The position numbers and the translations under genes are program-made. The notes under the pieces are model-generated. The model worked only from the letters and a program-made list of their open reading frames with translations. It did not search any database and was not told the DNA's origin. From a virus: 64,000 nucleotides of DNA. Position 1 is the stretch's first letter. Each line of letters starts with the position of its first letter. The DNA lies in the IMG/VR virus record IMGVR_UViG_3300042392_000285, positions 1 through 64,000 of that record; one strand, written 5' to 3'. This document shows positions 1 through 64,000 of this stretch, one piece after another.

Positions 1-25
1 TTTTAACAATTAAATATAAAGCAAA

Positions 26-1186
26 ATGGCTGATTTTTCCCTAACCACCCTCTTTGTTGTACCAGTAGGAAATACATTACCTAGCTCTGGATCAACACAA
101 GACTTAACAGCAGGTCAAGTAGGAATATTCCTAAATGACTATTCTGTTGCAACAGCAGGTAATATTGCTGCTGCCCCTTATTTTTATGTAGCTCAAGGTA
201 GAGTTAACACCTACTTACAAGGTTCTAAGCGTTCAGACAAAATTGCTGGATGTCCTAGTGGTAACTCTTGTAAAACAAACGTAACTGAATGGTACAAATC
301 TTTAGGTTGTCCTACTCCAGTGAATCAAGTAACTGATGTAGTTGACTTCACAGTAAAACCTGGTGAGATTGTAACATTAACTTTACGTGGTTTCTCTAGT
401 TATCTAAACACATTGTATTTCAATGGTTTCACTCGTTCTGTAACAGTTAATGCTCCATGTCTTGGATGTGGTGATGATCCTTGTACAGACGTTGATGTTC
501 CTGCTTTAATTGATGATCTTATCTATCATTTAGAGTTAGATGCTCCAGGTAATAACCCTGATAACATCACTTTAAATCAATTTTATCAATTCCAAAGAAT
601 TGGTAACGATTCATCTGCGTTGTTACGTATTACTGGTAAACCTTTGACTGCTTATGGACAACCTTGTGACGTTGCTGCATTCCCTTTTGAGTATGACAGA
701 TTCTATTTCAGAACTTTCATCTTCTCTGGTCCAGCTACAACTGCTGACTTTATTGTTGACGATCCTTGTAATAGAGTTGCTCAACCTATTATCACACAAC
801 GTTCTAACTATGCTGTTGGTACTTCTGCTGAGGTTCAACAATTAGAGAAGAACTTCTATAGTTACCAAGCTGGTTACTTGAAGCATCTTTACAGAATGAA
901 TGGTTACAACGAGAACTTTGAGTCTTGGGTAACTGATGGTCAGATCTATGATTTGTACTATATCAAATTCAATGAATATGATAAGAGTGCTTACCAATGG
1001 GGTGACTATATTATGGAAGATAGCATGGTGATCATTGCTGTTCCTGAGAACCAAACATCTGCTATCGAAGCTATATTAGTAGCTGGTTTAGGAGCTGTAG
1101 CTGGAGATACTGCTTGTATCACAACTACTAGCACTACAACTACTGTATGGCCTAGTACTTCAACAACAACTACTTTGATTCCTTAA
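26..1186 (+). CDS. Virion structural protein, candidate major capsid protein
   Basis: 386 residues, AUG start 25 bases into the window after an A-rich leader without a Shine-Dalgarno site, as is usual in Bacteroidota phages. The body is soluble, without a signal peptide or membrane segment, and has a mixed alpha/beta look. The last 25 residues are a Thr-rich tail ending in two Thr runs. It is followed at once by an intrinsic terminator, so it may be the last gene of an upstream capsid operon. Position and length suit a major capsid or tail-tube protein, but I recognise no diagnostic motif; the capsid reading is inference from position. The poly-Thr tail links it to the Thr-linker proteins elsewhere in the window. 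Confidence 0.7.
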   Translation: MADFSLTTLFVVPVGNTLPSSGSTQDLTAGQVGIFLNDYSVATAGNIAAAPYFYVAQGRVNTYLQGSKRSDKIAGCPSGNSCKTNVTEWYKSLGCPTPVNQVTDVVDFTVKPGEIVTLTLRGFSSYLNTLYFNGFTRSVTVNAPCLGCGDDPCTDVDVPALIDDLIYHLELDAPGNNPDNITLNQFYQFQRIGNDSSALLRITGKPLTAYGQPCDVAAFPFEYDRFYFRTFIFSGPATTADFIVDDPCNRVAQPIITQRSNYAVGTSAEVQQLEKNFYSYQAGYLKHLYRMNGYNENFESWVTDGQIYDLYYIKFNEYDKSAYQWGDYIMEDSMVIIAVPENQTSAIEAILVAGLGAVAGDTACITTTSTTTTVWPSTSTTTTLIP

Positions 1187-1212
1187 GAATAAAAGTAGCA
1201 TCATATTAACCT

Positions 1213-1260
1213 ATGCCAGAGGGTGAGAGGATATCTCAAATCCTCTGGCATTTTTATTAT
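1213..1260 (+). terminator. Intrinsic terminator after the first structural gene
   Basis: A perfect 10-base stem (ATGCCAGAGG at 1213-1222 with CCTCTGGCAT at 1242-1251) encloses a second small stem (TGAGA/TCTCA) and is followed by a T-rich run to 1260. It lies in the 82-base gap before the next gene, so transcription from the capsid side should largely stop here. No clear promoter is seen between it and the next start. Confidence 0.85.
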
Positions 1261-1268
1261 CAAAAACC

Positions 1269-1826
1269 ATGATATTAGATTTTTTAGTAATCAACACATA
1301 TAACACACAAACACTTGGTGTGGCTGATATATCTGTTTATGATACAAATCCACCTAATGTGAGTGCTCCTACTATGCAAATTACTGTTCCTGGTTTTACT
1401 ACACCTGTTTCTATTCCATTCAATGTGAATAGCTTTAATGTTTACAACTCAATTATTTTAGGATTAAGTCCATTCCCAGCAGTGACACCATTGCCTGATG
1501 GAATTTATTTCATGAAATATTCAGTTGCCCCAGCTACTACAAACTTTGTAGAGAAGAACATTATGCGTACTGAACTTATTCAAGAAAAGTTTGATAGTGC
1601 ATTTATGAAGCTTGACATGATGGAATGTGATTCAGCTATAAGAACCCAGTCAAAAGTAGTATTGAATAGTATTTGGTATATGATTCAAGGCTCTATAGCA
1701 GCAGCTAATAACTGTGCTATTGATACAGCCAATAAATTATATGTCCAAGCCAATAGACAATTGGATTATTTTATTGCAAACCAATGTGGTTGTACAGGAA
1801 ACAACTATGTAATTAATTTCCCTTAA
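1269..1826 (+). CDS. Putative virion protein with beta N-terminus and helical C-terminus
   Basis: 185 residues. Residues 1-90 look like an all-beta domain (alternating hydrophobics, many Pro/Thr/Asn, PDGIYFMKYSV near its end); residues 95-170 look helical and contain several Cys in a CGCTG-type ending. I do not recognise a named family. It stands first after a terminator and leads a run of closely spaced genes into the fibre genes, so a role as head or tail decoration, or as an adaptor for the fibre, is a reasonable inference. AUG start; the stop lies 1 base from the next gene. Confidence 0.6.
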   Translation: MILDFLVINTYNTQTLGVADISVYDTNPPNVSAPTMQITVPGFTTPVSIPFNVNSFNVYNSIILGLSPFPAVTPLPDGIYFMKYSVAPATTNFVEKNIMRTELIQEKFDSAFMKLDMMECDSAIRTQSKVVLNSIWYMIQGSIAAANNCAIDTANKLYVQANRQLDYFIANQCGCTGNNYVINFP

Positions 1827-1827
1827 T

Positions 1828-1974
1828 ATGGCAAACTGTAGAGGATGTGGTATGAAGGTGGGCTGTGGCTGTCAATTGATTAATGGCCTATGCTCAGCAT
1901 GCAACAACAAACTTAAAAACGCTACAAAAAGAATAAAAGATGTTATCACCAAGATTAACAGATTGTGTAGTTGA
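1828..1974 (+). CDS. Small Cys-rich (zinc-ribbon-like) protein
   Basis: 48 residues. Seven cysteines: CRGCG near the N-terminus, CGC in the middle, CSAC about residue 22-25, and one at the C-terminus. Two CxxC pairs separated by about 15 residues suggest a small zinc ribbon; the rest is a Lys-rich helix. The start is one base after the preceding stop and the end overlaps the next gene by 35 bases in another frame, an arrangement that suggests translational coupling. No function can be assigned. The coding call rests on tight packing, the in-frame AUG and the non-random Cys spacing. Confidence 0.6.
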   Translation: MANCRGCGMKVGCGCQLINGLCSACNNKLKNATKRIKDVITKINRLCS

Positions 1975-2215
1975 TGCTAGCATCCCTGCTACACTATTAC
2001 AAATTGATGAAAGATTAACTTACTGGGCAAATCGCCAGTATAATAATATTATCTTCTCCATGAACAATTATATTCCTGGAGAGATAATTGATGATTTATT
2101 ACATTACAAACAAATATTAACATATAGACTTTGTACTCCTAACTATGCTATGGTGTGTGGGCTTCCCACTACCTCTCAAGTGGTGAGCAGAGTTAAAGTG
2201 TTAATTCATAAATAA
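1940..2215 (+). CDS. Small protein of unknown function in the fibre operon
   Basis: 91 residues with no signal peptide or membrane segment. A predicted helical stretch (residues 20-65) is rich in Tyr, Asn and Ile, and Cys residues occur near both ends. The start overlaps the end of the Cys-rich gene and the next gene begins 9 bases after its stop, so it belongs to the same transcript. I do not recognise a family; an adaptor or chaperone for the fibre genes downstream would be a guess from position only. Confidence 0.5.
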   Translation: MLSPRLTDCVVDASIPATLLQIDERLTYWANRQYNNIIFSMNNYIPGEIIDDLLHYKQILTYRLCTPNYAMVCGLPTTSQVVSRVKVLIHK

Positions 2216-2223
2216 ATTAAACC

Positions 2224-3309
2224 ATGTCTTGCGAAAGTTGTTATAATGGATGTGTTCAGACAGTATCTGATGAATGTGTTAGATATACAGGTATAAACTA
2301 TGAGGCACTAGGTGTTGAAACAGGAGACAATTTAGTTTCTGTTGAACAAGCCATAATGAATGCTTTGGTTCCTTTATTATCAGGAGAAGGAGATGCTATT
2401 GCATTAAATATATCTTGTCCTATAGTTGATTTATATTTACCTGCTCATACACCAAACACTCAAGAGTTATTTACTGCTACAGTATCAGCTATATGTAGCT
2501 TACAAGCACAAATATTTACTATTGATGATATATTAACTATACTTAATGCTAATTACACAATAGGTTGTCTTACAGGAGTAACTGCTTCTTCTGACACTCA
2601 TGCTATTGTCCAAGCTATTATAAATAAGCTTTGTCTAACTGTCACTGATCTTGCTGCTCTTACACTTGATGTAGATACAAACTATGTTAAGCTAGCAGAT
2701 TTAGATGCTTTGATTGCAGCTTATTTAGCTAGTCAAGGTGGTGGTGGTTCAAACCAACAAAATTTAAAAATGGTTCCATATGTAGCATATGAATACTATG
2801 GACCATTAACTAACTTTGATGGAACAGGTGCAGGCTTAAATTCTGCTGGTTTCTATAAGGTAAATCTATGCAATGGCTTAAATGGCACTCCTGATAAAAG
2901 AGGACGTGTTGGTGTTGGAGCTATTCAAAATGTTCCAGGTGGTCCATTAGATGCTGCAGTTAATCCTGCAAATCCTGGTAATCCAAACTATGCAATATTT
3001 AATACAGCTGGAGCAAATACAGTGACGCTTATTGCATCACAGATGCCTTCTCACTCACATAGTGCAACTGCTACATCTGTTGGTACTATTTCCCCAAATC
3101 CTCATAGCCATAGTTATGCAGGAGTTCAAGCTCCTTCAGGACAAGGAGATGGAAGTAGAACTTCTGTGCCTCTAGCTAGAGATACTAGTAGTGTTAGTCT
3201 TACTGTTGATATAACTACAAGTGTTACAAATGCTAATACAGGTGGTGGGGCAGCTCACGCAAATATTCAACCTGTCATAGCTGCATATTATATTATGTAT
3301 ATTCCTTAA
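2224..3309 (+). CDS. Tail fibre with collar-type receptor-binding tip
   Basis: 361 residues. Residues about 15-60 contain the pattern YTGINYEALGVETGDNL followed by a helix, an anchor motif also present in the fibres at 3331 and 41297. The middle (60-170) is helical. After a Gly linker the C-terminal half (about 180-361) resembles phage tail-collar/short-fibre tips and microcystin-dependent-protein ends: a GRVGVGAI strand, the QMPSHSHS motif near residue 272, another HSHS pair about 20 residues on, and a closing AHANIQP motif. In T4 gp12-like tips His pairs of this type bind metal along the trimer axis. A trimeric host-recognition role is likely; the receptor is unknown. Confidence 0.75.
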   Translation: MSCESCYNGCVQTVSDECVRYTGINYEALGVETGDNLVSVEQAIMNALVPLLSGEGDAIALNISCPIVDLYLPAHTPNTQELFTATVSAICSLQAQIFTIDDILTILNANYTIGCLTGVTASSDTHAIVQAIINKLCLTVTDLAALTLDVDTNYVKLADLDALIAAYLASQGGGGSNQQNLKMVPYVAYEYYGPLTNFDGTGAGLNSAGFYKVNLCNGLNGTPDKRGRVGVGAIQNVPGGPLDAAVNPANPGNPNYAIFNTAGANTVTLIASQMPSHSHSATATSVGTISPNPHSHSYAGVQAPSGQGDGSRTSVPLARDTSSVSLTVDITTSVTNANTGGGAAHANIQPVIAAYYIMYIP

Positions 3310-3330
3310 TCTTATTAAACTAATTATAAA

Positions 3331-4950
3331 ATGGCTTGCAATCCTGGAGATCCTTGTTACAATGCTTACTATCATCCTAACCAAAACTGTAGTTCACTTC
3401 CTTGTGCAACCACAGCAGGTAATGTTATATATAATGGACCAAACCTTCCTTGTTCAGGAATTCACACTGGAGATAACTTAGACTGTGCTCTATCAAAAAT
3501 AGATGACGCTCTTTGCAATGGTGTTGTTGGTATTAATGGTACTTCTGGAACTTCTGGTTCTAGTGGTCTTACAGGCACTGCTGGTACATCTGGAAGTTCA
3601 GGTGCTACAGGACCTGGTGGTTCATCTGGCACTTCAGGTAGCTCAGGTGCTAGTGGTGCTGCTGGTTCATCTGGTACAAGTGGTGACACTGGTTCTAGTG
3701 GAACATCTGGAAGTTCTGGTAGAGAAGGTTCTAATGGTACATCAGGTTCTGCTGGTCTTTCTGGAACTAATGGTACATCTGCTTCTTCTGGTCTTTCTGG
3801 AAGTTCAGGAAGTTCAGGTACATCTGCTGCAGATGGTACAATGGGTACGTCTGGTACGTCAGGCTCAATAGGACCAGCAGGAACAGCAGGAACGTCAGGT
3901 TCAATAGGACCAGCAGGTACTTCTGGTACAGCTGGTTTAGATGGAGATAGATACCTATCATCTTCTGTCACATCTTTAACAATAGGAAATGGTACTCAAA
4001 CTTTAACTACTGGTACAGGATTAGCTTATAGTGTTGCTCAAACAATACTTTTGGCATATGATGGTTCTAATACAATGGAAGGCACTGTTACAAGCTATGA
4101 TAGTCTTACAGGTGCTATGGTTGTTAATATAATAGCAACAACAGGTTCAGGAATATATGCAGCTTGGACTGTAAACTTATTTGGAGCTGCTGGTGGTAAT
4201 GGTACAAGTGGTACTTCTGGTTCTATTGGACCAGCAGGTACATCAGGTACAGCAGGTACATCAGCTAGTTCTGGTACATCAGCTACAGCAGGAACTAGTA
4301 CAGGAACAGCTGGCACATCTGGAGCTACTGGCTCTAGTGGTGCAACAGGAACAGCTGGTACTTCTGGTGCTGCTGGTCCCACTGGCCCTCAAGGTCCACA
4401 AGGAGCTACTGGACCACAAGGTTTAACAGGAGGTCCTGGTCCAACTGGACCACAGGGAGCTACAGGACCTCAAGGAGCAACAGGAGGACCTGGTCCTACT
4501 GGTCCTCAAGGTGCCCAAGGTCCCCAAGGAGCAACTGGCCCTACTGGCCCAACTGGTCCTGGATTTACAACTATCTCTCCAGCAACTGCAGGAGCAATAG
4601 TTATATGTACTAACGCAAACTCTGGATTTACAAACTCAAGTGTATATGTAAGTGGTAATTCAATATATGCAGACTCTTTCTTCCAAAACTCTGACTTAAG
4701 ACTTAAAACTGTTTTAGGTGCTATTCAATCAGAAAATATAGAAACTGTAATGTATGCTTGGAATAATCCAGAAAGAGATACTAAACAACACTGGGGATAC
4801 ATAGCACAACAAGTACAACAGTTTCTTCCTGATGCTATAGAAGTAAAAGATGATGGTTTCTTAGTAGTGGATTATACACAAGTACATAGCTGGAAGATTG
4901 CTCAACTAGAAAAACGTATTGCTGAGTTAGAAGCTAAATTAAATAAATAA
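3331..4950 (+). CDS. Collagen-like tail fibre with S74 intramolecular chaperone
   Basis: 539 residues. An N-terminal anchor (about 1-68, with the GIHTGDNL motif) leads to Gly-X-Y repeats of the GTSGSSG type (about 70-205), a beta domain of about 80 residues (206-290) that recurs in other fibres here, a second repeat block that changes from GTS/GTA to GPT/GPQ triplets (about 290-410), a short beta region, and a C-terminal S74 chaperone domain from about residue 453. The NSDLRLKT segment carries the Ser and Lys expected for self-cleavage. The domain ends in a Leu/Glu/Lys coiled coil. The protein should form a trimeric fibre whose chaperone is released after folding. Its stop overlaps the next start (TAATG). 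Confidence 0.85.
3541..4560 (+). repeat. Collagen-like Gly-X-Y coding repeats
   Basis: Two blocks of nine-base-multiple repeats (about 3541-3940 and 4195-4560) encode GTS, GSS, GTA and then GPT/GPQ triplets, separated by a non-repetitive beta domain. Codon use varies between copies, so the DNA is an imperfect repeat, yet GGTACATCTGG-like units recur here and in the 41-48 kb fibre locus. Such stretches are natural sites for unequal recombination. Confidence 0.85.
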
Positions 4951-6509
4951 TGAGTTGGTCAGGCATAGCAAGTAATCAAACAGTTTCTTGTAATAATCTT
5001 CAGGATGGTGTAGATACTGGTGTATTTATTCCTACCTCTACTATTCCTGTAAGTCAAAAACAAATAACTAAAACTGAGGCATCATCTTATGTTGCCTTAA
5101 ATACTTCCTATCCAAGCTTTTCTAGTAAATCTGCTAATCAACTAGTTGTTAAAAGTGATTTGGATCCTCTTTTATATTCTAATAGAATATATGGAGTTGA
5201 TGACGTAAATCCTTATACTCCACCAGGTGTACCAACCTATGGAACTGTAATATATTCAAGTAACTCAGGTGTAACATGGTCAAGTACTACTGTTACTGGA
5301 TATAGTGTTTCTAGAAGTGGTAGAGGACAATATGTATTAACAGGTACACAAACTAATAATATAAAAGTCTCAAGTGATTATGGAGTAACATGGACAACAC
5401 GTTCATGTTCATTACCAGCATCACCTAGTTCAATTCAAAGTATTGTTGGAACAGCTGTTTCAAGCGATGGTCAATATATGTATATAATTACATATGGTAG
5501 TAACACAGTAGGACCATCTATATGTAAATCATCTAACTATGGAGTTACTTGGAGTGAAATTTACTATTCTGCTATTGGTTCTAATGAACTTATAGAAATT
5601 CCTTATCCAAAAATAGCATGTTCTGGTGATGGTAGATATATTACATGTGTTGTAAATAAACAAAATAACTCATTTGATTGGGGATCTAGAATAATTAAGT
5701 CTTCTAACTTTGGAGTGTCATTTAGTGTTAGTGGTGATTATAATTTAAAATATTGGACAGATGTAGCTATAAATACTTCAGGACAATATCAATTATTATC
5801 ACAAATGTCTAGTTTTGGTACAGGTAATACACAAGGAGAAGGAAGGATATATTTATCTTCTAACTATGGTGCATCATTTATTGAAAAAACATATGATCAA
5901 TATGATAGAGCACTCTATTGTGATATGTCTGAGAATGGACAGTATATGTTAGTAGCATTAGTTAATACTAATAATACATTAAATAAATTTTACTTCTCTA
6001 CAAATTATGGTGTTAGCTTTACTGTCTTTGATACAAATCCAAGTGCTCCAGCAATTGGACAAACACCAGGAGGAGTATTTGTTAATTCAGATGGAACTTA
6101 TGCATTGATAACATATATAGACAGTGCTCAAATAACTTATAACAATGGTATAACATGGTCAAGTTGGGCGTCACAATCTATTCCAACAGCTTATACTTTT
6201 GGAGGATTAAGTAAGTCAAGATTTCTTGATATTCCTGGTACCACTACAACTACAACATCTACCACAGCAAATCCAAATTATGATTATTATTTAGCAGATG
6301 AATATAATTGTTCAGGTTGTAATATAACAAGTACAAATGTACTAGTAGGATTTCCAACTGGAACTTCTGTTATAATAAATAGATTCTATGCAGATATAGG
6401 TGTAACTGGATTTGTTTATCAAATAACACAATCAACTAGTTCAGGTAGTACTCCAATATTACTTACTCTTCCATCTGCCACAACTTGTAATGGAGCTTGT
6501 ATATTATAA
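4950..6509 (+). CDS. BNR/Asp-box beta-propeller adhesion protein with Thr-linked end module
   Basis: 519 residues. Seven Asp-box-like motifs are visible, the first ending near residue 110: SSNSGVTW, SSDYGVTW, SSNYGVTW, SSNFGVSF, SSNYGASF, STNYGVSF and NNGITW. This is what a seven-bladed propeller of the sialidase/BNR type shows. Sialidase catalytic residues cannot be confirmed, so glycan binding is safer than hydrolysis. After a short poly-Thr linker (about residues 430-440) a module of about 75 residues follows with a CSGC motif and a Cys-rich end (TCNGAC), similar to the module at 44716-45108. The start overlaps the stop of the collagen-like fibre, so the two are probably made and assembled together. 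Confidence 0.75.
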   Translation: MSWSGIASNQTVSCNNLQDGVDTGVFIPTSTIPVSQKQITKTEASSYVALNTSYPSFSSKSANQLVVKSDLDPLLYSNRIYGVDDVNPYTPPGVPTYGTVIYSSNSGVTWSSTTVTGYSVSRSGRGQYVLTGTQTNNIKVSSDYGVTWTTRSCSLPASPSSIQSIVGTAVSSDGQYMYIITYGSNTVGPSICKSSNYGVTWSEIYYSAIGSNELIEIPYPKIACSGDGRYITCVVNKQNNSFDWGSRIIKSSNFGVSFSVSGDYNLKYWTDVAINTSGQYQLLSQMSSFGTGNTQGEGRIYLSSNYGASFIEKTYDQYDRALYCDMSENGQYMLVALVNTNNTLNKFYFSTNYGVSFTVFDTNPSAPAIGQTPGGVFVNSDGTYALITYIDSAQITYNNGITWSSWASQSIPTAYTFGGLSKSRFLDIPGTTTTTTSTTANPNYDYYLADEYNCSGCNITSTNVLVGFPTGTSVIINRFYADIGVTGFVYQITQSTSSGSTPILLTLPSATTCNGACIL

Positions 6510-6524
6510 ACCAATTGTAGTTAA

Positions 6525-7451
6525 ATGAAAACAAATAATGCTTTAGTAACATATACAGATTTAACCACAATGGGATTAATTCAAAAACCAGGAGCAAATC
6601 CTCCTAGTGGAAATCAATGTGCTACAAAAGACTTTATTCTTACAAATTATTATGCAGATACAGCTGCATTATCTGGATATACTGGAAATAGACTTCCTCC
6701 ATATCAGGATATAGTTCCACAAACTACACCATTTTTACTTTGTTATAATTTAACTATAACTAATAACTTGTATCCAGGTTGTAATGGTTATACAGATACA
6801 TTTGAGACTTGGACAATATCTCTTATTGATCAGTTTGGCAATGCTTATTATACACCAACTACTTTAACTTTTGAAGTTCAGTATGATTATTTTGAACAAG
6901 AAGATGTTCCTCCTTATCAAATAAGTGATACACTTATTACAAATCTTAATGTAAATGCAGGTCAATATCAAGGATTTGGACAATTTGGAACTTATACATA
7001 TAGGAACTGTGCAATGTCAGGTGTATGTGATGGTTCTTGTTATAGTACATCAACTAATATACAATTGATATCATCACCTCTTGGAATTAGTGGAGGTTGT
7101 TCTTTACCACCTCCCCCACCTCCAGGACCATGTGCATATACACAGATATTATTTTCAGGGGGATTTTCTCCCAATGGTGATGGTATAGATGACACATGGC
7201 AATGGCAAGGCAAAAGAGGTGGTACATGGGAACTTTTAAACTATACGTGTTATCCAAATGCAGTATGGGAAATTTTTGATATAAGTCAAAATGTTTGGTA
7301 TGCTAATTTTTCAGGAGCTGTATATGTTCCTTGGAATGGTAAGTACAATAATGTAGGAGTAGATGCTATTGACGGAACATATTTCTATAGTATAAACTTA
7401 GGAGATGGTGCAGGATTTAGACGAGGATTTTTAGTTTTAGTAAGACCATAA
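6525..7451 (+). CDS. Virion-locus protein with type IX secretion (CHU_C) C-terminal domain
   Basis: 308 residues, no signal peptide. The N-terminal region (1-60) contains an ADTAALSGYTGNRLPPYQ segment; a beta region follows (65-190); a run of six prolines (about 195-200) precedes the last 100 residues. These match the gliding-motility-associated C-terminal domain (CHU_C, TIGR04131/PF13585): FSPNGDGIDD at 214-223, a YPNAVWEIFD strand, VPWNGKYNN, and DGTYFYSINLGDG before a final GFLVLVRP strand. In Bacteroidota this domain directs type B cargo to the type IX secretion system. A phage protein without a signal peptide cannot be a normal secretion substrate, so mimicry, receptor binding or structural reuse is inferred. 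Confidence 0.75.
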   Translation: MKTNNALVTYTDLTTMGLIQKPGANPPSGNQCATKDFILTNYYADTAALSGYTGNRLPPYQDIVPQTTPFLLCYNLTITNNLYPGCNGYTDTFETWTISLIDQFGNAYYTPTTLTFEVQYDYFEQEDVPPYQISDTLITNLNVNAGQYQGFGQFGTYTYRNCAMSGVCDGSCYSTSTNIQLISSPLGISGGCSLPPPPPPGPCAYTQILFSGGFSPNGDGIDDTWQWQGKRGGTWELLNYTCYPNAVWEIFDISQNVWYANFSGAVYVPWNGKYNNVGVDAIDGTYFYSINLGDGAGFRRGFLVLVRP

Positions 7452-7462
7452 CAATAATAATA

Positions 7463-8026
7463 ATGACAGTATTAATAACACTTACCCTAGCAGGATCTGA
7501 TACAGGTCCATTCAACTTATACTCAAATGCAGATGGTTACACAACAGCATTTGAAACTGGTATTTCTAGAGCAGCTCTTATTGCTGGATATACTTCAAGC
7601 CTAGCTCCAGATGGAACTACAGAAGTTCTTGTAAGATCTACAGGAGTTTGTCAAAGAGACCTTTACTTAATTGTATCTGGAGCTCCAACAACCACCACCA
7701 CTTCTACAAGTAGCACAAGCACAACTTCTACGTCTACAACCCCTAATCCAGATGAATTATATTTAGCTGATATAGGACGTTATGCTGGATATGATGGATG
7801 TCCTACAGGTTCAATTTTAAGAATATTCTTAGATGCTTCTGACTATGCCTTATTTGTAGCCAATGGTGACTCGTTTGCAGGCCTAGGAGGAGGCAGTTCT
7901 ATAACATGTACAGCAATTGCTAGAAACGCTGTAGGTGCTCCTATCACTGCTTTATTCTATGATTCAGAGAATATATCTTGGAAGCTTATAAGTGGCACCT
8001 TTGAATATTATGAGTTCCAATGCTAA
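7463..8026 (+). CDS. Two-domain protein joined by poly-Thr/Ser linker
   Basis: 187 residues. Residues 1-72 form a compact beta domain with TGPFNLYSNADG, a GIS..LI.GYT stretch and a closing STGVC motif. The same pattern opens the gene at 17264, so the two domains are paralogous. A linker of about 22 Thr/Ser residues (75-96) leads to an end module (about 97-187) with several Cys and a final Cys. Last gene before a strong terminator. The shared domain is probably an anchor or capping unit and the end module an exposed variable part, but no binding partner can be read from the sequence. Confidence 0.65.
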   Translation: MTVLITLTLAGSDTGPFNLYSNADGYTTAFETGISRAALIAGYTSSLAPDGTTEVLVRSTGVCQRDLYLIVSGAPTTTTTSTSSTSTTSTSTTPNPDELYLADIGRYAGYDGCPTGSILRIFLDASDYALFVANGDSFAGLGGGSSITCTAIARNAVGAPITALFYDSENISWKLISGTFEYYEFQC

Positions 8027-8066
8027 TACAATTTTAAAAACCCTGTTTGTTGGTTTACAGGGAGTT

Positions 8067-8100
8067 CTCCTAGGGTTTCCACCCTGGGAGTTTTTGTTTT
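8067..8100 (+). terminator. Strong intrinsic terminator closing the first fibre operon
   Basis: CTCCTAGGGT (8067-8076) pairs with ACCCTGGGAG (8081-8090) with one wobble, around a TTCC loop, followed by TTTTTGTTTT to 8100. It lies 40 bases after the stop of the last fibre-locus gene. An outer partial stem (CCCTG/CAGGG at 8041-8062) precedes it. Confidence 0.92.
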
Positions 8101-8150
8101 AACTATAACTAAAAAAGTTATTGTATATAACCAAAATAGTTAACTTATTT

Positions 8151-8181
8151 TTGGGAAATTCAGAAATAGTTCCTATCTTTA
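8151..8181 (+). promoter_or_regulatory. Bacteroidota-type promoter for the tail/cargo operon
   Basis: TTG at 8151-8153, a 20-base spacer, and TATCTTTA at 8174-8181 fit the TTG-N(17-23)-TAnnTTTG pattern except for the last base. An overlapping alternative has a perfect TATTTTTG (8146-8153) with TTG at 8121-8123, but a 22-base spacer. Both lie between a terminator and the AUG at 8210. The 183-base gap 8027-8209 holds only this and the terminator. Confidence 0.5.
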
Positions 8182-8209
8182 CAATAATTTTAACCAAAAT
8201 AAACTACAT

Positions 8210-9460
8210 ATGCCTGAGAATCAAGCATTACTAAACCAGCTAGAAGAAATCCTACATTGGAAAAAGAGTAAAAAGTTCTACGCTGACAAGCTTGGAATTA
8301 CAGAATCAGAGGTTGATGAGTTGTTGATAGAGTTAAGAAATAGAGAACTTGTTGAAGAAGTGGCAGAGGTAGGTAACTATGTTTCTGAGCTAGAGGAAAC
8401 AATAGTGAGATTTGAAGAGGATATAGCTAAAGGAACAGGAGAGATTGTCTTCAATACAAAAGATGAAATTAAGAGCTTAGATGAGCTCATAGTAAAGTGT
8501 AAGATTGACACAGACAAATGGGAAATCACCAAGTACGTACAGAACTACTGGGGAAATGGTGGGAATCCACATTGGCAAGTCAAAGCCTGGTTAGGGAAGA
8601 AGTCTACAGAACAAGTTTTTCAAGATGCGTTTGTAGACTTTTTAGCTTCATATAAGCCTGTAAGTCAAGAGGTTATGAGTCCTAAGGTTGACTTTGACAA
8701 ACCAAAAGGTATGTTAGTCATCAACAAACAAGACTCTCACTTGAACAAATATGACATAGATGGTAACAATGATGTTACTAATAGACTAGCTCATATCATG
8801 TACAAGGTGGAGTTGATAGCTAACCAAGCTCAGCTTTCAAATAACTTAGAACAAATTACATATATCATTGGATCTGATGAGTTCAATAGTGAATACACTG
8901 GTATGACTACAAAAGGAACTCCTCAAACAAACACTCACACATATCACACTTCTTTTGAGTATATCTGTGGACATGAGATCTTAATGATTACAATGTTATT
9001 ACAGTATGGTCATGAAGTGAAGGTAGTATATGTAGCAGGTAATCATGATGAGTTTGTAGGATGGCATATGGTTAATTGGTTACAAACCTACTTTAGAAAT
9101 ACAGGGAGAGTAACATTTGATTGTTCTCCTAAGTATAGAAAGTATGTAAGCTATGGTCAATCAGCATTGATGTTTAATCATGGAGATGCTATTAAACCTG
9201 CAAAGCTTGCTGCATTGTTTCCAATAGAATATAGAGCAGGGTGGTCTTACCATGATAAGTTCTATATATTCACAGGAGACAAACACCATGAAGTGAGTCA
9301 TGATTTCAATGGTATTAAATTTTACCAGATCCCAGCATTCTCAAATGCTAAGAGTCTATGGGATGATAAGAATGGTCATACGATGTCTAAAGCAGAAGTT
9401 ACAGGATTCCTAATTGATTATGATGAAGGAATAACAAATATATTCAAACAGTATTTATAA
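8210..9460 (+). CDS. Calcineurin-like metallophosphoesterase with N-terminal HTH
   Basis: 416 residues. Residues about 10-50 look like a small helix-turn-helix (KKSKKFYADKLGITESEVDE), followed by an acidic helix. The phosphoesterase core starts near 165 and shows the metal-binding set in order: D175-x-H177 (QDSH), GSDEFN with D223/N226, GNHD at 277-280, NHGD with H324, and GDKHHE with H359/H360. All ligands are present, so an active phosphatase or nuclease is likely. The sister family of DNA repair exonucleases (SbcD/Mre11) is one guess. It is the first gene of the tail operon, and its stop overlaps the start of a ring protein, which suggests a role in packaging or virion assembly rather than general metabolism. 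Confidence 0.8.
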   Translation: MPENQALLNQLEEILHWKKSKKFYADKLGITESEVDELLIELRNRELVEEVAEVGNYVSELEETIVRFEEDIAKGTGEIVFNTKDEIKSLDELIVKCKIDTDKWEITKYVQNYWGNGGNPHWQVKAWLGKKSTEQVFQDAFVDFLASYKPVSQEVMSPKVDFDKPKGMLVINKQDSHLNKYDIDGNNDVTNRLAHIMYKVELIANQAQLSNNLEQITYIIGSDEFNSEYTGMTTKGTPQTNTHTYHTSFEYICGHEILMITMLLQYGHEVKVVYVAGNHDEFVGWHMVNWLQTYFRNTGRVTFDCSPKYRKYVSYGQSALMFNHGDAIKPAKLAALFPIEYRAGWSYHDKFYIFTGDKHHEVSHDFNGIKFYQIPAFSNAKSLWDDKNGHTMSKAEVTGFLIDYDEGITNIFKQYL

Positions 9461-10197
9461 TGGCTACATTAAGAAAAATGGTCTCAGATGTTCGTGCAAT
9501 GCACAAACTATTAACAACAGATAACCTTATCACTGATAGGGTTGTTGCGTCTGAGGTTAGAAACAATACATTTTTATTGGTAAAGAGAGAAACAAATCTC
9601 AGAAAGCTTTGGGCTACAGACACTGTATTCCAAACGCTTCCTTGTTTAGAGATGATAGAGGTTCCTATTTCTGATTGCTGTGAGTATGTTGATCCTTGTC
9701 AAGTGGCAAGAAGCAGATTCAAACTTCCTCGCATCAGTGAAGGAAACTATCAATATCTAATACAAGGTGTATATTCTATCAACGCTATGGGTGGTAAAGG
9801 AAAAAGATTTAAAGAGATTACAATTAACAGATACTTAAATTTATTAAAGCTACCTATCATTAGAGCTGAACAATATTACTGGATAGCAAATGGAGGATAT
9901 TTATACATTAATAATCCTAATTTGCACTCAGTGAGAATTTCTGCATTCTTTGAAGAAGATGTTCCTAATGAGATACTATACCCATCAGACTGTGCATGTG
10001 GCCCATCTCCTACAGTGAGCGATGAAGAATACTGTATGAATCCATTGGATAAGGAGTTTGGATGTCCTGGTTATTTAGAAAAGCAAGTATTAGAGTTAAC
10101 ATCTCAAAAACTATTATCTACTTACTTTAGCATTAAGACTGACATGACATTTGATGGTATAGATGGTCAGGCTCCTAATGCTAAACCAACTAGTTAA
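9460..10197 (+). CDS. crAss-like ring/adaptor (head-tail connector) protein
   Basis: 245 residues. Overlaps its neighbours on both sides at TAATG junctions. The N-terminal pattern (DNLITDRVVASEVRN, then LVKRETNLRKLW) and the Cys-containing middle (ISDCCEYVDPCQVARSRFKLP) resemble a conserved structural protein of crAss-like phages found just before the muzzle gene and assigned to the ring layers below the portal. The mid-section is beta-rich; a CACG/CPGY Cys pair lies near 185-205. The exact ring number cannot be assigned without alignment. It probably bridges portal and tail barrel. Confidence 0.65.
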   Translation: MATLRKMVSDVRAMHKLLTTDNLITDRVVASEVRNNTFLLVKRETNLRKLWATDTVFQTLPCLEMIEVPISDCCEYVDPCQVARSRFKLPRISEGNYQYLIQGVYSINAMGGKGKRFKEITINRYLNLLKLPIIRAEQYYWIANGGYLYINNPNLHSVRISAFFEEDVPNEILYPSDCACGPSPTVSDEEYCMNPLDKEFGCPGYLEKQVLELTSQKLLSTYFSIKTDMTFDGIDGQAPNAKPTS

Positions 10198-10673
10198 TGC
10201 GAACCAAGATTGACTGGAGAAGCTCCAGTAAAGAAAACTACAACAATTTCTGCAGAAAAAATCCCACCATAAAAGTTACATTTGATGAGTGGAGAAACAT
10301 TATATATCAATATAATGAACATTTCAAAAACTACATTCTAGAAACAGGAGAGAAAGCAAGACTTCCTTTTGGCTTTGGTGAATTCTCTATCAATAAAAAG
10401 AAGAGAAAGAAGATGAAAACAGTTGATGGTAAGGAGATGGTTAACCTACCAGTTGATTGGCAAAAGACAAAACAAAAGGGTAAGATCATTTATAACTTTA
10501 ACTTCCATACAGAAGGATTCTTTTTTGGTTGGATGTGGTTTAAAGAGTCTACAAGAATTCGTAACATCAACTTATGGTACTTCAAACCTTCTCGTTCTAC
10601 TTCTAGATTGCTGTCACATTACATAAAAACAGATGACAAATACCAGCACCTTTATAGGGAATGGAAAAAATAA
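10197..10673 (+). CDS. Conserved crAss-like tail ring/knob protein
   Basis: 158 residues, basic. The order of motifs is DWRSSSKENYNNFCRKNP, FDEWRNIIYQYN, LETGEKARLPFGFGEFSINK, a Lys-rich stretch, VNLPVDWQKTK, and an aromatic end FFFGWMWFKES...WYFKPSRSTSRLL. I recall this pattern in a small conserved protein of crAss-like phages that lies between ring-protein genes. The aromatic and basic content suits a protein packed between rings or against DNA. Starts at a TAATG overlap and is followed after 6 bases by the next ring protein. Confidence 0.65.
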   Translation: MRTKIDWRSSSKENYNNFCRKNPTIKVTFDEWRNIIYQYNEHFKNYILETGEKARLPFGFGEFSINKKKRKKMKTVDGKEMVNLPVDWQKTKQKGKIIYNFNFHTEGFFFGWMWFKESTRIRNINLWYFKPSRSTSRLLSHYIKTDDKYQHLYREWKK

Positions 10674-10679
10674 AATAAC

Positions 10680-11636
10680 ATGGCATACTATTACAGATAC
10701 AACTTTGTCTCTCCTGAGCCAATCTATTCAATTGTTAAAGAAGAGTTAAAATCTTACTTTGACACAGGAGCAGTTGATGATTTAATGTTCCCCACCTATT
10801 TAGACAAGTGTCTACAAAAGATGGGTAGATCAAGTTATGTCATTGCTGAACAGACATTAGATATTTCTGGATATGAGGCTAGACTTCCTGACAACTTCTT
10901 TGCTGTTAGAGAAGCTTGGATGTGTACAGAGATTCCTCAGCTTCCATATCAAACAGCTAACTCATTCTATTCTCAGGCAGCTAGCCAAACAACAATACAA
11001 GTCTCTCCTATTATTAGTGGTGGAGTACCATGTACTAATCCACAATGTACAACAGGATGTCCTACGTGTATGCCTGATATCATCCAAGCTGTATATAAAA
11101 CCAATCAACAGATAGCTAGAGGTATAAGAAAAGAGTATTTATTAAAACCAGGCAATATATCTTGCCAAGGTAAATGTGATGTAAGCTATACAGATGCTTG
11201 GCAGTTTTATACAAATGCACCCCCTGTGCATGAGTTCACTCCAGGAAGTGCTGGTTATGATAGCTTTGATATTAGAGATAATAAGTTTGTTACAAACTTC
11301 AGCTGTGGTGTTGTTCATATGATTTTCTATGCTACAGACTATGATGCTACAGGTAATCAATTGATTCCTGATAACTATCGTATAAGAGAATACGTAGAAG
11401 CCTTTATTAAATATAAAGTTTTTGAAACCTTATCTAACCAAATCAATGATGAGACATTCAACCAAATACAAGCTAAGTTAGTTTACTATAAGCAACTTTC
11501 AGAAGAAGCCTTTATTATGGCTTACACTGAGATTAAGAAACAAGATGTATGGACTAAGCAAAGAAGAGTAAGAAATGATTTACAACGCTTTGCACAATAT
11601 GAACTACCAAACAGAAGCTCAAGATATGGCAGATAA
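10680..11636 (+). CDS. crAss-like ring protein adjoining the muzzle gene
   Basis: 318 residues. A helical N-terminus (IVKEELKSYFDTGAVDD, then YLDKCLQKMGRSSYVIAEQ) leads into DISGYEARLPDNFFAVREAWMC, a pattern of crAss-like ring proteins. A central beta region with a cluster of Cys (about 117-130) and a C-terminal long helix (about 235-300, EAFIKYKVFETLSNQINDET) follow. It overlaps the next gene by 11 bases if that gene starts at 11626. By position it is the ring that contacts the muzzle. No enzymatic motif is seen. Confidence 0.65.
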   Translation: MAYYYRYNFVSPEPIYSIVKEELKSYFDTGAVDDLMFPTYLDKCLQKMGRSSYVIAEQTLDISGYEARLPDNFFAVREAWMCTEIPQLPYQTANSFYSQAASQTTIQVSPIISGGVPCTNPQCTTGCPTCMPDIIQAVYKTNQQIARGIRKEYLLKPGNISCQGKCDVSYTDAWQFYTNAPPVHEFTPGSAGYDSFDIRDNKFVTNFSCGVVHMIFYATDYDATGNQLIPDNYRIREYVEAFIKYKVFETLSNQINDETFNQIQAKLVYYKQLSEEAFIMAYTEIKKQDVWTKQRRVRNDLQRFAQYELPNRSSRYGR

Positions 11637-14600
11637 CCAAGAAGGAACATCTAACATAAGACAAGAGTATAATCTTGGCAGAGTTGGACTAGATATGGAT
11701 TCTTCTGTAAACCAAATACAGAAGGGTAAACTTTCTTATGCCCTAAATGGAGCATTAGAAAACTTTGATGCTAATTCTGTAAGTTATCAAAATGAGCCAA
11801 GTAATGAAGCTTGTTTAGAGTTTCCTGAAGGCTATCATTTAATTGGAACTCATTTCATTCAAGAGAAAAACAAACACATATTCTTTTTAGCTAATCCTGA
11901 AACAGGAGGAAGTGAAATTGGATATATGGATAATAATGATTGTGTATATCATACACTATGTACAGAATATCCTGATTTAGAAATCACTGTATGTGCTAAC
12001 TCTGAATGCTTAAACTTTGATATAAACTATCCTATTCATAAGGCTGTACATAAGATTACAAACTGTACCACTGAGGTATATTGGACTGATGGATTAAATC
12101 CAAGAAGATATATAAACATTGAACAAGTTCCCTATATTTCAACTTATGCAGGTACTCAAAATTGTGATCCAATTGTTACTCCTGTACTTGATTGCAATAA
12201 GTTAAAAGTACAACCTAACTTCTCTATTCCTAGCATAGATATTACTGGAACAGCTGTAGGTGGAGATTTACAAGCAGGTACATATCAGTTTGCTGTTCAA
12301 TATTGTAATGCTTCAGGAGATGGATACACATCCTATTATTCTGTAACTAATCCTACATCTATTGCAAATACAGAGATAACTACTCCTGATTTTCAATACT
12401 CTGTAGGAAAGTCTATATTGTTAAGTATTGGTAATGTAGATATTACAGGATACTTCCAATATTTTAATTTAGCTGTTATTAAGACTATTAATAATGGTAC
12501 CAGTGTAGAACTTGTAGGAACTTTTAAGATTCAAGACAAGATAACAACAGCCACTTATTCAGGTCAAAACCAAACACAAATACCTTTAAGCTTAGGTGAT
12601 ATATTAGAGAAGTTCCCTTATTATGATATTGCACAAGATGTTACAAGTGTGCAAGACTATATCGTTTGGGACAATCTTACTTCTATTGATAGAATTAACT
12701 ATCAATCAATTGCTAGTAAAATAACATTAGAATGGGAAACTTATAAGTTACCAGCAGGTAACAGCTATGCAGATCCTTTCTATACAGCTAATCTAAGAGG
12801 ATATTTAAGAGATGAGATATATGCATTTGAGATAGTATTTTTATTAGATAATGGTAAACAAACAGATGGCTTTCATATTCCTGGTAGAGTTAAAAATGCT
12901 CAAGAGTTATCTCAGCCAGATGTAACAACAGCTAATGCAGATTACATAGGAGATGGAGCTCCTCAACCTTATTGGAAGATATATAACACTGCCACTGTAT
13001 CCACTACATATCCTGTTTCTACCAATGAAAATATAGGACAAGCATATCCATATCAATCTGGAGAATTTGCCTATTGGGAAGCTCAAGATGAAGAATATCC
13101 TTGTAATGTAGATGTATGGGGAGACCTTGCTGGTCAGAAAATTAGACATCACAAATTTCCTGATGTATTAGTTTCTCCTTACTTTGAGACTCCTCCTATT
13201 ACATATTCAGGTGGTCAGATAGAACCAATCATGCAAACTTCTAATGCCATCTATCCAATAGGTGTAAAAATAGATGTACAACAGGTAGCATTCTTAATTC
13301 AAACATCTACTTTAACAACTGAAGAAAAAGCTTCAATTGTTGGATTTAAAATAGTGAGAGGAAATAGAAGTGCAAACAAATCTATTATTGCTAAAGGTAT
13401 ATTGAGAAATGTAGGTAAGTATAATAGAGAAGGTACAAACTTTTACTATCCTAACTATCCATATAATGACCTTGATAAAGATCCATTCTTACTTGAGAAG
13501 AGCAATTCTTACATGTCTCAATGTGATACTTTCCAAGTGACAGCTACAGTTGATGGTGCATTACAATATACAGATTGTTATACAGGCACTGTATCAAGTC
13601 AAAATTTTACTACAGCTACCACTGAAATATGTTCTCTTACACTTCCTGTTGTAAATACAGGAGCAGCTACATTTACAAACATTACATCTAGCACTTATAT
13701 AATCTCTTCAACTTATAAATGTGTAACTTTTTCAGCACCTGTATTTAATTATTTAGATCCTATAACTGGAGCTTTACAAACTATCACTGTACCATTTAAT
13801 ACATCAGTGACAGTTAATTCAATAGGTGCTCCTACATTTGTATCAGGATGTGATCGTTTCACTATAGTGGAAAATAGTAAAGTAAATATTAATTGTTTTC
13901 CAAATAACTTAGATGGATTTAGTAGTATTGAATCTAAATATAGACAAGTATTTAATTCACCAGAAACTTCTTTTGGACAACCTACATTAGGTAATGTTCT
14001 TAAATTAGAAAGTGTATTGTTTGGTGGTGGAAGATCTCATTTTGTTGAGGTACAGAAGCATTCTATGTACAAGCTTCTTACCAGACAAACTCAAATAGAT
14101 GCCTTAAACTCTAGCAAAAAGATTGCTGACCTAGGAGGATTTAGTGCTGTAGCATTCTTTACAGCATATCAAACTTACTTACAAATCTACCTAAATGGTA
14201 TTAGTAGAAAGAACTTTGCACAATCATTTAACTCTGTCTCTAGCTATGACTATAGTGCAGATATACAGAATGCTGCTACTAATCCTCTAACTGGTAATAT
14301 AGGTATTAAACAAAGACAACTTGATAAGTGTCAATATGTATTCCCAGGTGTACAGAATGTAGGTGATAATCATGATCTTAATAACTTTAATAGAGAGTCT
14401 TCAATATATACTAAAACTATTGAAGCTAGATCAGGAGTAGTTGTAAATCCTCTACCATTCCCTAATCAAACTCCTTCTTTATACATAGCAGGTGTAAGTC
14501 AGATATCTGATAATTCAAGATTTACTATTTCTCAAGCAAATAACTGTAGTGCTCCTGAACAGCAAGAAGATATAAAAGTTGTATCTTATTATGCTTCAAT

Positions 14601-17253
14601 AAAGGCTATTAATAATAATCAATGGGGACAAATATATTCTTATCAAACAATTGATACAGGATTCCAAAGAATATTTAGTTCTCTTCCAGCCACTGAAGTA
14701 ATATTTGGTGGTGATACATATATTGGTAAGTTTGGATTCAAAACTAAGCTTCCTTTCTTTATTGATAATAGAGTGGGAGCTCCTGATGATAGTGACATTT
14801 ACTACGATGAGTTAGGTAATGTAGCCTATCCACAATATTGGTATTCTGCTAGATCTGAATTATCTGATTACTTTGTAGGTGGTACTTTAATGAAGAATAT
14901 CATTTCTACCAAAGCTCACTATTTAGACTGTCCTAATGATTATATAGTGGATAATATTAGTACAACTACCACTACCTCTTCTACAACTCCTGCTCCAGGT
15001 ACTGTATTAGCTGGTTCACAAAACTATATCTATGATGGTAAGATGTATCTATTTGCTTATGGTATTCCTTACTTCTATGTAGAGAGTTCTATTAATGTAG
15101 ACTTACGTCAGGCATTTAATAACCTAGAGGGTGATTTCTACCCACACGTGAGCTCAGGTATTCCTGATACTTGGTTCCAAGAAAGCAGAGTTCCTATTGC
15201 ACTTGATAACACATACTATTATAATACCACTTTCTCTAAACAAAACACAGAGAACTTTTTCTCTCATTTACCTTCAGACTGGATAAAGCAACTTTGCTTT
15301 ACATACTTCCCATTCAGAGCTATATACTCTGATCCACAAGAAAGTTATTCTGATAATAGAATTAACAATTGGTTGATATATCGTCCAATAAGTTTTTTTG
15401 ACTTCCCTCAGAACTATGGTAAGTTAGTATCACTAGATGGTATACAGAATAAAGCTACCCTAGCTAGATTTGAAAACAAGTCATTGCTTTATGGTAACTT
15501 ATTGACAATGAACACAAGTAGTCCTCAGGCAGCGTTCTTAGGTAATCCTACATTATTTACATCAGCTCCTGCAATTGATTATGCTGAAACTGACCTAGGT
15601 TATGTAGGTTCTCAAAACAAGTTCTTACTTAAAATACCTGATGGACAAATAACAATAGATGCTAAGAGAGGTCAAATATTTTTGATAGCTGGTGCTACTA
15701 AAGCAATAGATATCTCAGCGTTTGGTAGTGGTCTAAACAGGTTCTTTACAGACCATTTAGCATTTGAAATATTAAGACACTTCCCTACAGCAAATATAGA
15801 TAACCACTTCAATGGTCTTGGTTTACATGGTGTATATGATAGTAAGTTTGAGAGAATAATTATAACTAAGTTAGATTATATCCCTCAACCTAATAAGCAA
15901 ATATACTATAATGAAGCTTTACAGAAGTTTTATATAAATCAACCAGTGGCTGGTAATACATCAGTTATAAGATATGTAAATCTAACAGATGTAGAATACT
16001 TCTGCAATAAGTCATGGACTGCATCATTTAACATGAACACCAAAGCTTGGGTAAGTTTCCATACATACATACCTAATTTCTACATAGGAGAAAATGGTTT
16101 CTACTATTCTGGATTAAATGAAGGATGTGAATTATCAGCAGTAGCTGTTACAGAGATACCTTCTCCAACCACTACAACTACTACTACACCAGTTCCATTA
16201 GAGTGTGCTTTAAATGGTACAGCTACATATGTTCCACCACCAACTACCACGACTACAACAACCCCTACTCCTCCTCCTACAACCACAACTACAACAACTC
16301 CTCCTCCTACAACTACCACTACTACCACTTTAACTTATTGTCAATCAATTGGTGCAGGGGCTGGTTGTTTCAATTGGTACTTTACAGCAGGTGCAACAGG
16401 TGCAATAGTACAGTGGACAGATTGTAATGGTAATAATCAAAGTTCAGTATTAAATGAAGGTGAATCAGGAAGTGCATGTTTATGTGATGGTTATTCACCT
16501 AATGTTTTAGAAGGCAGTTTAGCTATTATAAGTCAAGTTGGTCAATGTGGTGATATAACAACTACTACAAGTACTAGTACAACACAATCTGAATGGACAA
16601 CTATAGAATATGGTTTTAATGCATTTGATCCAAACCAAGCTTGTGATAATTATGAACTTAATGTTCTCACAACTGTATATGTATTAGTAGTTGAAACTCC
16701 TATTGTATTAGGAAGTCATTTCTATTCTTTACCTAGTGTTGGAAATCCTGCTCCTGCTGGGTTCTATGCTAGACCATGTAATATTCCTTTAAGTAACTGT
16801 ACTTATGAAGTAACAGGTTTTGATGGCGAAGTAACAGGTATAGCTGAATGTGGAACACTAACTACTACTACAACTACTACATTACCACCAGCACCTACAT
16901 ATGTAGCTATTGATGCAAGTGCTATTGGTTATAATGAAACAGATGCTGCTAACACTGGTATTTGTTGTATACAAAAGTTAATATATGTAGATAGTTTTGG
17001 TGCATTTATATTTTCAGAACTTCCAATAGTTCCTGTACCATCAGGATATACTTTAGTGACTCAATTCTGGGTAGATGACAATGGTGTTCCATATTTTGAC
17101 AATGCGTCAGTTATGTATGTAGATCAGTTTTTAACTATACCTGCTCCTGCTGGTTACTATGGAGGTGCAGCTAATGGATATAGAAGAATTCAAGGATCAG
17201 TTGGTTTATTTTCAACACCAGTAACATCTTGTGCTGGAGTACCATGTCTTTAA
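11626..17253 (+). CDS. Tail stabilisation (muzzle-like) protein, N-terminal part, with poly-Thr modules
   Basis: 1875 residues from the AUG at 11626 (an upstream AUG at 11599 would give a longer overlap with the ring gene). It opens with an NIRQEYNLGRVGLDMDSSV pattern and DSSVNQIQKGKLSYALNGA, typical of crAss-like stabilisation/muzzle proteins. The core runs to about residue 1501, with AYGIPYFYVESSINVDLRQ near 1145 and SWTASFNMNTKAWVSFHTY near 1463. A short Thr insert lies at about 1113-1122. From 1515 onward the core is replaced by poly-Thr/Pro linkers and three Cys-containing modules that end at the stop. The expected C-terminal core section is instead found in the next gene, so the muzzle appears to be encoded in two pieces. 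Predicted place: the tail end plug. Confidence 0.75.
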   Translation: MADNQEGTSNIRQEYNLGRVGLDMDSSVNQIQKGKLSYALNGALENFDANSVSYQNEPSNEACLEFPEGYHLIGTHFIQEKNKHIFFLANPETGGSEIGYMDNNDCVYHTLCTEYPDLEITVCANSECLNFDINYPIHKAVHKITNCTTEVYWTDGLNPRRYINIEQVPYISTYAGTQNCDPIVTPVLDCNKLKVQPNFSIPSIDITGTAVGGDLQAGTYQFAVQYCNASGDGYTSYYSVTNPTSIANTEITTPDFQYSVGKSILLSIGNVDITGYFQYFNLAVIKTINNGTSVELVGTFKIQDKITTATYSGQNQTQIPLSLGDILEKFPYYDIAQDVTSVQDYIVWDNLTSIDRINYQSIASKITLEWETYKLPAGNSYADPFYTANLRGYLRDEIYAFEIVFLLDNGKQTDGFHIPGRVKNAQELSQPDVTTANADYIGDGAPQPYWKIYNTATVSTTYPVSTNENIGQAYPYQSGEFAYWEAQDEEYPCNVDVWGDLAGQKIRHHKFPDVLVSPYFETPPITYSGGQIEPIMQTSNAIYPIGVKIDVQQVAFLIQTSTLTTEEKASIVGFKIVRGNRSANKSIIAKGILRNVGKYNREGTNFYYPNYPYNDLDKDPFLLEKSNSYMSQCDTFQVTATVDGALQYTDCYTGTVSSQNFTTATTEICSLTLPVVNTGAATFTNITSSTYIISSTYKCVTFSAPVFNYLDPITGALQTITVPFNTSVTVNSIGAPTFVSGCDRFTIVENSKVNINCFPNNLDGFSSIESKYRQVFNSPETSFGQPTLGNVLKLESVLFGGGRSHFVEVQKHSMYKLLTRQTQIDALNSSKKIADLGGFSAVAFFTAYQTYLQIYLNGISRKNFAQSFNSVSSYDYSADIQNAATNPLTGNIGIKQRQLDKCQYVFPGVQNVGDNHDLNNFNRESSIYTKTIEARSGVVVNPLPFPNQTPSLYIAGVSQISDNSRFTISQANNCSAPEQQEDIKVVSYYASIKAINNNQWGQIYSYQTIDTGFQRIFSSLPATEVIFGGDTYIGKFGFKTKLPFFIDNRVGAPDDSDIYYDELGNVAYPQYWYSARSELSDYFVGGTLMKNIISTKAHYLDCPNDYIVDNISTTTTTSSTTPAPGTVLAGSQNYIYDGKMYLFAYGIPYFYVESSINVDLRQAFNNLEGDFYPHVSSGIPDTWFQESRVPIALDNTYYYNTTFSKQNTENFFSHLPSDWIKQLCFTYFPFRAIYSDPQESYSDNRINNWLIYRPISFFDFPQNYGKLVSLDGIQNKATLARFENKSLLYGNLLTMNTSSPQAAFLGNPTLFTSAPAIDYAETDLGYVGSQNKFLLKIPDGQITIDAKRGQIFLIAGATKAIDISAFGSGLNRFFTDHLAFEILRHFPTANIDNHFNGLGLHGVYDSKFERIIITKLDYIPQPNKQIYYNEALQKFYINQPVAGNTSVIRYVNLTDVEYFCNKSWTASFNMNTKAWVSFHTYIPNFYIGENGFYYSGLNEGCELSAVAVTEIPSPTTTTTTTPVPLECALNGTATYVPPPTTTTTTTPTPPPTTTTTTTPPPTTTTTTTLTYCQSIGAGAGCFNWYFTAGATGAIVQWTDCNGNNQSSVLNEGESGSACLCDGYSPNVLEGSLAIISQVGQCGDITTTTSTSTTQSEWTTIEYGFNAFDPNQACDNYELNVLTTVYVLVVETPIVLGSHFYSLPSVGNPAPAGFYARPCNIPLSNCTYEVTGFDGEVTGIAECGTLTTTTTTTLPPAPTYVAIDASAIGYNETDAANTGICCIQKLIYVDSFGAFIFSELPIVPVPSGYTLVTQFWVDDNGVPYFDNASVMYVDQFLTIPAPAGYYGGAANGYRRIQGSVGLFSTPVTSCAGVPCL
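16168..16884 (+). repeat. Poly-Thr linker tracts in the muzzle gene
   Basis: Four ACN-codon tracts (16168-16188, 16243-16330, 16558-16587 and 16858-16884) encode Thr runs of 5-7 residues with Pro between some of them. The second contains three tandem units of the PPPTTTTTTT type. Mixed ACT/ACA/ACC codons keep them from being perfect DNA repeats. They separate small modules that each hold several Cys. Confidence 0.85.
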
Positions 17254-17263
17254 AAAATAATAA

Positions 17264-18130
17264 ATGGCTAAAACAGTAATAATAAGATTAACATGTTCAG
17301 GTGGCAGAACTGGACCCTTTGATATCTCTGATAACTTAGGGACTGTCTTGGGCACTGGTATAACCAAACAAAATCTTATTGATGGGTATACTGTCAGTGT
17401 GGATAATTCTGTCACTACAATTACTATAACATCTGTGGGCAAATGCCATACAGTTTTACAAGTTACTATTGGCACTGCCACTATAGAACAACTTGCTGCA
17501 TTACCCTACACAGAATGTAATACAGGTTCTTTATGGAGACACTTAACTGATGTAGTTAACTACAATAAATACTATGGTAACGTAGAACCTTACATAATAG
17601 AGTATCCATTTGCCTACCAAACGTATGATGAGATTCTTCAGAATATAAAAGACTACAGTAAGGTGTTTAACTACTTACCTATTGTTGATGGTGTGTTTAA
17701 TGATAATGCTCAGATAAGTGTTGATAATCAATGGTTTAACAAAGCTGTTCTTTACAATAGCCAACAGTCTACAGGTATATTAGAATTGGTACCAAAGCCA
17801 ATGCATAACCTACAACAATACTTAACCTACCCAATCTATAATACTGAAAGTAAAACTATCACTTATACTAAGTCAGATAATTTCTATCAATACAATACTT
17901 TCTGGGGATTAATTAAAAGTAAATCTGTACCTTTGTTTACAACAAGCTGTGAGTCTTTATCAATAGATAAGCTTGTAAACCAAGCAAATATGGATTATGG
18001 AAAAAGATCATTTAAGAAAGAACCACTAAGAGCTAAGGATCTTAAGGTGAGACACATCTTAGATAACAGCTCTACAGCTCATATAGTTTCTCAATTCATT
18101 GTTGCACCATCTCAAATCTCTTACAAGTAA
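17264..18130 (+). CDS. Muzzle protein C-terminal part behind a new N-terminal domain
   Basis: 288 residues. Residues 1-72 form a beta domain with CSGGRTGPFDISDN, a GIT..LIDGYT stretch and a closing SVGKC motif, paralogous to the first domain of the gene at 7463. From about residue 84 the sequence reads like the C-terminal section of a crAss-like stabilisation protein: TGSLWRHLTDV, NYNKYYGNVEPYIIEY, WFNKAVLYNSQQSTGILEL, YTKSDNFYQYNTFWGLIK, and IDKLVNQANMDYGKRSFKK before a final VSQF strand. Starting 10 bases after the muzzle stop, it most likely supplies the missing end of that protein as a separate chain. Its stop overlaps the next start (TAATG). Confidence 0.7.
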   Translation: MAKTVIIRLTCSGGRTGPFDISDNLGTVLGTGITKQNLIDGYTVSVDNSVTTITITSVGKCHTVLQVTIGTATIEQLAALPYTECNTGSLWRHLTDVVNYNKYYGNVEPYIIEYPFAYQTYDEILQNIKDYSKVFNYLPIVDGVFNDNAQISVDNQWFNKAVLYNSQQSTGILELVPKPMHNLQQYLTYPIYNTESKTITYTKSDNFYQYNTFWGLIKSKSVPLFTTSCESLSIDKLVNQANMDYGKRSFKKEPLRAKDLKVRHILDNSSTAHIVSQFIVAPSQISYK

Positions 18131-19416
18131 TGGCAAATTGGTTAGACAAATATGAACAAGGTGGCTTAGTCTTAAAACAAAAGACTAAGGACAACTATGG
18201 TAAGAAACCTAATGTTAATGATGTCAAAGTATCTGCAGGTCCTGGTTTTGAAGGAGATGGATACACAGCTCAAAACTGGAAGTCTCCAGCATGGGGAGGA
18301 CAGTTTGCTATGGGTGGTGCTTTACCAGGTGCTGTAGGATTCACATACGCACGCACAGCTGGCTCAGCTCCTGCTAATGGTAAGTATACTAAGAAGACAA
18401 AAGCAAGTGCTCAGAATGGCAAGGAAATGGCTTTCTACCAGAATGGCTTAGACTTCAAACCTAAGTCTATATCTAAGAATGGTTCTGTTATTAAAGATGA
18501 CAGAGGACAATTAGCTTATCCAGGTGAGATAACAGAGATAGGTTCTAATAACATCACTATGCAGGGAGTTGACTATCCTGTACTTGGTGTATCTGATACA
18601 GGTGATACAAAAATGATGGAGCCTGGTCAAGATTATAAGTTTGATGGTGAGAAGGTTACAGAATATCCAATGGCTCAGGATGGTACAAGATTAAATGTAG
18701 ATTTAAAGAAACAAGCTGAGGAGTTCTTAGCTAGACAAAATGCTAACAGAACTACAATGTCTCAATACACTCCTAAGAAAGGAGAAGCAGAGAGATTAGA
18801 TAGAGAGAAGTTACAAAGAATAGCTGATGAAAACAAACCATTAAATAAGTTTGCTAGATCTAAAGCATCTGGTAATCTACAAGATGCTATGGAAGCAGCA
18901 ATGATAATGGAAGGGGGAATGTTTGCAGGTAAGCTTGTTGGTAAAGGTGCCAAAGCTGCAGGTAAATATCTTACAGAAGAGACAGCTTTAAAGAATGCTT
19001 ATAAGTTAAATCCTTTAGCATTTAAACCTAAGACAGATGCTTATTATAGAATGATAGGTGAAGGAGGATATGCAGATGCTCTAGAGAGTGGTATAGTTAG
19101 ACCTCCAAAAGAACTAGGTCAAGAGTATGCATATTATAATAAAGGATATCCTTTAGATACAAGATTTAGAGATGCTACTGGAAGAGCAGGATATGAAGGA
19201 CCTTACATGGCAGAAGTAAAAGGAAACAAAGACTTGTTTGTAGATGAGAATACACAAGGTTTTACTGGACCTATGTTTGACGATCCAGTTGTTTATTCAA
19301 AAGCACCTATATCTACATCTAATCCTAATGTTAAATTATATAAAGAAGATTGGTTAAAAAGATATAAAGAAGTTCCTAAAAAAGAAGAGGGTGGCTGGTT
19401 AAACAAATATAAATAA
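18130..19416 (+). CDS. crAss-like cargo (ejected virion) protein
   Basis: 428 residues. It opens with NWLDKYEQGG and closes with GGWLNKYK, echoing each other, a signature often seen in crAss-like cargo proteins. AQNG repeats occur near residues 93 and 180. Residues about 255-285 are Gly/Ala-rich (GGMFAGKLVGKGAKAAGKYL) and could be a membrane-active helix. A C-terminal region (about 295-400) with TDAYYRMIGEGGYADALESG and YEGPYMAEV faintly recalls ADP-ribosyltransferase folds, but catalytic residues cannot be confirmed. Placed between the muzzle and a larger cargo gene, it is probably stored in the tail barrel and ejected with the DNA. Confidence 0.6.
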   Translation: MANWLDKYEQGGLVLKQKTKDNYGKKPNVNDVKVSAGPGFEGDGYTAQNWKSPAWGGQFAMGGALPGAVGFTYARTAGSAPANGKYTKKTKASAQNGKEMAFYQNGLDFKPKSISKNGSVIKDDRGQLAYPGEITEIGSNNITMQGVDYPVLGVSDTGDTKMMEPGQDYKFDGEKVTEYPMAQDGTRLNVDLKKQAEEFLARQNANRTTMSQYTPKKGEAERLDREKLQRIADENKPLNKFARSKASGNLQDAMEAAMIMEGGMFAGKLVGKGAKAAGKYLTEETALKNAYKLNPLAFKPKTDAYYRMIGEGGYADALESGIVRPPKELGQEYAYYNKGYPLDTRFRDATGRAGYEGPYMAEVKGNKDLFVDENTQGFTGPMFDDPVVYSKAPISTSNPNVKLYKEDWLKRYKEVPKKEEGGWLNKYK

Positions 19417-19434
19417 ATCATACAAACGTTCAAT

Positions 19435-22308
19435 ATGAAAGACCAAATGTTAAAGATAGCTAAAGTTAAATCTGAGAAGGAGTTCTATAAGAAGTATCCA
19501 TCAGAGGAAGCATTTATGAAAGCTCATGGTAAAGCATTTAAGAAAGCTGCTATGGGAAGTAAAATGGTTAATGATCAATTACATCAGTTGACTGACTTTG
19601 GTAATCCTCCTATTGCTCAATATGGTAGTTCAGTTAATCCTAATACAGGAATGTTTCAAATGCCTATGAGTGGAAAGTCTGTAAGTCAGTATGATACAAT
19701 GGCTGCAGGTTATGGATCAACTCCTCCTCCTGAAGGATTTGGTAATGTAAAACCTGCTGGTGGTGGATTTGATGCAGCAGGTGCAGCTATGGCTGGTCTT
19801 AATGCATTACCAGCAATTATAGGTGGTGCACAAGCAATAGGTCAACAAAAGAAAAATATCAAGAAGGCTAATCAATCAGCTCAACTAGCAGGACTTGCTA
19901 GCCAAGCTGCTACTACAAGAGAAAAAGTTGAGCGTAAGTATGTAAGACCAGAAGATTCTTTAGTACAACCTGGACAATTGGGTAGTCCTTATGGTACAGG
20001 TACAAACTATTTAGCAGCTCAGAATGGTACAATGATTGGTGGCAATCCTACAGAGATTCAAAATATATATAACCCTGGTGATATTTATACAGATGGTGGA
20101 TATGAACCAATTGAATCTAAAAATCTAAAACAATACAAGAAAGGTGGTAAGATGCCCAAAGCAGAATTAGGAGAGTACTTCCAAGATTCTGGTCAAGCAC
20201 AAATTGGTGGTGCTGCAGGTGAAACTATAGGTACTATGTTAGGTGGTCCTCTTGGTGGTATGGCTGGTAAAATAATAGGTCAAGTTGGAGGTAACTTATT
20301 AGGTGGTGCTAAAGATGCTAGAGAATTAAAAAAGTATCAAGATCAAGCTGCTCTTAATAGTCAACAAGCAGCATGGCAAAATCAATTGCAAAGTGGTCAG
20401 TTTAGTAAGTCTATGAAAGATGGTGGTAAAATGGGTGATGAATATAAGTGGGTGAGCCATACATGGCAACCACAAGTGATTGCTAAGTTTGGTGAATACA
20501 ATGTTAAAGATTTGTTAAAGCCTCCTTATGATGCAGATATGTTAAGAAGTGGTGGTCATCTTGCACAAGTACCTTATACTCCTCCTAGTGCGTCAGCATT
20601 ATACACTGGTAGACCAGATATGCCTAAAGCTCAAAATGGTAAAGCATCAGATATGAATGGTGACTTAGAAGTAATTGAAGGTGGTAAAGCAGAAACTATT
20701 TCTTATAATCCTTTCTTACCAGATGGTGGTGAGACAGTTATGTTCAAAGGTAGATCACATGATAATGGTGGTATCCCTATTAACTTTGGTGAGAATGGTG
20801 TAGAAGTTGAAGGTGGTGAACCAGCAGTTAAGTTAAAAGATGGTGGACGTGATAGCAGCATGGTGGTATTTGGTAATATGAAATTATCACAAATGGCTGC
20901 TGATGAGTTTGGTATAGCAGATGCAAAAGGTAAGAAGTTTAAACATGTTGCTACAGATATAAGCAATGTAGAAAAGAAACAAAATAAGCTAATAGAAAAA
21001 GCTACAGAAAGAGCTGATATGACTACAGGAAATAGTGGGTTTGATCAATTGAAAATGAATACAAGTCAAGCTCAACTTATGGGAGCCAACATGAAATTAA
21101 GAAGTGCAGCTATTTTAAAACAAAACTTAGCAGCTGTTCAGAATGCTATTCTTGATACAGCTAGTGAGTTAGGTGTTAAAAGTGATGAGTTAGCACAAGG
21201 CAAATTAGTAAAAGAAAAAGATCCTCGTATGATAGCACAAAAAGGAACTAATGTTCCATATAGTGGTACACCATTTTCAGATGCTCCTGATTTATATCCT
21301 GGCCCTACAGGAAGAGATATTGTAAATAATGTTGTATCTTCAGCATTAAGTGGAGTTCCTACAAGAGATGAATATACTCAAATACCTTATCAACCAGGAT
21401 ATAGTTCAATGAATACAACTCTTCCTACAGTTACAGTGACTGGTGATAAGTTAAGTACAAGTAATAACTTACTTCCTGGTGGGGTTGGTGGAGCTGAAGA
21501 AGCTTCAGACAAAGGAAAAGGTTTTGATTGGAAAGGATTAGGTCAAATGGCTTTGTCAAACATTGCTCCATTCTTAAGACCTAGAACTAAATTAGGTCTT
21601 GACCCTGAAGAGATATATCCTGAATATTATGCAATGGCTACCAATCAGTTAGAACCTGTACAGGCTCAAACCTTCCAGCCAATGTTAGATACTCCATATG
21701 ACATTTCTTTTAATGATCAGATTAATGCTATTGACTCTCAGTCTAGAGCTGCCATCAGAGCTGCAGGTTCAAATCCAGCAGCCCAAGCACAGATTATGGC
21801 TCAGTCATTAGAAGCTAAGAACAGAGTATTGGGAGAACAAAGCAGAGTCAATCAAGCTAACAAGATGGGTACTTACAATAGAAACAGAGCTTTGTTAAAT
21901 GATGCTCAGTTGAAAAACTTACAAATCCTTGATCAACAATACGTTAGACAGGCCCAAGCTAAATCTAACACTAGAGCTCAAGCTCTTGAAGCTCTTAAAT
22001 CTATTGCTGCTAAGACTGCTCAGAACAAGCTTGAGAATCAAACACTTAACGTTTATGAGAACATGTACAACTACAGATTCTCTCCAAGTGGTGTAGCTTA
22101 CAATACTAACGCTCCTGCTCAGTTTAATATACCTGAAGGAGTTGGCATAGAAGGTTTATCAAACTTAGATAAAAGTAAAATAAAAGACCTATATGAGAGA
22201 ATTGTTAGTAGAGATAAAACTGGCAATATTACAGGAAGTAAAGAAAGAACCAGAACTTCTAAGACAAGCAGAAATGGTTCTATTGTTCAAGCTTTAAAAA
22301 ATCTATAA
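19435..22308 (+). CDS. crAss-like cargo protein with glycine-zipper region
   Basis: 957 residues. Gly/Ala-rich stretches occur at about 108-135 and about 257-290 (ETIGTMLGGPLGGMAGKIIG), the second a clear glycine-zipper pattern that can insert in membranes. A motif near 440-470 (FKGRSHDNGGIPI, then VEVEGGEPAVKL) recurs, as I recall, in internal proteins of crAss-like phages. The C-terminal third is helical and rich in Gln, Ala and Asn. There is no signal peptide. It is likely ejected to help form a channel or to protect incoming DNA. AUG start 18 bases after the previous stop; the gene ends 76 bases before the next. Confidence 0.65.
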   Translation: MKDQMLKIAKVKSEKEFYKKYPSEEAFMKAHGKAFKKAAMGSKMVNDQLHQLTDFGNPPIAQYGSSVNPNTGMFQMPMSGKSVSQYDTMAAGYGSTPPPEGFGNVKPAGGGFDAAGAAMAGLNALPAIIGGAQAIGQQKKNIKKANQSAQLAGLASQAATTREKVERKYVRPEDSLVQPGQLGSPYGTGTNYLAAQNGTMIGGNPTEIQNIYNPGDIYTDGGYEPIESKNLKQYKKGGKMPKAELGEYFQDSGQAQIGGAAGETIGTMLGGPLGGMAGKIIGQVGGNLLGGAKDARELKKYQDQAALNSQQAAWQNQLQSGQFSKSMKDGGKMGDEYKWVSHTWQPQVIAKFGEYNVKDLLKPPYDADMLRSGGHLAQVPYTPPSASALYTGRPDMPKAQNGKASDMNGDLEVIEGGKAETISYNPFLPDGGETVMFKGRSHDNGGIPINFGENGVEVEGGEPAVKLKDGGRDSSMVVFGNMKLSQMAADEFGIADAKGKKFKHVATDISNVEKKQNKLIEKATERADMTTGNSGFDQLKMNTSQAQLMGANMKLRSAAILKQNLAAVQNAILDTASELGVKSDELAQGKLVKEKDPRMIAQKGTNVPYSGTPFSDAPDLYPGPTGRDIVNNVVSSALSGVPTRDEYTQIPYQPGYSSMNTTLPTVTVTGDKLSTSNNLLPGGVGGAEEASDKGKGFDWKGLGQMALSNIAPFLRPRTKLGLDPEEIYPEYYAMATNQLEPVQAQTFQPMLDTPYDISFNDQINAIDSQSRAAIRAAGSNPAAQAQIMAQSLEAKNRVLGEQSRVNQANKMGTYNRNRALLNDAQLKNLQILDQQYVRQAQAKSNTRAQALEALKSIAAKTAQNKLENQTLNVYENMYNYRFSPSGVAYNTNAPAQFNIPEGVGIEGLSNLDKSKIKDLYERIVSRDKTGNITGSKERTRTSKTSRNGSIVQALKNL

Positions 22309-22327
22309 CTAATTAAGTTATAGTGAT

Positions 22328-22380
22328 TTACCAAAAAATGTTATTACTCTTGGTAATTCTAATATTTTAAATTAATTTTG
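22328..22380 (+). promoter_or_regulatory. Weak hairpin and promoter-like element between cargo genes
   Basis: The 76-base gap has a 7-base stem (TTACCAA 22328-22334, TTGGTAA 22350-22356) without a good T-run, and TTG at 22350-22352 spaced 20 bases from TAATTTTG (22373-22380). The AUG at 22385 is so close that a transcript from this promoter would be nearly leaderless. In AT-rich DNA this may be chance. Confidence 0.25.
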
Positions 22381-22384
22381 TATT

Positions 22385-25171
22385 ATGGCATCGTTTACAG
22401 ATCAAATATCAACCTTTAACCCATACGTATCAAAGGCCCCTTTGATAGAAGCAATGGTCACTGTTGGCACTCAAAAGCAACAACAGTATGACCAAGGTGT
22501 GCAAAAAATCCAGGGATATGTAGATAATATTGCTGGTATGGACGTTGTCAATGATGCTGACAAAAAGTATCTACAGTCCAAGCTAAATGACTTGGGTAGT
22601 AGATTAAAGACTGTTGCAGCAGGAGACTTCTCTAATCAGCAATTAGTTAACTCTGTGGGAGGTATGGCTACCCAAGTTATCAAAGACCCTACAGTTCAGA
22701 ATGCTGTATACTCTACAGCCAATTATAGAAAAGAACTTTCTAAGTTACAGAAGGATGTAGATGAAGGTAAGTCAAGTCCAGCTAATGTTGATTTCTTTAA
22801 TAAGAAAGCTAACAGTTGGTTGTCTTCTGATAAAGCTGGTCAAAAGTTTTCAGCAGGTTATATCCCTTATTTTGATGTACAGAAGTTTGCTAAAGAAACA
22901 TTTGATTCTGTAAAGCCTGATGGTTTTACAACAGATATGGTTTATGAAACAGATGGAAATGGTAATATAAAAGTTGATAAATCAGGCAAGCCTATTTATT
23001 CTCCAGTGATGAAAAGACTAGAGCAGGAAGGTAGATTTCCAGAGAAGGTAAAACAAACTATAGAACAAATCTTTTCTGATAGTAGAGTGAGTCAGCAATT
23101 AGGTATCTCAGGTGAATATGAATACAAAAACTATTCTCCAGATATGTTAGCTCAAAAGGTTAACGCTCAAAAGGAAAATATGATTGCTAAGTATGATGAG
23201 GAGATAAATGAACTTGCTTTAAAAAAAGGTACAGGTAAGGATGTCCAAGCTCAGATAGATCAACTTGAATTAAAGAAGAATAATATAAGAAGTCAGTATG
23301 ATGATATAATGTCTGTAACTCAGGATAATCCAGATGCTATCAGATCTTTGTTATATAAGGATGATGTTAAAAGTAGATTCACCACAATGTTTGGTGAGAT
23401 GAAAACTAAAGAAACATCAATGAGCAACCCAGGTTGGGATGCTAACTTCAAACTTTTACAAGAAGCTAATGAACAATCTAGATGGGCTCAAGATAGAGCT
23501 TTGAAAATTAAGGAGATTGAAATTAATTTAGGAGAAAAAGCAAAAGATAGACAATTACAATTAGTTCTTGCACAAATGAAAGGAACTAAAGGTAAAGGTA
23601 TTGATACTAATGGTGATGGTATACCTGATGATTTTGGAGCAGGTAGTGGTTTTGAACAAGCTGATATGCCAGGTAATGTTGATTTAATTTCTAATTTTGA
23701 ATCAGATTATGCAAGTGCTGCAGATAACTATACTAATTCTGCAGATAACTTTATTTGGAGTGCTGCTATTTCTAAAGTTCCTGGAAATCAAGCTAAGCTT
23801 GATAGAATGATGGCACAAGGTACTAGTAGAGATCAAGCTATTAAAAACTTACTTGATAGTACAGCAGCTCAGAATAAAGAAACTCCAGAAAACTTTAGAG
23901 CTAGATGGGGTGATAAATCTACAGTAGCTATGAACACTATGACTGCTCAAGAAAAAAGAAACAACCCTGATGTTCAAGATGCTTATTATTTATACAGTGC
24001 TTCAAAAAGAAACTTTGATATGTTAAATACTGTCAAAAGAAAGGTAGATGAAGTGACAGGAAATATATTAGGTAAAGATGTAAACAAAGCAAAGATAACA
24101 GAAGGTATAAAGTCTGTTGGAGGATTAGTTGATGGTAAAGCAGTTGTATTAACTCCAGATGATTTTTATGATATAGCACTATACTTAAAAGGTAATGCAT
24201 CTTCTGTTGGTTTTTTAAATGATAAAGGAGCAAGAGATCAAGCTAGAAAGGCTGAGGCTAGAATGGATGCAAAAGGTAAAAAAGAATTACTTGATCTTGC
24301 ACTATTACAATATGGAGAAGATGCTGGTCCAATAACAAATACTATAAGATCTGCTAAAGCTATAGGAAACCTTGCAATCAATTCAATTGGTAAAGGTATC
24401 CCTCTTCCAGGAAGAGGTGCATTCCCAGGAATAGACTTGTCTCAAGTAAATAAGATATATGATAAGTTAGGAGATGACTATGCTGATATATTAAAGACAA
24501 AAGCAAATGTTGTAAAAGGATTTTATAATGTTCAACCAAACTTAAAAGCTGGATTATTAAGTGGAGATGCTGGAGATGATAAGGTGATGGTAGATAAATT
24601 AACAAGATTTGCTGGTAATTATAATACTTCAGGAAAGAATATTTCTCCTGACTTTAAAAGCTTTGCTTCTAATGTTGGTAAAAAAGATGTTACTTTTGAA
24701 GCACAAGTTATTACAGGTCCTGGAAGTAAACCTTTAGTTGAAGTTGTAGCATATGGTGGAGATGATAATAAGAGATTAGGAGGTATGATTATAGCAGATG
24801 ATGAAGCTAGAGGACTTGGTGTTAATCCTTCTACATTATACGAACCAAAAGAAGTTACCAATGTTAGAACTTATTTAAATGCAAATGGTGACCAAACTTC
24901 TAAAGGTGACCCTAAGGAAAAATCAACATACATACAAGGAGATAGTTATCTTAAGACACCTGACTTTATTAACTTGAAAGGAAGTGGATATGATGCTGCA
25001 GCTAATATTGTATATAAAAATGGTTTATATTATTCAAACATATTTGGAAGTGATGGTAGAAGATCAAAGGTAATGACAATGCCTGGTAGTCCAAACTTAC
25101 AAGCAGTTCTTCAGAACTTAACAAATAACGTAAACGCACAGTGGATTGAAGCACTTTTAACTGAACAATAA
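22385..25171 (+). CDS. Helical crAss-like cargo protein
   Basis: 928 residues, mostly predicted helix with high Lys, Gln, Asp and Asn. The N-terminus (FNPYVSKAPLIEAMVTVGTQKQQQYDQG, interrupted by short turns) resembles internal cargo proteins next to the RNA polymerase in crAss-like phages. Long coiled-coil-like stretches lie at about 255-310 and 370-400, followed by an Asp/Gly loop (DTNGDGIPDD, about 402-411) that looks like a calcium-binding turn. No enzyme motif is recognised. The stop overlaps the start of the giant polymerase gene at TAATG, so the two are translationally coupled and probably packaged in fixed proportion. Confidence 0.65.
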   Translation: MASFTDQISTFNPYVSKAPLIEAMVTVGTQKQQQYDQGVQKIQGYVDNIAGMDVVNDADKKYLQSKLNDLGSRLKTVAAGDFSNQQLVNSVGGMATQVIKDPTVQNAVYSTANYRKELSKLQKDVDEGKSSPANVDFFNKKANSWLSSDKAGQKFSAGYIPYFDVQKFAKETFDSVKPDGFTTDMVYETDGNGNIKVDKSGKPIYSPVMKRLEQEGRFPEKVKQTIEQIFSDSRVSQQLGISGEYEYKNYSPDMLAQKVNAQKENMIAKYDEEINELALKKGTGKDVQAQIDQLELKKNNIRSQYDDIMSVTQDNPDAIRSLLYKDDVKSRFTTMFGEMKTKETSMSNPGWDANFKLLQEANEQSRWAQDRALKIKEIEINLGEKAKDRQLQLVLAQMKGTKGKGIDTNGDGIPDDFGAGSGFEQADMPGNVDLISNFESDYASAADNYTNSADNFIWSAAISKVPGNQAKLDRMMAQGTSRDQAIKNLLDSTAAQNKETPENFRARWGDKSTVAMNTMTAQEKRNNPDVQDAYYLYSASKRNFDMLNTVKRKVDEVTGNILGKDVNKAKITEGIKSVGGLVDGKAVVLTPDDFYDIALYLKGNASSVGFLNDKGARDQARKAEARMDAKGKKELLDLALLQYGEDAGPITNTIRSAKAIGNLAINSIGKGIPLPGRGAFPGIDLSQVNKIYDKLGDDYADILKTKANVVKGFYNVQPNLKAGLLSGDAGDDKVMVDKLTRFAGNYNTSGKNISPDFKSFASNVGKKDVTFEAQVITGPGSKPLVEVVAYGGDDNKRLGGMIIADDEARGLGVNPSTLYEPKEVTNVRTYLNANGDQTSKGDPKEKSTYIQGDSYLKTPDFINLKGSGYDAAANIVYKNGLYYSNIFGSDGRRSKVMTMPGSPNLQAVLQNLTNNVNAQWIEALLTEQ

Positions 25172-28100
25172 TGCCAGATAAAATAGTAAATTTAGGGGGT
25201 ACAATTGAAGGTTTTCCAAAGACACCTGTAGTTAATACAGACATTAGACAATCTAAAGGTCCTGCTCCTTCTATAACTGACTTGTATACACAAGGATTAA
25301 GCACTGCTAAACCAACAGGTGTGGAAGCTATTCCTACAGCTAACCTATACGTTGGTGAAAGATATGCTGCTGTTAGACCTGGTGAGAATCTTGAGGAAGC
25401 ATATGCTCAACAACAATCTTCAGCAGATAGATGGAAGAATGGTGCTATTAAGTTTTTTGGCACTGCAACTGCTTCTCTTGTTTCTGGTACAGCTGGTCTT
25501 GTTTATGGTGTTGGATCTGCTATAAAAGATGGAAAGTTTTCTAGTCTTTATAATAATGATTTGACTAGAAACATGGATAAGACATTTATTCAAGGATTGG
25601 AAGATACTGCTCCTAACTATTATACAACAAAAGAAAGAGATGCTGATTGGTGGTCTCCTGATAATATATGGACTGCTAACTTCTTCTCAGATAAACTGAT
25701 GAAGAACTTAGGTTATACAGTGGGTGCATTAGGTGGTGGTGTAGCTTGGGCTAAACTATTAAAAACACTAGGTACAACAAATGCATTGGTTAGAGCTGGA
25801 TATGGATTAGAAGCTGTTACTGCTGCAGAGGGAGCAATGCAAGCTGTTCCTAAAGTAAATCAATTTGCTGCATTTGATGGTGCTCTTAATTCTGTAGCAC
25901 AGAAATATTTAAAGACTCCTATAGGTAAGTTATTAAATGATCCTGAAAGAATTGTTGCTTCTACAATGGGTACATTTGGTGAAGCTTCATTAGAGGCTTT
26001 ACAGAATGCAAATGATTTCAGACAAAAGGCAATAGAACAATATGTTCAAAAATATGGTAAGAATCCTACAGGTGCTGACCTAGAAGAACTTGATGACTAC
26101 GTAAGTAGCGTTGGTAACTTCACTTGGGGAATGAATACTTTATTATTAACTGGTACAAACTATATTCAACTTCCAAAGATATTAGGTTCTTCTAACAGAG
26201 CTGATAAGTTGTTACTTAATCAGATTGAAAAGAAAGGACAAGGTGCTGCTTTTACAGAAGTGGTTCCCTCTACTAAGTTTGGAAAAGTGTTACAAAGATC
26301 AAAGGATGTTTCTAAACTATTCTTTGCTCCTACAGAAGCATTTGAAGAAGGTGCACAGTTTGCCATCCAAGTAGGTACAAATGATTATTTCAATAGAGCT
26401 TTTAGAAACAGACAAGGTACACAAGACTTCTTGACTGCTCTAAGTGGTACTATGGGTAACGTACTTGGTAAGGGTGTAGATGATGCCATCTCTACTAAAG
26501 AAGGTTTAGAGAGCATCTTAATTGGTGGCTTGTCTGGTGGTATTCAACAAATTAGAAATACAATTCAACAACAAGGTATATTAGGTACAGGTGGTCAAAG
26601 AAGAGCTAATACAGATATAGCTCTAGGTGCTTTGAAACAAAGCAATATTGAAAATGTACTTGGAGACTATGCTAGATATATTGGTATTGGTATTGGTTCT
26701 CAAAAGGCTAGACAACAATCTATTGTAAATAATGATAAGGTTTCAGAGAAAGACTTTGAGACAGACTTTACATTATCTTACATTATGCCAAGAGTTAAAT
26801 ATGGTAAGGTGGATTCTATTGGAGAAGAGTTATCTTATTATTCTCAACAATCAGCTACAGAAGAAGGCTTCCAACAATTGGTTGCAAATGGTATTGTAAA
26901 TGCTGGTGAAACTAGAGAAGACTTCTTAAAGAGACTTACAAACATTGCAAGAATCACAAAGAACATAAATGACTTATATGATTCTTTAGGTAGAAAGTAT
27001 AGTAATCAACCTGGCTATACATCAGAGATATTAGATAAAATGGTGTATTCTTTAGCTAAGGTGGGTAGTTATGACTTGCGTATTCCTGAGGTAAATAACA
27101 TGTTGTTCACAGCAGGGGTTAATACACAAGACATATTACAAAGTATCATCAAAGAAAACAAACCTAATAAAGAAGCTGTACAAGAATCATTGAAACAAAT
27201 CAATGAGATGGATGTAACTTCTGAGACTAAGGATGACTTGAAGACAGCATTGTCTGACATCATTGAATTGGGTTTACGTAGAAAGTTATTCATTGATGAA
27301 TATGATGCTATCAAATCTAAACCTACAGACTTTCAGTTTAAGCCTGATGTAGAGTTTGGTGCTGCAGGAGAAGTGCCTGTAACAGTGATAGAAGAAGAAG
27401 AAGACGTAACATCAGAAGGACAGTTCTTTCCTATACAAACAGAAAGAAAACTAGAGGTTGGTAAAGAGTACTTCTTAAAACAACCTGTTAGAAAGCAAGA
27501 CAATACACTTACATTAGCTCCTAAGATTAAGGTGTTATCTCAAACATTGGGTGGTGAATATGAAGTGCAGTTACCTAGAGGTGATGTGCGTTTCTTAACT
27601 CCTGAAGATTTTGCAACAATAGACTTAGCTGATGAAGGTGCAGAGTCACCAGAGTTGAAAGACATCATGGATGCTGCTATTGATAATGTATTATCCACTC
27701 CTGAGTTTGCAGGTGTTACACTTCCTGAGGGAGAGGATAAGTTAGCGTATATTAACTCTTTAGACAATGCACAATTAATTGATGCTGTTGAGACTGAGTT
27801 CAATACACTTTCAGAAACATATTTGAAAGAACAAGCTGATCTTCAAGCTAATAGAGAGAAGATGAATGCTGTAGCAGATAAGATTAAGTCTGCACAAACT
27901 GATATTGCTGCTACATCTGGAGTTGTCCCAACAGGCAACAATGATGAAGACTTAATGAATACACCTAGTCCTAAGGAGACTCCTAAGAAAGATGCAGGTA
28001 TATTGTTTACCTCTTCTACGTCTGCCTCTGTTGACTGGGAGAAAACATTAGCTCCTAACATTACACGTTACAATGAGTTTATAAACAAGGTAAAGACCTT

Positions 28101-31100
28101 TAAGAATAAGAAGAATATCAAAGCTATTGTTGTCACTCAGAAACAAGAAGCTGCATTGGGATTAGCTGGTCTTGGTGAACTATCTTTTAGAGAAGGTAAC
28201 TTTGATACAGCTTTATTGAATGATCCTATTTATGGTTTCATTGGTCTTGTATTTGTAGAAGACAAGAAAGGAGAAAGACAATTTGTAGATAAGAATGGCA
28301 ATCCTATTGGTAAGGTGGGTGAGCAAGTGGAATTAAACAAGGTGGTGTTTACAGGTATGCCTGCTGCTAAACTAGACAATAGTAAAGGTGAACCTAGAAA
28401 CAGAGCTGGTCAAGAAGAACAAGCTGCATTAGAGTTAGCTGCATACGAAGTATATCGTAAAGACTTAAGAGAGGCTGCTGAAGAAGAGTATCCAATATTT
28501 AACTTTACTCCATCTAGAGGTATTGCTAATACAGATGATGTTAAAAAGTCTGTAGGTGGTGTTCTTATTCCTGAGAATCAGATTGCTACACAACAAGTCT
28601 TAACTGTTGTGACTAAAGAAGGTATTGACCATATAGATGGTATAACTTATAAATTTCCTAATGGCAGACCTGTATTCCAAAACCAAGACACATTAGAATA
28701 TTTAAACAATTCTAACTTAACTAAAGACCAAGCAAGTGCAGTTTATAATGTACTCAAAGCTATGTCTAATGAAGCTAAGCAACAAATTGCTGCTAAGAAG
28801 CCAGTTAAGTTTAATGAGATATATAAAAGATTTTTACAAGGAGTTACATTCTATACCAATGCAGATGCTGTAGCAAATGGTGTAGGCGAAGGAAGTGGCA
28901 ATCGTATTTATATAGAGGGATCTATATTGCACATTGGAAGCAACACATATGACTTTGCTAATATAGAGAAACAAGAGATTCCTATTGTAAGTGATTTACA
29001 AGGAGTGTTCCATAATGTAAATAGCTTCACAGTTAACTTAGGACTAGGTGAACCTTTTATAGAATTCTATGTAGATGCTGCTGGTAAGTTAGCACAAAGA
29101 AACTGGAAGAACTATCAATCTTATTTGTTAGCAAGTAAGAATCCTGATGGATCTGGACGTATAGCTCCTTTAACAACCACTGTGGCTAAACCTACAGAGG
29201 CTGTTCCTTACACACACAAACAAAAGTATATCATTCTAAATGGCTTAGAACTTCCTAAACAATCTGTAGTTAAACCTGCAGAAACTGGAGTGGAGACATA
29301 TAAGTCTAATGTAGGTGATGTTACATATAAGGTTACAACAGATAGTAAAGGTGACTTCACTGTAGAGTTAGTTGGTGAGAATCCAAACATTCAGAAGATT
29401 GTAGACAACCCACAATTAATGGCTGTTGCTACACAACAACTTAAAGACCTAGGTAAGTATGATGAGTTAGACCAACCTATTGAGACTGCTGCTAAGTTTG
29501 CTGTTGAGTTCATTACAGCTAAGCTTGTTAAAGATAGAGTAGAAGTAGCTCCTGTTGAAGAGAAAGCTGAACAAGCAGAACAACCTAAGAACATCAACAT
29601 TGGTGATGCTGAATACAGAAGAATAGGTAGAACAGATGTAGATAGAATAAGTGATGCTGAGCTTGCATTGTTTAAAGAATGGCATGCTAAGAATGCTAAG
29701 AACATTCCTTATCAAGTGTTAGAGAATGTTATTACTATTAATAACACAGAGAAGGCATGGGGAGCATTTGAGAATGGTGTGGCTAAGTTTTTTAAAGGAG
29801 CTCAGAGAGGTACAGAATACCATGAGATATTTGAAGGTATCTGGAAAGGTTTCTTATCTCAAGGAGAGCAACAATCTATCCTTGATGAGTTCAAAGCTCA
29901 AACAGGTTCTTTCTTAGACAGAGAGTCTGGTAGAAGAATAGATTATGCAGATGCTACAGATCAACAAGCTAAGGAAAGAATAGCTGATGACTTTGCTGAG
30001 TTTAGACTTGGTAAGTTACCTGCTAGAAACCTTACAGAAAAGATTAAGAACTTCTTCAAAGCTATTATGGATTTCTTCAAATCATTTGTAAATAAACCTA
30101 CATTGAAAGAAGACTTATTCAAAGCTATAAATACAGGTGAGTTTGCAGATAGAACACTTCCTGAAACTGTTAAGAATCAAGCTGCTGAGTATAGAAAGAT
30201 TGAAGGTATAAATGCTAAGCAAACTAATGAGTTTGTACAAGACATTACAGCTAGAGTGTTTGGTGAGATATTTGCCAACAACAGCTCTTTGTTTAATATA
30301 GAAGACATTACATCTTTTGATTTATTTAATAGAATCAGAGAAAAATATATACAGAACAATGTTATTGGTGACAACCCTGTAACACAAATCTCTGAGAATC
30401 AATACGCTAAGTTAGTTGAAAGAACTAAAGAGTTCTTGAAAACATACAGAATTGAGTTTGATGAAGATAGTAGAGTTACAGTTAATGATGATGGAGCTAA
30501 TAGAAAAGACTATGCTGCTGAAGCGTTCACTGTTAATTTCAAGAAGTCTTCTCCATATGCTGTTAAATTATTGATTGGTACTTTGATTAAGACAAAAGGT
30601 TTGAGTCGTGAAGCTGATACATCTAGTATTGGTGGACTTAAGCTGTTACCTTTTAATCAAGCGTTTACAACTTTAATGAATAGACTTTCTAACACAAGAA
30701 GTATCCCTGAGTTTGTATCTAAGCTACATGAATTAGCTAAAGAAAACAGTGACTATATTAGATTGTTTGAACGTTTAGGTGGTAACCTAACCACTGGTAA
30801 GATTGACTTTAATTCTTACAAACCTCATGACATTAGATTGTTTACTAACTTCTATCAGGTGTTTACAAAACAAAGACCTGATGCGTTAGCTATGTTCATG
30901 GATGGTAATAATGTATACACTGCTCCTGCTAATCAAGCTTCTGCTATTGCTGCAACAAGATCTGAGTGGATAGAGAACATGAAGACTAAGGCTGAACAGC
31001 CTGGTTCTGTCATTAGCTTTAATGGAAAAGTATATAAAGTTAAGAAAGAGGATTATAATATTAAGCTTCCACAAGATAAGATAGAGTTCTTAGCACAGTT

Positions 31101-34100
31101 AGGTATAGAGTTTCCAATGGCTGTGTACAATAAGGTGAAGAACAAGAAAGCTTTTGGTGATGCTGTAACTGGTATTAAGATAGGTCTTAGTAAGACAGAT
31201 GAGTTGATGAGCTTTGGTGGTAGAAAGCTTGGTATTCGTACACAGTTAAATGAGCTGGCTAAGTTATATACAGTGGCTGCTTCTCCTGCAGAAGACAGCA
31301 CATACTTTGGTGTAGATGGTAATAGAATACAATCTGACACAGATGCAAACTATCCTTCTTTATTAGAATACGTATTTAACTCTTCTGACACGTTAGAAGA
31401 ATTGAAGCAGAACATGCCTCAGTTAAATGATGTATTCTCTACAAACAGCCAAGTGTTAAAACTAGGTGGTAACTTCTTTGATGAAGAAGGTAATAGAATT
31501 GCTGAGATTAAGTTACAATACATACAGGGAGTTAAGGATGTTGTAGACAATGAAGGAAAGACAACATCTTCTCTAAGCATAGGTGATAGGTACATTACAG
31601 AAATGAACCAAAACCTAGATGGTAGATATTATGTATTAATCCCTGCAGATAGTTCTAGAGAGTGGATGATGAACTTAGGTAATACAATTGCCTATACAGA
31701 CGTAGCTGCTGGTAATGCAGATAAGTTATTCACTGATACATTCTTAGGATATTTAAAGGATGAGATTAAGTTAGCTCAAGATAGCACTAACAGATCTAAG
31801 CTTAGAAACGTAGAAGATAAAGCTACAGAGCTTAGATTCTTAAAGGATATGCTTCCTGCTAACTTGTTAAAGAAGATACAAAAGCTTATTGACAATAGAG
31901 CATCAGAAGAAAGTATTAATACTTTTATTAATACAAATCGTGAAGATTTAGATGCAGGTATTCTAAAGTCATTAAATGATACTGTTACCAAGACTAGACA
32001 AAACTTAATTGATACAAATAAACTTATTTTTAGTTTAACTGTTTCAGTTCAATTTGCAGCAGATAAATATATAATGCCTGAGCTAGAGAATAGATTCACT
32101 GAAAAGGCTGGCTTGAATAAGTTAGCTTTGGCAGATCAAGATGTTAATAATGTTATCAAGTTTGCTAATGCTAACTACATGATTAACAACGTGGAGTTCC
32201 ACAAGATATTGTTTGGTGATCCATATCAGTTTAAGATTGAAGGCAATCAATTAGATGAGACTAAGCGTATTAAGTCTTTCTTATCTCCAAGAAGAATCAC
32301 TGTAAACTCTGATGAGTTTAATAACTTATTCAATAGTGAATACAATACAGTGGCTGGTGTTCAATTAACATCAGAAGACTATGGATATCATGAGCATAAA
32401 AACTTTGCTAAGACATTCACAGCTGCTGATGTAGAAGTGACAGATAGTTTTTATCCTAAGACAAATGAAGCAGATGCTGCTTCTTGGATTATGGATGGTG
32501 CATTTAAAGAAGTGAAATTAAAGAATGGTCAATGGTCTGATGAGGCTGAAGATTGGCATCAATGGCAAATGGCTTACACAAGACAGAATGTTCCTGGCTA
32601 CAAATATAGAAGCGAAGCTCTTCGTAAACATGATGAAGCGTTAATAGAACAATCTGAGCCTAAGAATTTTATAGAGGAATTAAAACCTATTGTATCTGGT
32701 AATAAGTTTGGTAAAGCAAACTTTGACCTTGTATTAGATAAGTTCTCTCAAATGCCTTTATATTATAAAGCTGTAAAAGGAACCAATCTTGCTAAGTTCT
32801 ATAAGAAAATGTTCAAAGAAGGTTATGACTATGCTGTAGTAGTTTCTGGTAGAAAAGTGGGAGCTGAGAAGTTACACAAATTATATAATGAAGATGGTAA
32901 CTTTAATGAAGAAGCATTTAACAATACAATCAATGTTGGCTGGGATGCTTATGGTATTCAAGTAGAGAATAGCTATGATAAAGATAGCAAACAAACCCTT
33001 GGTTCTCAGTTAACTAAGCTTGCCACTGTTGACTTATACAGTGATGGTAAAGCTAATAATGAAGATGCTAGAAAGGCAGTAGAAAAGAACACTGAGGTGT
33101 TGAAAGAGATGTTACTTAATGGATATCAAGAGTTATTAAGAAAGCTTAGTATTGAAGATCTAGGTGACAACTTTGTTGTTAAAGATAAGACTGTTGTAGC
33201 TGATACATTAAGACAGGAGATGCTTAAGAGAAAAATGTCTGAGAATGGTATTGATAGTATATCTATTGATCCAGAAATTGGAGAGTTTTATATTCCATTC
33301 GAAGCATCAACAAACTACATCCAGATCAAGAGCATCTTGTATTCAATTGTAGACAAGTCTATTGTATCTCCTAAGGTAAATGGTTTCCCTGCTGTACAGG
33401 TTCCTGTAACAATGTGGGAGAAAGCTGGTGAGTCTAGAGGAGAAGGATTAAAGAAGTCTGCTCTTAAGTTTTATACAAGAGAAGATCCATATATGGAGGT
33501 ATATCTTCCTGCATGGTTTAAGAATCAATTAGTTAAGGCAGGTGTTGTTGGAAAGACTGATGAAGAACTAATTGAGTTATTGAAAGATTCAGAGATATTA
33601 AAAGGTATAGGATTTCGTATTCCAACACAGGGATTAAACTCTGCAGAGGTATTTAGAATCAAAGGTTTCTTACCTGAGTTTATGGGTAAGACAATTGTAG
33701 TTCCTTCTGAAATCACTACAAAGGCTGGATCTGACTTTGACATAGATAAATTAAATCTATACTTAAAGAACATATACGTAACTCCTTCTGGAGAAATCAA
33801 GTCTGTACCATTCTTTGGATATGGAGATCAAGCTAAAGAGGCTATCAAGAAATTCATCTTTGAGGAAGATATCAAAGCAATGTTAGATATCAATAGTGAG
33901 ATATCTGGAAGTAGAATTGATGACTATGGTACATTAGCTGATAAGCTATACAAACAATCTCTTGAGAATGAATACTTTAGATCTATTGAAACATTACTAA
34001 CTCTACCAGATAACTTTGATAGATTGACTTCTCCTAATACAGATACAACTCTTAAAGAGATTGCTGGTAATTTAGATACATTAAGAGGAGAGGATGAAGG

Positions 34101-36138
34101 TGATATCAAGAATAGATTGTTGGATAGAAACTACATGACTAATCAAAGACATGCCTTCTTGACTGGTAAGAGATGGATTGGTATTGCTGCTGTAAACATT
34201 ACAGGTAATTCTCTTGCACAAAAGACAGATGTGTTTGTTGAGAATCCACAAACAGAAATGGCTTTATCACACAACAAGTTTAAAGATGGTGGATTTGAGC
34301 ATATATCTCTTTCTGGTATGTTAGACCAGGATAAAAAATACATCTCTGATAAGTTATCAATGTATGCGAATGCTTTCGTAGATATTGCTAAAGACCCATA
34401 CATCATGAAGATTATCTACAGCAATAGAGTTGTGGGCACATTTATGTTATTAGAGCGTGCAGGTGTTCCTATGAAGACAGTGGCTATGTTTATGAACCAG
34501 CCTATTATAAGAGAACACATCAAGAACTTAGATGCTAATGGTGCTCCTAGATATGCAATAAGCAATGCTGATTATATCAAACAGGCTAAGATAAACTTCC
34601 CTGCAAGTACCAAAGCTATCCAAGCAGCTACAGTTGCTGAAGGTAACTTTGAGGATAACATATCCTCTTACGCTAAGGATACAATGAATGAAACTCAGAA
34701 TGCTGAACAACACAAGATATTGAATGAATTCTTATCTTATGTTACCCTAGCTGATGAGAACTTCAATTTCACACAGGCTATCAATTATGATACCAGTACA
34801 TTTAGAAATGCTGATGACTTCTACAGAAAAGAAATGATGACTGATCGTGCACAAAATAAAGGAGCTATTAGCTCTCCACAGAAAGTGTTAGACAGTTCTT
34901 TCTTAGGTACAGAAAAGACTGTGTTAGATCAATCTAATTCAGCACTAGGTGCCATCCTTAAGTTTAACCAACCTGAATTCAGAGGGGTGCTTGAGAATAC
35001 TATTCAACAATATGCTGAGAAGTTTTACATGGCTAAGGATACATTTAATAGAGTGGCTGAGAAAGCAACAGCAAGCTTACTTGATTATATTATTCAAACA
35101 GGTAGAAAGAACGCATTGAATATCAGTGAGTTATCTTTTGGTCCAGGATCTGTAGCAGTGAAGTTAGAAGAAGATAAACAAAAATATCCTAATGTACAAA
35201 TACTACAAGACTTAGTTGTAGTGTCTGCAGAAAGACCAAACAGCCCTAAGACTATTAAGCTTAAAGCTAATACTAAAGAAGCTTATGATGAGAACATGTA
35301 TATTGGTATGATGAGAGAGTTGAGAGACAATCCAAATACTAACCAACTATTCAAAGATCTTATCAAAGTAGCTATCATACAAGGTACCTATCAATCTGCT
35401 GTATCTATTAAGAACATTGTTCCTATTGAAGACTATTCTACAGAAGTAAAAGATATTGTAAACACAGCTGTGGTAGATACAAACGTTCAAGAGTTTGCTA
35501 ATAACAATTGGTTCCAAAGAAACAATTGGAAGAATCCAGATATCACTCCTGCTATTGCCCCTTATATTGATGAAGAGTCTATAACAGAACTTGGTGAGTT
35601 TAAGAATGAAATAGTTTCTCAATACAAGTTTACAGGCTTTGTAGAAATCCCAGAGGTTGGTATAGGTGAGAATGATAAACTTGTACTATCTGTAGGTGAA
35701 AGATCTAAAGCTGCTGGCTATGATATGATTACAATTCCACGTATCATCACCACTAAGTATGGTGAGATGATTGACTTCATGACTGGTAAGACTATTACAA
35801 GAGCAGGATATGCAGAATTAAAAGCTAAGGGTGATCCTATAATTGGACAAATGTTTGGTTATCAGAAAGTTAAGTTTATAAGTGGTGAAGCATTGAGAAC
35901 ATATAAAGGAAAGTTTGTATTCAAGATGGTAAACTTATATGGTGATGGACAATTTATTTCTGAATACTATAAGTTTAATAAACCTTCTGAGTTAGATAAT
36001 AACACAGGTAAGGTGACTGATGAGATTCCTAATTCAGAGATTATAAAATACTTTACAGGTATTGTTGAAAATGAAGTAAATTCACAGCCTGAAACAGAAA
36101 CAGATCTAAGTACTAAAGACTTTAAATGTAAATTCTAA
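25171..36138 (+). CDS. Giant virion-packaged crAss-like RNA polymerase polyprotein
   Basis: 3655 residues in one frame. An N-terminal section (about 75-240) has hydrophobic stretches (GTATASLVSGTAGLVYGVGSA; NLGYTVGALGGGVAWAKLL) that could act in ejection through the membrane. A long helical middle follows, including a degenerate zincin-like TEYHEIFEG at H1551-E1552. The C-terminal part carries the RNA polymerase signature SDFDIDKLNLY, with DFDID at 2855-2859. This matches the DxDxD loop known from the crAss-like phi14:2 enzyme and from YonO-type two-barrel polymerases. Downstream NQRHAFLTGKRWIGIAAVN (near 2990) suits the bridge/trigger region. Role: transcription of early genes after ejection into the host. 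It is much longer than the 2180-residue phi14:2 enzyme. Confidence 0.8.
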   Translation: MPDKIVNLGGTIEGFPKTPVVNTDIRQSKGPAPSITDLYTQGLSTAKPTGVEAIPTANLYVGERYAAVRPGENLEEAYAQQQSSADRWKNGAIKFFGTATASLVSGTAGLVYGVGSAIKDGKFSSLYNNDLTRNMDKTFIQGLEDTAPNYYTTKERDADWWSPDNIWTANFFSDKLMKNLGYTVGALGGGVAWAKLLKTLGTTNALVRAGYGLEAVTAAEGAMQAVPKVNQFAAFDGALNSVAQKYLKTPIGKLLNDPERIVASTMGTFGEASLEALQNANDFRQKAIEQYVQKYGKNPTGADLEELDDYVSSVGNFTWGMNTLLLTGTNYIQLPKILGSSNRADKLLLNQIEKKGQGAAFTEVVPSTKFGKVLQRSKDVSKLFFAPTEAFEEGAQFAIQVGTNDYFNRAFRNRQGTQDFLTALSGTMGNVLGKGVDDAISTKEGLESILIGGLSGGIQQIRNTIQQQGILGTGGQRRANTDIALGALKQSNIENVLGDYARYIGIGIGSQKARQQSIVNNDKVSEKDFETDFTLSYIMPRVKYGKVDSIGEELSYYSQQSATEEGFQQLVANGIVNAGETREDFLKRLTNIARITKNINDLYDSLGRKYSNQPGYTSEILDKMVYSLAKVGSYDLRIPEVNNMLFTAGVNTQDILQSIIKENKPNKEAVQESLKQINEMDVTSETKDDLKTALSDIIELGLRRKLFIDEYDAIKSKPTDFQFKPDVEFGAAGEVPVTVIEEEEDVTSEGQFFPIQTERKLEVGKEYFLKQPVRKQDNTLTLAPKIKVLSQTLGGEYEVQLPRGDVRFLTPEDFATIDLADEGAESPELKDIMDAAIDNVLSTPEFAGVTLPEGEDKLAYINSLDNAQLIDAVETEFNTLSETYLKEQADLQANREKMNAVADKIKSAQTDIAATSGVVPTGNNDEDLMNTPSPKETPKKDAGILFTSSTSASVDWEKTLAPNITRYNEFINKVKTFKNKKNIKAIVVTQKQEAALGLAGLGELSFREGNFDTALLNDPIYGFIGLVFVEDKKGERQFVDKNGNPIGKVGEQVELNKVVFTGMPAAKLDNSKGEPRNRAGQEEQAALELAAYEVYRKDLREAAEEEYPIFNFTPSRGIANTDDVKKSVGGVLIPENQIATQQVLTVVTKEGIDHIDGITYKFPNGRPVFQNQDTLEYLNNSNLTKDQASAVYNVLKAMSNEAKQQIAAKKPVKFNEIYKRFLQGVTFYTNADAVANGVGEGSGNRIYIEGSILHIGSNTYDFANIEKQEIPIVSDLQGVFHNVNSFTVNLGLGEPFIEFYVDAAGKLAQRNWKNYQSYLLASKNPDGSGRIAPLTTTVAKPTEAVPYTHKQKYIILNGLELPKQSVVKPAETGVETYKSNVGDVTYKVTTDSKGDFTVELVGENPNIQKIVDNPQLMAVATQQLKDLGKYDELDQPIETAAKFAVEFITAKLVKDRVEVAPVEEKAEQAEQPKNINIGDAEYRRIGRTDVDRISDAELALFKEWHAKNAKNIPYQVLENVITINNTEKAWGAFENGVAKFFKGAQRGTEYHEIFEGIWKGFLSQGEQQSILDEFKAQTGSFLDRESGRRIDYADATDQQAKERIADDFAEFRLGKLPARNLTEKIKNFFKAIMDFFKSFVNKPTLKEDLFKAINTGEFADRTLPETVKNQAAEYRKIEGINAKQTNEFVQDITARVFGEIFANNSSLFNIEDITSFDLFNRIREKYIQNNVIGDNPVTQISENQYAKLVERTKEFLKTYRIEFDEDSRVTVNDDGANRKDYAAEAFTVNFKKSSPYAVKLLIGTLIKTKGLSREADTSSIGGLKLLPFNQAFTTLMNRLSNTRSIPEFVSKLHELAKENSDYIRLFERLGGNLTTGKIDFNSYKPHDIRLFTNFYQVFTKQRPDALAMFMDGNNVYTAPANQASAIAATRSEWIENMKTKAEQPGSVISFNGKVYKVKKEDYNIKLPQDKIEFLAQLGIEFPMAVYNKVKNKKAFGDAVTGIKIGLSKTDELMSFGGRKLGIRTQLNELAKLYTVAASPAEDSTYFGVDGNRIQSDTDANYPSLLEYVFNSSDTLEELKQNMPQLNDVFSTNSQVLKLGGNFFDEEGNRIAEIKLQYIQGVKDVVDNEGKTTSSLSIGDRYITEMNQNLDGRYYVLIPADSSREWMMNLGNTIAYTDVAAGNADKLFTDTFLGYLKDEIKLAQDSTNRSKLRNVEDKATELRFLKDMLPANLLKKIQKLIDNRASEESINTFINTNREDLDAGILKSLNDTVTKTRQNLIDTNKLIFSLTVSVQFAADKYIMPELENRFTEKAGLNKLALADQDVNNVIKFANANYMINNVEFHKILFGDPYQFKIEGNQLDETKRIKSFLSPRRITVNSDEFNNLFNSEYNTVAGVQLTSEDYGYHEHKNFAKTFTAADVEVTDSFYPKTNEADAASWIMDGAFKEVKLKNGQWSDEAEDWHQWQMAYTRQNVPGYKYRSEALRKHDEALIEQSEPKNFIEELKPIVSGNKFGKANFDLVLDKFSQMPLYYKAVKGTNLAKFYKKMFKEGYDYAVVVSGRKVGAEKLHKLYNEDGNFNEEAFNNTINVGWDAYGIQVENSYDKDSKQTLGSQLTKLATVDLYSDGKANNEDARKAVEKNTEVLKEMLLNGYQELLRKLSIEDLGDNFVVKDKTVVADTLRQEMLKRKMSENGIDSISIDPEIGEFYIPFEASTNYIQIKSILYSIVDKSIVSPKVNGFPAVQVPVTMWEKAGESRGEGLKKSALKFYTREDPYMEVYLPAWFKNQLVKAGVVGKTDEELIELLKDSEILKGIGFRIPTQGLNSAEVFRIKGFLPEFMGKTIVVPSEITTKAGSDFDIDKLNLYLKNIYVTPSGEIKSVPFFGYGDQAKEAIKKFIFEEDIKAMLDINSEISGSRIDDYGTLADKLYKQSLENEYFRSIETLLTLPDNFDRLTSPNTDTTLKEIAGNLDTLRGEDEGDIKNRLLDRNYMTNQRHAFLTGKRWIGIAAVNITGNSLAQKTDVFVENPQTEMALSHNKFKDGGFEHISLSGMLDQDKKYISDKLSMYANAFVDIAKDPYIMKIIYSNRVVGTFMLLERAGVPMKTVAMFMNQPIIREHIKNLDANGAPRYAISNADYIKQAKINFPASTKAIQAATVAEGNFEDNISSYAKDTMNETQNAEQHKILNEFLSYVTLADENFNFTQAINYDTSTFRNADDFYRKEMMTDRAQNKGAISSPQKVLDSSFLGTEKTVLDQSNSALGAILKFNQPEFRGVLENTIQQYAEKFYMAKDTFNRVAEKATASLLDYIIQTGRKNALNISELSFGPGSVAVKLEEDKQKYPNVQILQDLVVVSAERPNSPKTIKLKANTKEAYDENMYIGMMRELRDNPNTNQLFKDLIKVAIIQGTYQSAVSIKNIVPIEDYSTEVKDIVNTAVVDTNVQEFANNNWFQRNNWKNPDITPAIAPYIDEESITELGEFKNEIVSQYKFTGFVEIPEVGIGENDKLVLSVGERSKAAGYDMITIPRIITTKYGEMIDFMTGKTITRAGYAELKAKGDPIIGQMFGYQKVKFISGEALRTYKGKFVFKMVNLYGDGQFISEYYKFNKPSELDNNTGKVTDEIPNSEIIKYFTGIVENEVNSQPETETDLSTKDFKCKF

Positions 36139-39100
36139 TGAGTTGTCAAACAGGTATAAAAACTGCAGTTGAGAAATATGTACAGAACAAGCCTTACTTA
36201 AGATTTGATGGTAAGGATTTTATAGAAGTTAGAACATCTCCTAAGGAGAAAGTTAATTCTAACAACTTCTATGGAGTATCTCGTTCTGTAGCAGACACTC
36301 TTAACAAAGCAATCAATTCTGAAATTGCTTTAGGAAAGGTATTCTATCCTAAACAATATTCAGATAAGGTGGGAGTAATTATTGCTCCTACAGTTAAGCA
36401 GTTGGATGCATTAAATGCAAAAGATGCAACTGAGCTTGAACAAGCTTTGGCTGAATTAGATCTTGAAATACCTGAGGCTAACAGATTAGATCTTGAGAAT
36501 GATACTACATTTGGTGTTAACTCTGATGGAGATAGCACAGTGTTATTACAAACAGGAGAGATACCTGCTTCTAAAGCAGCTCCTCAAACTGTAAGTCTTG
36601 TTAAAGATTTGTTAAATAGAATAGGTGTAGATATTAAAACACTACAAGCTATAGAAGTGGATGGTGTTAAGCAAGATGTAAATGGTGTTGCTAACATTAT
36701 GCAAAAGCTTGTACAAGTAGTAGAGGGTAAAGAGAATGTAGCCCTTACAGAAGAAGCTATGCACTTTGTTGTAGAAATATTAGAGCAAAAGAATCCTCAG
36801 TTATTTAATAGATTACTAGGAGAAATCAATGGATACAAAATGTATTCTGATGTCCTAGCTACATATGGTAAGTACAAACAATATCAAACTGCTGATGGCA
36901 AACCTAACATCAGAAAGTTAAAGGTGGAGGCTATTGGTAAAATATTAGCTGAGACAATCATTAGAAAGAATGAAGGTTCTACAGAGAAGCCTGAGCTATT
37001 AGCTAAGGTAGAAGGTTGGTGGAATACAATAGTTGACTTTATAAAAGGATTATTTGTTAAATCTGGATTTGACCAAGCAGCAATGATGGTTTTATCTGGT
37101 GAAGAGATTGGCACTGCTGATGATATTAGAAACAAAGAAGGAATATTCTTCCAACAAAACGTTAACACTCAACAACTTATAATTGATAAGTTAAAATTAA
37201 CTAGTAATCAGATTACAAAAGATGACACTGGTTATTTAATTAATGGTAACAGAATCAAAAGAAGAGTTACTGACTTTGTTAAAGATTGGTATAGCACAAG
37301 ATTTGCTAACAAAGACTTGACTAAGTCTGAGTATGATCAAGCTGTAGATGACCTTAAGAAAGAAAAAGGTACAGCAGGACATGCTGACATTGAGCACATG
37401 CTTAAGAACTACTTCTTAAATGAAGATGGTACGTTGAGACCTGAGAATGAAAGACCTGATGATAATGGATATATATCTCAGTTGAATCCTAAGAACAAGG
37501 ATATGTATAATATTCTTAAAAGAAACATGGCAGCTCGTTTGGAAACATTCCCTGCTAATACAAAGTTTCTTGCTGAGATGACTGTATATAATGCATCACG
37601 TGATGTAGCTGGTACTATAGACTTTATTGCTGTTACTCCTGAAGGAAAGGTAAGCATTTTAGACTGGAAGTTTATGGACCTTAATGTTCAAAGATATAAA
37701 GATGTTCCTTGGTATAAGGTAAGTGCTTGGAGACAACAAATGAAACAATACAAGTCTATTATAGAAAAGGGGTATGGTGTTAAGCCAGAAGACTTTGAAC
37801 AAACAAGAATGATTCCTATCAGAGCAATTTATTCTGGAGCTATTCCTAAAGAAGGAGTGCTACCACAGTTGACAGGTGTTCAGATAGGAGATGTAAACTT
37901 AAACAAAGAAGAACTAGCATACTTACTACCTGTAGGTTTAGAAACTGAAAAGACTAGTAATAAGAAACTAGATACGTTGATTGAAAAGCTTAATAAGATA
38001 TATGACACTATATCTTCTAAGAAAGCTAGTCCTGAAGAGAAAAGAAGTAAAGCTGAATTATTAAACTCATTGTATGAGTCTATTAGACAATTACAAATGA
38101 GAGAGAATGTTGAGCCCCTTATTAGACAGGCTAAGTTATTAAATGCTGACGTTCAAAGAGTTATAGATACATATAATAATGAGTGGAAAGGTAAAGATCC
38201 AGGAGCATTTACAGATAAACAAAAGAATGACCTATCTGATAGAATCCTATCTTATGAAACCTCTCTGATGGTTTATACATCTTTGGCAACAGACTTAAAG
38301 TCTTTGTTCAAGAAAGACTTGTCTGAGAAAGATCAAGCATTGTGGCAAGACATTAGAGACACTGCAGAAAGTGCAAATGAGTTAGAAGCAGATCTTGAAG
38401 AAGTAAGAAAAGACTTTGCTGAGAATGTTATTGCAAAAGATGTAAACGTTATGGACTTATTAAAACCTGAGAAGGTTATTAAAGGATTTAGTAAGTTATT
38501 TAACTCTACGTCTGTAATACAGCTTAAGTCTGCTGAGATTTTATATAAGATGGCTAACAGAGCCTTTGGTCTTGCGTCTATTGAAACGTCAGAACAAGGA
38601 AACAAACTTTTAGCTATTAAAGAGAAGTATGATAAGTGGGCTAAGTCTAAGGGGCTTACAAACAAAAACTACTTTGATATTATCAAGAAGAAGAACAAGA
38701 ATGAATTAATAAATGAGTTTAGTTCTGAGTTCTACGAAACTTTGAAGAGTAAGATTGCTGAGAAAGATACACAATGGGTTAGAGATAACATTGATGTATC
38801 AAAGTATAATGAATTCTTAAAAGAACAGAAGGAAAAAGAATTTAAGAGAATAGAAGATAAACCTAGATTTGGTGATGAAGAAAGTATAAACAAAGAGAAG
38901 AAGAGAGAGGTTGCTGATGTTAATGCTTTATACAATACATCAACAACTGATTCTCCTGGTTGGTTATTGTATGAGTTTGTTAGTAAGTTTCCCAAGGCGG
39001 AGAGATGGGAGTCTGAAGCATGGAAAGAACTTAACAAACCAGAGAACAAACCTGCTAAAGAGTTCTTTGATTATATTAAAGGTAGAAATGAATATCTAGT

Positions 39101-41144
39101 GGGAATCAAATATATTAATAGTAGAGATGCTAGGGTGTTTTTACCATTTGTAAGAAAGAGTCTTACAGAGAAGATTGTAATGGGTGGTGAGTATAAACTT
39201 GGTGAGTCTTTGTTAAGAAACATAACTATCACAGAAGGAGACGTAGGTTATGGTGAGATAGATCCTATTACTAAAGAGCCAGTATATTCTATTCCTAAAT
39301 ATTTCACTAGAGAAACTGTAGAAGAAGCAAGTGAAGACTTGTTCAGAAACATGACTCTGTTAAATAACATGGCCATTCGTTATGAGTATTTAAGTAACAT
39401 TGAGCACCAGTTAAATGTGATTATTAAGGTTGAGTCAAACAAAGAAGCCATAAAGACATCCTACTTTGGTAAAACTAAATATAGACCTGATGGTACACTT
39501 GAAACTACATCAGACAACTCTGACAACACTAAGCTTGTAAGAGACATGATGGCAGCTATTGTATATGGTCAGAAGTATGTAGAGAGTGAAAACTTTGATC
39601 AGTTATTAGGAGGTATAGCAAACTTTGGTAAGAGAGCAAACAAAGTATTAGGTAGAAAGATATTTACTGAAGACTATGATGATGCTCAGATATCTTTGAA
39701 CAAGACAATCACACAGTTAAATACTGTATTCCAAATGAAGACATTAGGATTAAATCCTATCTCAGCATTATCAAACTTCTTGGGAGGTAGCTTCCAAAGT
39801 TATATCAATGCTGGTAAATTCTTCACAAAGGCAGACTTTGTACGTAATGAGTTTATGATGGCTCAAAAGATGAATGGAATAGACTCTAAGAAATATGTTG
39901 GAGCTCTTCAATACTTTCAACCTTTGACAGAAAACTACAACAACATTCTTGCTAAGCAATTATCTGTTAGTAAGTTTAGTCAAGAAGGAATACAAGACTT
40001 CTTAATGATTTTGATGAGAACTGGAGATCAATATGTGCAGTCTATTAACTTCTTTAGTTATCTAGAGAACTCTATTGTAGAAGATGGTAAGGTGTTTAAT
40101 GTAAGAGAATATCTTAAGAAACAGCCAGAGTTTGCTAATATGTTTACAGGTACAGCTGAAGAAAGAAGTCAATTAAAAGAAAAGTTTGATACAGAAGTAA
40201 AGAGATTAATTGATGAGAAAGGCTTTTTAAAACTAGCTAGAGTTGAAGGTAATGAGCTTGTAGTGGATGGTTTGGATAGAAAGTCTGATAGTGTGATTGA
40301 ACTTAGAAGAAAGGTACAGGCTATCACTAAAGATGCATTAGGTAATCTATCTGAGGATGACCTTAGAAAGATTAACTTAAATATATATGGTAAGTCATTC
40401 ATGGTGTTCAAGAACTGGATACCAAGACTTGTAGATGTAAGATTTGGTAACTTAAAATATAACTCAGCTACAGAAGCTTATGAGTGGGGTAGAACTAGAA
40501 ACATGTTCAGACTTCTAACAGAAGACTTTATGGGTTCTGTTGATAGCTTAATGAGTTCTATAAAAGGAGATGACCAAAAGTTTGTCGATCAAATAAAGAG
40601 ACTTTATGAATCAAAAAGATCTGACTATGAGAAAGATACAGGTAAAGAACTAAGGATGACAGAGGGTGAGTTTGTAGAATTGGTTAGTAGTAACATACGT
40701 AATCAAATGACAGACTTCATGTTCTATCTTGCATTGTCTACATTAATCATAGGAGCTAAAGTTGCACAGCCAGATGATGATGATGACGATAAAGCCACAA
40801 AGAATAGATATAAGTATATGCTTAGAGTGATGGATAAGATTAGAGATGAGGTTGCTTATTTCTACAATCCAACATCATTCTTAAGCCTAACCACATCAGG
40901 TATCTTCCCAGCAATAAGTTACTTAGATAACTTCAAGAAGCTATTCCTAAACTTTGGTACAGAGATGTACGCTCTGGGAGTAGGAGATGAAGAGAAGGCA
41001 GAGAAAACTCAAGTGATTAAATACTTATTAAAAGGATTCCCTATAGCCTCACAAGTAGATGCTGTTCTGTTAATGTTCTATCCAGACATAGCTAAAGATC
41101 TGGGTATGAAGGCACAATCTGAAGCTAAACCATTTGGTAAATAA
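36138..41144 (+). CDS. Large cargo protein with RecB-like PD-(D/E)xK nuclease motif
   Basis: 1668 residues, start overlapping the polymerase stop. Near 205-214 there is an EEAMHFVVEIL helix like a degenerate zincin. At 480-538 lies a RecB-type nuclease motif set: E480 (AEMTVY), GTIDFIAV with D495, ILDWKF with D509 and K511, and WRQQMKQY (531-538) matching the QxxxY motif. The middle is long coiled-coil. Near the C-terminus is a hydrophobic helix (FMFYLALSTLIIGAKVA, about 1530), then six Asp residues and further amphipathic helices. As last gene of the cargo operon it is probably ejected with the polymerase. It could trim or protect incoming DNA, or cut host DNA; the substrate is inferred. Confidence 0.7.
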   Translation: MSCQTGIKTAVEKYVQNKPYLRFDGKDFIEVRTSPKEKVNSNNFYGVSRSVADTLNKAINSEIALGKVFYPKQYSDKVGVIIAPTVKQLDALNAKDATELEQALAELDLEIPEANRLDLENDTTFGVNSDGDSTVLLQTGEIPASKAAPQTVSLVKDLLNRIGVDIKTLQAIEVDGVKQDVNGVANIMQKLVQVVEGKENVALTEEAMHFVVEILEQKNPQLFNRLLGEINGYKMYSDVLATYGKYKQYQTADGKPNIRKLKVEAIGKILAETIIRKNEGSTEKPELLAKVEGWWNTIVDFIKGLFVKSGFDQAAMMVLSGEEIGTADDIRNKEGIFFQQNVNTQQLIIDKLKLTSNQITKDDTGYLINGNRIKRRVTDFVKDWYSTRFANKDLTKSEYDQAVDDLKKEKGTAGHADIEHMLKNYFLNEDGTLRPENERPDDNGYISQLNPKNKDMYNILKRNMAARLETFPANTKFLAEMTVYNASRDVAGTIDFIAVTPEGKVSILDWKFMDLNVQRYKDVPWYKVSAWRQQMKQYKSIIEKGYGVKPEDFEQTRMIPIRAIYSGAIPKEGVLPQLTGVQIGDVNLNKEELAYLLPVGLETEKTSNKKLDTLIEKLNKIYDTISSKKASPEEKRSKAELLNSLYESIRQLQMRENVEPLIRQAKLLNADVQRVIDTYNNEWKGKDPGAFTDKQKNDLSDRILSYETSLMVYTSLATDLKSLFKKDLSEKDQALWQDIRDTAESANELEADLEEVRKDFAENVIAKDVNVMDLLKPEKVIKGFSKLFNSTSVIQLKSAEILYKMANRAFGLASIETSEQGNKLLAIKEKYDKWAKSKGLTNKNYFDIIKKKNKNELINEFSSEFYETLKSKIAEKDTQWVRDNIDVSKYNEFLKEQKEKEFKRIEDKPRFGDEESINKEKKREVADVNALYNTSTTDSPGWLLYEFVSKFPKAERWESEAWKELNKPENKPAKEFFDYIKGRNEYLVGIKYINSRDARVFLPFVRKSLTEKIVMGGEYKLGESLLRNITITEGDVGYGEIDPITKEPVYSIPKYFTRETVEEASEDLFRNMTLLNNMAIRYEYLSNIEHQLNVIIKVESNKEAIKTSYFGKTKYRPDGTLETTSDNSDNTKLVRDMMAAIVYGQKYVESENFDQLLGGIANFGKRANKVLGRKIFTEDYDDAQISLNKTITQLNTVFQMKTLGLNPISALSNFLGGSFQSYINAGKFFTKADFVRNEFMMAQKMNGIDSKKYVGALQYFQPLTENYNNILAKQLSVSKFSQEGIQDFLMILMRTGDQYVQSINFFSYLENSIVEDGKVFNVREYLKKQPEFANMFTGTAEERSQLKEKFDTEVKRLIDEKGFLKLARVEGNELVVDGLDRKSDSVIELRRKVQAITKDALGNLSEDDLRKINLNIYGKSFMVFKNWIPRLVDVRFGNLKYNSATEAYEWGRTRNMFRLLTEDFMGSVDSLMSSIKGDDQKFVDQIKRLYESKRSDYEKDTGKELRMTEGEFVELVSSNIRNQMTDFMFYLALSTLIIGAKVAQPDDDDDDKATKNRYKYMLRVMDKIRDEVAYFYNPTSFLSLTTSGIFPAISYLDNFKKLFLNFGTEMYALGVGDEEKAEKTQVIKYLLKGFPIASQVDAVLLMFYPDIAKDLGMKAQSEAKPFGK

Positions 41145-41296
41145 ACAGTATAGTTATTGCTATATTATGTAGGAATAATTTTCCTAACTCATTGAAAATA
41201 AATTAAATTCACTATTTTTGCTATAATTAGTGCACATTCTATAAGTTTGATGCACTTCTTTGTATATCAATAGATTACACATAACACATTATCACT
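41145..41296 (+). promoter_or_regulatory. Intergenic control region with host-type promoter before second fibre locus
   Basis: No gene fits in these 152 bases. A 6-base hairpin (TAGGAA 41170-41175, TTCCTA 41181-41186) lacks a T-run. TTG at 41192-41194, an 18-base spacer and a perfect TATTTTTG at 41213-41220 form a Bacteroidota housekeeping-type promoter. The transcript would have a leader of about 70 bases before the AUG at 41297. Late fibre genes may therefore be read by host polymerase. Confidence 0.65.
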
Positions 41297-43084
41297 ATGA
41301 ACGTTACTTGCTCTGCAACCCCATGTCCAGTTATATTGGATTCGACCTGCGTATTCTACGAAGGCCCCTATCTTGTATACTCTGGTATAAATACCAACGA
41401 CAATTTACAAACAGCATTAGAGAAGATTGATGCAGCTTTTGCATCAGCTGGCTATGGTACGTCTGGTACTAGTGGCTCTTCTGGAAGAAATGGAACTAGT
41501 GGAGTTTCAGGAACCAATGGAATAAGTGGTACTAATGGTACCTCAGCAACATCTGGTTCTTCTGGTAGAAGTGGAACTTCTGCTACCTCTGGTAGTTCTG
41601 GAAGGAATGGTACAGCTGGCACTTCAGGTAGTTCTGGGTCTAGTGGTAGAAATGGTACAGCTGGTACAGCAGGTTCATCAGGTACTTCTGGTTCTCATGG
41701 TACAAGTGGCACAAGTGGTACAACTGGTTCTCATGGTACCTCAGGTTCTTCTGGAACATCTGCTTCCTCTGGCTCTTCTGGTACATCTGGATCTGCTGGT
41801 ACAGATGGTAGTGCAGGAACTTCTGGTTCATCTGCCTCTAGTGGTACGTCAGGTTCTACAGGAACTTCTGGCAGTGCTGGTACATCAGGCTCAAGTGGTT
41901 CTGGTGGTGTTTCAGGTTCAGCTGGTACATCTGGATCTTCAGGTTTTACAGGTGATAGATATGCAACCTTCTCAGTACAAACATTCACATTAGGTAATGC
42001 TGGTACTTTACAAGTGAGTCTTGGTTTAGCTTACACTGTTGGTCAAGCAATTATTATTGCTCATGATATTAACAACTATCAAGAGTGTAATGTAATTTCT
42101 TATAACAGTGCTACAGGTGCACTTAATTTTGATGCTCCTACAATAATAATAGGTGGTGGAACATATAGCTCATGGCAAATTAACTTGAATGGTGCCACAG
42201 GTGGTGCAGGTTCAAGTGGTACATCAGGTTCAAGTGGAACTAGTGGTACTACAGGTACTTCAGGATCTACAGGTACTTCAGGTACAACTGGTACAGATGG
42301 CTCATCTGGTACAACAGGAACTGATGGTTCTTCTGGAACTTCAGCTTCTTCAGGTACAAGTGGCAGTTCTGGAACTGATGGCTCTAGTGGAACATCAGGA
42401 TCTTCTGGAACATCTGGTTCTTCTGGAACTAGTGGTACAGATGGATCAAATGGTACAAGTGGTACAACAGGAACAAGTGGCACAGATGGATCTTCTGGTA
42501 CATCAGGATCTAGTGGTACTACAGGAACAGATGGTTCAAGTGGGACTTCAGGTACATCAGGTTCTGATGGAAGCTCTGGAACAACTGGAACAAGTGGAAC
42601 TGATGGTTCTTCAGGTACATCAGGCACAACAGGAACAGATGGTAGCAGTGGTACAGATGGATCTAGTGGAACTTCAGGAACTACAGGTACAGATGGTTCT
42701 AGTGGTACAGCAGCAACATCAGGTATTTCTACATTGATGGCTGGTACAAGTGGTAGTACAATTACTATTCCTCCTGCTGAAGCTACAACAACAAGTACAA
42801 CATCTACTACAACAACAGCTGCTCCAGGTCCAACATTGATTTTTTCTTCAATTAGTGGTCCTAATGCTTGTACACAATCTGGACCTTTCTTTATATTAAC
42901 ATCAGTTACTTATAATGGTGGAACAGGTCTTTGTGATTCAACCTCTTTTGATTCCCCTGATGTTGACCCTTTAAGTGGAGGTACATCTTATGTTTCTGAT
43001 GGAACTAATTTTAGACAAGTTTACAAAGTTCCAGGTGCAGGAATAACATTAATGACATTCACAGGTAGTTGTGTAGCTTGTTAA
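41297..43084 (+). CDS. Collagen-like fibre with Thr-linked Cys-rich end module
   Basis: 595 residues. The N-terminal anchor (1-50, SGINTNDNLQTALEKIDAAF) resembles those at 2224 and 3331. Repeats of GTSGSSG type fill about 54-215. A beta domain (DRYATFSVQTFTLGN to SSWQINLNG, about 216-298) follows, then a longer repeat block with many GTDGSSG units (300-475). A poly-Thr linker (about 497-509) joins an end module (510-595) with Cys residues and a final CVAC. It lacks an S74 chaperone, unlike the fibre at 3331. Codons of the repeats are diverse. It is the first gene behind the promoter at 41192-41220. Likely a virion fibre; binding partner unknown. Confidence 0.8.
   Translation: MNVTCSATPCPVILDSTCVFYEGPYLVYSGINTNDNLQTALEKIDAAFASAGYGTSGTSGSSGRNGTSGVSGTNGISGTNGTSATSGSSGRSGTSATSGSSGRNGTAGTSGSSGSSGRNGTAGTAGSSGTSGSHGTSGTSGTTGSHGTSGSSGTSASSGSSGTSGSAGTDGSAGTSGSSASSGTSGSTGTSGSAGTSGSSGSGGVSGSAGTSGSSGFTGDRYATFSVQTFTLGNAGTLQVSLGLAYTVGQAIIIAHDINNYQECNVISYNSATGALNFDAPTIIIGGGTYSSWQINLNGATGGAGSSGTSGSSGTSGTTGTSGSTGTSGTTGTDGSSGTTGTDGSSGTSASSGTSGSSGTDGSSGTSGSSGTSGSSGTSGTDGSNGTSGTTGTSGTDGSSGTSGSSGTTGTDGSSGTSGTSGSDGSSGTTGTSGTDGSSGTSGTTGTDGSSGTDGSSGTSGTTGTDGSSGTAATSGISTLMAGTSGSTITIPPAEATTTSTTSTTTTAAPGPTLIFSSISGPNACTQSGPFFILTSVTYNGGTGLCDSTSFDSPDVDPLSGGTSYVSDGTNFRQVYKVPGAGITLMTFTGSCVAC
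41455..42725 (+). repeat. Collagen-like coding repeats, second fibre locus, first gene
   Basis: Two blocks (about 41455-41945 and 42205-42725) of Gly-Thr-Ser, Gly-Ser-Ser and Gly-Thr-Asp triplets around a beta domain. The antisense strand is open and encodes Val-Pro-rich shadow frames, a by-product of the triplet periodicity. Confidence 0.85.
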
Positions 43085-43110
43085 AATTATAAAATATAAA
43101 ATAAATATAA

Positions 43111-44712
43111 ATGCCTTACGCTAATATTACCATAACCATTGAAACTGGTAGATCATTCTATCCTGGACAATATGTCCAAGTGATACATGATGAGAACAAC
43201 TACATCTTTGGTCAAGTGGTTACATATGATCCTGTAACAGGAATCTTTGTTTTCTATCCTACCAATTACTTAGGTGCTGGTACATTCAATACATGGACTG
43301 TCGTAGCATCTGCTGTCTCAGGTTCTAGTGGAACAGGTGGAACAAGTGGTACAAGTGGAACAACTGGTACTGATGGATCTTCTGGAACAGATGGATCTTC
43401 TGGTACCTCTGGTTCATCAGGAACTAGTGGAACTGATGGGTCTAGTGGAACCTCTGGAACAAGTGGTACAGATGGTAGCTCTGGTACATCAGGCACTGAT
43501 GGAAGTTCTGGTACGTCTGGAACTACAGGTACTGATGGAAGCTCAGGCACTAGTGGCACTGATGGATCTAGTGGAACAAGTGGAACTGATGGAAGTAGTG
43601 GCACAAGTGGAAGCTCAGGAACTGCAGCTACATCTGGTAACTCTGGTGACTTATATAAGACTACATCTACTACTAGTTTAACATTAGCTGTTGGCACTCA
43701 AAATTTAACTGTTGGTTTAGGACTGGCATATACAATTGGTCAAGGTGTGGTTGTTGCTTACTCTGTAGGCTTCGACATGATTGGTTTTGTTACTTCTTAT
43801 AATTCAGCAACAGGTGCTATGGTATTAACTATAGATTCATTTAATGGATCTGGTACATTTGCTGTTTGGGAAGTAAACCTTGCAGGAGCTGCAGGAGGTG
43901 ATGGTACTTCAGGTACAGATGGTTCTTCTGGAACGTCTGGAACTAATGGTACGTCTGGTACATCTGCGTCAAGTGGAACATCTGGAACAGATGGCTCTAG
44001 TGGTACTACAGGTACGTCAGGAACAGATGGGTCAAGTGGTACGTCTGGAACAAGTGCTAGTTCAGGAACATCAGCTTCAGCTGGTACAAGTGGTAACCAA
44101 GGTGCTGATGGATTCTTAGCAGAGTGGTTATATAGTATAAATCCTGACACATCTGTAAACCCAGGTAGTACATTCTTTAGATTAGATATTAACTCTTGGA
44201 GTGAAACTGTAACAAATATTGCCATCAGTGACACTGCATACAATCCAAATGTAAACTTCTCTACATATTTAAACTTTATTGGAGCAAACTCAATTATTAA
44301 ATTACAAAGCTCAAGTAATGTTGCAACTTATAAGTTTTTAAGAATTGTAAGTAATACACCTTTTGTATCAGGCTATGAAGATTACACTGTAACACAACTT
44401 GCTAGTGGTGGTCCAGATCCTAGTGCTAACGATGCATTCTATTTCAACTTCATTGGTGTGAGTGGTACTTCAGGTACTTCAGCATCGAGTGGTAGTTCTG
44501 GAACTGATGGCTCATCAGGAACTAGTGGTAGCTCAGCTACATCTGGATCAAGTGGAACTAATGGAACAGATGGTAGTTCAGGTACAAGTGCTTCTAGTGG
44601 ATCAAGTGGAACATCAGGTACTTCAGCTTCTTCAGGAACTGCAGCAACCTCTGGTGATTCATCAACATATAATGGAACTTCAGGAACAACACAAACCTTA
44701 CCTTTAACATAA
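43111..44712 (+). CDS. Collagen-like fibre with N-terminal beta cap
   Basis: 533 residues. Residues 1-70 form the beta cap shared by this locus (MPYANITITIETG, then FGQVVTYDPVTGIFVFYP, then FNTWTV). A GTSGTDGSSG repeat block (71-175), a second copy of the beta domain (about 180-262), more repeats, a non-repetitive beta domain (about 330-450) and a last repeat block follow. There is no S74 chaperone and no Cys-rich module. The final repeat block ends abruptly in SGTTQTLPLT. Since fibres of this type usually need a C-terminal folding domain, it may trimerise through another fibre, or have lost its end. The next gene starts 3 bases after the stop. Confidence 0.75.
   Translation: MPYANITITIETGRSFYPGQYVQVIHDENNYIFGQVVTYDPVTGIFVFYPTNYLGAGTFNTWTVVASAVSGSSGTGGTSGTSGTTGTDGSSGTDGSSGTSGSSGTSGTDGSSGTSGTSGTDGSSGTSGTDGSSGTSGTTGTDGSSGTSGTDGSSGTSGTDGSSGTSGSSGTAATSGNSGDLYKTTSTTSLTLAVGTQNLTVGLGLAYTIGQGVVVAYSVGFDMIGFVTSYNSATGAMVLTIDSFNGSGTFAVWEVNLAGAAGGDGTSGTDGSSGTSGTNGTSGTSASSGTSGTDGSSGTTGTSGTDGSSGTSGTSASSGTSASAGTSGNQGADGFLAEWLYSINPDTSVNPGSTFFRLDINSWSETVTNIAISDTAYNPNVNFSTYLNFIGANSIIKLQSSSNVATYKFLRIVSNTPFVSGYEDYTVTQLASGGPDPSANDAFYFNFIGVSGTSGTSASSGSSGTDGSSGTSGSSATSGSSGTNGTDGSSGTSASSGSSGTSGTSASSGTAATSGDSSTYNGTSGTTQTLPLT
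43320..44660 (+). repeat. Collagen-like coding repeats, second gene
   Basis: Three blocks (about 43320-43640, 43895-44100 and 44460-44660) of GTS/GTD/GSS triplets separated by two beta domains. Units resemble those in the gene before it closely enough that gene-to-gene exchange is plausible. Confidence 0.8.
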
Positions 44713-44715
44713 GTT

Positions 44716-45108
44716 ATGCCATACGCAGATTTAACATTCCAAGTTCAGCCAGGTTTAAGATTTGTTGCAAATGATTTTGTAAACGTGTATGTACCCACTA
44801 CTACCACAACAACCACTGCAACACCTACAACTACAACGACCACAACTGCTACACCCACAACAACTACAACTACTACTGCAGCTGTATATTATTATGATGT
44901 AGATAAAATCAATTGTCCTGGATGTGGAACATTCTCAACAGGATTACTTGCAGTTTCTCCAACATTAAAAACTAATGGTTTTTATTATAACATAGGTGAT
45001 GGATTTGTATATAAAGTTAACTTTGGTACAGGAGCAGGGACACCTGTTGTTGATTTAACAGGTGCAGCATCAGCTGGAACAGATTGTTCATTAACTTGTG
45101 CAATATAA
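44716..45108 (+). CDS. Half beta cap fused to poly-Thr linker and Cys-rich module
   Basis: 130 residues. Residues 1-26 (PYADLTFQVQPGLRFVANDF, then VNVYV) match only the first half of the beta cap that opens the fibres at 43111, 46117 and 47548. From residue 27 the sequence turns into three poly-Thr runs separated by AT/AP (27-54). A module of about 75 residues follows, with CPGC, a FYYNIGDGFVYKV strand and a Cys-rich end (TDCSLTCAI). The missing half of the cap opens the next gene. The end module resembles that of the beta-propeller protein at 4950. The gene appears to be made by an insertion into a cap domain. Confidence 0.75.
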   Translation: MPYADLTFQVQPGLRFVANDFVNVYVPTTTTTTTATPTTTTTTTATPTTTTTTTAAVYYYDVDKINCPGCGTFSTGLLAVSPTLKTNGFYYNIGDGFVYKVNFGTGAGTPVVDLTGAASAGTDCSLTCAI

Positions 45109-45122
45109 AATAAAAAGAAATT
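44794..45122 (+). other. Inserted poly-Thr module with stop and restart
   Basis: By comparison with intact beta caps at 46117 and 47548, the segment 44794-45122 interrupts the cap at a loop. It supplies three Thr runs, a small Cys-rich domain, a TAA stop and a short A-rich leader before a new AUG at 45123. No terminal inverted repeats or target duplication could be made out by eye. Confidence 0.55.
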
Positions 45123-46124
45123 ATGGCTAATGCATTTATACATGGAAGAGTTGTAAGTTATGATGATGTCACTGGTAGTTTAGTGGTAACCCCACTTGAA
45201 TACACAGGTGATGCAGGATCATACAATACATGGAACGTTGAATTGGCTGGTAAGAATGGAACCTCTGGTGCATCTGCTAGTTCTGGCACAAGTGGTACTA
45301 GTGGTTCTTCAGCAAGCTCAGGTACACATGGTACATCTGCAACTTCAGGATCATCTGGAACTTCAGGCTCAGCTGGTACGTCAGCAAGCTCAGGGTCTTC
45401 AGGAACATCTGGTACATCTGGTTCCTCAGGAACAAGTGCTGTACAAGGTGGTACAGGTCCTCAGGGTGCTGTAGGAGCACAAGGTCCAACAGGAGTAGGT
45501 GGTTCTAGTGGAACATCAGGTTCAGCTGGAGCTACAGGTCCAACAGGAGCCCCAGGACCTACAGGTCCTACAGGACCTCAAGGACCTCAAGGACCTAAAG
45601 GTCCAACTGGTGCAACAGGACCACAAGGACCTACAGGTACATCAGCTAGCTATAACCAAAACCTTAATGTTGGAGGAGATGTAACATTTACATATCCAAC
45701 TTCAACCACAACTTGGCAAACTGCTTATAGATTTTATATGCCTGGTGATGCATATAAAGGAATTGCAGGTACATATGGTCCTGTATGGTTTGGATTTAAC
45801 TTTGGTTGGGCAAGTAATGCTGGCTTAGGTGGTGCATTTTTCTTTAACTCTTCTACAAGAAGTATGAAAAAAGAAATTGAACCATTCACTAAAGATGCTA
45901 CAGAAATTATAAAGAGCACAGAAATAGTCACTTGGGATTTTGAAAGTGGAGAACATACACAAATTGAACATATTGGATTCATAGCAGAAGATACTCCAGA
46001 AGAATTAGCAACTCCAGATCATAACGTAATGGATACAACTAATACATTAGCAGTTGTATTAAAAGCAATTCAAGAAATTGATAATAGAGTAACAGCTCTA
46101 CAAAATAAAAATAACAATGCCTAA
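45123..46124 (+). CDS. Collagen-like S74 fibre starting with second half of a beta cap
   Basis: 333 residues. It begins with NAFIHGRVVSYDDVTGSL and YNTWNVELAG, equal to the second half of the beta cap of its neighbours; the first half is in the preceding gene. Repeats change from GTSGSS to GPTGPQ triplets (about 42-175). A beta region follows, and the S74-type chaperone starts with STRSMKKEIEPF near residue 243 and ends in a coiled coil. The Ser and Lys of the self-cleavage site are present. The stop overlaps the next gene by 8 bases. With the preceding product it may re-form a complete cap from two chains. Confidence 0.8.
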   Translation: MANAFIHGRVVSYDDVTGSLVVTPLEYTGDAGSYNTWNVELAGKNGTSGASASSGTSGTSGSSASSGTHGTSATSGSSGTSGSAGTSASSGSSGTSGTSGSSGTSAVQGGTGPQGAVGAQGPTGVGGSSGTSGSAGATGPTGAPGPTGPTGPQGPQGPKGPTGATGPQGPTGTSASYNQNLNVGGDVTFTYPTSTTTWQTAYRFYMPGDAYKGIAGTYGPVWFGFNFGWASNAGLGGAFFFNSSTRSMKKEIEPFTKDATEIIKSTEIVTWDFESGEHTQIEHIGFIAEDTPEELATPDHNVMDTTNTLAVVLKAIQEIDNRVTALQNKNNNA

Positions 46125-47172
46125 CGCAACTTTTAATTGTTCACCTAGACTAAGCTATGTAGCAGGAGACTTTGTGCAACTAAGCTATGATGCAGATAAC
46201 TACGTTATTGGTACAGTGGTTTCGTATAGTGATGTAACAGGTGTTATGGTAATCACCCCAGTTAAATCTGTAGGTAGTGGATCATATTCAATATGGAACG
46301 TTCAATTAACAGGCAATGCTGGTTCATCTGGAACAAATGGAACATCAGGAACATCAGGCTCTAGTGGAACAAGTGCTACATCTGGTGATGCTGGAAGTTC
46401 TGGTACTTCTGGAACATCAGGCTCTGATGGTTTAAGTAGATCAAGTGGAACAGCTGGTACATCTGGTTCTAGTGCCACTGCAGGCACGTCAGGTTCAGCA
46501 GGCACATCAGGTGCTATTGGACCAACAGGCCCTCAAGGTGTACAAGGACCAACAGGTGCCACAGGTTCTTCAGGAACATCAGGTCTTTCTAGGAATAATG
46601 GACCAACAGGTGCCACAGGACCACAAGGTCCTCAAGGTCCAACAGGCCCACAAGGACCAGCAAATCCAGGCAATACAGGACCAACAGGAGCTCCAGGAGG
46701 ACAAGGACCTCAAACAGTTTATAACCAAGGATTAACTACAGGTGCTAATGTAAACTTTGGTGGAATGGCTATGACGCAATCAAATGCTGGAGGTAATTAT
46801 ATATGTCCAAAAGTTTCTAATAGTGCAAACCAAGGTGTAAGTTGGTATGGTAATGGTTCAAATTGGTTTTCTTATGGCTCAATTGGTTCTGCTTATTTCT
46901 TTGGTACATCTACAAGAGAAGCTAAAAAGAACATAGAACCATTTATTAAATCTGGACTTGATCTAATTAACCAAACAGAAATTGTTTCATTTAAATATGA
47001 AGGCGAAACACATTATACAGATTTAGTTAAAATAGGATTTATTGCTGAAGAAACTCCTATTGAGATGTCTTCTTCAGATCATGATGAAATGGTTATTCCT
47101 TCCACAATTTGTGTAGCTATGAAAGCAATTCAAGAGCTAGATGAGAAAATTAAAAACTTACAAAATAAATAG
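46117..47172 (+). CDS. Collagen-like tail fibre with S74 chaperone
   Basis: 351 residues with a complete beta cap (1-69: SYVAGDFVQLSYDADNYVIG, then VVSYSDVTGVMVITP and YSIWNVQLTG). Repeats run from GTSGSS to [10 protein letters not shown] (70-205), followed by a beta head (about 206-260) with a GVSWYGNGSNWFSYG stretch. The chaperone domain begins TSTREAKKNIEPF near residue 265, and a C-terminal coiled coil closes the protein. Close relative of the fibres at 45123 and 47548, differing mainly in the beta head, the likely receptor-binding part. It overlaps its upstream neighbour by 8 bases and is followed after 2 bases by a small gene. Confidence 0.82.
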   Translation: MPNATFNCSPRLSYVAGDFVQLSYDADNYVIGTVVSYSDVTGVMVITPVKSVGSGSYSIWNVQLTGNAGSSGTNGTSGTSGSSGTSATSGDAGSSGTSGTSGSDGLSRSSGTAGTSGSSATAGTSGSAGTSGAIGPTGPQGVQGPTGATGSSGTSGLSRNNGPTGATGPQGPQGPTGPQGPANPGNTGPTGAPGGQGPQTVYNQGLTTGANVNFGGMAMTQSNAGGNYICPKVSNSANQGVSWYGNGSNWFSYGSIGSAYFFGTSTREAKKNIEPFIKSGLDLINQTEIVSFKYEGETHYTDLVKIGFIAEETPIEMSSSDHDEMVIPSTICVAMKAIQELDEKIKNLQNK

Positions 47173-47174
47173 AT

Positions 47175-47537
47175 ATGACAATAAATGATATCAAATACAC
47201 TTGGGAATTAACTCAGCTTCATGTAGTTCCATCTTTAAAAGATCAAGTTAACGTAGTTACAAAAATAGGATTCTCATTACATGGAGAATACATTGATGAA
47301 ACTGGAACATCTTTCAAAGACTTTTGGAGTGGTGTAACTCTCATAGAGTTTGATGAAAATTCTAATTTTACATCATATGATCAGTTAACTCCAGAAATTG
47401 TTGAAAAATGGGTGGAAGCTTCTGAAAACAAGAAGCAAAGAAATGTTGATTGGATTAAAAACAAAGTGTTAAAAAGAATACAAGAAAGAGTTACACCTAG
47501 TATTGTTGTAATCAATTCACCATTTTTACAAAAGTAA
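47175..47537 (+). CDS. Small unrecognised protein between fibre genes
   Basis: 120 residues. It starts with INDIKYTWELTQLHVVPSL and continues with a beta region (YIDETGTSFKDFWSGVTLIEF) and a C-terminal helix with EIVEKWVEASENKK. I recall proteins of this general look near fibre genes of cyanophages and other large phages, but no function is established to my knowledge. It lies tightly between two S74 fibres (2 and 10 bases), so a fibre accessory or assembly role is an inference. No signal peptide or membrane segment. Confidence 0.6.
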   Translation: MTINDIKYTWELTQLHVVPSLKDQVNVVTKIGFSLHGEYIDETGTSFKDFWSGVTLIEFDENSNFTSYDQLTPEIVEKWVEASENKKQRNVDWIKNKVLKRIQERVTPSIVVINSPFLQK

Positions 47538-47547
47538 TTAATAAATA

Positions 47548-48615
47548 ATGCCTTATTCAAATTTGACATTCACTGTAACTACAAATCTTTCATTTGTAAC
47601 AAATGATTTTGTACAAGTTAGTGCTAACTCTACCAATTATGTTATTGGAAGAGTAGTGTCATATAATCCTAGCACAGGTACATTAATTATAACTCCTTTA
47701 GAATCAAATGGTTCAGGAACATTTAATTCTTGGACTGTTGAATTAACAGGAGCATATGGAACATCAGGAACCTCTGGAACCTCTGGAACAAGTGGCTCTG
47801 CAGGAACTAGTGGTGCTTCAGTATTATCTGCAGAATCAGGTTCTGCAGGTACATCAGGCTCAAGTGGTTCTTCAGGTGTAGCTGCTACAAGTGGAAGCTC
47901 TGGCTTATCTGCTTCGAGTGGTAACTCTGGTCTAGCTGGTGCCAATGGTCCCACAGGTCCACAAGGACCACAAGGTCTTACTGGTCCACAAGGTGCATTA
48001 GGACCTAGAGGTTCATCAGGTACTAGTGGTGTTAATGGTGGAACAGGACCACAAGGTCCACAAGGAGCTGCAGGTGCTACAGGACCTGCTGGTGCTAGTC
48101 CTACAGGCCCAACAGGCCCTACAGGTCCACAAGGTCCTTCAAATACAAATGGTCAATCACTAAACTATGGTGATAATCCTACATTCAATTCTATTTATGT
48201 TAGTGGACAAGTTTACATGGCTAACAACATGAATAATTTTGGAGGTGTTAGGGGGTGTATAAATGGTTCAGTTTATTTCTATAATAACTCATCTTCTCAA
48301 TGGTATAGTAATGGAGGCATTGGTGCAGGAGGGGGTAACTTCTTCCCAGCCTCTACTAGAGAAATTAAGAAAAACATTGAGCCATTTGCTAAATCTGCAT
48401 TAGAAATAATTAATGATACAGATATTATATCTTTTGAATTTGAAGATGCTGATCTTCAAGGTGAAACACATATAGGTTTTATTGCTGAAGAAACACGAGA
48501 AGAGTTAGCTACTAGTGCTCATGATCAAATAGTTATACCTTCTAGTTTAGGTATTTTAATGAAAGCTATACAAGAATTAGATGAAAAGTTGCAGATATTA
48601 GAAAATAATGCTTAA
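47548..48615 (+). CDS. Collagen-like tail fibre with S74 chaperone, last of the locus
   Basis: 355 residues. Beta cap 1-70 ([48 protein letters not shown]), repeats with GTS/GSA and then GPTGPQ triplets (72-208), a short beta head containing a Gly-rich [12 protein letters not shown] end, and a chaperone starting [13 protein letters not shown] near residue 269. Unlike its neighbours the repeat block includes a non-collagenous VLSAESG break near residue 93. It is followed after 25 bases by the first oxygenase gene, so fibre and modification genes probably share a transcript. Confidence 0.82.
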
Positions 48616-48640
48616 CTTTGTTCTATCTAAAATTTAAATA

Positions 48641-49237
48641 ATGAACACCTCTATTGTTTTTCCAAAGCACACTTGTGACTCACAAAATTATTATTTCTTT
48701 AATCAAGGATTTTCTACAGAAGAACTAGACAAAATTTATAATGGAGTTGCAATAATTCCATTTCAAAAAGCAATTATAGGAAATGATGAAGAAAATTTAG
48801 ACATTAGATCATCTTCTATTAAATGGATTCCACCAAATGAACAATGGGGATGGCTTTATGAAAAGCTAATGAACATGGTTATAGAAGCCAATAATGCAAT
48901 TTGGCATTTTGATTTACATAGTTTAATAGATCATATTCAATACACAGAATATTATGCTGATAAAGGAGGACATTATGCATGGCACCAAGATATTGGTCCA
49001 GATGAAATGTCCAAAAGAAAGATAAGTATTACTGTACAACTATCTGATTCTGATGAATATGAAGGTGGTGATTTAGAATACTTTAGAGGAGGAGATCCTG
49101 AAAAAGCTAGTAAAGCACCAAGAGGTAAAGGTGTTGTATTTATATTCCCTTCTTATATGATGCACAGAGTTACCAAAGTAACTAAAGGAACTAGACGTTC
49201 TTTCGTACTATGGGTGGGAGGAGAACACTACAAATAG
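48641..49237 (+). CDS. Fe(II)/2-oxoglutarate oxygenase, prolyl-4-hydroxylase-like
   Basis: 198 residues, single double-stranded beta-helix domain. Metal ligands are visible: HQD in YAWHQDIGPDE (about 111-113) and the distal His in YMMHRVTKV (about 172), followed by the Arg that binds 2-oxoglutarate in TRRSFVLWVGG. The EYEGGDLEYF loop is typical of the PKHD/prolyl-4-hydroxylase group. It follows three collagen-like fibre genes on the same strand. Hydroxylation of fibre side chains is an attractive but unproven role, because most prolines in the repeats are in position X and classical collagen prolyl-4-hydroxylase acts on position Y. Confidence 0.82.
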   Translation: MNTSIVFPKHTCDSQNYYFFNQGFSTEELDKIYNGVAIIPFQKAIIGNDEENLDIRSSSIKWIPPNEQWGWLYEKLMNMVIEANNAIWHFDLHSLIDHIQYTEYYADKGGHYAWHQDIGPDEMSKRKISITVQLSDSDEYEGGDLEYFRGGDPEKASKAPRGKGVVFIFPSYMMHRVTKVTKGTRRSFVLWVGGEHYK

Positions 49238-49242
49238 AATAT

Positions 49243-49731
49243 ATGCAGTCTCTTATTTCTAAGCTTAGCTTAGATAGAAAGTTTACAAGGGAAGAGAAGG
49301 ATATTTTTGTTGGCTATACTCAAAATATTGCAAACATTGAATCAGATTTAGGAAATTCAAAAACTAAATGCATAACTGTATTAGACAAATCTGAACTAAT
49401 TGATATTAAATCTTTTTGTTTAAGTTCTTTAAACAAATACATTAATGATGCTAACATTTACATTACAGAGTCTTGGCTAAATTTTACAATGCCAAGCGAA
49501 GAGCATCAATCTCACAATCATCCTAACAGTTTAATAACTGGCATACTCTATGTTAATGCTAGTGCAAACTTTCATACAATTGTTTTTCCAGAAGTTAAAG
49601 AAACAATTAGTGTAAAAAGAGGTGACTTATTATTATTCCCATCTCATTTATTATATTATGAACCAAAGAATGTAGGAAATGATTTAAAGATGAGTTTAAC
49701 TTTTAATACATCAAAACCAACAACAATATAA
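49243..49731 (+). CDS. Putative 2OG-Fe(II) oxygenase (TIGR02466-like)
   Basis: 162 residues from the AUG at 49243, 5 bases after the preceding stop; an upstream AUG at 49210 would overlap by 28 bases and adds no conserved sequence. The core pattern is that of the phage-rich TIGR02466 family: HQSHNHPNSLITGILYVNA, then GDLLLFPSHLLYY and LKMSLTFNTS. The first two metal ligands (HxH) are present, but the distal His expected before the C-terminal strand reads as Tyr (LLYYEPK). Of the seven oxygenases here this is the one most likely to be impaired. Its stop overlaps the sulfotransferase start. Confidence 0.7.
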   Translation: MQSLISKLSLDRKFTREEKDIFVGYTQNIANIESDLGNSKTKCITVLDKSELIDIKSFCLSSLNKYINDANIYITESWLNFTMPSEEHQSHNHPNSLITGILYVNASANFHTIVFPEVKETISVKRGDLLLFPSHLLYYEPKNVGNDLKMSLTFNTSKPTTI

Positions 49732-50543
49732 TGCAAGAGATATTTTATAATAGCAGCTTGCCCAGATCTGGAAGCACATTATTACAAAATGTATTTAATC
49801 AAAATCCTGATATGTATGCCACTCCTACAAGTGGTGTGGTTGAATTCTTGCAGTCAATAAAGGAAAAGTTCATATTAGCTGAGTTCAAAGCTCAAGATGT
49901 TAACGTTATGGAAAAGGCTGTATTGTCTTTCTGTAGAGAAGGAATAAAAGGATATGCTAATTCAATTTCAGATAAGCCTTATTTTGTAGATAAGAGTTTC
50001 TATTGGGGAATGAACTTTGATTTATTAAAAAGTATTAATGGAAAAGATCCTAAGATTGTAAGTATGATTAGAGACCCAAGAGATGTATTTGCGTCCTTTG
50101 AATCTAACTATAGAAGAAATCCATTGACAATAAATCCATTAATAAGTTGGTCTGATTTGAAGAATACAACAATGGAAAAGAGAATAATAGATTGGAGTAA
50201 AACAAATCCTATTGGTGTTGTATTTGATGCTGTCAAAGATATTATTAACTTTAGACTTGACTCTAAAATATTGTTTATTAAGTATGAAGACTTTTGCGAA
50301 GATCCTAATAGAGAGATGGCTAGGGTTTATAACTACTTAGAAATACCATACTTCCAACATGATTTTAATAACATAGAACAAACTACAAAAGAGAATGATA
50401 TATTCTATTTTGCAAGTCATGAGATTAGAAATGTAGTTAAGAAAAAGGAATCACAAGCTGAACAAATTATAGGTAGGCCTGCATGTGATTGGGTATATAA
50501 AAACTATGATTGGTTCTTTAAGTATTTCAAATATAACAAATAG
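49731..50543 (+). CDS. Sulfotransferase
   Basis: 270 residues. The PAPS-binding 5'-phosphosulfate loop is seen as PRSGSTLL (11-18), and the 3'-phosphate site as RDPRDVFAS (114-122). IKYEDFCEDP and a following LEIPYF strand suit the sulfotransferase fold; a C-terminal Trp/Phe-rich end closes the protein. It should transfer sulfate from PAPS to a hydroxyl on glycan or protein. The acceptor is unknown. An APS-kinase-like gene in the same island (59487-59921) could provide PAPS. The gene starts at a TAATG overlap and ends facing the reverse-strand operon with no spacer. Confidence 0.85.
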   Translation: MQEIFYNSSLPRSGSTLLQNVFNQNPDMYATPTSGVVEFLQSIKEKFILAEFKAQDVNVMEKAVLSFCREGIKGYANSISDKPYFVDKSFYWGMNFDLLKSINGKDPKIVSMIRDPRDVFASFESNYRRNPLTINPLISWSDLKNTTMEKRIIDWSKTNPIGVVFDAVKDIINFRLDSKILFIKYEDFCEDPNREMARVYNYLEIPYFQHDFNNIEQTTKENDIFYFASHEIRNVVKKKESQAEQIIGRPACDWVYKNYDWFFKYFKYNK

Positions 50544-51170
50544 CTACACTGTATTATTTATTTCTAAATAATTCACACCATCGTTCTCAATACCAAGCTT
50601 ACCTTCAAAGAAAGAGTTAAAGGCTAAACTTATTCTAGCAGTTTTGCTTTTGGTTTCTGGAACTCCATGAAACATTTGTGATGGAAACAAAACCATAAAT
50701 CCTGTTGAAACAGGAAGATGATATTGACGAGAGTTGTATGCATTCTTATTCTTTACTACAAATTCCCATATCGTTTCTTTTACATTTGAAAAAACAATTT
50801 CATCATCATTTATATCTGCATTAATATAAATAACTCCACTTATTACACTATTAGGATGATAATGTATATGGTGGTTTTCACCTGGTTCTGTTACGTTTGT
50901 CCATGATTGAGTTAGTTTTAATCTTACTTCTTCTGGTCTTGCTGGTGAATAAATCTCCTCAAAATATTGATCTAAAGCATCTTGTGCAAACTTTTTAAGA
51001 TTTGCCATAATAGGGTTTTCTAGTACTCTATGATTATAAGAACCTTCATTACCAATACTAATTCCCATTTCTTGACTATGTACATAATCTAATTCCTCTT
51101 TTGTAAAATCTCTTTCAAGTCCAAATGTCATCAAGGGAGTTGGAAATAGTTGAAGTGTATTTAGTTTCAT
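50544..51170 (-). CDS. 2OG-Fe(II) oxygenase, TIGR02466-like
   Basis: 208 residues. Motifs: ENHHIHYHPNSVISGVIYIN with the HxH metal pair, GFMVLFPSQMFHGV with the distal His, and ARISLAFNSFF with the 2-oxoglutarate Arg, so the active site looks complete. The N-terminus (LQLFPTPLMTFGL) is characteristic of the family. It is the last gene of the reverse operon and overlaps the gene before it by 4 bases (ATGA). It is paralogous to the next gene upstream, with which it shares the whole length. Confidence 0.82.
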   Translation of the reverse strand: MKLNTLQLFPTPLMTFGLERDFTKEELDYVHSQEMGISIGNEGSYNHRVLENPIMANLKKFAQDALDQYFEEIYSPARPEEVRLKLTQSWTNVTEPGENHHIHYHPNSVISGVIYINADINDDEIVFSNVKETIWEFVVKNKNAYNSRQYHLPVSTGFMVLFPSQMFHGVPETKSKTARISLAFNSFFEGKLGIENDGVNYLEINNTV

Positions 51171-51811
51171 AAATTTAGTTTTAATTGGTTAATACCTGTA
51201 AGTGGTCCTTCAACATAACCTATAGTTCCTGTTAAAAAAGAACTAAAAGCTAGACTAATTCTAACGTAGTTGTTAGTGTTTACAGGTGTGCTATGATACA
51301 AGTTAGCTGGAAATATAATTATATCACCTGTGTTAACAGCATGATGAGAATGGCTATAGTTATATTTAGTTGCCTCTTTAGGTTGTATGTGCCAGTTAAA
51401 ATCAGTATCTGGTTTTGTAAATATAATAGAATCTTTGTCTTTATAAGCATTGATATAAATTACTCCACTCATAAATGAATTATGGTGTTTGTGACTCTCA
51501 TGGTGTCTATCACCATATATAAAATTTAACCAAGACTGTGTAAGTTTTAATCTTACATTGTTTGGATTAATTGGGTTGTATACTTTTAAGAAGAAATCAT
51601 CTAACATTTCTTGACAAAAAGCTTTTATATCTGATAACTTTTCATTGTCAAGAACATTCATATCTGTAGATAAAATATCATGTGCTGTAGCATTTGCTTT
51701 ATCATAATAACCTAATATACAGTTTAATTCATCTTTTGTAAATTCCCTATTTATTTTGTTAGTATAAATTATAGTTGGGAATATTGTTAATATATTTTCT
51801 TGCTGGTTCAT
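51167..51811 (-). CDS. 2OG-Fe(II) oxygenase, TIGR02466-like
   Basis: 214 residues. It shares the family layout with its downstream neighbour: ILTIFPTIIYTNKI at the start, HHESHKHHNSFMSGVIYINA with the metal-binding histidines, GDIIIFPANLYHSTP with the distal His, and VRISLAFSSFLTG with the Arg. It is translationally coupled by ATGA overlaps on both sides. The pair probably arose by tandem duplication and then diverged; the middle loop (residues about 120-165) differs most, suggesting different substrates. Confidence 0.82.
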   Translation of the reverse strand: MNQQENILTIFPTIIYTNKINREFTKDELNCILGYYDKANATAHDILSTDMNVLDNEKLSDIKAFCQEMLDDFFLKVYNPINPNNVRLKLTQSWLNFIYGDRHHESHKHHNSFMSGVIYINAYKDKDSIIFTKPDTDFNWHIQPKEATKYNYSHSHHAVNTGDIIIFPANLYHSTPVNTNNYVRISLAFSSFLTGTIGYVEGPLTGINQLKLNL

Positions 51812-52872
51812 AGGTTTTCTTTTATTGTGTTTAATACAGTGGTCATACTAATAGATTTGTGACATTCAAAATGTCTAGGTGTATCTTCGTGCTCAGGACA
51901 CCAATTCCAATCCCCTTTATTAAACTTGAACACAGGATTGTTCCAACAGCCATTGCATACGTCTTTATTAACTATGCGTATACAGTTAGATTGAAACTCA
52001 TGGTCTGGTGTAGTGAAGTTACTAATCATCACTGTCTTCTTACCTATACCCCAGTTTAACCAACTGATACCACTAGATAAACCAACAAATATATCTGCAT
52101 GATGTAGATAGTTCATAGCTACATTAAGAGACTTATCTTCTAGCTTCTCTGCTCCTAAGTCATCTGCCTCCTGTGATAGTTCTATCACTCTATATCCTAT
52201 ATCTTTTAGAGCCTGAATTAACTCTGGCCAATAATACCAATGCTTACACTGTGCTGTAGATCTAGTAGATATACATATGTACTTACTATCTATTGGTCTT
52301 TCTCCTGGTGTAAATGCTATCCTAGGTTGTATCTCTTCAAATTCTAGAGCTAATACATTACTAGCTGCTTGCTGTAATGGTATAGTGGCAGGATGCGTAG
52401 GCTCTTTATCTTTCTCCCAAAACCAGCCAAGCTCTACTTGAGCCACTATATTATGTACCACCACTCCCCTTTCTACAAACTCTAGCTCAGGATATACAGA
52501 TTCAAATAACTCATTCTTAAAAGAAGACACCACAACGTGGCACTTATACTTCTCTTGAAAGGCTAAACAGTATGGCATCCAAGCTATACTATCTCCAAGA
52601 CTCTTAGACTCAAAGACAATAAATACTCTCTTACCTACTAGTTCATCTAATAGATTAATCTGTAACACTATACGTCCTTGGTACTTAATAAATATGGCTA
52701 TGTTAGATAGATACTTTCTATTAAGCCTAGACCATCCACCTTTCTTCATTTTAGTTTCATAGATAGTTGTATTACCATCTACAAAGCTTACATCGTATTC
52801 TCTACCTTTTCCCCCATCATCCACTAGTTCAAAGTGTAAACCATTGATATGTAATATTTTATATGTTATCAT
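51808..52872 (-). CDS. Autotransporter-type O-heptosyltransferase (GT9-related)
   Basis: 354 residues. An N-terminal beta domain (1-85, GLHFELVDDGG, then YETKMKKGGWSRLNRKY) precedes a GT-B fold with FIVFESKSLGDSIAWMPY, YICISTRSTAQCKHW and DIFVGLSSGISWLNWG. Four cysteines near the end (C306, C309, C325, C337) match the metal-binding finger of bacterial autotransporter heptosyltransferases such as TibC. These enzymes add heptose from ADP-heptose to serines of repetitive secreted proteins. In a phage with Ser-rich fibres encoded a few kilobases away, the fibres are natural candidate substrates, though this is inference. ATGA overlaps on both sides. Confidence 0.82.
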   Translation of the reverse strand: MITYKILHINGLHFELVDDGGKGREYDVSFVDGNTTIYETKMKKGGWSRLNRKYLSNIAIFIKYQGRIVLQINLLDELVGKRVFIVFESKSLGDSIAWMPYCLAFQEKYKCHVVVSSFKNELFESVYPELEFVERGVVVHNIVAQVELGWFWEKDKEPTHPATIPLQQAASNVLALEFEEIQPRIAFTPGERPIDSKYICISTRSTAQCKHWYYWPELIQALKDIGYRVIELSQEADDLGAEKLEDKSLNVAMNYLHHADIFVGLSSGISWLNWGIGKKTVMISNFTTPDHEFQSNCIRIVNKDVCNGCWNNPVFKFNKGDWNWCPEHEDTPRHFECHKSISMTTVLNTIKENL

Positions 52873-53450
52873 TTCTCTGTGTTTAAAAAGAAGGTTTGAA
52901 ATAATCTGCCATCATTTATATCTTTTCCAAAATAGTCTAAAGATACATGGAACAAGTCACCTCTATACATAATAAGTCTATTATAAACATTACCAATCTT
53001 ATCTACCATATCCCATTTTGTATAATCATAACTCTCATTACTGTTTAACCAATTAGTATTTTCTTCATCAGTGTGTTCTGTATGTATCCATCCTTTTAAT
53101 CCTGTTGATTTATGTCTGAATATGCCAGTGCCTGCTGATAATGGAGCATCAGGAGTTAAATAGATAACTCCTGCCCACATTGTTGTTCCATCAGAATGAA
53201 TCCAAGATCTGTCAGTAGCAGTGGTATATTGAAAACAACCAGAGTCTTTGCCTCCCCACCAAGTAACTTCTCCACACATTGGTCTTAATACATCTTTAAT
53301 AATTTCTTTTGTACTATCATTTAAGAATGGAACTGTTCTTCTTCCTGGAAAATGATCTGGTTCTTCTCTATACTCTTGTTCCATAGCAAACTTTCTCACT
53401 TCATCTACATTGTTATAAAAATCTGCTATAGAAATAACTTCTAGTCTCAT
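52869..53450 (-). CDS. 2OG-Fe(II) oxygenase, DUF6445-like
   Basis: 193 residues. Metal site HSD in RSWIHSDGTTMWAGVIYL, distal His in YRGDLFHVSLDYFG, and the Arg in GRLFQTFF. The AGTGIFRHKSTG loop fits the DUF6445 group of oxygenases, different from the TIGR02466 members nearby. A GRRTVPF motif lies near residue 36. It sits between two glycosyltransferases with 4-base overlaps on each side, which ties it to glycan modification or to the same substrate protein as those enzymes. Confidence 0.78.
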   Translation of the reverse strand: MRLEVISIADFYNNVDEVRKFAMEQEYREEPDHFPGRRTVPFLNDSTKEIIKDVLRPMCGEVTWWGGKDSGCFQYTTATDRSWIHSDGTTMWAGVIYLTPDAPLSAGTGIFRHKSTGLKGWIHTEHTDEENTNWLNSNESYDYTKWDMVDKIGNVYNRLIMYRGDLFHVSLDYFGKDINDGRLFQTFFLNTEK

Positions 53451-54460
53451 AAATTATTGTATGTGTTTATGTATAATTGTTGTGTTCTTTCTGATGTATA
53501 TCCTTCATTAATCTTTAATACATTAATGTAGAACTTCTCAAGAGTCTTAGCCACATGGAACCAATCTCTACTATCACGTGCAGCTAACACTTCATTCTTT
53601 CTATGGTCATAAGTTTTAATAACTTCTTTAACACCTTTGATAACAGCATCTGTACTGATGTTTGGTAAGACCCACATACCATCCATATGTCTAGAACCTT
53701 TATAAGTTCCTACAATAGGGATACCACATGCTGTTGCTTCCATTAATGTTAGATTAGGATGTCCTGCTTCTAGCATAGATGGATGTAAGAATATACTATG
53801 AGATTGATATAAATCTCTAGTCTCATCATCTGTAGGGTTTGTTAACTTTAAAGTTAACTTTTTGTATTGTAATAGCTCTGAATGGATGTCAAAGAACTTT
53901 TGGTTGTCAGGATGTCCAGCTATAGTGATAGGTAGGTCTAACTCTTCAGCTGCCTCTATACCATATCTAAATCCTTTTCTATCAAAGCCACTGTCACCTG
54001 CTAATCCATTATTAGCTATCATCAATAAAGAGTGTGTCTTAGGAGGATAGTCAGGAGTAAAGAATGCAGTGTCAGCACCATGTGGTAGATAGAATAACTT
54101 ATCAGTCTCACTAAAGTATTCAATCAAATACTCAGCATGTGTAAAGGATATAATGCTATGCTTCATAGCTTCTAGATTTTGCTTATACACCCAGCTATCT
54201 TTACCATACCATTCTGTATGGTGGTCATGTAGAGAGTACACATAAGGTATACCTTTATCTCTACAATATAAAGCTTGATTAGCTAGGTGAGCGTGTACAA
54301 TTGTATCAGGCCATTTCTCTAGCTCATTCATATATTTAACCTCTACATTATGACCTAACTTACTTAGTCTATCTTTGTAAGCCCATATAAGTCTTTCTAC
54401 AGCACCCCATCCATTTGGTGGTATAGTTATTAGTCCTGTAGCTACGTGTACTATTCTCAT
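53447..54460 (-). CDS. GT4-family glycosyltransferase
   Basis: 337 residues, GT-B fold. The N-terminal half opens with VHVATGLITIPPNGWGAVER and contains VHAHLANQALYC. The C-terminal half has FDRKGFRYGIEAAEELDLPI, then HPSMLEAGHPNLTLMEATA, the donor-binding region of GT4 enzymes with two Glu residues, and GIPIVGTYKGSRHM. It is a soluble enzyme without a membrane segment. Donor and acceptor cannot be read. Its place among other transferases and oxygenases in one coupled operon suggests a stepwise glycan assembly. Confidence 0.82.
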   Translation of the reverse strand: MRIVHVATGLITIPPNGWGAVERLIWAYKDRLSKLGHNVEVKYMNELEKWPDTIVHAHLANQALYCRDKGIPYVYSLHDHHTEWYGKDSWVYKQNLEAMKHSIISFTHAEYLIEYFSETDKLFYLPHGADTAFFTPDYPPKTHSLLMIANNGLAGDSGFDRKGFRYGIEAAEELDLPITIAGHPDNQKFFDIHSELLQYKKLTLKLTNPTDDETRDLYQSHSIFLHPSMLEAGHPNLTLMEATACGIPIVGTYKGSRHMDGMWVLPNISTDAVIKGVKEVIKTYDHRKNEVLAARDSRDWFHVAKTLEKFYINVLKINEGYTSERTQQLYINTYNNL

Positions 54461-57120
54461 TTTCTAAATGTTTTTTGCATATTGTCTATTAAAGAAAACC
54501 CATCTGCTTGGGTGGTAAATCTCTTCTTAACTATACCCATTTGTGGCCCTGCAAAGATATTATTAAAATACATATCAGCAGCATCCCACTTGTGTTTTCT
54601 TAAAGTATTTTTTAAATAATCTGCTACAGATATAGGGAACATAATAGATTGTAAACCTATGATGTGATCTGTAACATACATGTCTTCATTGATATCTTTA
54701 ATCATAGGACTCTGAGGCCAGCCATATTCTAATGTATCCTTATCTCCAAAGGACATATAGTTGATACCATTTGGTCCCATTAAGTGTACACATTCCTCAA
54801 CTTTTCGTATGAAAAAGTGTATGTCTGTTTCAATGATACAGTCTCCCTCACACACCATTAAGAAGTCACAATCATGAAACTCACTTAAGATGGCATTCTT
54901 GAATGCTTCATAGCATCCATAATGTGCTGGGGTAAGTGCAGTGCCATACTGTCGAACTTGCTCTTCGCTGAAGAGTTCCATTGAAACACAACTGGGTCTA
55001 ATGCAGTTATATGATGGTGGTAATGACTTATAGGGCTCGTTAGTGTGTAGGATATATTCCCATCCATAGTCTTTGACTTGTTCAAGGGAAGCTCTGCTTG
55101 CTTGTTCTCTTTCATCATTTAATGTAGTTTGTATGTGAACTAATTTAATCTTTGGTCTATCTTTCTTCTTCCATTTAAACTTACCTGTGTTAGTATATTT
55201 ATGTAAGGTGTCTTTGTTTAATTTGAATTCTTCTACCTTGTAGCAATCATCTCCATCATAGAAATCCATTCTTACAAGTATAGGTTCTCCTTTGAATTCA
55301 AACTCATAAGACCACTCATGTATGTTTGAAGGGACAATCCTTTTAGACACATCTTCTCCAATGGCTACATATATCTTTCTATTGTCTCTGTTGTATGTAA
55401 AGAAATAGAACATGTAAAAGTTTGCCTTTCCTTCTACAGGAATAATAGAATAGTATTCACTGTTAGATGCTACACCTAATCCACTGTGTATCAATAGAGT
55501 ATCCTTATCATTAGTAACTAATTGTATATCATTTTGATTGAAACTAAATATCACCTTAGATAGATAGTCTTCTAGATAGTTCTCACATTTTCTACGCTTA
55601 CATGTTTCATTCCACTGCTCTGGTGTACGTACATCATCAAACTCTTTTAAGAAGAAGTCTGTGTCAAACATAATACCATTAGTCTGAATTCCCTTACCCT
55701 GTGGAGTGGGTAGAGTGGCAGCACAAATTTTCTTATCTGTCTTGAACGCATCATTCACTGCAGGGATATCCTTCTCATTTAATATAACATCATATGTAGT
55801 GTAGAAGAACCTCTTGAATCCAAGCTCTTTAGCAGCCTTGGCACCATTGAATATATTAGTTAATACAGTCAATGATTGATTACTATCCTTCAAACCATTA
55901 ATGTTAATCTCAGCATAGTAGTCTGCTCTTTCATTATAGAACCTAGTGTAATAGCTATGGTGAGTTAGGGGATTATGTGCATCGTATATGTAGTAGTCAA
56001 CCATACGTTGTATGTCTTGGTCTACAGGATAGTGAGACAACAGGATGATCTTTCTACCTAATGGCTTAAGACTGTTGATAGTATCCTTGGTCCACTGTAC
56101 TCTGTCCTTGATATTAGGATAGGTGCCCAAGATGATACACTCCTCGTCTAATACATCTAGGTTTAGTTTTTTCACAATACTAGTAGCATCACTACCAATA
56201 TCTCCAGTTAAATAAACCATGTTCTCTTCACCATTATACTTGTTACAATATACATCTAGATTGTACATTGCTTTGACTAAGTCATCATATTGCATAGCCT
56301 CTTTAATAGCTATTGGGTTAAGCTCTTTGTTACCTCTGTCTCCCTTAGATGGGAAGAAGAATACATCACATGCTTCTAGGAATTCATTTACATCATTACG
56401 CTCTCCCCACACAACACAGTTATCTGGTTTATCAGCCATCAATGGCTTCCAATAATCTTCAAAGTTACCTGCTTGGTTACCTAGGAAGTGAAACTTAACC
56501 TTGTGGTTCTTAAGATACCTACCTAGTTCAAATGCATAGGCTTGATTCTTACGTGGTGTAAATAGTCCTACAGTTACAAAGTGTTTATAAGAAGGATCTA
56601 ATCCAAATTGCTTTTGTCTTTCCACCTTGTTTCTAGACTTCTTATCTATAGGATATTCAATTACATCCATAGGTATGTCTAAATGTACATATTTAAATAT
56701 GTTATAAGAGCTTACAAATACAAAGCTATCAGGCATCCATTTCTTATGCTTAGGATTAAATGAGCTATCGTGTGTAGTCTCAGATATCTTCCAGGTTCTA
56801 GTGTTCGAATAGATGAATGCTGTAAGCTTGTCATCCATAAACATCTCTGGGAACTCTTCCATTACCACCACATCTGGACTGAAGCTGCACATAATATGCA
56901 CTAGCTCAGAGAACTTATCTTCTCCTAGAGAATGGAAGTTAACTCCCTCTGTAAGCATGTCAATTATCTTGTTGCGTTGTACAACAAATGACCATGCTAG
57001 GAATGAATATTCTACCACCTTAACTTCAAAGTGATCTTTTAGTAACTCCACTTTATTTACTGTTACCTGGGGGGCTCCTCCTGTTGATAGATGAGGAGTG
57101 ATTATTAATAGTTTTTTCAT
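54457..57120 (-). CDS. Multidomain glycosyltransferase (GT4 plus two further modules)
   Basis: 887 residues from the AUG at 57120, which overlaps the preceding stop as ATGA; an in-frame AUG 18 bases upstream is less likely. Residues 1-290 are a GT4-like GT-B domain (IITPHLSTGGAPQVTVNKVE, then LFTPRKNQAYAFELG, then FFPSKGDRGNKELNPIAIKEAM). The middle (about 325-570) resembles a nucleotide-sugar transferase-like alpha/beta domain (GRKIILLSHYPVDQDIQRM; FFYTTYDVILNE). The C-terminal part (about 670-887) is GT-A-like with FLMVCEGDCIIETDI, similar to GT25-type enzymes. The three units may add successive sugars to one acceptor. Confidence 0.75.
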   Translation of the reverse strand: MKKLLIITPHLSTGGAPQVTVNKVELLKDHFEVKVVEYSFLAWSFVVQRNKIIDMLTEGVNFHSLGEDKFSELVHIMCSFSPDVVVMEEFPEMFMDDKLTAFIYSNTRTWKISETTHDSSFNPKHKKWMPDSFVFVSSYNIFKYVHLDIPMDVIEYPIDKKSRNKVERQKQFGLDPSYKHFVTVGLFTPRKNQAYAFELGRYLKNHKVKFHFLGNQAGNFEDYWKPLMADKPDNCVVWGERNDVNEFLEACDVFFFPSKGDRGNKELNPIAIKEAMQYDDLVKAMYNLDVYCNKYNGEENMVYLTGDIGSDATSIVKKLNLDVLDEECIILGTYPNIKDRVQWTKDTINSLKPLGRKIILLSHYPVDQDIQRMVDYYIYDAHNPLTHHSYYTRFYNERADYYAEININGLKDSNQSLTVLTNIFNGAKAAKELGFKRFFYTTYDVILNEKDIPAVNDAFKTDKKICAATLPTPQGKGIQTNGIMFDTDFFLKEFDDVRTPEQWNETCKRRKCENYLEDYLSKVIFSFNQNDIQLVTNDKDTLLIHSGLGVASNSEYYSIIPVEGKANFYMFYFFTYNRDNRKIYVAIGEDVSKRIVPSNIHEWSYEFEFKGEPILVRMDFYDGDDCYKVEEFKLNKDTLHKYTNTGKFKWKKKDRPKIKLVHIQTTLNDEREQASRASLEQVKDYGWEYILHTNEPYKSLPPSYNCIRPSCVSMELFSEEQVRQYGTALTPAHYGCYEAFKNAILSEFHDCDFLMVCEGDCIIETDIHFFIRKVEECVHLMGPNGINYMSFGDKDTLEYGWPQSPMIKDINEDMYVTDHIIGLQSIMFPISVADYLKNTLRKHKWDAADMYFNNIFAGPQMGIVKKRFTTQADGFSLIDNMQKTFRK

Positions 57121-58055
57121 ATCTTTACTTTTATACATTCTATTACTTTATCCACTGTAGGGTGACATTCAAATGTTTCTTTATTCTCTAAACATCCAAT
57201 CAGTGGCTGTACATAATCTATAGTTGGCCAATACTCAAGAGCATATTTCATATTGGAAGAACAAAATAAGTTACAGCTTCCTCCAATATAATAGTGTTTA
57301 AATCCTTGTACTCCCACTCTATAAGGTGTTCTAAATTCAGGATTGATAGGAGATCCTAATTCAATGATATATGTTTGTGTTGTACCTGCTAAATGTAGTA
57401 TACCAGAATCCATAGTGATGACAGCTTTAGCATCATTTATTAAATGCCATGTCTCAGATATAGATGTTTGGTTCATTAAGTTAATTACTTTAGATCCTTC
57501 TAAATCATGTACAGGTTTCTGTACATTAAAGAACCCTGTCTCACTGCTATCTTTACCTATAGCTACAACTGTATATCCCATATCTGTTAAAGATGTAATT
57601 AATTTTACCCAATTATCTTGGGACCATGTTCTATTAGGCCAGCTGTTAACAGGATGTATAACTATATACTTCTCATGAATAAAATTCTTCTTAGGCTCTA
57701 TAGGTTTATAATAACATTCCATCTCATCTTGTCCAAGCATAAAGCCTAGATGTATAGCATGGAACTGTCTGATGTCCATCATGTTATGCTTCATCTCTAT
57801 ACCACGCTCATCTTTCTTACCTACTAGATAGAAAGAGTTGTGCATGATGTAGTTCTTATTAAAATAATCTTTATCAATAGAGCTAGCTTTATAGCTCTTC
57901 TCTACATAGGGATTCATTTTAAATAGCTCAGGCATCTTAGAGATGACAGTAATCTTTCTTTGATATGCATCATGTAGTTTTTTGATGGTGGGGGTGGCAC
58001 ATATCAGGTCCCCTAATCCATTACATTCTTCCAAGTTTAAACAGACTGGTTTCAT
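57117..58055 (-). CDS. GT9 ADP-heptose-type glycosyltransferase
   Basis: 312 residues. GT9 marks: CNGLGDLICATPTIKKLHDA near the N-terminus, YIVIHPVNSWPNRTWSQDNW as the start of the second Rossmann domain, and AVITMDSGILHLAGTTQTYI followed by ELGSPINPEFRTPYR, the nucleotide-binding loop of lipopolysaccharide heptosyltransferases. It is a second heptosyltransferase-type enzyme besides that at 51808, but it lacks the four-Cys finger. It may extend a heptose chain or act on the host envelope. ATGA overlaps on both sides. Confidence 0.82.
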   Translation of the reverse strand: MKPVCLNLEECNGLGDLICATPTIKKLHDAYQRKITVISKMPELFKMNPYVEKSYKASSIDKDYFNKNYIMHNSFYLVGKKDERGIEMKHNMMDIRQFHAIHLGFMLGQDEMECYYKPIEPKKNFIHEKYIVIHPVNSWPNRTWSQDNWVKLITSLTDMGYTVVAIGKDSSETGFFNVQKPVHDLEGSKVINLMNQTSISETWHLINDAKAVITMDSGILHLAGTTQTYIIELGSPINPEFRTPYRVGVQGFKHYYIGGSCNLFCSSNMKYALEYWPTIDYVQPLIGCLENKETFECHPTVDKVIECIKVKI

Positions 58056-58525
58056 TTAGCTATAAAATTTGTAGTTATTACCCATCTATCTTCTGATGAG
58101 TTATTTGTTTGTGTTCTGTGTTCAATCCATCCAGGAAATATTATTACATCACCACTCACTGTAGGTAACTCTTTCCATGTTACATCTTTGTATTCAAAGT
58201 ATCCACTGTTGTCAGGTATGCTTAGATAAGCTGCTGATACCATAGATACATTAGGATGATCGTGTGCTATTGTACTTCCACCTGGATGGTGTACATTAAC
58301 CCAACTATTACCAACAAAGAATTCATTACCTATACTAATGGTTAGCCAATCATAAAATGGTTTAAACTCTTCCATAGTATGTGGATGCATTTCATTAACA
58401 TATGAAGTCTTACCATTCCTTACTAAATTCATTTGTGCTTTTTCTATATTAACTAGCTCCTCACACACTGGCTTTAGTTTATCCCAATCAAACTTGTAAT
58501 GTAACTTATAAAGTTTTGTTGTCAT
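58052..58525 (-). CDS. 2OG-Fe(II) oxygenase, TIGR02466-like
   Basis: 157 residues. PGGSTIAHDHPNVSMVSAAY carries the HxH pair, GDVIIFPGWIEHRTQ the distal His, and EDRWVITTNF the Arg. FYDWLTISIGN and NSWVNVHHPGG are shared with the next gene upstream. It overlaps that gene by 20 bases and the heptosyltransferase downstream by 4. The active site looks complete. It is shorter than its paralogue because one loop (about 30 residues after the strand YFEYKD) is missing. Confidence 0.82.
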   Translation of the reverse strand: MTTKLYKLHYKFDWDKLKPVCEELVNIEKAQMNLVRNGKTSYVNEMHPHTMEEFKPFYDWLTISIGNEFFVGNSWVNVHHPGGSTIAHDHPNVSMVSAAYLSIPDNSGYFEYKDVTWKELPTVSGDVIIFPGWIEHRTQTNNSSEDRWVITTNFIAK

Positions 58526-59138
58526 AATTATTTAAATAGTAATCACCTTTAAATACTTGGTCGTAAGAAGTGGTTAACACCCATCTATCTTCATTAGATT
58601 TGTTCTCTTGTGTTCTATGCTTTAGCCACCCTGGAAATAGTAGAAGATCTCCACTAGTTACAGGCACTTGTTTCCAATACCAATCAGGATCATTTCTGTA
58701 ATAGAAAGATTTCAAATCTTCCAATGGATCTTTGGCTTCATAAAATCCACCATTCTCAGGTACATTTAAATACGTGGAAACTACTATAAATGTATTAGGA
58801 TGTTTATGTCCAAGAGTTTTACCACCAGGGTGAGTTACATTCACCCAGCTATTAGTTAAAACAATATCATGGAAGTCACTAAAATAACCCATACCTCTAG
58901 TTGCCACTTCAATAACCATCATTTGTAACCACTCAAAGTATTCTTTAAGCTCAGGAAGCATATGTGGTTGTATTGCATTTTGATGAGATGAACCACCATT
59001 GGTTACTAATCCAAACTCAGATGGGGCTGATTCTAACAGTTCCTTACACTTAGGTATTACAATATCAAAATTAAAATCATAGTGTGATTTAAATATATAA
59101 TTACTGTAAGGATTAACTATCTCAATTCTATTTTCCAT
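58506..59138 (-). CDS. 2OG-Fe(II) oxygenase, TIGR02466-like
   Basis: 210 residues from the AUG at 59138; an AUG at 59171 is possible but would overlap the preceding gene by 44 bases rather than 11. Motifs: NSWVNVTHPGGKTLGHKHPN with the metal pair, GDLLLFPGWLKHRTQ with the distal His, and EDRWVLTTSYDQ with the Arg. Compared with the gene at 58052 it has an extra loop (FYEAKDPLEDLKSFYYRND) near the active site and a longer N-terminus. These two are a tandem pair, just as the genes at 50544 and 51167 are. Confidence 0.8.
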   Translation of the reverse strand: MENRIEIVNPYSNYIFKSHYDFNFDIVIPKCKELLESAPSEFGLVTNGGSSHQNAIQPHMLPELKEYFEWLQMMVIEVATRGMGYFSDFHDIVLTNSWVNVTHPGGKTLGHKHPNTFIVVSTYLNVPENGGFYEAKDPLEDLKSFYYRNDPDWYWKQVPVTSGDLLLFPGWLKHRTQENKSNEDRWVLTTSYDQVFKGDYYLNNYDNKTL

Positions 59139-59502
59139 TTGCTTCTCTAATTTTAGTGGCAGATATTTCACCTATCTCAGCAGGGGGGATGTGTTCAATA
59201 ACATCATATCCCACACCACGTCCAAAGTTAATTGATTCTATGTCAGGAACAATCATGATTCTTATCATGCCTTTTATAATCAGATCACCTAACTCTTTAG
59301 ATATATTCATAAGCACTTGTTGTGGAGGCCAGGGGTTTTTTGCATCAGGTTCTACATCTCTAATAGCTATGAGTACCTTCTTTCCCTGGTTTAGTTGTTG
59401 ATCAATTAACCACCTATGGCCAGCGTGCCATGGTTGCCATCTACCAATATACATTGCCCACTCACCTGATTTACCACTACCTTTTGCTAGAATATTCTGC
59501 AT
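59128..59502 (-). CDS. Nucleotidyltransferase (HxGH family)
   Basis: 124 residues. The nucleotide-binding motif appears as YIGRWQPWHAGHRWLI, followed by KVLIAIRDVEPDAKNPWPP, the loop INFGRGVGYDVIEHIPP and a closing ISATKIREANGK that matches the ISxTxxR signature of this family (NMN adenylyl-, cytidylyl- and related transferases). An internal AUG at 59454 just before the motif is an alternative start. It would activate a small molecule with ATP or CTP; the substrate is not readable. Its partnership with a kinase and glycosyltransferases points to making an activated sugar or another donor. Confidence 0.75.
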   Translation of the reverse strand: MQNILAKGSGKSGEWAMYIGRWQPWHAGHRWLIDQQLNQGKKVLIAIRDVEPDAKNPWPPQQVLMNISKELGDLIIKGMIRIMIVPDIESINFGRGVGYDVIEHIPPAEIGEISATKIREANGK

Positions 59503-59921
59503 ACATGTTTGATTTGATCCACACTATCTTCAACAGATGTGTTGGATGTGTTAATAATTAGATCTACATCGTCCATATGTGGAAGCTCAAAGTCTGCCAC
59601 TTTAAACTGGTCTCTGCCTCTATCTTCTTGATAGATGAGATATATCCACTTTACTCCTTTAGTTAACTTGCTTAGATATTCCCTAGCTTCCTCGTAAGGA
59701 TAGACAAAGGATAAAACTACATTTGAGGAAATAGAATTCATATATACAGCTATATCACTAGCTCTATTTAGGTTCTTAATCCTACCTTCCCTGCTGTAAT
59801 CTTTGTTCTTGAATATGTCTCTTAGGACGTCTCCATCAATGTGATGGAAGTTCTCTTTAACGAAGTGCTGGGCAATTGTAGTCTTACCAGCTCCAGGCTG
59901 CCCAAAAATAACTATAATCAT
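59487..59921 (-). CDS. APS-kinase-like P-loop kinase
   Basis: 144 residues from the AUG at 59921, directly before the P-loop strand; the longer frame to 59981 would run into the divergent gene and has no homology-like sequence. Walker A GQPGAGKTT (7-15), then HHIDGDVLRDIF (27-37), whose DGD-LR pattern is typical of adenylylsulfate kinases, RIKNLNRASDIAVYM (48-62), and LSFVYPYEEARE (70-81), the CysC SFxxPY motif with Val for Ile/Ser. It likely phosphorylates APS to PAPS or a similar small substrate. It is the first gene of the reverse operon. PAPS would serve the sulfotransferase at 49731. Confidence 0.75.
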   Translation of the reverse strand: MIIVIFGQPGAGKTTIAQHFVKENFHHIDGDVLRDIFKNKDYSREGRIKNLNRASDIAVYMNSISSNVVLSFVYPYEEAREYLSKLTKGVKWIYLIYQEDRGRDQFKVADFELPHMDDVDLIINTSNTSVEDSVDQIKHVCRIF

Positions 59922-59924
59922 GTC

Positions 59925-59955
59925 TTGTTTATTTACCACAAATATACTACTTTTG
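59925..59955 (+). promoter_or_regulatory. Host-type promoter, forward strand
   Basis: TTG at 59925-59927, a 20-base spacer and a perfect TACTTTTG at 59948-59955, 20 bases before the AUG at 59976. This is a good match to the Bacteroidota housekeeping promoter and lies in the only divergent gap of the window. Confidence 0.7.
59939..59946 (-). promoter_or_regulatory. Candidate reverse-strand promoter element for the modification operon
   Basis: Read on the reverse strand, TATATTTG spans 59946-59939, 18 bases before the AUG of the kinase gene at 59921. No TTG is seen at the usual distance upstream, only a T-run. The element lies inside the spacer of the forward promoter. Confidence 0.4.
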
Positions 59956-59975
59956 TTTAAAATAAAAAACATTTT

Positions 59976-60353
59976 ATGCAAATAGAAGTAAGTATTGGAG
60001 AGGTGGTAGACAAGTACACTATTCTTATGATCAAAGCATCTAAGATACAGGACCCAGTTAAGCTGGAGAACATTAATAAAGAGTTAACATATCTCATAGG
60101 AATCCTTAAGAAAGAGGATCCATTGATGACAGACTATTCTCATACCAAAGCCCTATTTGAAATTAACAAGGAACTTTGGAAGGTGGAAGATGACCTTAGG
60201 GACCTTGAAAGAGCCAAAGACTTTAGTAAGGAGTTTGTAACTCTTGCCAGAAATGTGTACAAATTGAATGATAAAAGGGCTCATATTAAAAAAGAAATTA
60301 ATATGAAGTTTGGCTCTGAGTTTGTAGAGGAGAAATCATACCAACCCTACTAA
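59976..60353 (+). CDS. DUF6165 family protein
   Basis: 125 residues, all helical. The start MQIEVSIGEVVDKYTILMIK, the middle KALFEINKELWKVEDDLRDLE and FSKEFVTLARNVYKLNDKRA match what I recall of DUF6165, a small family often encoded beside glycosyltransferases. No catalytic motif is visible. It is transcribed away from the modification operon, from a promoter that overlaps that operon's own start, so it may be expressed together with the island or in place of it. Function unknown. Confidence 0.7.
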   Translation: MQIEVSIGEVVDKYTILMIKASKIQDPVKLENINKELTYLIGILKKEDPLMTDYSHTKALFEINKELWKVEDDLRDLERAKDFSKEFVTLARNVYKLNDKRAHIKKEINMKFGSEFVEEKSYQPY

Positions 60354-60360
60354 AAAAGAT

Positions 60361-60391
60361 TTGGTAGTTTCAACTTTTTTACATAGTTTTG
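60361..60391 (+). promoter_or_regulatory. Host-type promoter close to the DUF2061 start
   Basis: TTG at 60361-60363, a 20-base spacer and a perfect TAGTTTTG (60384-60391) followed by C. The AUG at 60401 lies only 9 bases beyond, so the message would be almost leaderless. Confidence 0.55.
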
Positions 60392-60400
60392 CAATTACAT

Positions 60401-60607
60401 ATGCCATTGGTTAAGAGACACATAGCTAAGACTATTAGCTATAGGATAATTAGTACCCTAATAGGGTTCTTTTTGATGTGGTGGATCAGTGGTTCTATCA
60501 AGATGGGAGCTGCCTTTGGTGTAGCTGAGCTTATTTACAAGCCCATCCAATACTTTATCCATGAACGTATCTGGTACAAGTGGATCAAGTATGGTCTAAA
60601 GAAATAA
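60401..60607 (+). CDS. DUF2061 membrane protein
   Basis: 68 residues from the AUG at 60401. KRHIAKTISYRIISTLIGFF and IQYFIHERIWYKW are hallmarks of DUF2061; two hydrophobic helices (about 14-32 and 34-50) are likely membrane-spanning. In some bacteria DUF2061 genes lie beside or are fused to sulfate-activation genes (cysC/cysN neighbourhood), from memory. That would agree with the APS-kinase-like gene 480 bases away on the other strand. Its actual activity is unknown. Bounded by its own promoter and terminator. Confidence 0.72.
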   Translation: MPLVKRHIAKTISYRIISTLIGFFLMWWISGSIKMGAAFGVAELIYKPIQYFIHERIWYKWIKYGLKK

Positions 60608-60632
60608 TTAAATCTAAATATTTTAAACACTA

Positions 60633-60660
60633 CACCCAACTTGGGTGCATTTTTATTTAT
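60633..60660 (+). terminator. Intrinsic terminator after DUF2061 gene
   Basis: CACCC (60633-60637) and GGGTG (60643-60647) around an AACTT loop, extendable by AA/TT, followed by TTTTTATTTAT. It lies 25 bases after the stop of the DUF2061 gene and just before the lysis-region genes. Confidence 0.75.
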
Positions 60661-60664
60661 AACC

Positions 60665-60955
60665 ATGAGAGAAACCCCTGCAATTAGTGCATTCAAAGTA
60701 TGGATATTTCCAAGTCTAGCATCAGCACTGGCCTTACTAATTTGGAATGATGTAAACGAGATCAAGTCTGATGTAAAGCAGCTAATGGCTCAGTCTAATG
60801 TAGACAAGACACGTATAGACAATCTAGAAAGAGTAGTCTATAAAACAGCTGCTTCTTTCCCTACTAGTGTTCCTATAACACCTACAGTATTTAAAGACCT
60901 AGCAATATTACCTAATAATAAATTAATTATAAGAAATGAAAAAGTTCTTTTCTGA
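60665..60955 (+). CDS. Small membrane protein with coiled coil, lysis region
   Basis: 96 residues from the AUG at 60665; frames starting further upstream would use a non-AUG codon inside the terminator. One membrane helix (about 10-26, KVWIFPSLASALALLIW) is followed by a coiled coil (about 27-58). The rest is Pro/Thr-containing and unstructured. A single N-terminal membrane helix plus coiled coil is the layout of an inner-membrane spanin or a small holin regulator. It overlaps the next gene by 20 bases, which favours coupled expression. Assignment remains open. Confidence 0.55.
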   Translation: MRETPAISAFKVWIFPSLASALALLIWNDVNEIKSDVKQLMAQSNVDKTRIDNLERVVYKTAASFPTSVPITPTVFKDLAILPNNKLIIRNEKVLF

Positions 60956-61187
60956 TCTATTTGATGATAATAACACAATCAATGAGAAAGCTGTAATTGG
61001 CTTTGCTTCTTTTGTAATCATGGTGGTATTTGCTGTAGCAGATATTGTCACTGGAAGTATGCATAAAGAGTTGGTTGTCAATGAGTTCATATATGACTCA
61101 TTCAAAGTTTTGACCATAGCTTGTTTTGGAATTGCTTCTGTAGACAAGTTTATCAATAAGAAAAACCAAACTGAAGATAATGAATAA
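60936..61187 (+). CDS. Holin candidate
   Basis: 83 residues with two membrane helices (about 18-40, AVIGFASFVIMVVFAVADIV, and about 54-73, FKVLTIACFGIASVDKF), a charged N-terminus and a Lys/Glu/Asp-rich tail. The size and topology are those of small phage holins; similar proteins occur in lysis cassettes of Bacteroidota phages. Overlaps its neighbours by 20 and 8 bases and is followed one gene later by an endolysin. It would make pores in the inner membrane at the end of infection. Confidence 0.65.
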   Translation: MKKFFSDLFDDNNTINEKAVIGFASFVIMVVFAVADIVTGSMHKELVVNEFIYDSFKVLTIACFGIASVDKFINKKNQTEDNE

Positions 61188-61773
61188 GATTTTGACGTTT
61201 ATCATAATGGCTTTAGTATTTGCAATGGCTTTTCAAAATAAAGGATGTAATTATCCTCAAATAAAAGCTGACACTGTAACATTACATGATACAGCTTGGC
61301 AAGTACATGACTCATTGATTGTCAAGAAGTTAAAGATTAAACAGATAATACACGACACACTACCTGCAGAATATATTGCAGACACAAATTACCCTAAGCT
61401 TAAAGCACAATATGATGCTTTGGTCATTGCCTATTTGGCAAAGACTCTCTATACTGACACAGTAAATATAGATACTTTGGGCTATGTAGCTGTAACTGAT
61501 ACAGTACATAAAAACGAGATACATGGTAGGTCTTATAAGTACAATTATAAGATTCCTACAATCACTGTAACAAACACTATCACTAAGCAGGCTCCTCCTA
61601 AGGGAGCTCTATTTATTGGTGGTGGTGTTACAGGTAACAAGAATGGATTAGAACTTCTTCAAGGAGGATTGTTATACAAGTCTAAACGTGATAAAATGTT
61701 TGGCTTAAACATTGGCATCAATGGTAACAATCAACTTGTATATGGTGTAAATTCCTATTGGAAAATTAATTAA
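61180..61773 (+). CDS. Exported protein of the lysis region, spanin-like candidate
   Basis: 197 residues. A short basic start and a hydrophobic helix (4-18) form a signal peptide or anchor; a single Cys follows at residue 23, but the lipobox is not canonical. The middle is a charged, extended region rich in DTV/HDT repeats (DTVTLHDTAWQVHDS; DTVNIDTLGYVAVTDTV). The last 60 residues are beta-like (GALFIGGGVTG, GGLLYKSKRDKMFGLNIG) and could form outer-membrane strands. Such one-piece proteins between holin and endolysin may act as unimolecular spanins, but this is inferred from position and topology. Confidence 0.5.
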   Translation: MNKILTFIIMALVFAMAFQNKGCNYPQIKADTVTLHDTAWQVHDSLIVKKLKIKQIIHDTLPAEYIADTNYPKLKAQYDALVIAYLAKTLYTDTVNIDTLGYVAVTDTVHKNEIHGRSYKYNYKIPTITVTNTITKQAPPKGALFIGGGVTGNKNGLELLQGGLLYKSKRDKMFGLNIGINGNNQLVYGVNSYWKIN

Positions 61774-61775
61774 CT

Positions 61776-62381
61776 ATGAACGTAGATAAATTAAAAGGAC
61801 ACATTCCAGACACAGTGATTGCACAAATCCCTGGTGTAGTAGATAAGTTTGAAATCAATACAGCATTACGTTTGGCTCATTTCTTAGCACAAACAGGACA
61901 TGAATCAGGTGGATTCAAAGCTGTGTCAGAGAACTTAAACTATGGTGCTGCTGGTTTACAGAGCATTTTTAAGAAGTACTTTACTGCTGAAAGTGCTAAA
62001 GAGTTTGAACGCAAGCCTGAAAAGATTGCCAATATTGTCTATGCTAATCGTATGGGTAATGGTCCTCAGGCTTCTGGAGAAGGTTATAAGTTTAGAGGAC
62101 GTGGATACATTCAGTTAACAGGGAAAGATAACTACGCTGCTTTTGATAAAACAGTTGAAGATGATATCCTAGCTAACCCAGACCTTATAGCTACAAAGTA
62201 CCCACTTTTATCTGCTGCTTGGTTCTTTCATAAGAATGGATTACACAAGATCGCTGATGAGGGAGCTACAGATGCTGTGGTAACTAAGGTGACTAAACGT
62301 GTTAATGGTGGTACCATTGGTCTTCCAGATCGTATCAAACACTTCAATGAATACAATAACCTTTTAAATGGTAGTATATAA
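61776..62381 (+). CDS. Endolysin, glycoside hydrolase family 19
   Basis: 201 residues, a single GH19 domain without a signal peptide or wall-binding module. The catalytic Glu lies in QTGHESGGF (E43) and a second Glu in AVSENLNYG (E52). YKFRGRGYIQLTGKDNY (about 105-121) is the family signature, and AAWFFHKNGLH follows. GH19 phage enzymes cut the glycan strands of peptidoglycan. The lack of an export signal means it relies on a holin. It starts 2 bases after the previous stop. Confidence 0.88.
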   Translation: MNVDKLKGHIPDTVIAQIPGVVDKFEINTALRLAHFLAQTGHESGGFKAVSENLNYGAAGLQSIFKKYFTAESAKEFERKPEKIANIVYANRMGNGPQASGEGYKFRGRGYIQLTGKDNYAAFDKTVEDDILANPDLIATKYPLLSAAWFFHKNGLHKIADEGATDAVVTKVTKRVNGGTIGLPDRIKHFNEYNNLLNGSI

Positions 62382-62400
62382 TAACAAAAATATACAATAA

Positions 62401-63153
62401 ATGAAAAACTTATCAAAGGAGGAGCTATTTAGTAGAATGGAGGCTATTAATCGTAGCAATGCTATTATTTACTTTGACCTTGAAGGTTTTATACTTGGAG
62501 TTAATGCTATTTTTTTAAAGGCTATGGGTTTTGGTGAAGAGGAGCATGATAAGTTAATTGGTAAACATCATAGTATTTTTGTCAGTTATGAGTATTCTAA
62601 ATCTGATGAATATAAAACATTTTGGGAAACATTAAAAGCTGGTAAATTCTATGAAGGAGAATTTGAGAGAAGGAAAATAGATGGTAGCCCCATTTACTTA
62701 CAAGCAACTTACAACCCAATTTTTGACGAGAATGGTGCTATTACTAAGGTGATGAAGATTGCTACTGACATTAGTGAAACTATTGTTAGTAAAAACAAAA
62801 TAGATGAGCTATCTAAAACTTTACAAGCAGAGTTAAATAATTCTAATAAGTTAAGAGAAGCAATAGAGATAGAAAAAAATATAGCGGTAAATGATTTGGA
62901 TGCAACTATAAAAAAGAGTCAAAATGAGTTGATTAAAACAATTGTTAAATCTGCCTTGTTCGTGATTATGAGCGTAGGCTTTATTACCACCATAATGTAC
63001 TCATTTGCTATTCTATCAAATAAGGATACTCAAATAATTGGTTCAACCTGGTCTAACATGTTCAGTGTACTTCTTACTAATGCATTCTCAATTGTAGGAA
63101 CAATTATGGGTATTAAATATGCAACTTCAGATGAGAAAAAAGATAAAAAATAA
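62401..63153 (+). CDS. PAS-domain protein with holin-like membrane tail
   Basis: 250 residues. Residues about 10-127 form a PAS domain of the chemoreceptor/BdlA type: IIYFDLEGFILGVNAIFLKA, LIGKHHSIFV, EGEFERRKIDGSPIYLQATY, and the closing VMKIATDISE. A coiled coil (about 128-178) connects to two membrane helices (about 181-205 and 218-240) and a short Lys/Asp-rich tail. There is no kinase, HAMP or methyl-accepting domain. It lies directly behind the endolysin. The membrane end has the size and charge pattern of a small holin, so a sensor-controlled holin or antiholin is possible; a host-derived signalling protein is the alternative. Confidence 0.75.
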   Translation: MKNLSKEELFSRMEAINRSNAIIYFDLEGFILGVNAIFLKAMGFGEEEHDKLIGKHHSIFVSYEYSKSDEYKTFWETLKAGKFYEGEFERRKIDGSPIYLQATYNPIFDENGAITKVMKIATDISETIVSKNKIDELSKTLQAELNNSNKLREAIEIEKNIAVNDLDATIKKSQNELIKTIVKSALFVIMSVGFITTIMYSFAILSNKDTQIIGSTWSNMFSVLLTNAFSIVGTIMGIKYATSDEKKDKK

Positions 63154-63158
63154 CTAAT

Positions 63159-63305
63159 ATGGCAAACGCTAAGAAAAAACCTAAAGCAATGCGTAGCAGA
63201 CGCTCTGGAATTAAAAAAGCAGAACTATTACAACATAACAGTGAGGTGCTATATAATGTATGGACAGCACTTAATGCTCAACAAGTTTTAAAAAACTATA
63301 AATAA
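63159..63305 (+). CDS. Small basic protein
   Basis: 48 residues, strongly basic N-terminal half (ANAKKKPKAMRSRRSG) and a helical C-terminal half (KKAELLQHNSEVLYNVWTAL). It starts 5 bases after the PAS gene and its stop shares a base with the next AUG, so it is packed as a real gene. It could bind nucleic acid or the inner membrane surface; no family is recognised. Confidence 0.55.
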   Translation: MANAKKKPKAMRSRRSGIKKAELLQHNSEVLYNVWTALNAQQVLKNYK

Positions 63306-63607
63306 TGGCAGCAAAGAAAGAAACAAATATATCAGCAAACCCATTGCCTATAAGCTTTAAGGAGTTTGCTAAAAACCCAATTGTGGGCACCCTTTTCTTG
63401 GTGCTCATTGCTATTTCATACCTATACATAGATGTTCGTACAACATTTAAAGAGCAGGCAACTTCTCAGAATGTACGTATTGAAAAGGTGGAAAATAGGT
63501 TAGATAGGGTACAAGAATCTTTGAGAGTTAGTGATTCAGCTAAGGCTGTAACCACTACACAGTTGCAGACTTTGCAACAGTTGGGAGCAATCAAAAAGCT
63601 TAACTAA
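63305..63607 (+). CDS. Inner-membrane spanin candidate
   Basis: 100 residues. One N-terminal membrane helix (about 26-44, IVGTLFLVLIAISYLYIDV) followed by a periplasmic-type coiled coil (about 48-97; EKVENRLDRVQESLRV). It is followed directly, with a one-base overlap, by a small lipoprotein gene, which is the order of two-component spanins (i-spanin, then o-spanin). Together they would fuse inner and outer membranes at lysis. Identity is inferred from topology and neighbours; such proteins rarely show sequence similarity. Confidence 0.6.
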   Translation: MAAKKETNISANPLPISFKEFAKNPIVGTLFLVLIAISYLYIDVRTTFKEQATSQNVRIEKVENRLDRVQESLRVSDSAKAVTTTQLQTLQQLGAIKKLN

Positions 63608-63948
63608 TGAAATATTTATTAATCATATTAATACCACTCATCTATGGATGCCAAACTACAACTGCTCAACAAGTTGATCCTTCTATTCAAGAAGACAGGG
63701 AGTTTGAAGAGCTTCTTAGCAAAGTTGAAACAAATAATAAACTAAGCTTACAAGTTCAAGCCCAAGCTACTGAGACACAAAAGAAGATTGTTACAGAAAC
63801 AGTTGAGAAGATAACTAACCTAAATGAAACAGTTACAACACTTAAATTAGAATTAAATGAAGTTAAAGCAGCTCTTGATAGTGTTAGTTCTGACACTGGT
63901 AGCAATTTCATCCTACTCCCAATACCCAAAGACAAGAAAGATAGGTAG
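63607..63948 (+). CDS. Outer-membrane spanin candidate (lipoprotein)
   Basis: 113 residues. The N-terminus KYLLIILIPLIYGC is a lipoprotein signal with Cys15 as the modified residue. The mature part is nearly all coiled coil (EEDREFEELLSK-like start, then KKIVTETVEKITNLNETVTT) with a Pro/Lys end. It starts on the stop codon of the candidate inner-membrane partner. Predicted place: outer membrane inner leaflet, with the coiled coil pointing into the periplasm. Confidence 0.65.
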   Translation: MKYLLIILIPLIYGCQTTTAQQVDPSIQEDREFEELLSKVETNNKLSLQVQAQATETQKKIVTETVEKITNLNETVTTLKLELNEVKAALDSVSSDTGSNFILLPIPKDKKDR

Positions 63949-63964
63949 GGATTCTGTGGTGATA

Positions 63965-64000
63965 ATGACCATTGAACAAGGGAATGCAATTAATACATTA
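63965..64000 (+). CDS. Possible start of a further gene, cut by the window edge
   Basis: An AUG at 63965 begins an open frame (MTIEQGNAINTL) that is still open at the window end, 16 bases after the preceding stop. Twelve codons are too few to judge the product. Confidence 0.3.
   Translation, partial: MTIEQGNAINTL

What the first reader, a model, noticed from the sequence alone, without database searches (positions are those of the whole stretch)
44716..45260. A fibre cap domain split into two genes by a poly-Thr module with its own stop and restart
Seen: residues 1-26 of the gene at 44716 match the first half, and residues 2-42 of the gene at 45123 match the second half, of one beta cap that is intact in the genes at 43111, 46117 and 47548. 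Between the halves lie three poly-Thr runs, a Cys-rich module, a stop codon, a short A-rich leader and a new AUG. The break falls at a predicted loop. Inference: a movable module inserted into the cap and left both halves translatable, so the cap may re-form from two chains and display the extra module on the fibre.
Basis: partly seen in the sequence, partly recalled or inferred. Interest (0 to 1): 0.82.

Follow-up and report, generated by a model that had tools for sequence, protein, structure and literature searches.

The report
Phage fibre domain split by module
In a probable crAss-like environmental phage and its relatives, a small domain at the base of a surface fibre is cut into two separately translated pieces by a swappable threonine-linked module, at the same loop in what look like three independent cases, as if the first piece were a natural snap-on tag for displaying extra modules on the virus.

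Summary
44716-45105 encodes strands 1-2 of a ~68-residue cap, then a poly-Thr linker, a 4-Cys module and a stop. 45123-46124 restarts with strands 3-5, then collagen-like repeats and an S74 chaperone. AlphaFold places the break in the loop between strands 2 and 3 of the intact cap (pLDDT 84). Relatives supply the contrasts: intact orthologues; the same module at the C-terminus of a different fibre (L003, 71%); a different, LamG-like module at the same break (L004). The 47548-type paralogue is split at the same loop in L016 and apparently L021, each with an intact sister. L021 carries the L004 module (81%) in a different fibre. An in-frame TAA before the restart excludes a frameshift fusion.
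Best explanation: poly-Thr modules are exchangeable C-terminal decorations. When one lands in the cap loop, the 25-residue first half probably becomes a docking tag that completes the cap in trans. Exchange is well supported. Re-assembly is inferred: no complex could be modelled, though the first half is conserved while its cargo changes. This is a new variant of fibre domain shuffling. In passing: an Aah/TibC-type O-heptosyltransferase lies 3 kb downstream and occurs in 12 of 13 virus records searched.

The parts
44716..44790 (+). First half of the cap (25 residues, strands 1-2), start of the split fibre gene
   Evidence: Cap HMM positions 1-25, iE 6e-5; conserved L14, F16, D20; 20 of 22 residues identical in L004 although the module differs; unstructured when modelled alone, pLDDT about 40
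44791..44880 (+). Poly-Thr linker, three T7 runs separated by ATP
   Evidence: Direct reading; mixed Thr codons ACA 18, ACT 11, ACC 3, ACG 1 in the whole gene; fewer and different runs in L001
44881..45108 (+). 4-Cys beta module and stop codon TAA
   Evidence: 97% identical in L001, 71% at the C-terminus of L003:3640-6225, 36% at the C-terminus of window 4950-6509; beta fold, pLDDT about 75; no Pfam match above its cut-off and no PHROG or NCBIfam match
45109..45122 (+). A-rich leader of the restart, with an in-frame TAA at 45111
   Evidence: stop 4 codons upstream in the frame of 45123, so no continuous reading from the first ORF
45123..45251 (+). Second half of the cap (strands 3-5)
   Evidence: Cap HMM positions 28-68, iE 1.7e-13; nearest intact cap is the orthologue L029:1150
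45252..46124 (+). Collagen-like repeats and S74 chaperone of the split fibre
   Evidence: Pfam Collagen 51.4 bits and Peptidase_S74 31.4 bits, both above cut-off
43111..43311 (+). Intact N-terminal cap (comparison)
   Evidence: Cap HMM full length
46117..46314 (+). Intact N-terminal cap (comparison)
   Evidence: Cap HMM full length, iE 1.5e-33
47548..47751 (+). Intact N-terminal cap, modelled by AlphaFold; the paralogue that is split in L016 and apparently L021
   Evidence: pLDDT 83.7, five strands
42755..43084 (+). Approximate extent of the poly-Thr linker and another Cys module at the C-terminus of fibre 41297; this is the slot that holds the 44716-type module in L003 and is empty in L004 and L030
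6240..6509 (+). Poly-Thr linker and a relative of the 44716 module at the C-terminus of a BNR-like protein
   Evidence: 39% identity, E 1.6e-9

Best explanation
The phage carries a set of exchangeable C-terminal decorations (poly-Thr linker plus a small beta or LamG-like module, ending in a stop). They are swapped by recombination among fibre and other virion proteins. In some lineages such a decoration, with a downstream leader and start codon, landed in the loop between strands 2 and 3 of the N-terminal cap of a collagen-like fibre. The cap is now made as two chains. Most likely strands 1-2 (44716 product) pair with strands 3-5 (45123 product) to rebuild the small beta domain, so the first 25 residues act as a non-covalent docking tag that hangs the poly-Thr module on the fibre base. 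Shown: the split, its loop position, intact orthologues, module exchange, recurrence in a second paralogue. Inferred: recombination as the means, re-assembly of the two chains, and display of the module (possibly for adsorption or surface binding).
For: Complementary halves 1-25 and 28-68 of one domain. Break in a loop of the predicted fold. Intact orthologues L003:7602, L016:5001 and L029:1150, the last sharing GDAGSYNTW and N-x-S-I-Y-G with the split genes. Same module at another protein's C-terminus in L003. Different module at the same break with 91% identical first half in L004. Same loop split in the 47548-type gene of L016, with both halves present. In L021 the second half is preceded by the L004 module at 81%. 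In a tree of the C-terminal domains the split genes of L016 and L021 each group with a different intact sister (0.91 and 0.99), so three events is the simplest count. First half conserved: 20 of 22 residues identical between window and L004 while the cargo is unrelated. First half disordered alone. Stop in frame before the restart.
Against: No complex was modelled and no protein data exist, so assembly in trans is not shown. The first half is short and its divergence small, so conservation over long times is weakly tested. The nearest intact relative of the first half is not resolved. Splits are rare: start-anchored scans of 2.9 million viral contigs found only the L016 and L021 cases. In L021 the first half lies beyond the contig end.
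Confidence: 0.62

Rival explanations
1. The second half works without the first: the fibre lost strands 1-2 and attaches by another route, and the 44716 product is a remnant or an independent small protein.
For: The second-half gene keeps an intact collagen-like stem and S74 chaperone and could assemble as a trimer without a full cap; nothing here shows binding between the products.
Against: The first half is kept, in frame and with its cap residues, in all four contigs of the window group and in L016, although the module differs between window and L004. A remnant need not be kept through such a replacement. The break is always complementary, with no lost strand.
Confidence: 0.25
2. The 44716 product is a free docking peptide that invades or decorates the intact caps of other fibres (46117, 47548), not only the split partner.
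For: The first half resembles the first half of 47548-type caps about as well as its own orthologue, and the DNA at the end of the first half is 85% identical to that of 47548 over 27 bases.
Against: Strand invasion into an intact beta domain is less favourable than completing an open one (general knowledge); the split first half always sits next to an open second half.
Confidence: 0.08
3. Recent disruptive insertion, assembly error or pseudogene.
For: Splits are rare among caps.
Against: Same split in several metagenomes, restart codon and leader kept, two kinds of module at the site, recurrence in a paralogue.
Confidence: 0.04
4. One protein made by frameshifting or readthrough.
For: A-rich slippery-looking sequence near the junction.
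Against: The second ORF is in another frame and its own frame is closed by TAA at 45111, between the first stop and the restart; L001 has the identical junction, and the open frames of L004, L016 and L021 also begin only a few codons before the restart.
Confidence: 0.01

Closest known systems
Domain mosaicism of phage receptor-binding and tail proteins (Smug et al. 2023, PMC10684548)
   Same: Unrelated modules are shuffled between tail or fibre proteins in related phages.
   Different: Here the exchanged module ends the protein and sits inside another folded domain, leaving two chains that share one fold. The outline and abstract read here do not describe split caps; the full text was not checked.
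Collagen-like, S74-chaperone-tipped phage tail fibres (Pfam PF01391, PF13884)
   Same: The stem and tip of gene 45123 and its neighbours.
   Different: The cap domain has no Pfam or NCBIfam name of its own in these searches; its fold matches domains of collagen-repeat proteins of uncultured Caudovirales phages.
Split-protein complementation and tag/catcher pairs (split GFP, SpyTag/SpyCatcher), pilus donor-strand complementation (from general knowledge)
   Same: A short beta-strand piece made as a separate chain completes an open beta domain and brings a cargo with it.
   Different: Engineered or evolved for other tasks; here inferred only, in phage fibres, with exchangeable cargo.
Crassvirales, phiCrAss001 virion (Bayfield et al. 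2023, PMC10172136)
   Same: The window's 3655-aa protein matches crAss-like RNA-polymerase subunits.
   Different: The paper's text does not mention collagen or threonine; its tail fibres are shown as unmodelled density.

Membership tests
Collagen-like S74 tail fibre | Collagen triple-helix repeats | tested here: met
   PF01391, 51.4 bits in 45123, cut-off 27.2
Collagen-like S74 tail fibre | C-terminal S74 intramolecular chaperone | tested here: met
   PF13884, 31.4 bits, cut-off 22
Collagen-like S74 tail fibre | Presence in the virion as a fibre | not testable with these tools
   No proteomics or structure of this phage
Split domain that re-assembles in trans | Two separately encoded pieces that are complementary parts of one domain | tested here: met
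   HMM positions 1-25 and 28-68
Split domain that re-assembles in trans | Break in a loop, no strand lost | tested here: met
   AlphaFold strands 21-25 and 31-40 flank the break
Split domain that re-assembles in trans | Pieces bind and restore the fold | not testable with these tools
   Only single chains can be modelled; the first half alone is unstructured
Self-mobile element (transposon, intron, intein, homing gene) | Own recombinase, endonuclease or self-splicing part in the insert | tested here: not met
   The 44716 product has no Pfam match above its cut-off and no PHROG or NCBIfam match; RNA families were not searched
Programmed frameshift or readthrough fusion | Open reading across the junction | tested here: not met
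   In-frame TAA at 45111
Crassvirales | Conserved RNA-polymerase subunit proteins | tested here: inconclusive
   First 1000 aa of the 25171 ORF match crAss-like RNAP subunits at 24-30% identity, E down to 1e-17, over part of the query; capsid, portal and terminase were not compared

The most novel reading that the evidence does not exclude
The cap's first two strands are a natural plug-in docking tag: any module fused behind the 25-residue tag by a poly-Thr linker is snapped onto an open cap at the fibre base. The phage family can therefore change surface cargo without touching the fibre protein, and this arrangement arose about three times at the same loop.
Probability: 0.45. Interest if true: 0.78.

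Novelty: new variant of a known kind. Interest (0 to 1): 0.62.

Why it matters
If the halves re-assemble, phages have evolved a natural split-domain display system with exchangeable cargo, comparable to engineered tag/catcher pairs. It would show how a domain insertion that ends a protein can be tolerated, and it gives a ready, testable tag (25 residues) and socket (about 41 residues). Even without re-assembly, the locus shows poly-Thr-linked modules moving between proteins of environmental, probably crAss-like, phages.

Tried and rejected
tblastn of the module protein and of the intact cap against 50,697 phage records gave nothing. A broad G-R-V-V-S-Y DNA pattern mostly hit an unrelated motif. 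Sequence search of the cap in the PDB gave only weak hits, best SPT5 (E 0.004), and the fold search only weak hits to V/F-ATPase subunits (best E 0.04); taken as a hint of a small beta-barrel, not as homology. The module's fold found no relative in the PDB. Genome contigs gave only inner-type caps, mostly in Bacteroidetes bins. Frameshift or readthrough fusion rejected. The idea that the restart codon was copied from the neighbouring fibre gene fits L004 (17 identical bases TAACAATGGCTAACGCA at both starts) but not clearly the window, so it stays a lead. The nearest intact relative of the first half is not resolved by alignment scores. Literature searches on poly-threonine phage parts and split fibres found no paper describing this; only a few search terms were tried.

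Full report
What is in the sequence. The window lies in a 67 kb virus record. A cap HMM from 15 intact copies places the 44716 product on positions 1-25 (iE 6e-5) and the 45123 product on 28-68 (iE 1.7e-13). Between them are a poly-Thr linker, a 75-residue module with four Cys, TAA, a 14-nt A-rich leader and a new ATG. An in-frame TAA at 45111 separates the second ORF from anything upstream, so two chains must be made if both are translated.

Position of the break. AlphaFold with 79 aligned copies models the intact 47548 cap with mean pLDDT 83.7 and five strands: 6-9, 21-25, 31-40, 45-54, 63-66. The split falls in the loop 26-30. Half one carries two strands and half two carries three. Within the 44716 protein modelled alone, the first half is unstructured (pLDDT about 40), while the Cys module folds as a beta domain (about 75). 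That model used only eight sequences, and only two of them contain the first half, so its low confidence is weak evidence by itself.

Relatives: intact, moved and exchanged. L001 and L002 have the same split and module (cap halves 88-100% identical, module 97%). The syntenic gene in L003 (7602-8921) has an uninterrupted cap, and the window's Cys module (71%) sits instead at the C-terminus of the upstream fibre, in the slot where the window's 41297 gene carries another module. L029 and its near-identical contigs have an intact orthologue with the same unusual GDAGSYNTW signature as the window's second half. L004 has the same break and a 91% identical first half (22 residues) but a different module, LamG-like by my reading of its sequence and without a Pfam match above cut-off, plus an extra 78-aa ORF. 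The C-terminal slot of the 41297-type genes holds different modules, or only a bare poly-Thr tail, in different relatives. So poly-Thr modules are interchangeable protein ends.

Recurrence. In L016 the third fibre gene (47548-type), not the 45123-type, is split: MPYSNMTFTVTTGLAFVVNDFVLISA, poly-Thr modules, stop, then [15 protein letters not shown]. In L021 a 47548-type second half (MAGDNYIIGRVV) follows directly on the end of the same LamG-like module as in L004 (81% over 79 residues); its first half would lie beyond the contig end. In a tree of the C-terminal domains L016's gene groups with the intact L003:10576 (support 0.91) and L021's with the intact L004:9493 and window 47548 (0.99), while the 45123-type split genes form part of another clade with intact members. 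Three independent splits in the same loop is the simplest reading, with the caveat that fibre genes recombine: the L001 tip groups with L029 although its cap is the window's. DNA patterns for a start codon just before N-Y-I-I-G returned only L016 and L021 in 2.9 million viral contigs, so this arrangement is rare.

Mechanism. Shown: a C-terminal decoration module occupies a loop of the cap, both cap parts are kept translatable, modules at the site differ between relatives, and this happened in two paralogues. Inferred: the two chains rebuild the cap, so that strands 1-2 act as a docking tag. The inference rests on complementarity without lost strands, on the loop position, on conservation of the first half when the cargo changes, and on recurrence. 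The main rival is that the second half alone suffices. A possible substrate for exchange between paralogues is the DNA at the end of the first half, 85% identical to that of 47548 over 27 bases ending at the break (44760-44786 and 47592-47618). In L004 the restart ATG and its surroundings match the next fibre gene's start over 17 bases, a lead for how a start codon was acquired.

What it is related to. The fold of the cap matches domains of collagen-repeat proteins of uncultured phages (TM about 0.82). In the PDB only weak small-beta-barrel matches appear. The 25171 ORF matches RNA-polymerase subunits of crAss-like phages, so the window is probably an environmental crAss-like phage of Bacteroidetes; the habitat was not given and 'lake or freshwater' would be a guess. 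Shuffling of fibre domains is well known (PMC10684548); a fibre domain divided into two chains by an exchangeable decoration was not found in the papers searched, which is a limited search.

A neighbouring observation that may bear on function. Downstream lie three 2OG-Fe(II) oxygenases of type PF13759 and one of type PF13640, a sulfotransferase and several glycosyltransferases, one of which is an Aah/TibC-type autotransporter O-heptosyltransferase above its curated cut-off (TIGR04414, 250 bits). Twelve of 13 cap-bearing virus records searched have it. Ser/Thr-rich fibres and poly-Thr linkers are plausible acceptors; this is an inference from co-occurrence.

Verdict. Observation confirmed; interpretation of a movable module supported; re-assembly plausible and untested. 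Overall a new variant of a known kind, of moderate to high interest because it is directly testable with two short proteins.

Noticed in passing
51811-52872 (-): Aah/TibC-type autotransporter strand-loop-strand O-heptosyltransferase (TIGR04414, 250 bits, above cut-off) in a phage, about 3 kb from the fibre genes; found in 12 of 13 cap-bearing virus records, only 4 hits in 50,697 named phage records. Possible glycosylation of Ser/Thr-rich fibres or poly-Thr linkers.
   Followed up: partly
48641-58055: Possible fibre-modification island: 2OG-Fe(II) oxygenases (48641, 49210, 50547-, 51170-), sulfotransferase (49731), glycosyltransferases (51811-, 53450-, 54460-, 57120-) beside collagen-like fibres.
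   Followed up: partly
L001:4024-5985 C-terminus; L004:1-1737 C-terminus; L030:1-1119 C-terminus: Fibre genes that end in a bare poly-Thr tail (e.g. AEVTTTTTTTAAP*), i.e. a linker without a module.
   Followed up: partly
L004:6811-7044: Extra 78-aa ORF between the LamG-like module and the restart, with a signal-peptide-like start and a C-terminal hydrophobic stretch; unlike a fibre part.
   Followed up: no
4950-6509: BNR/Asp-box repeat-like protein (below Pfam cut-off) that ends in a poly-Thr linker and a relative of the 44716 module.
   Followed up: partly
L004:7042-7070 and L004:8036-8064: 17 identical bases (TAACAATGGCTAACGCA) around the start codons of the split second half and of the next fibre gene; possible copying of a start site.
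   Followed up: partly
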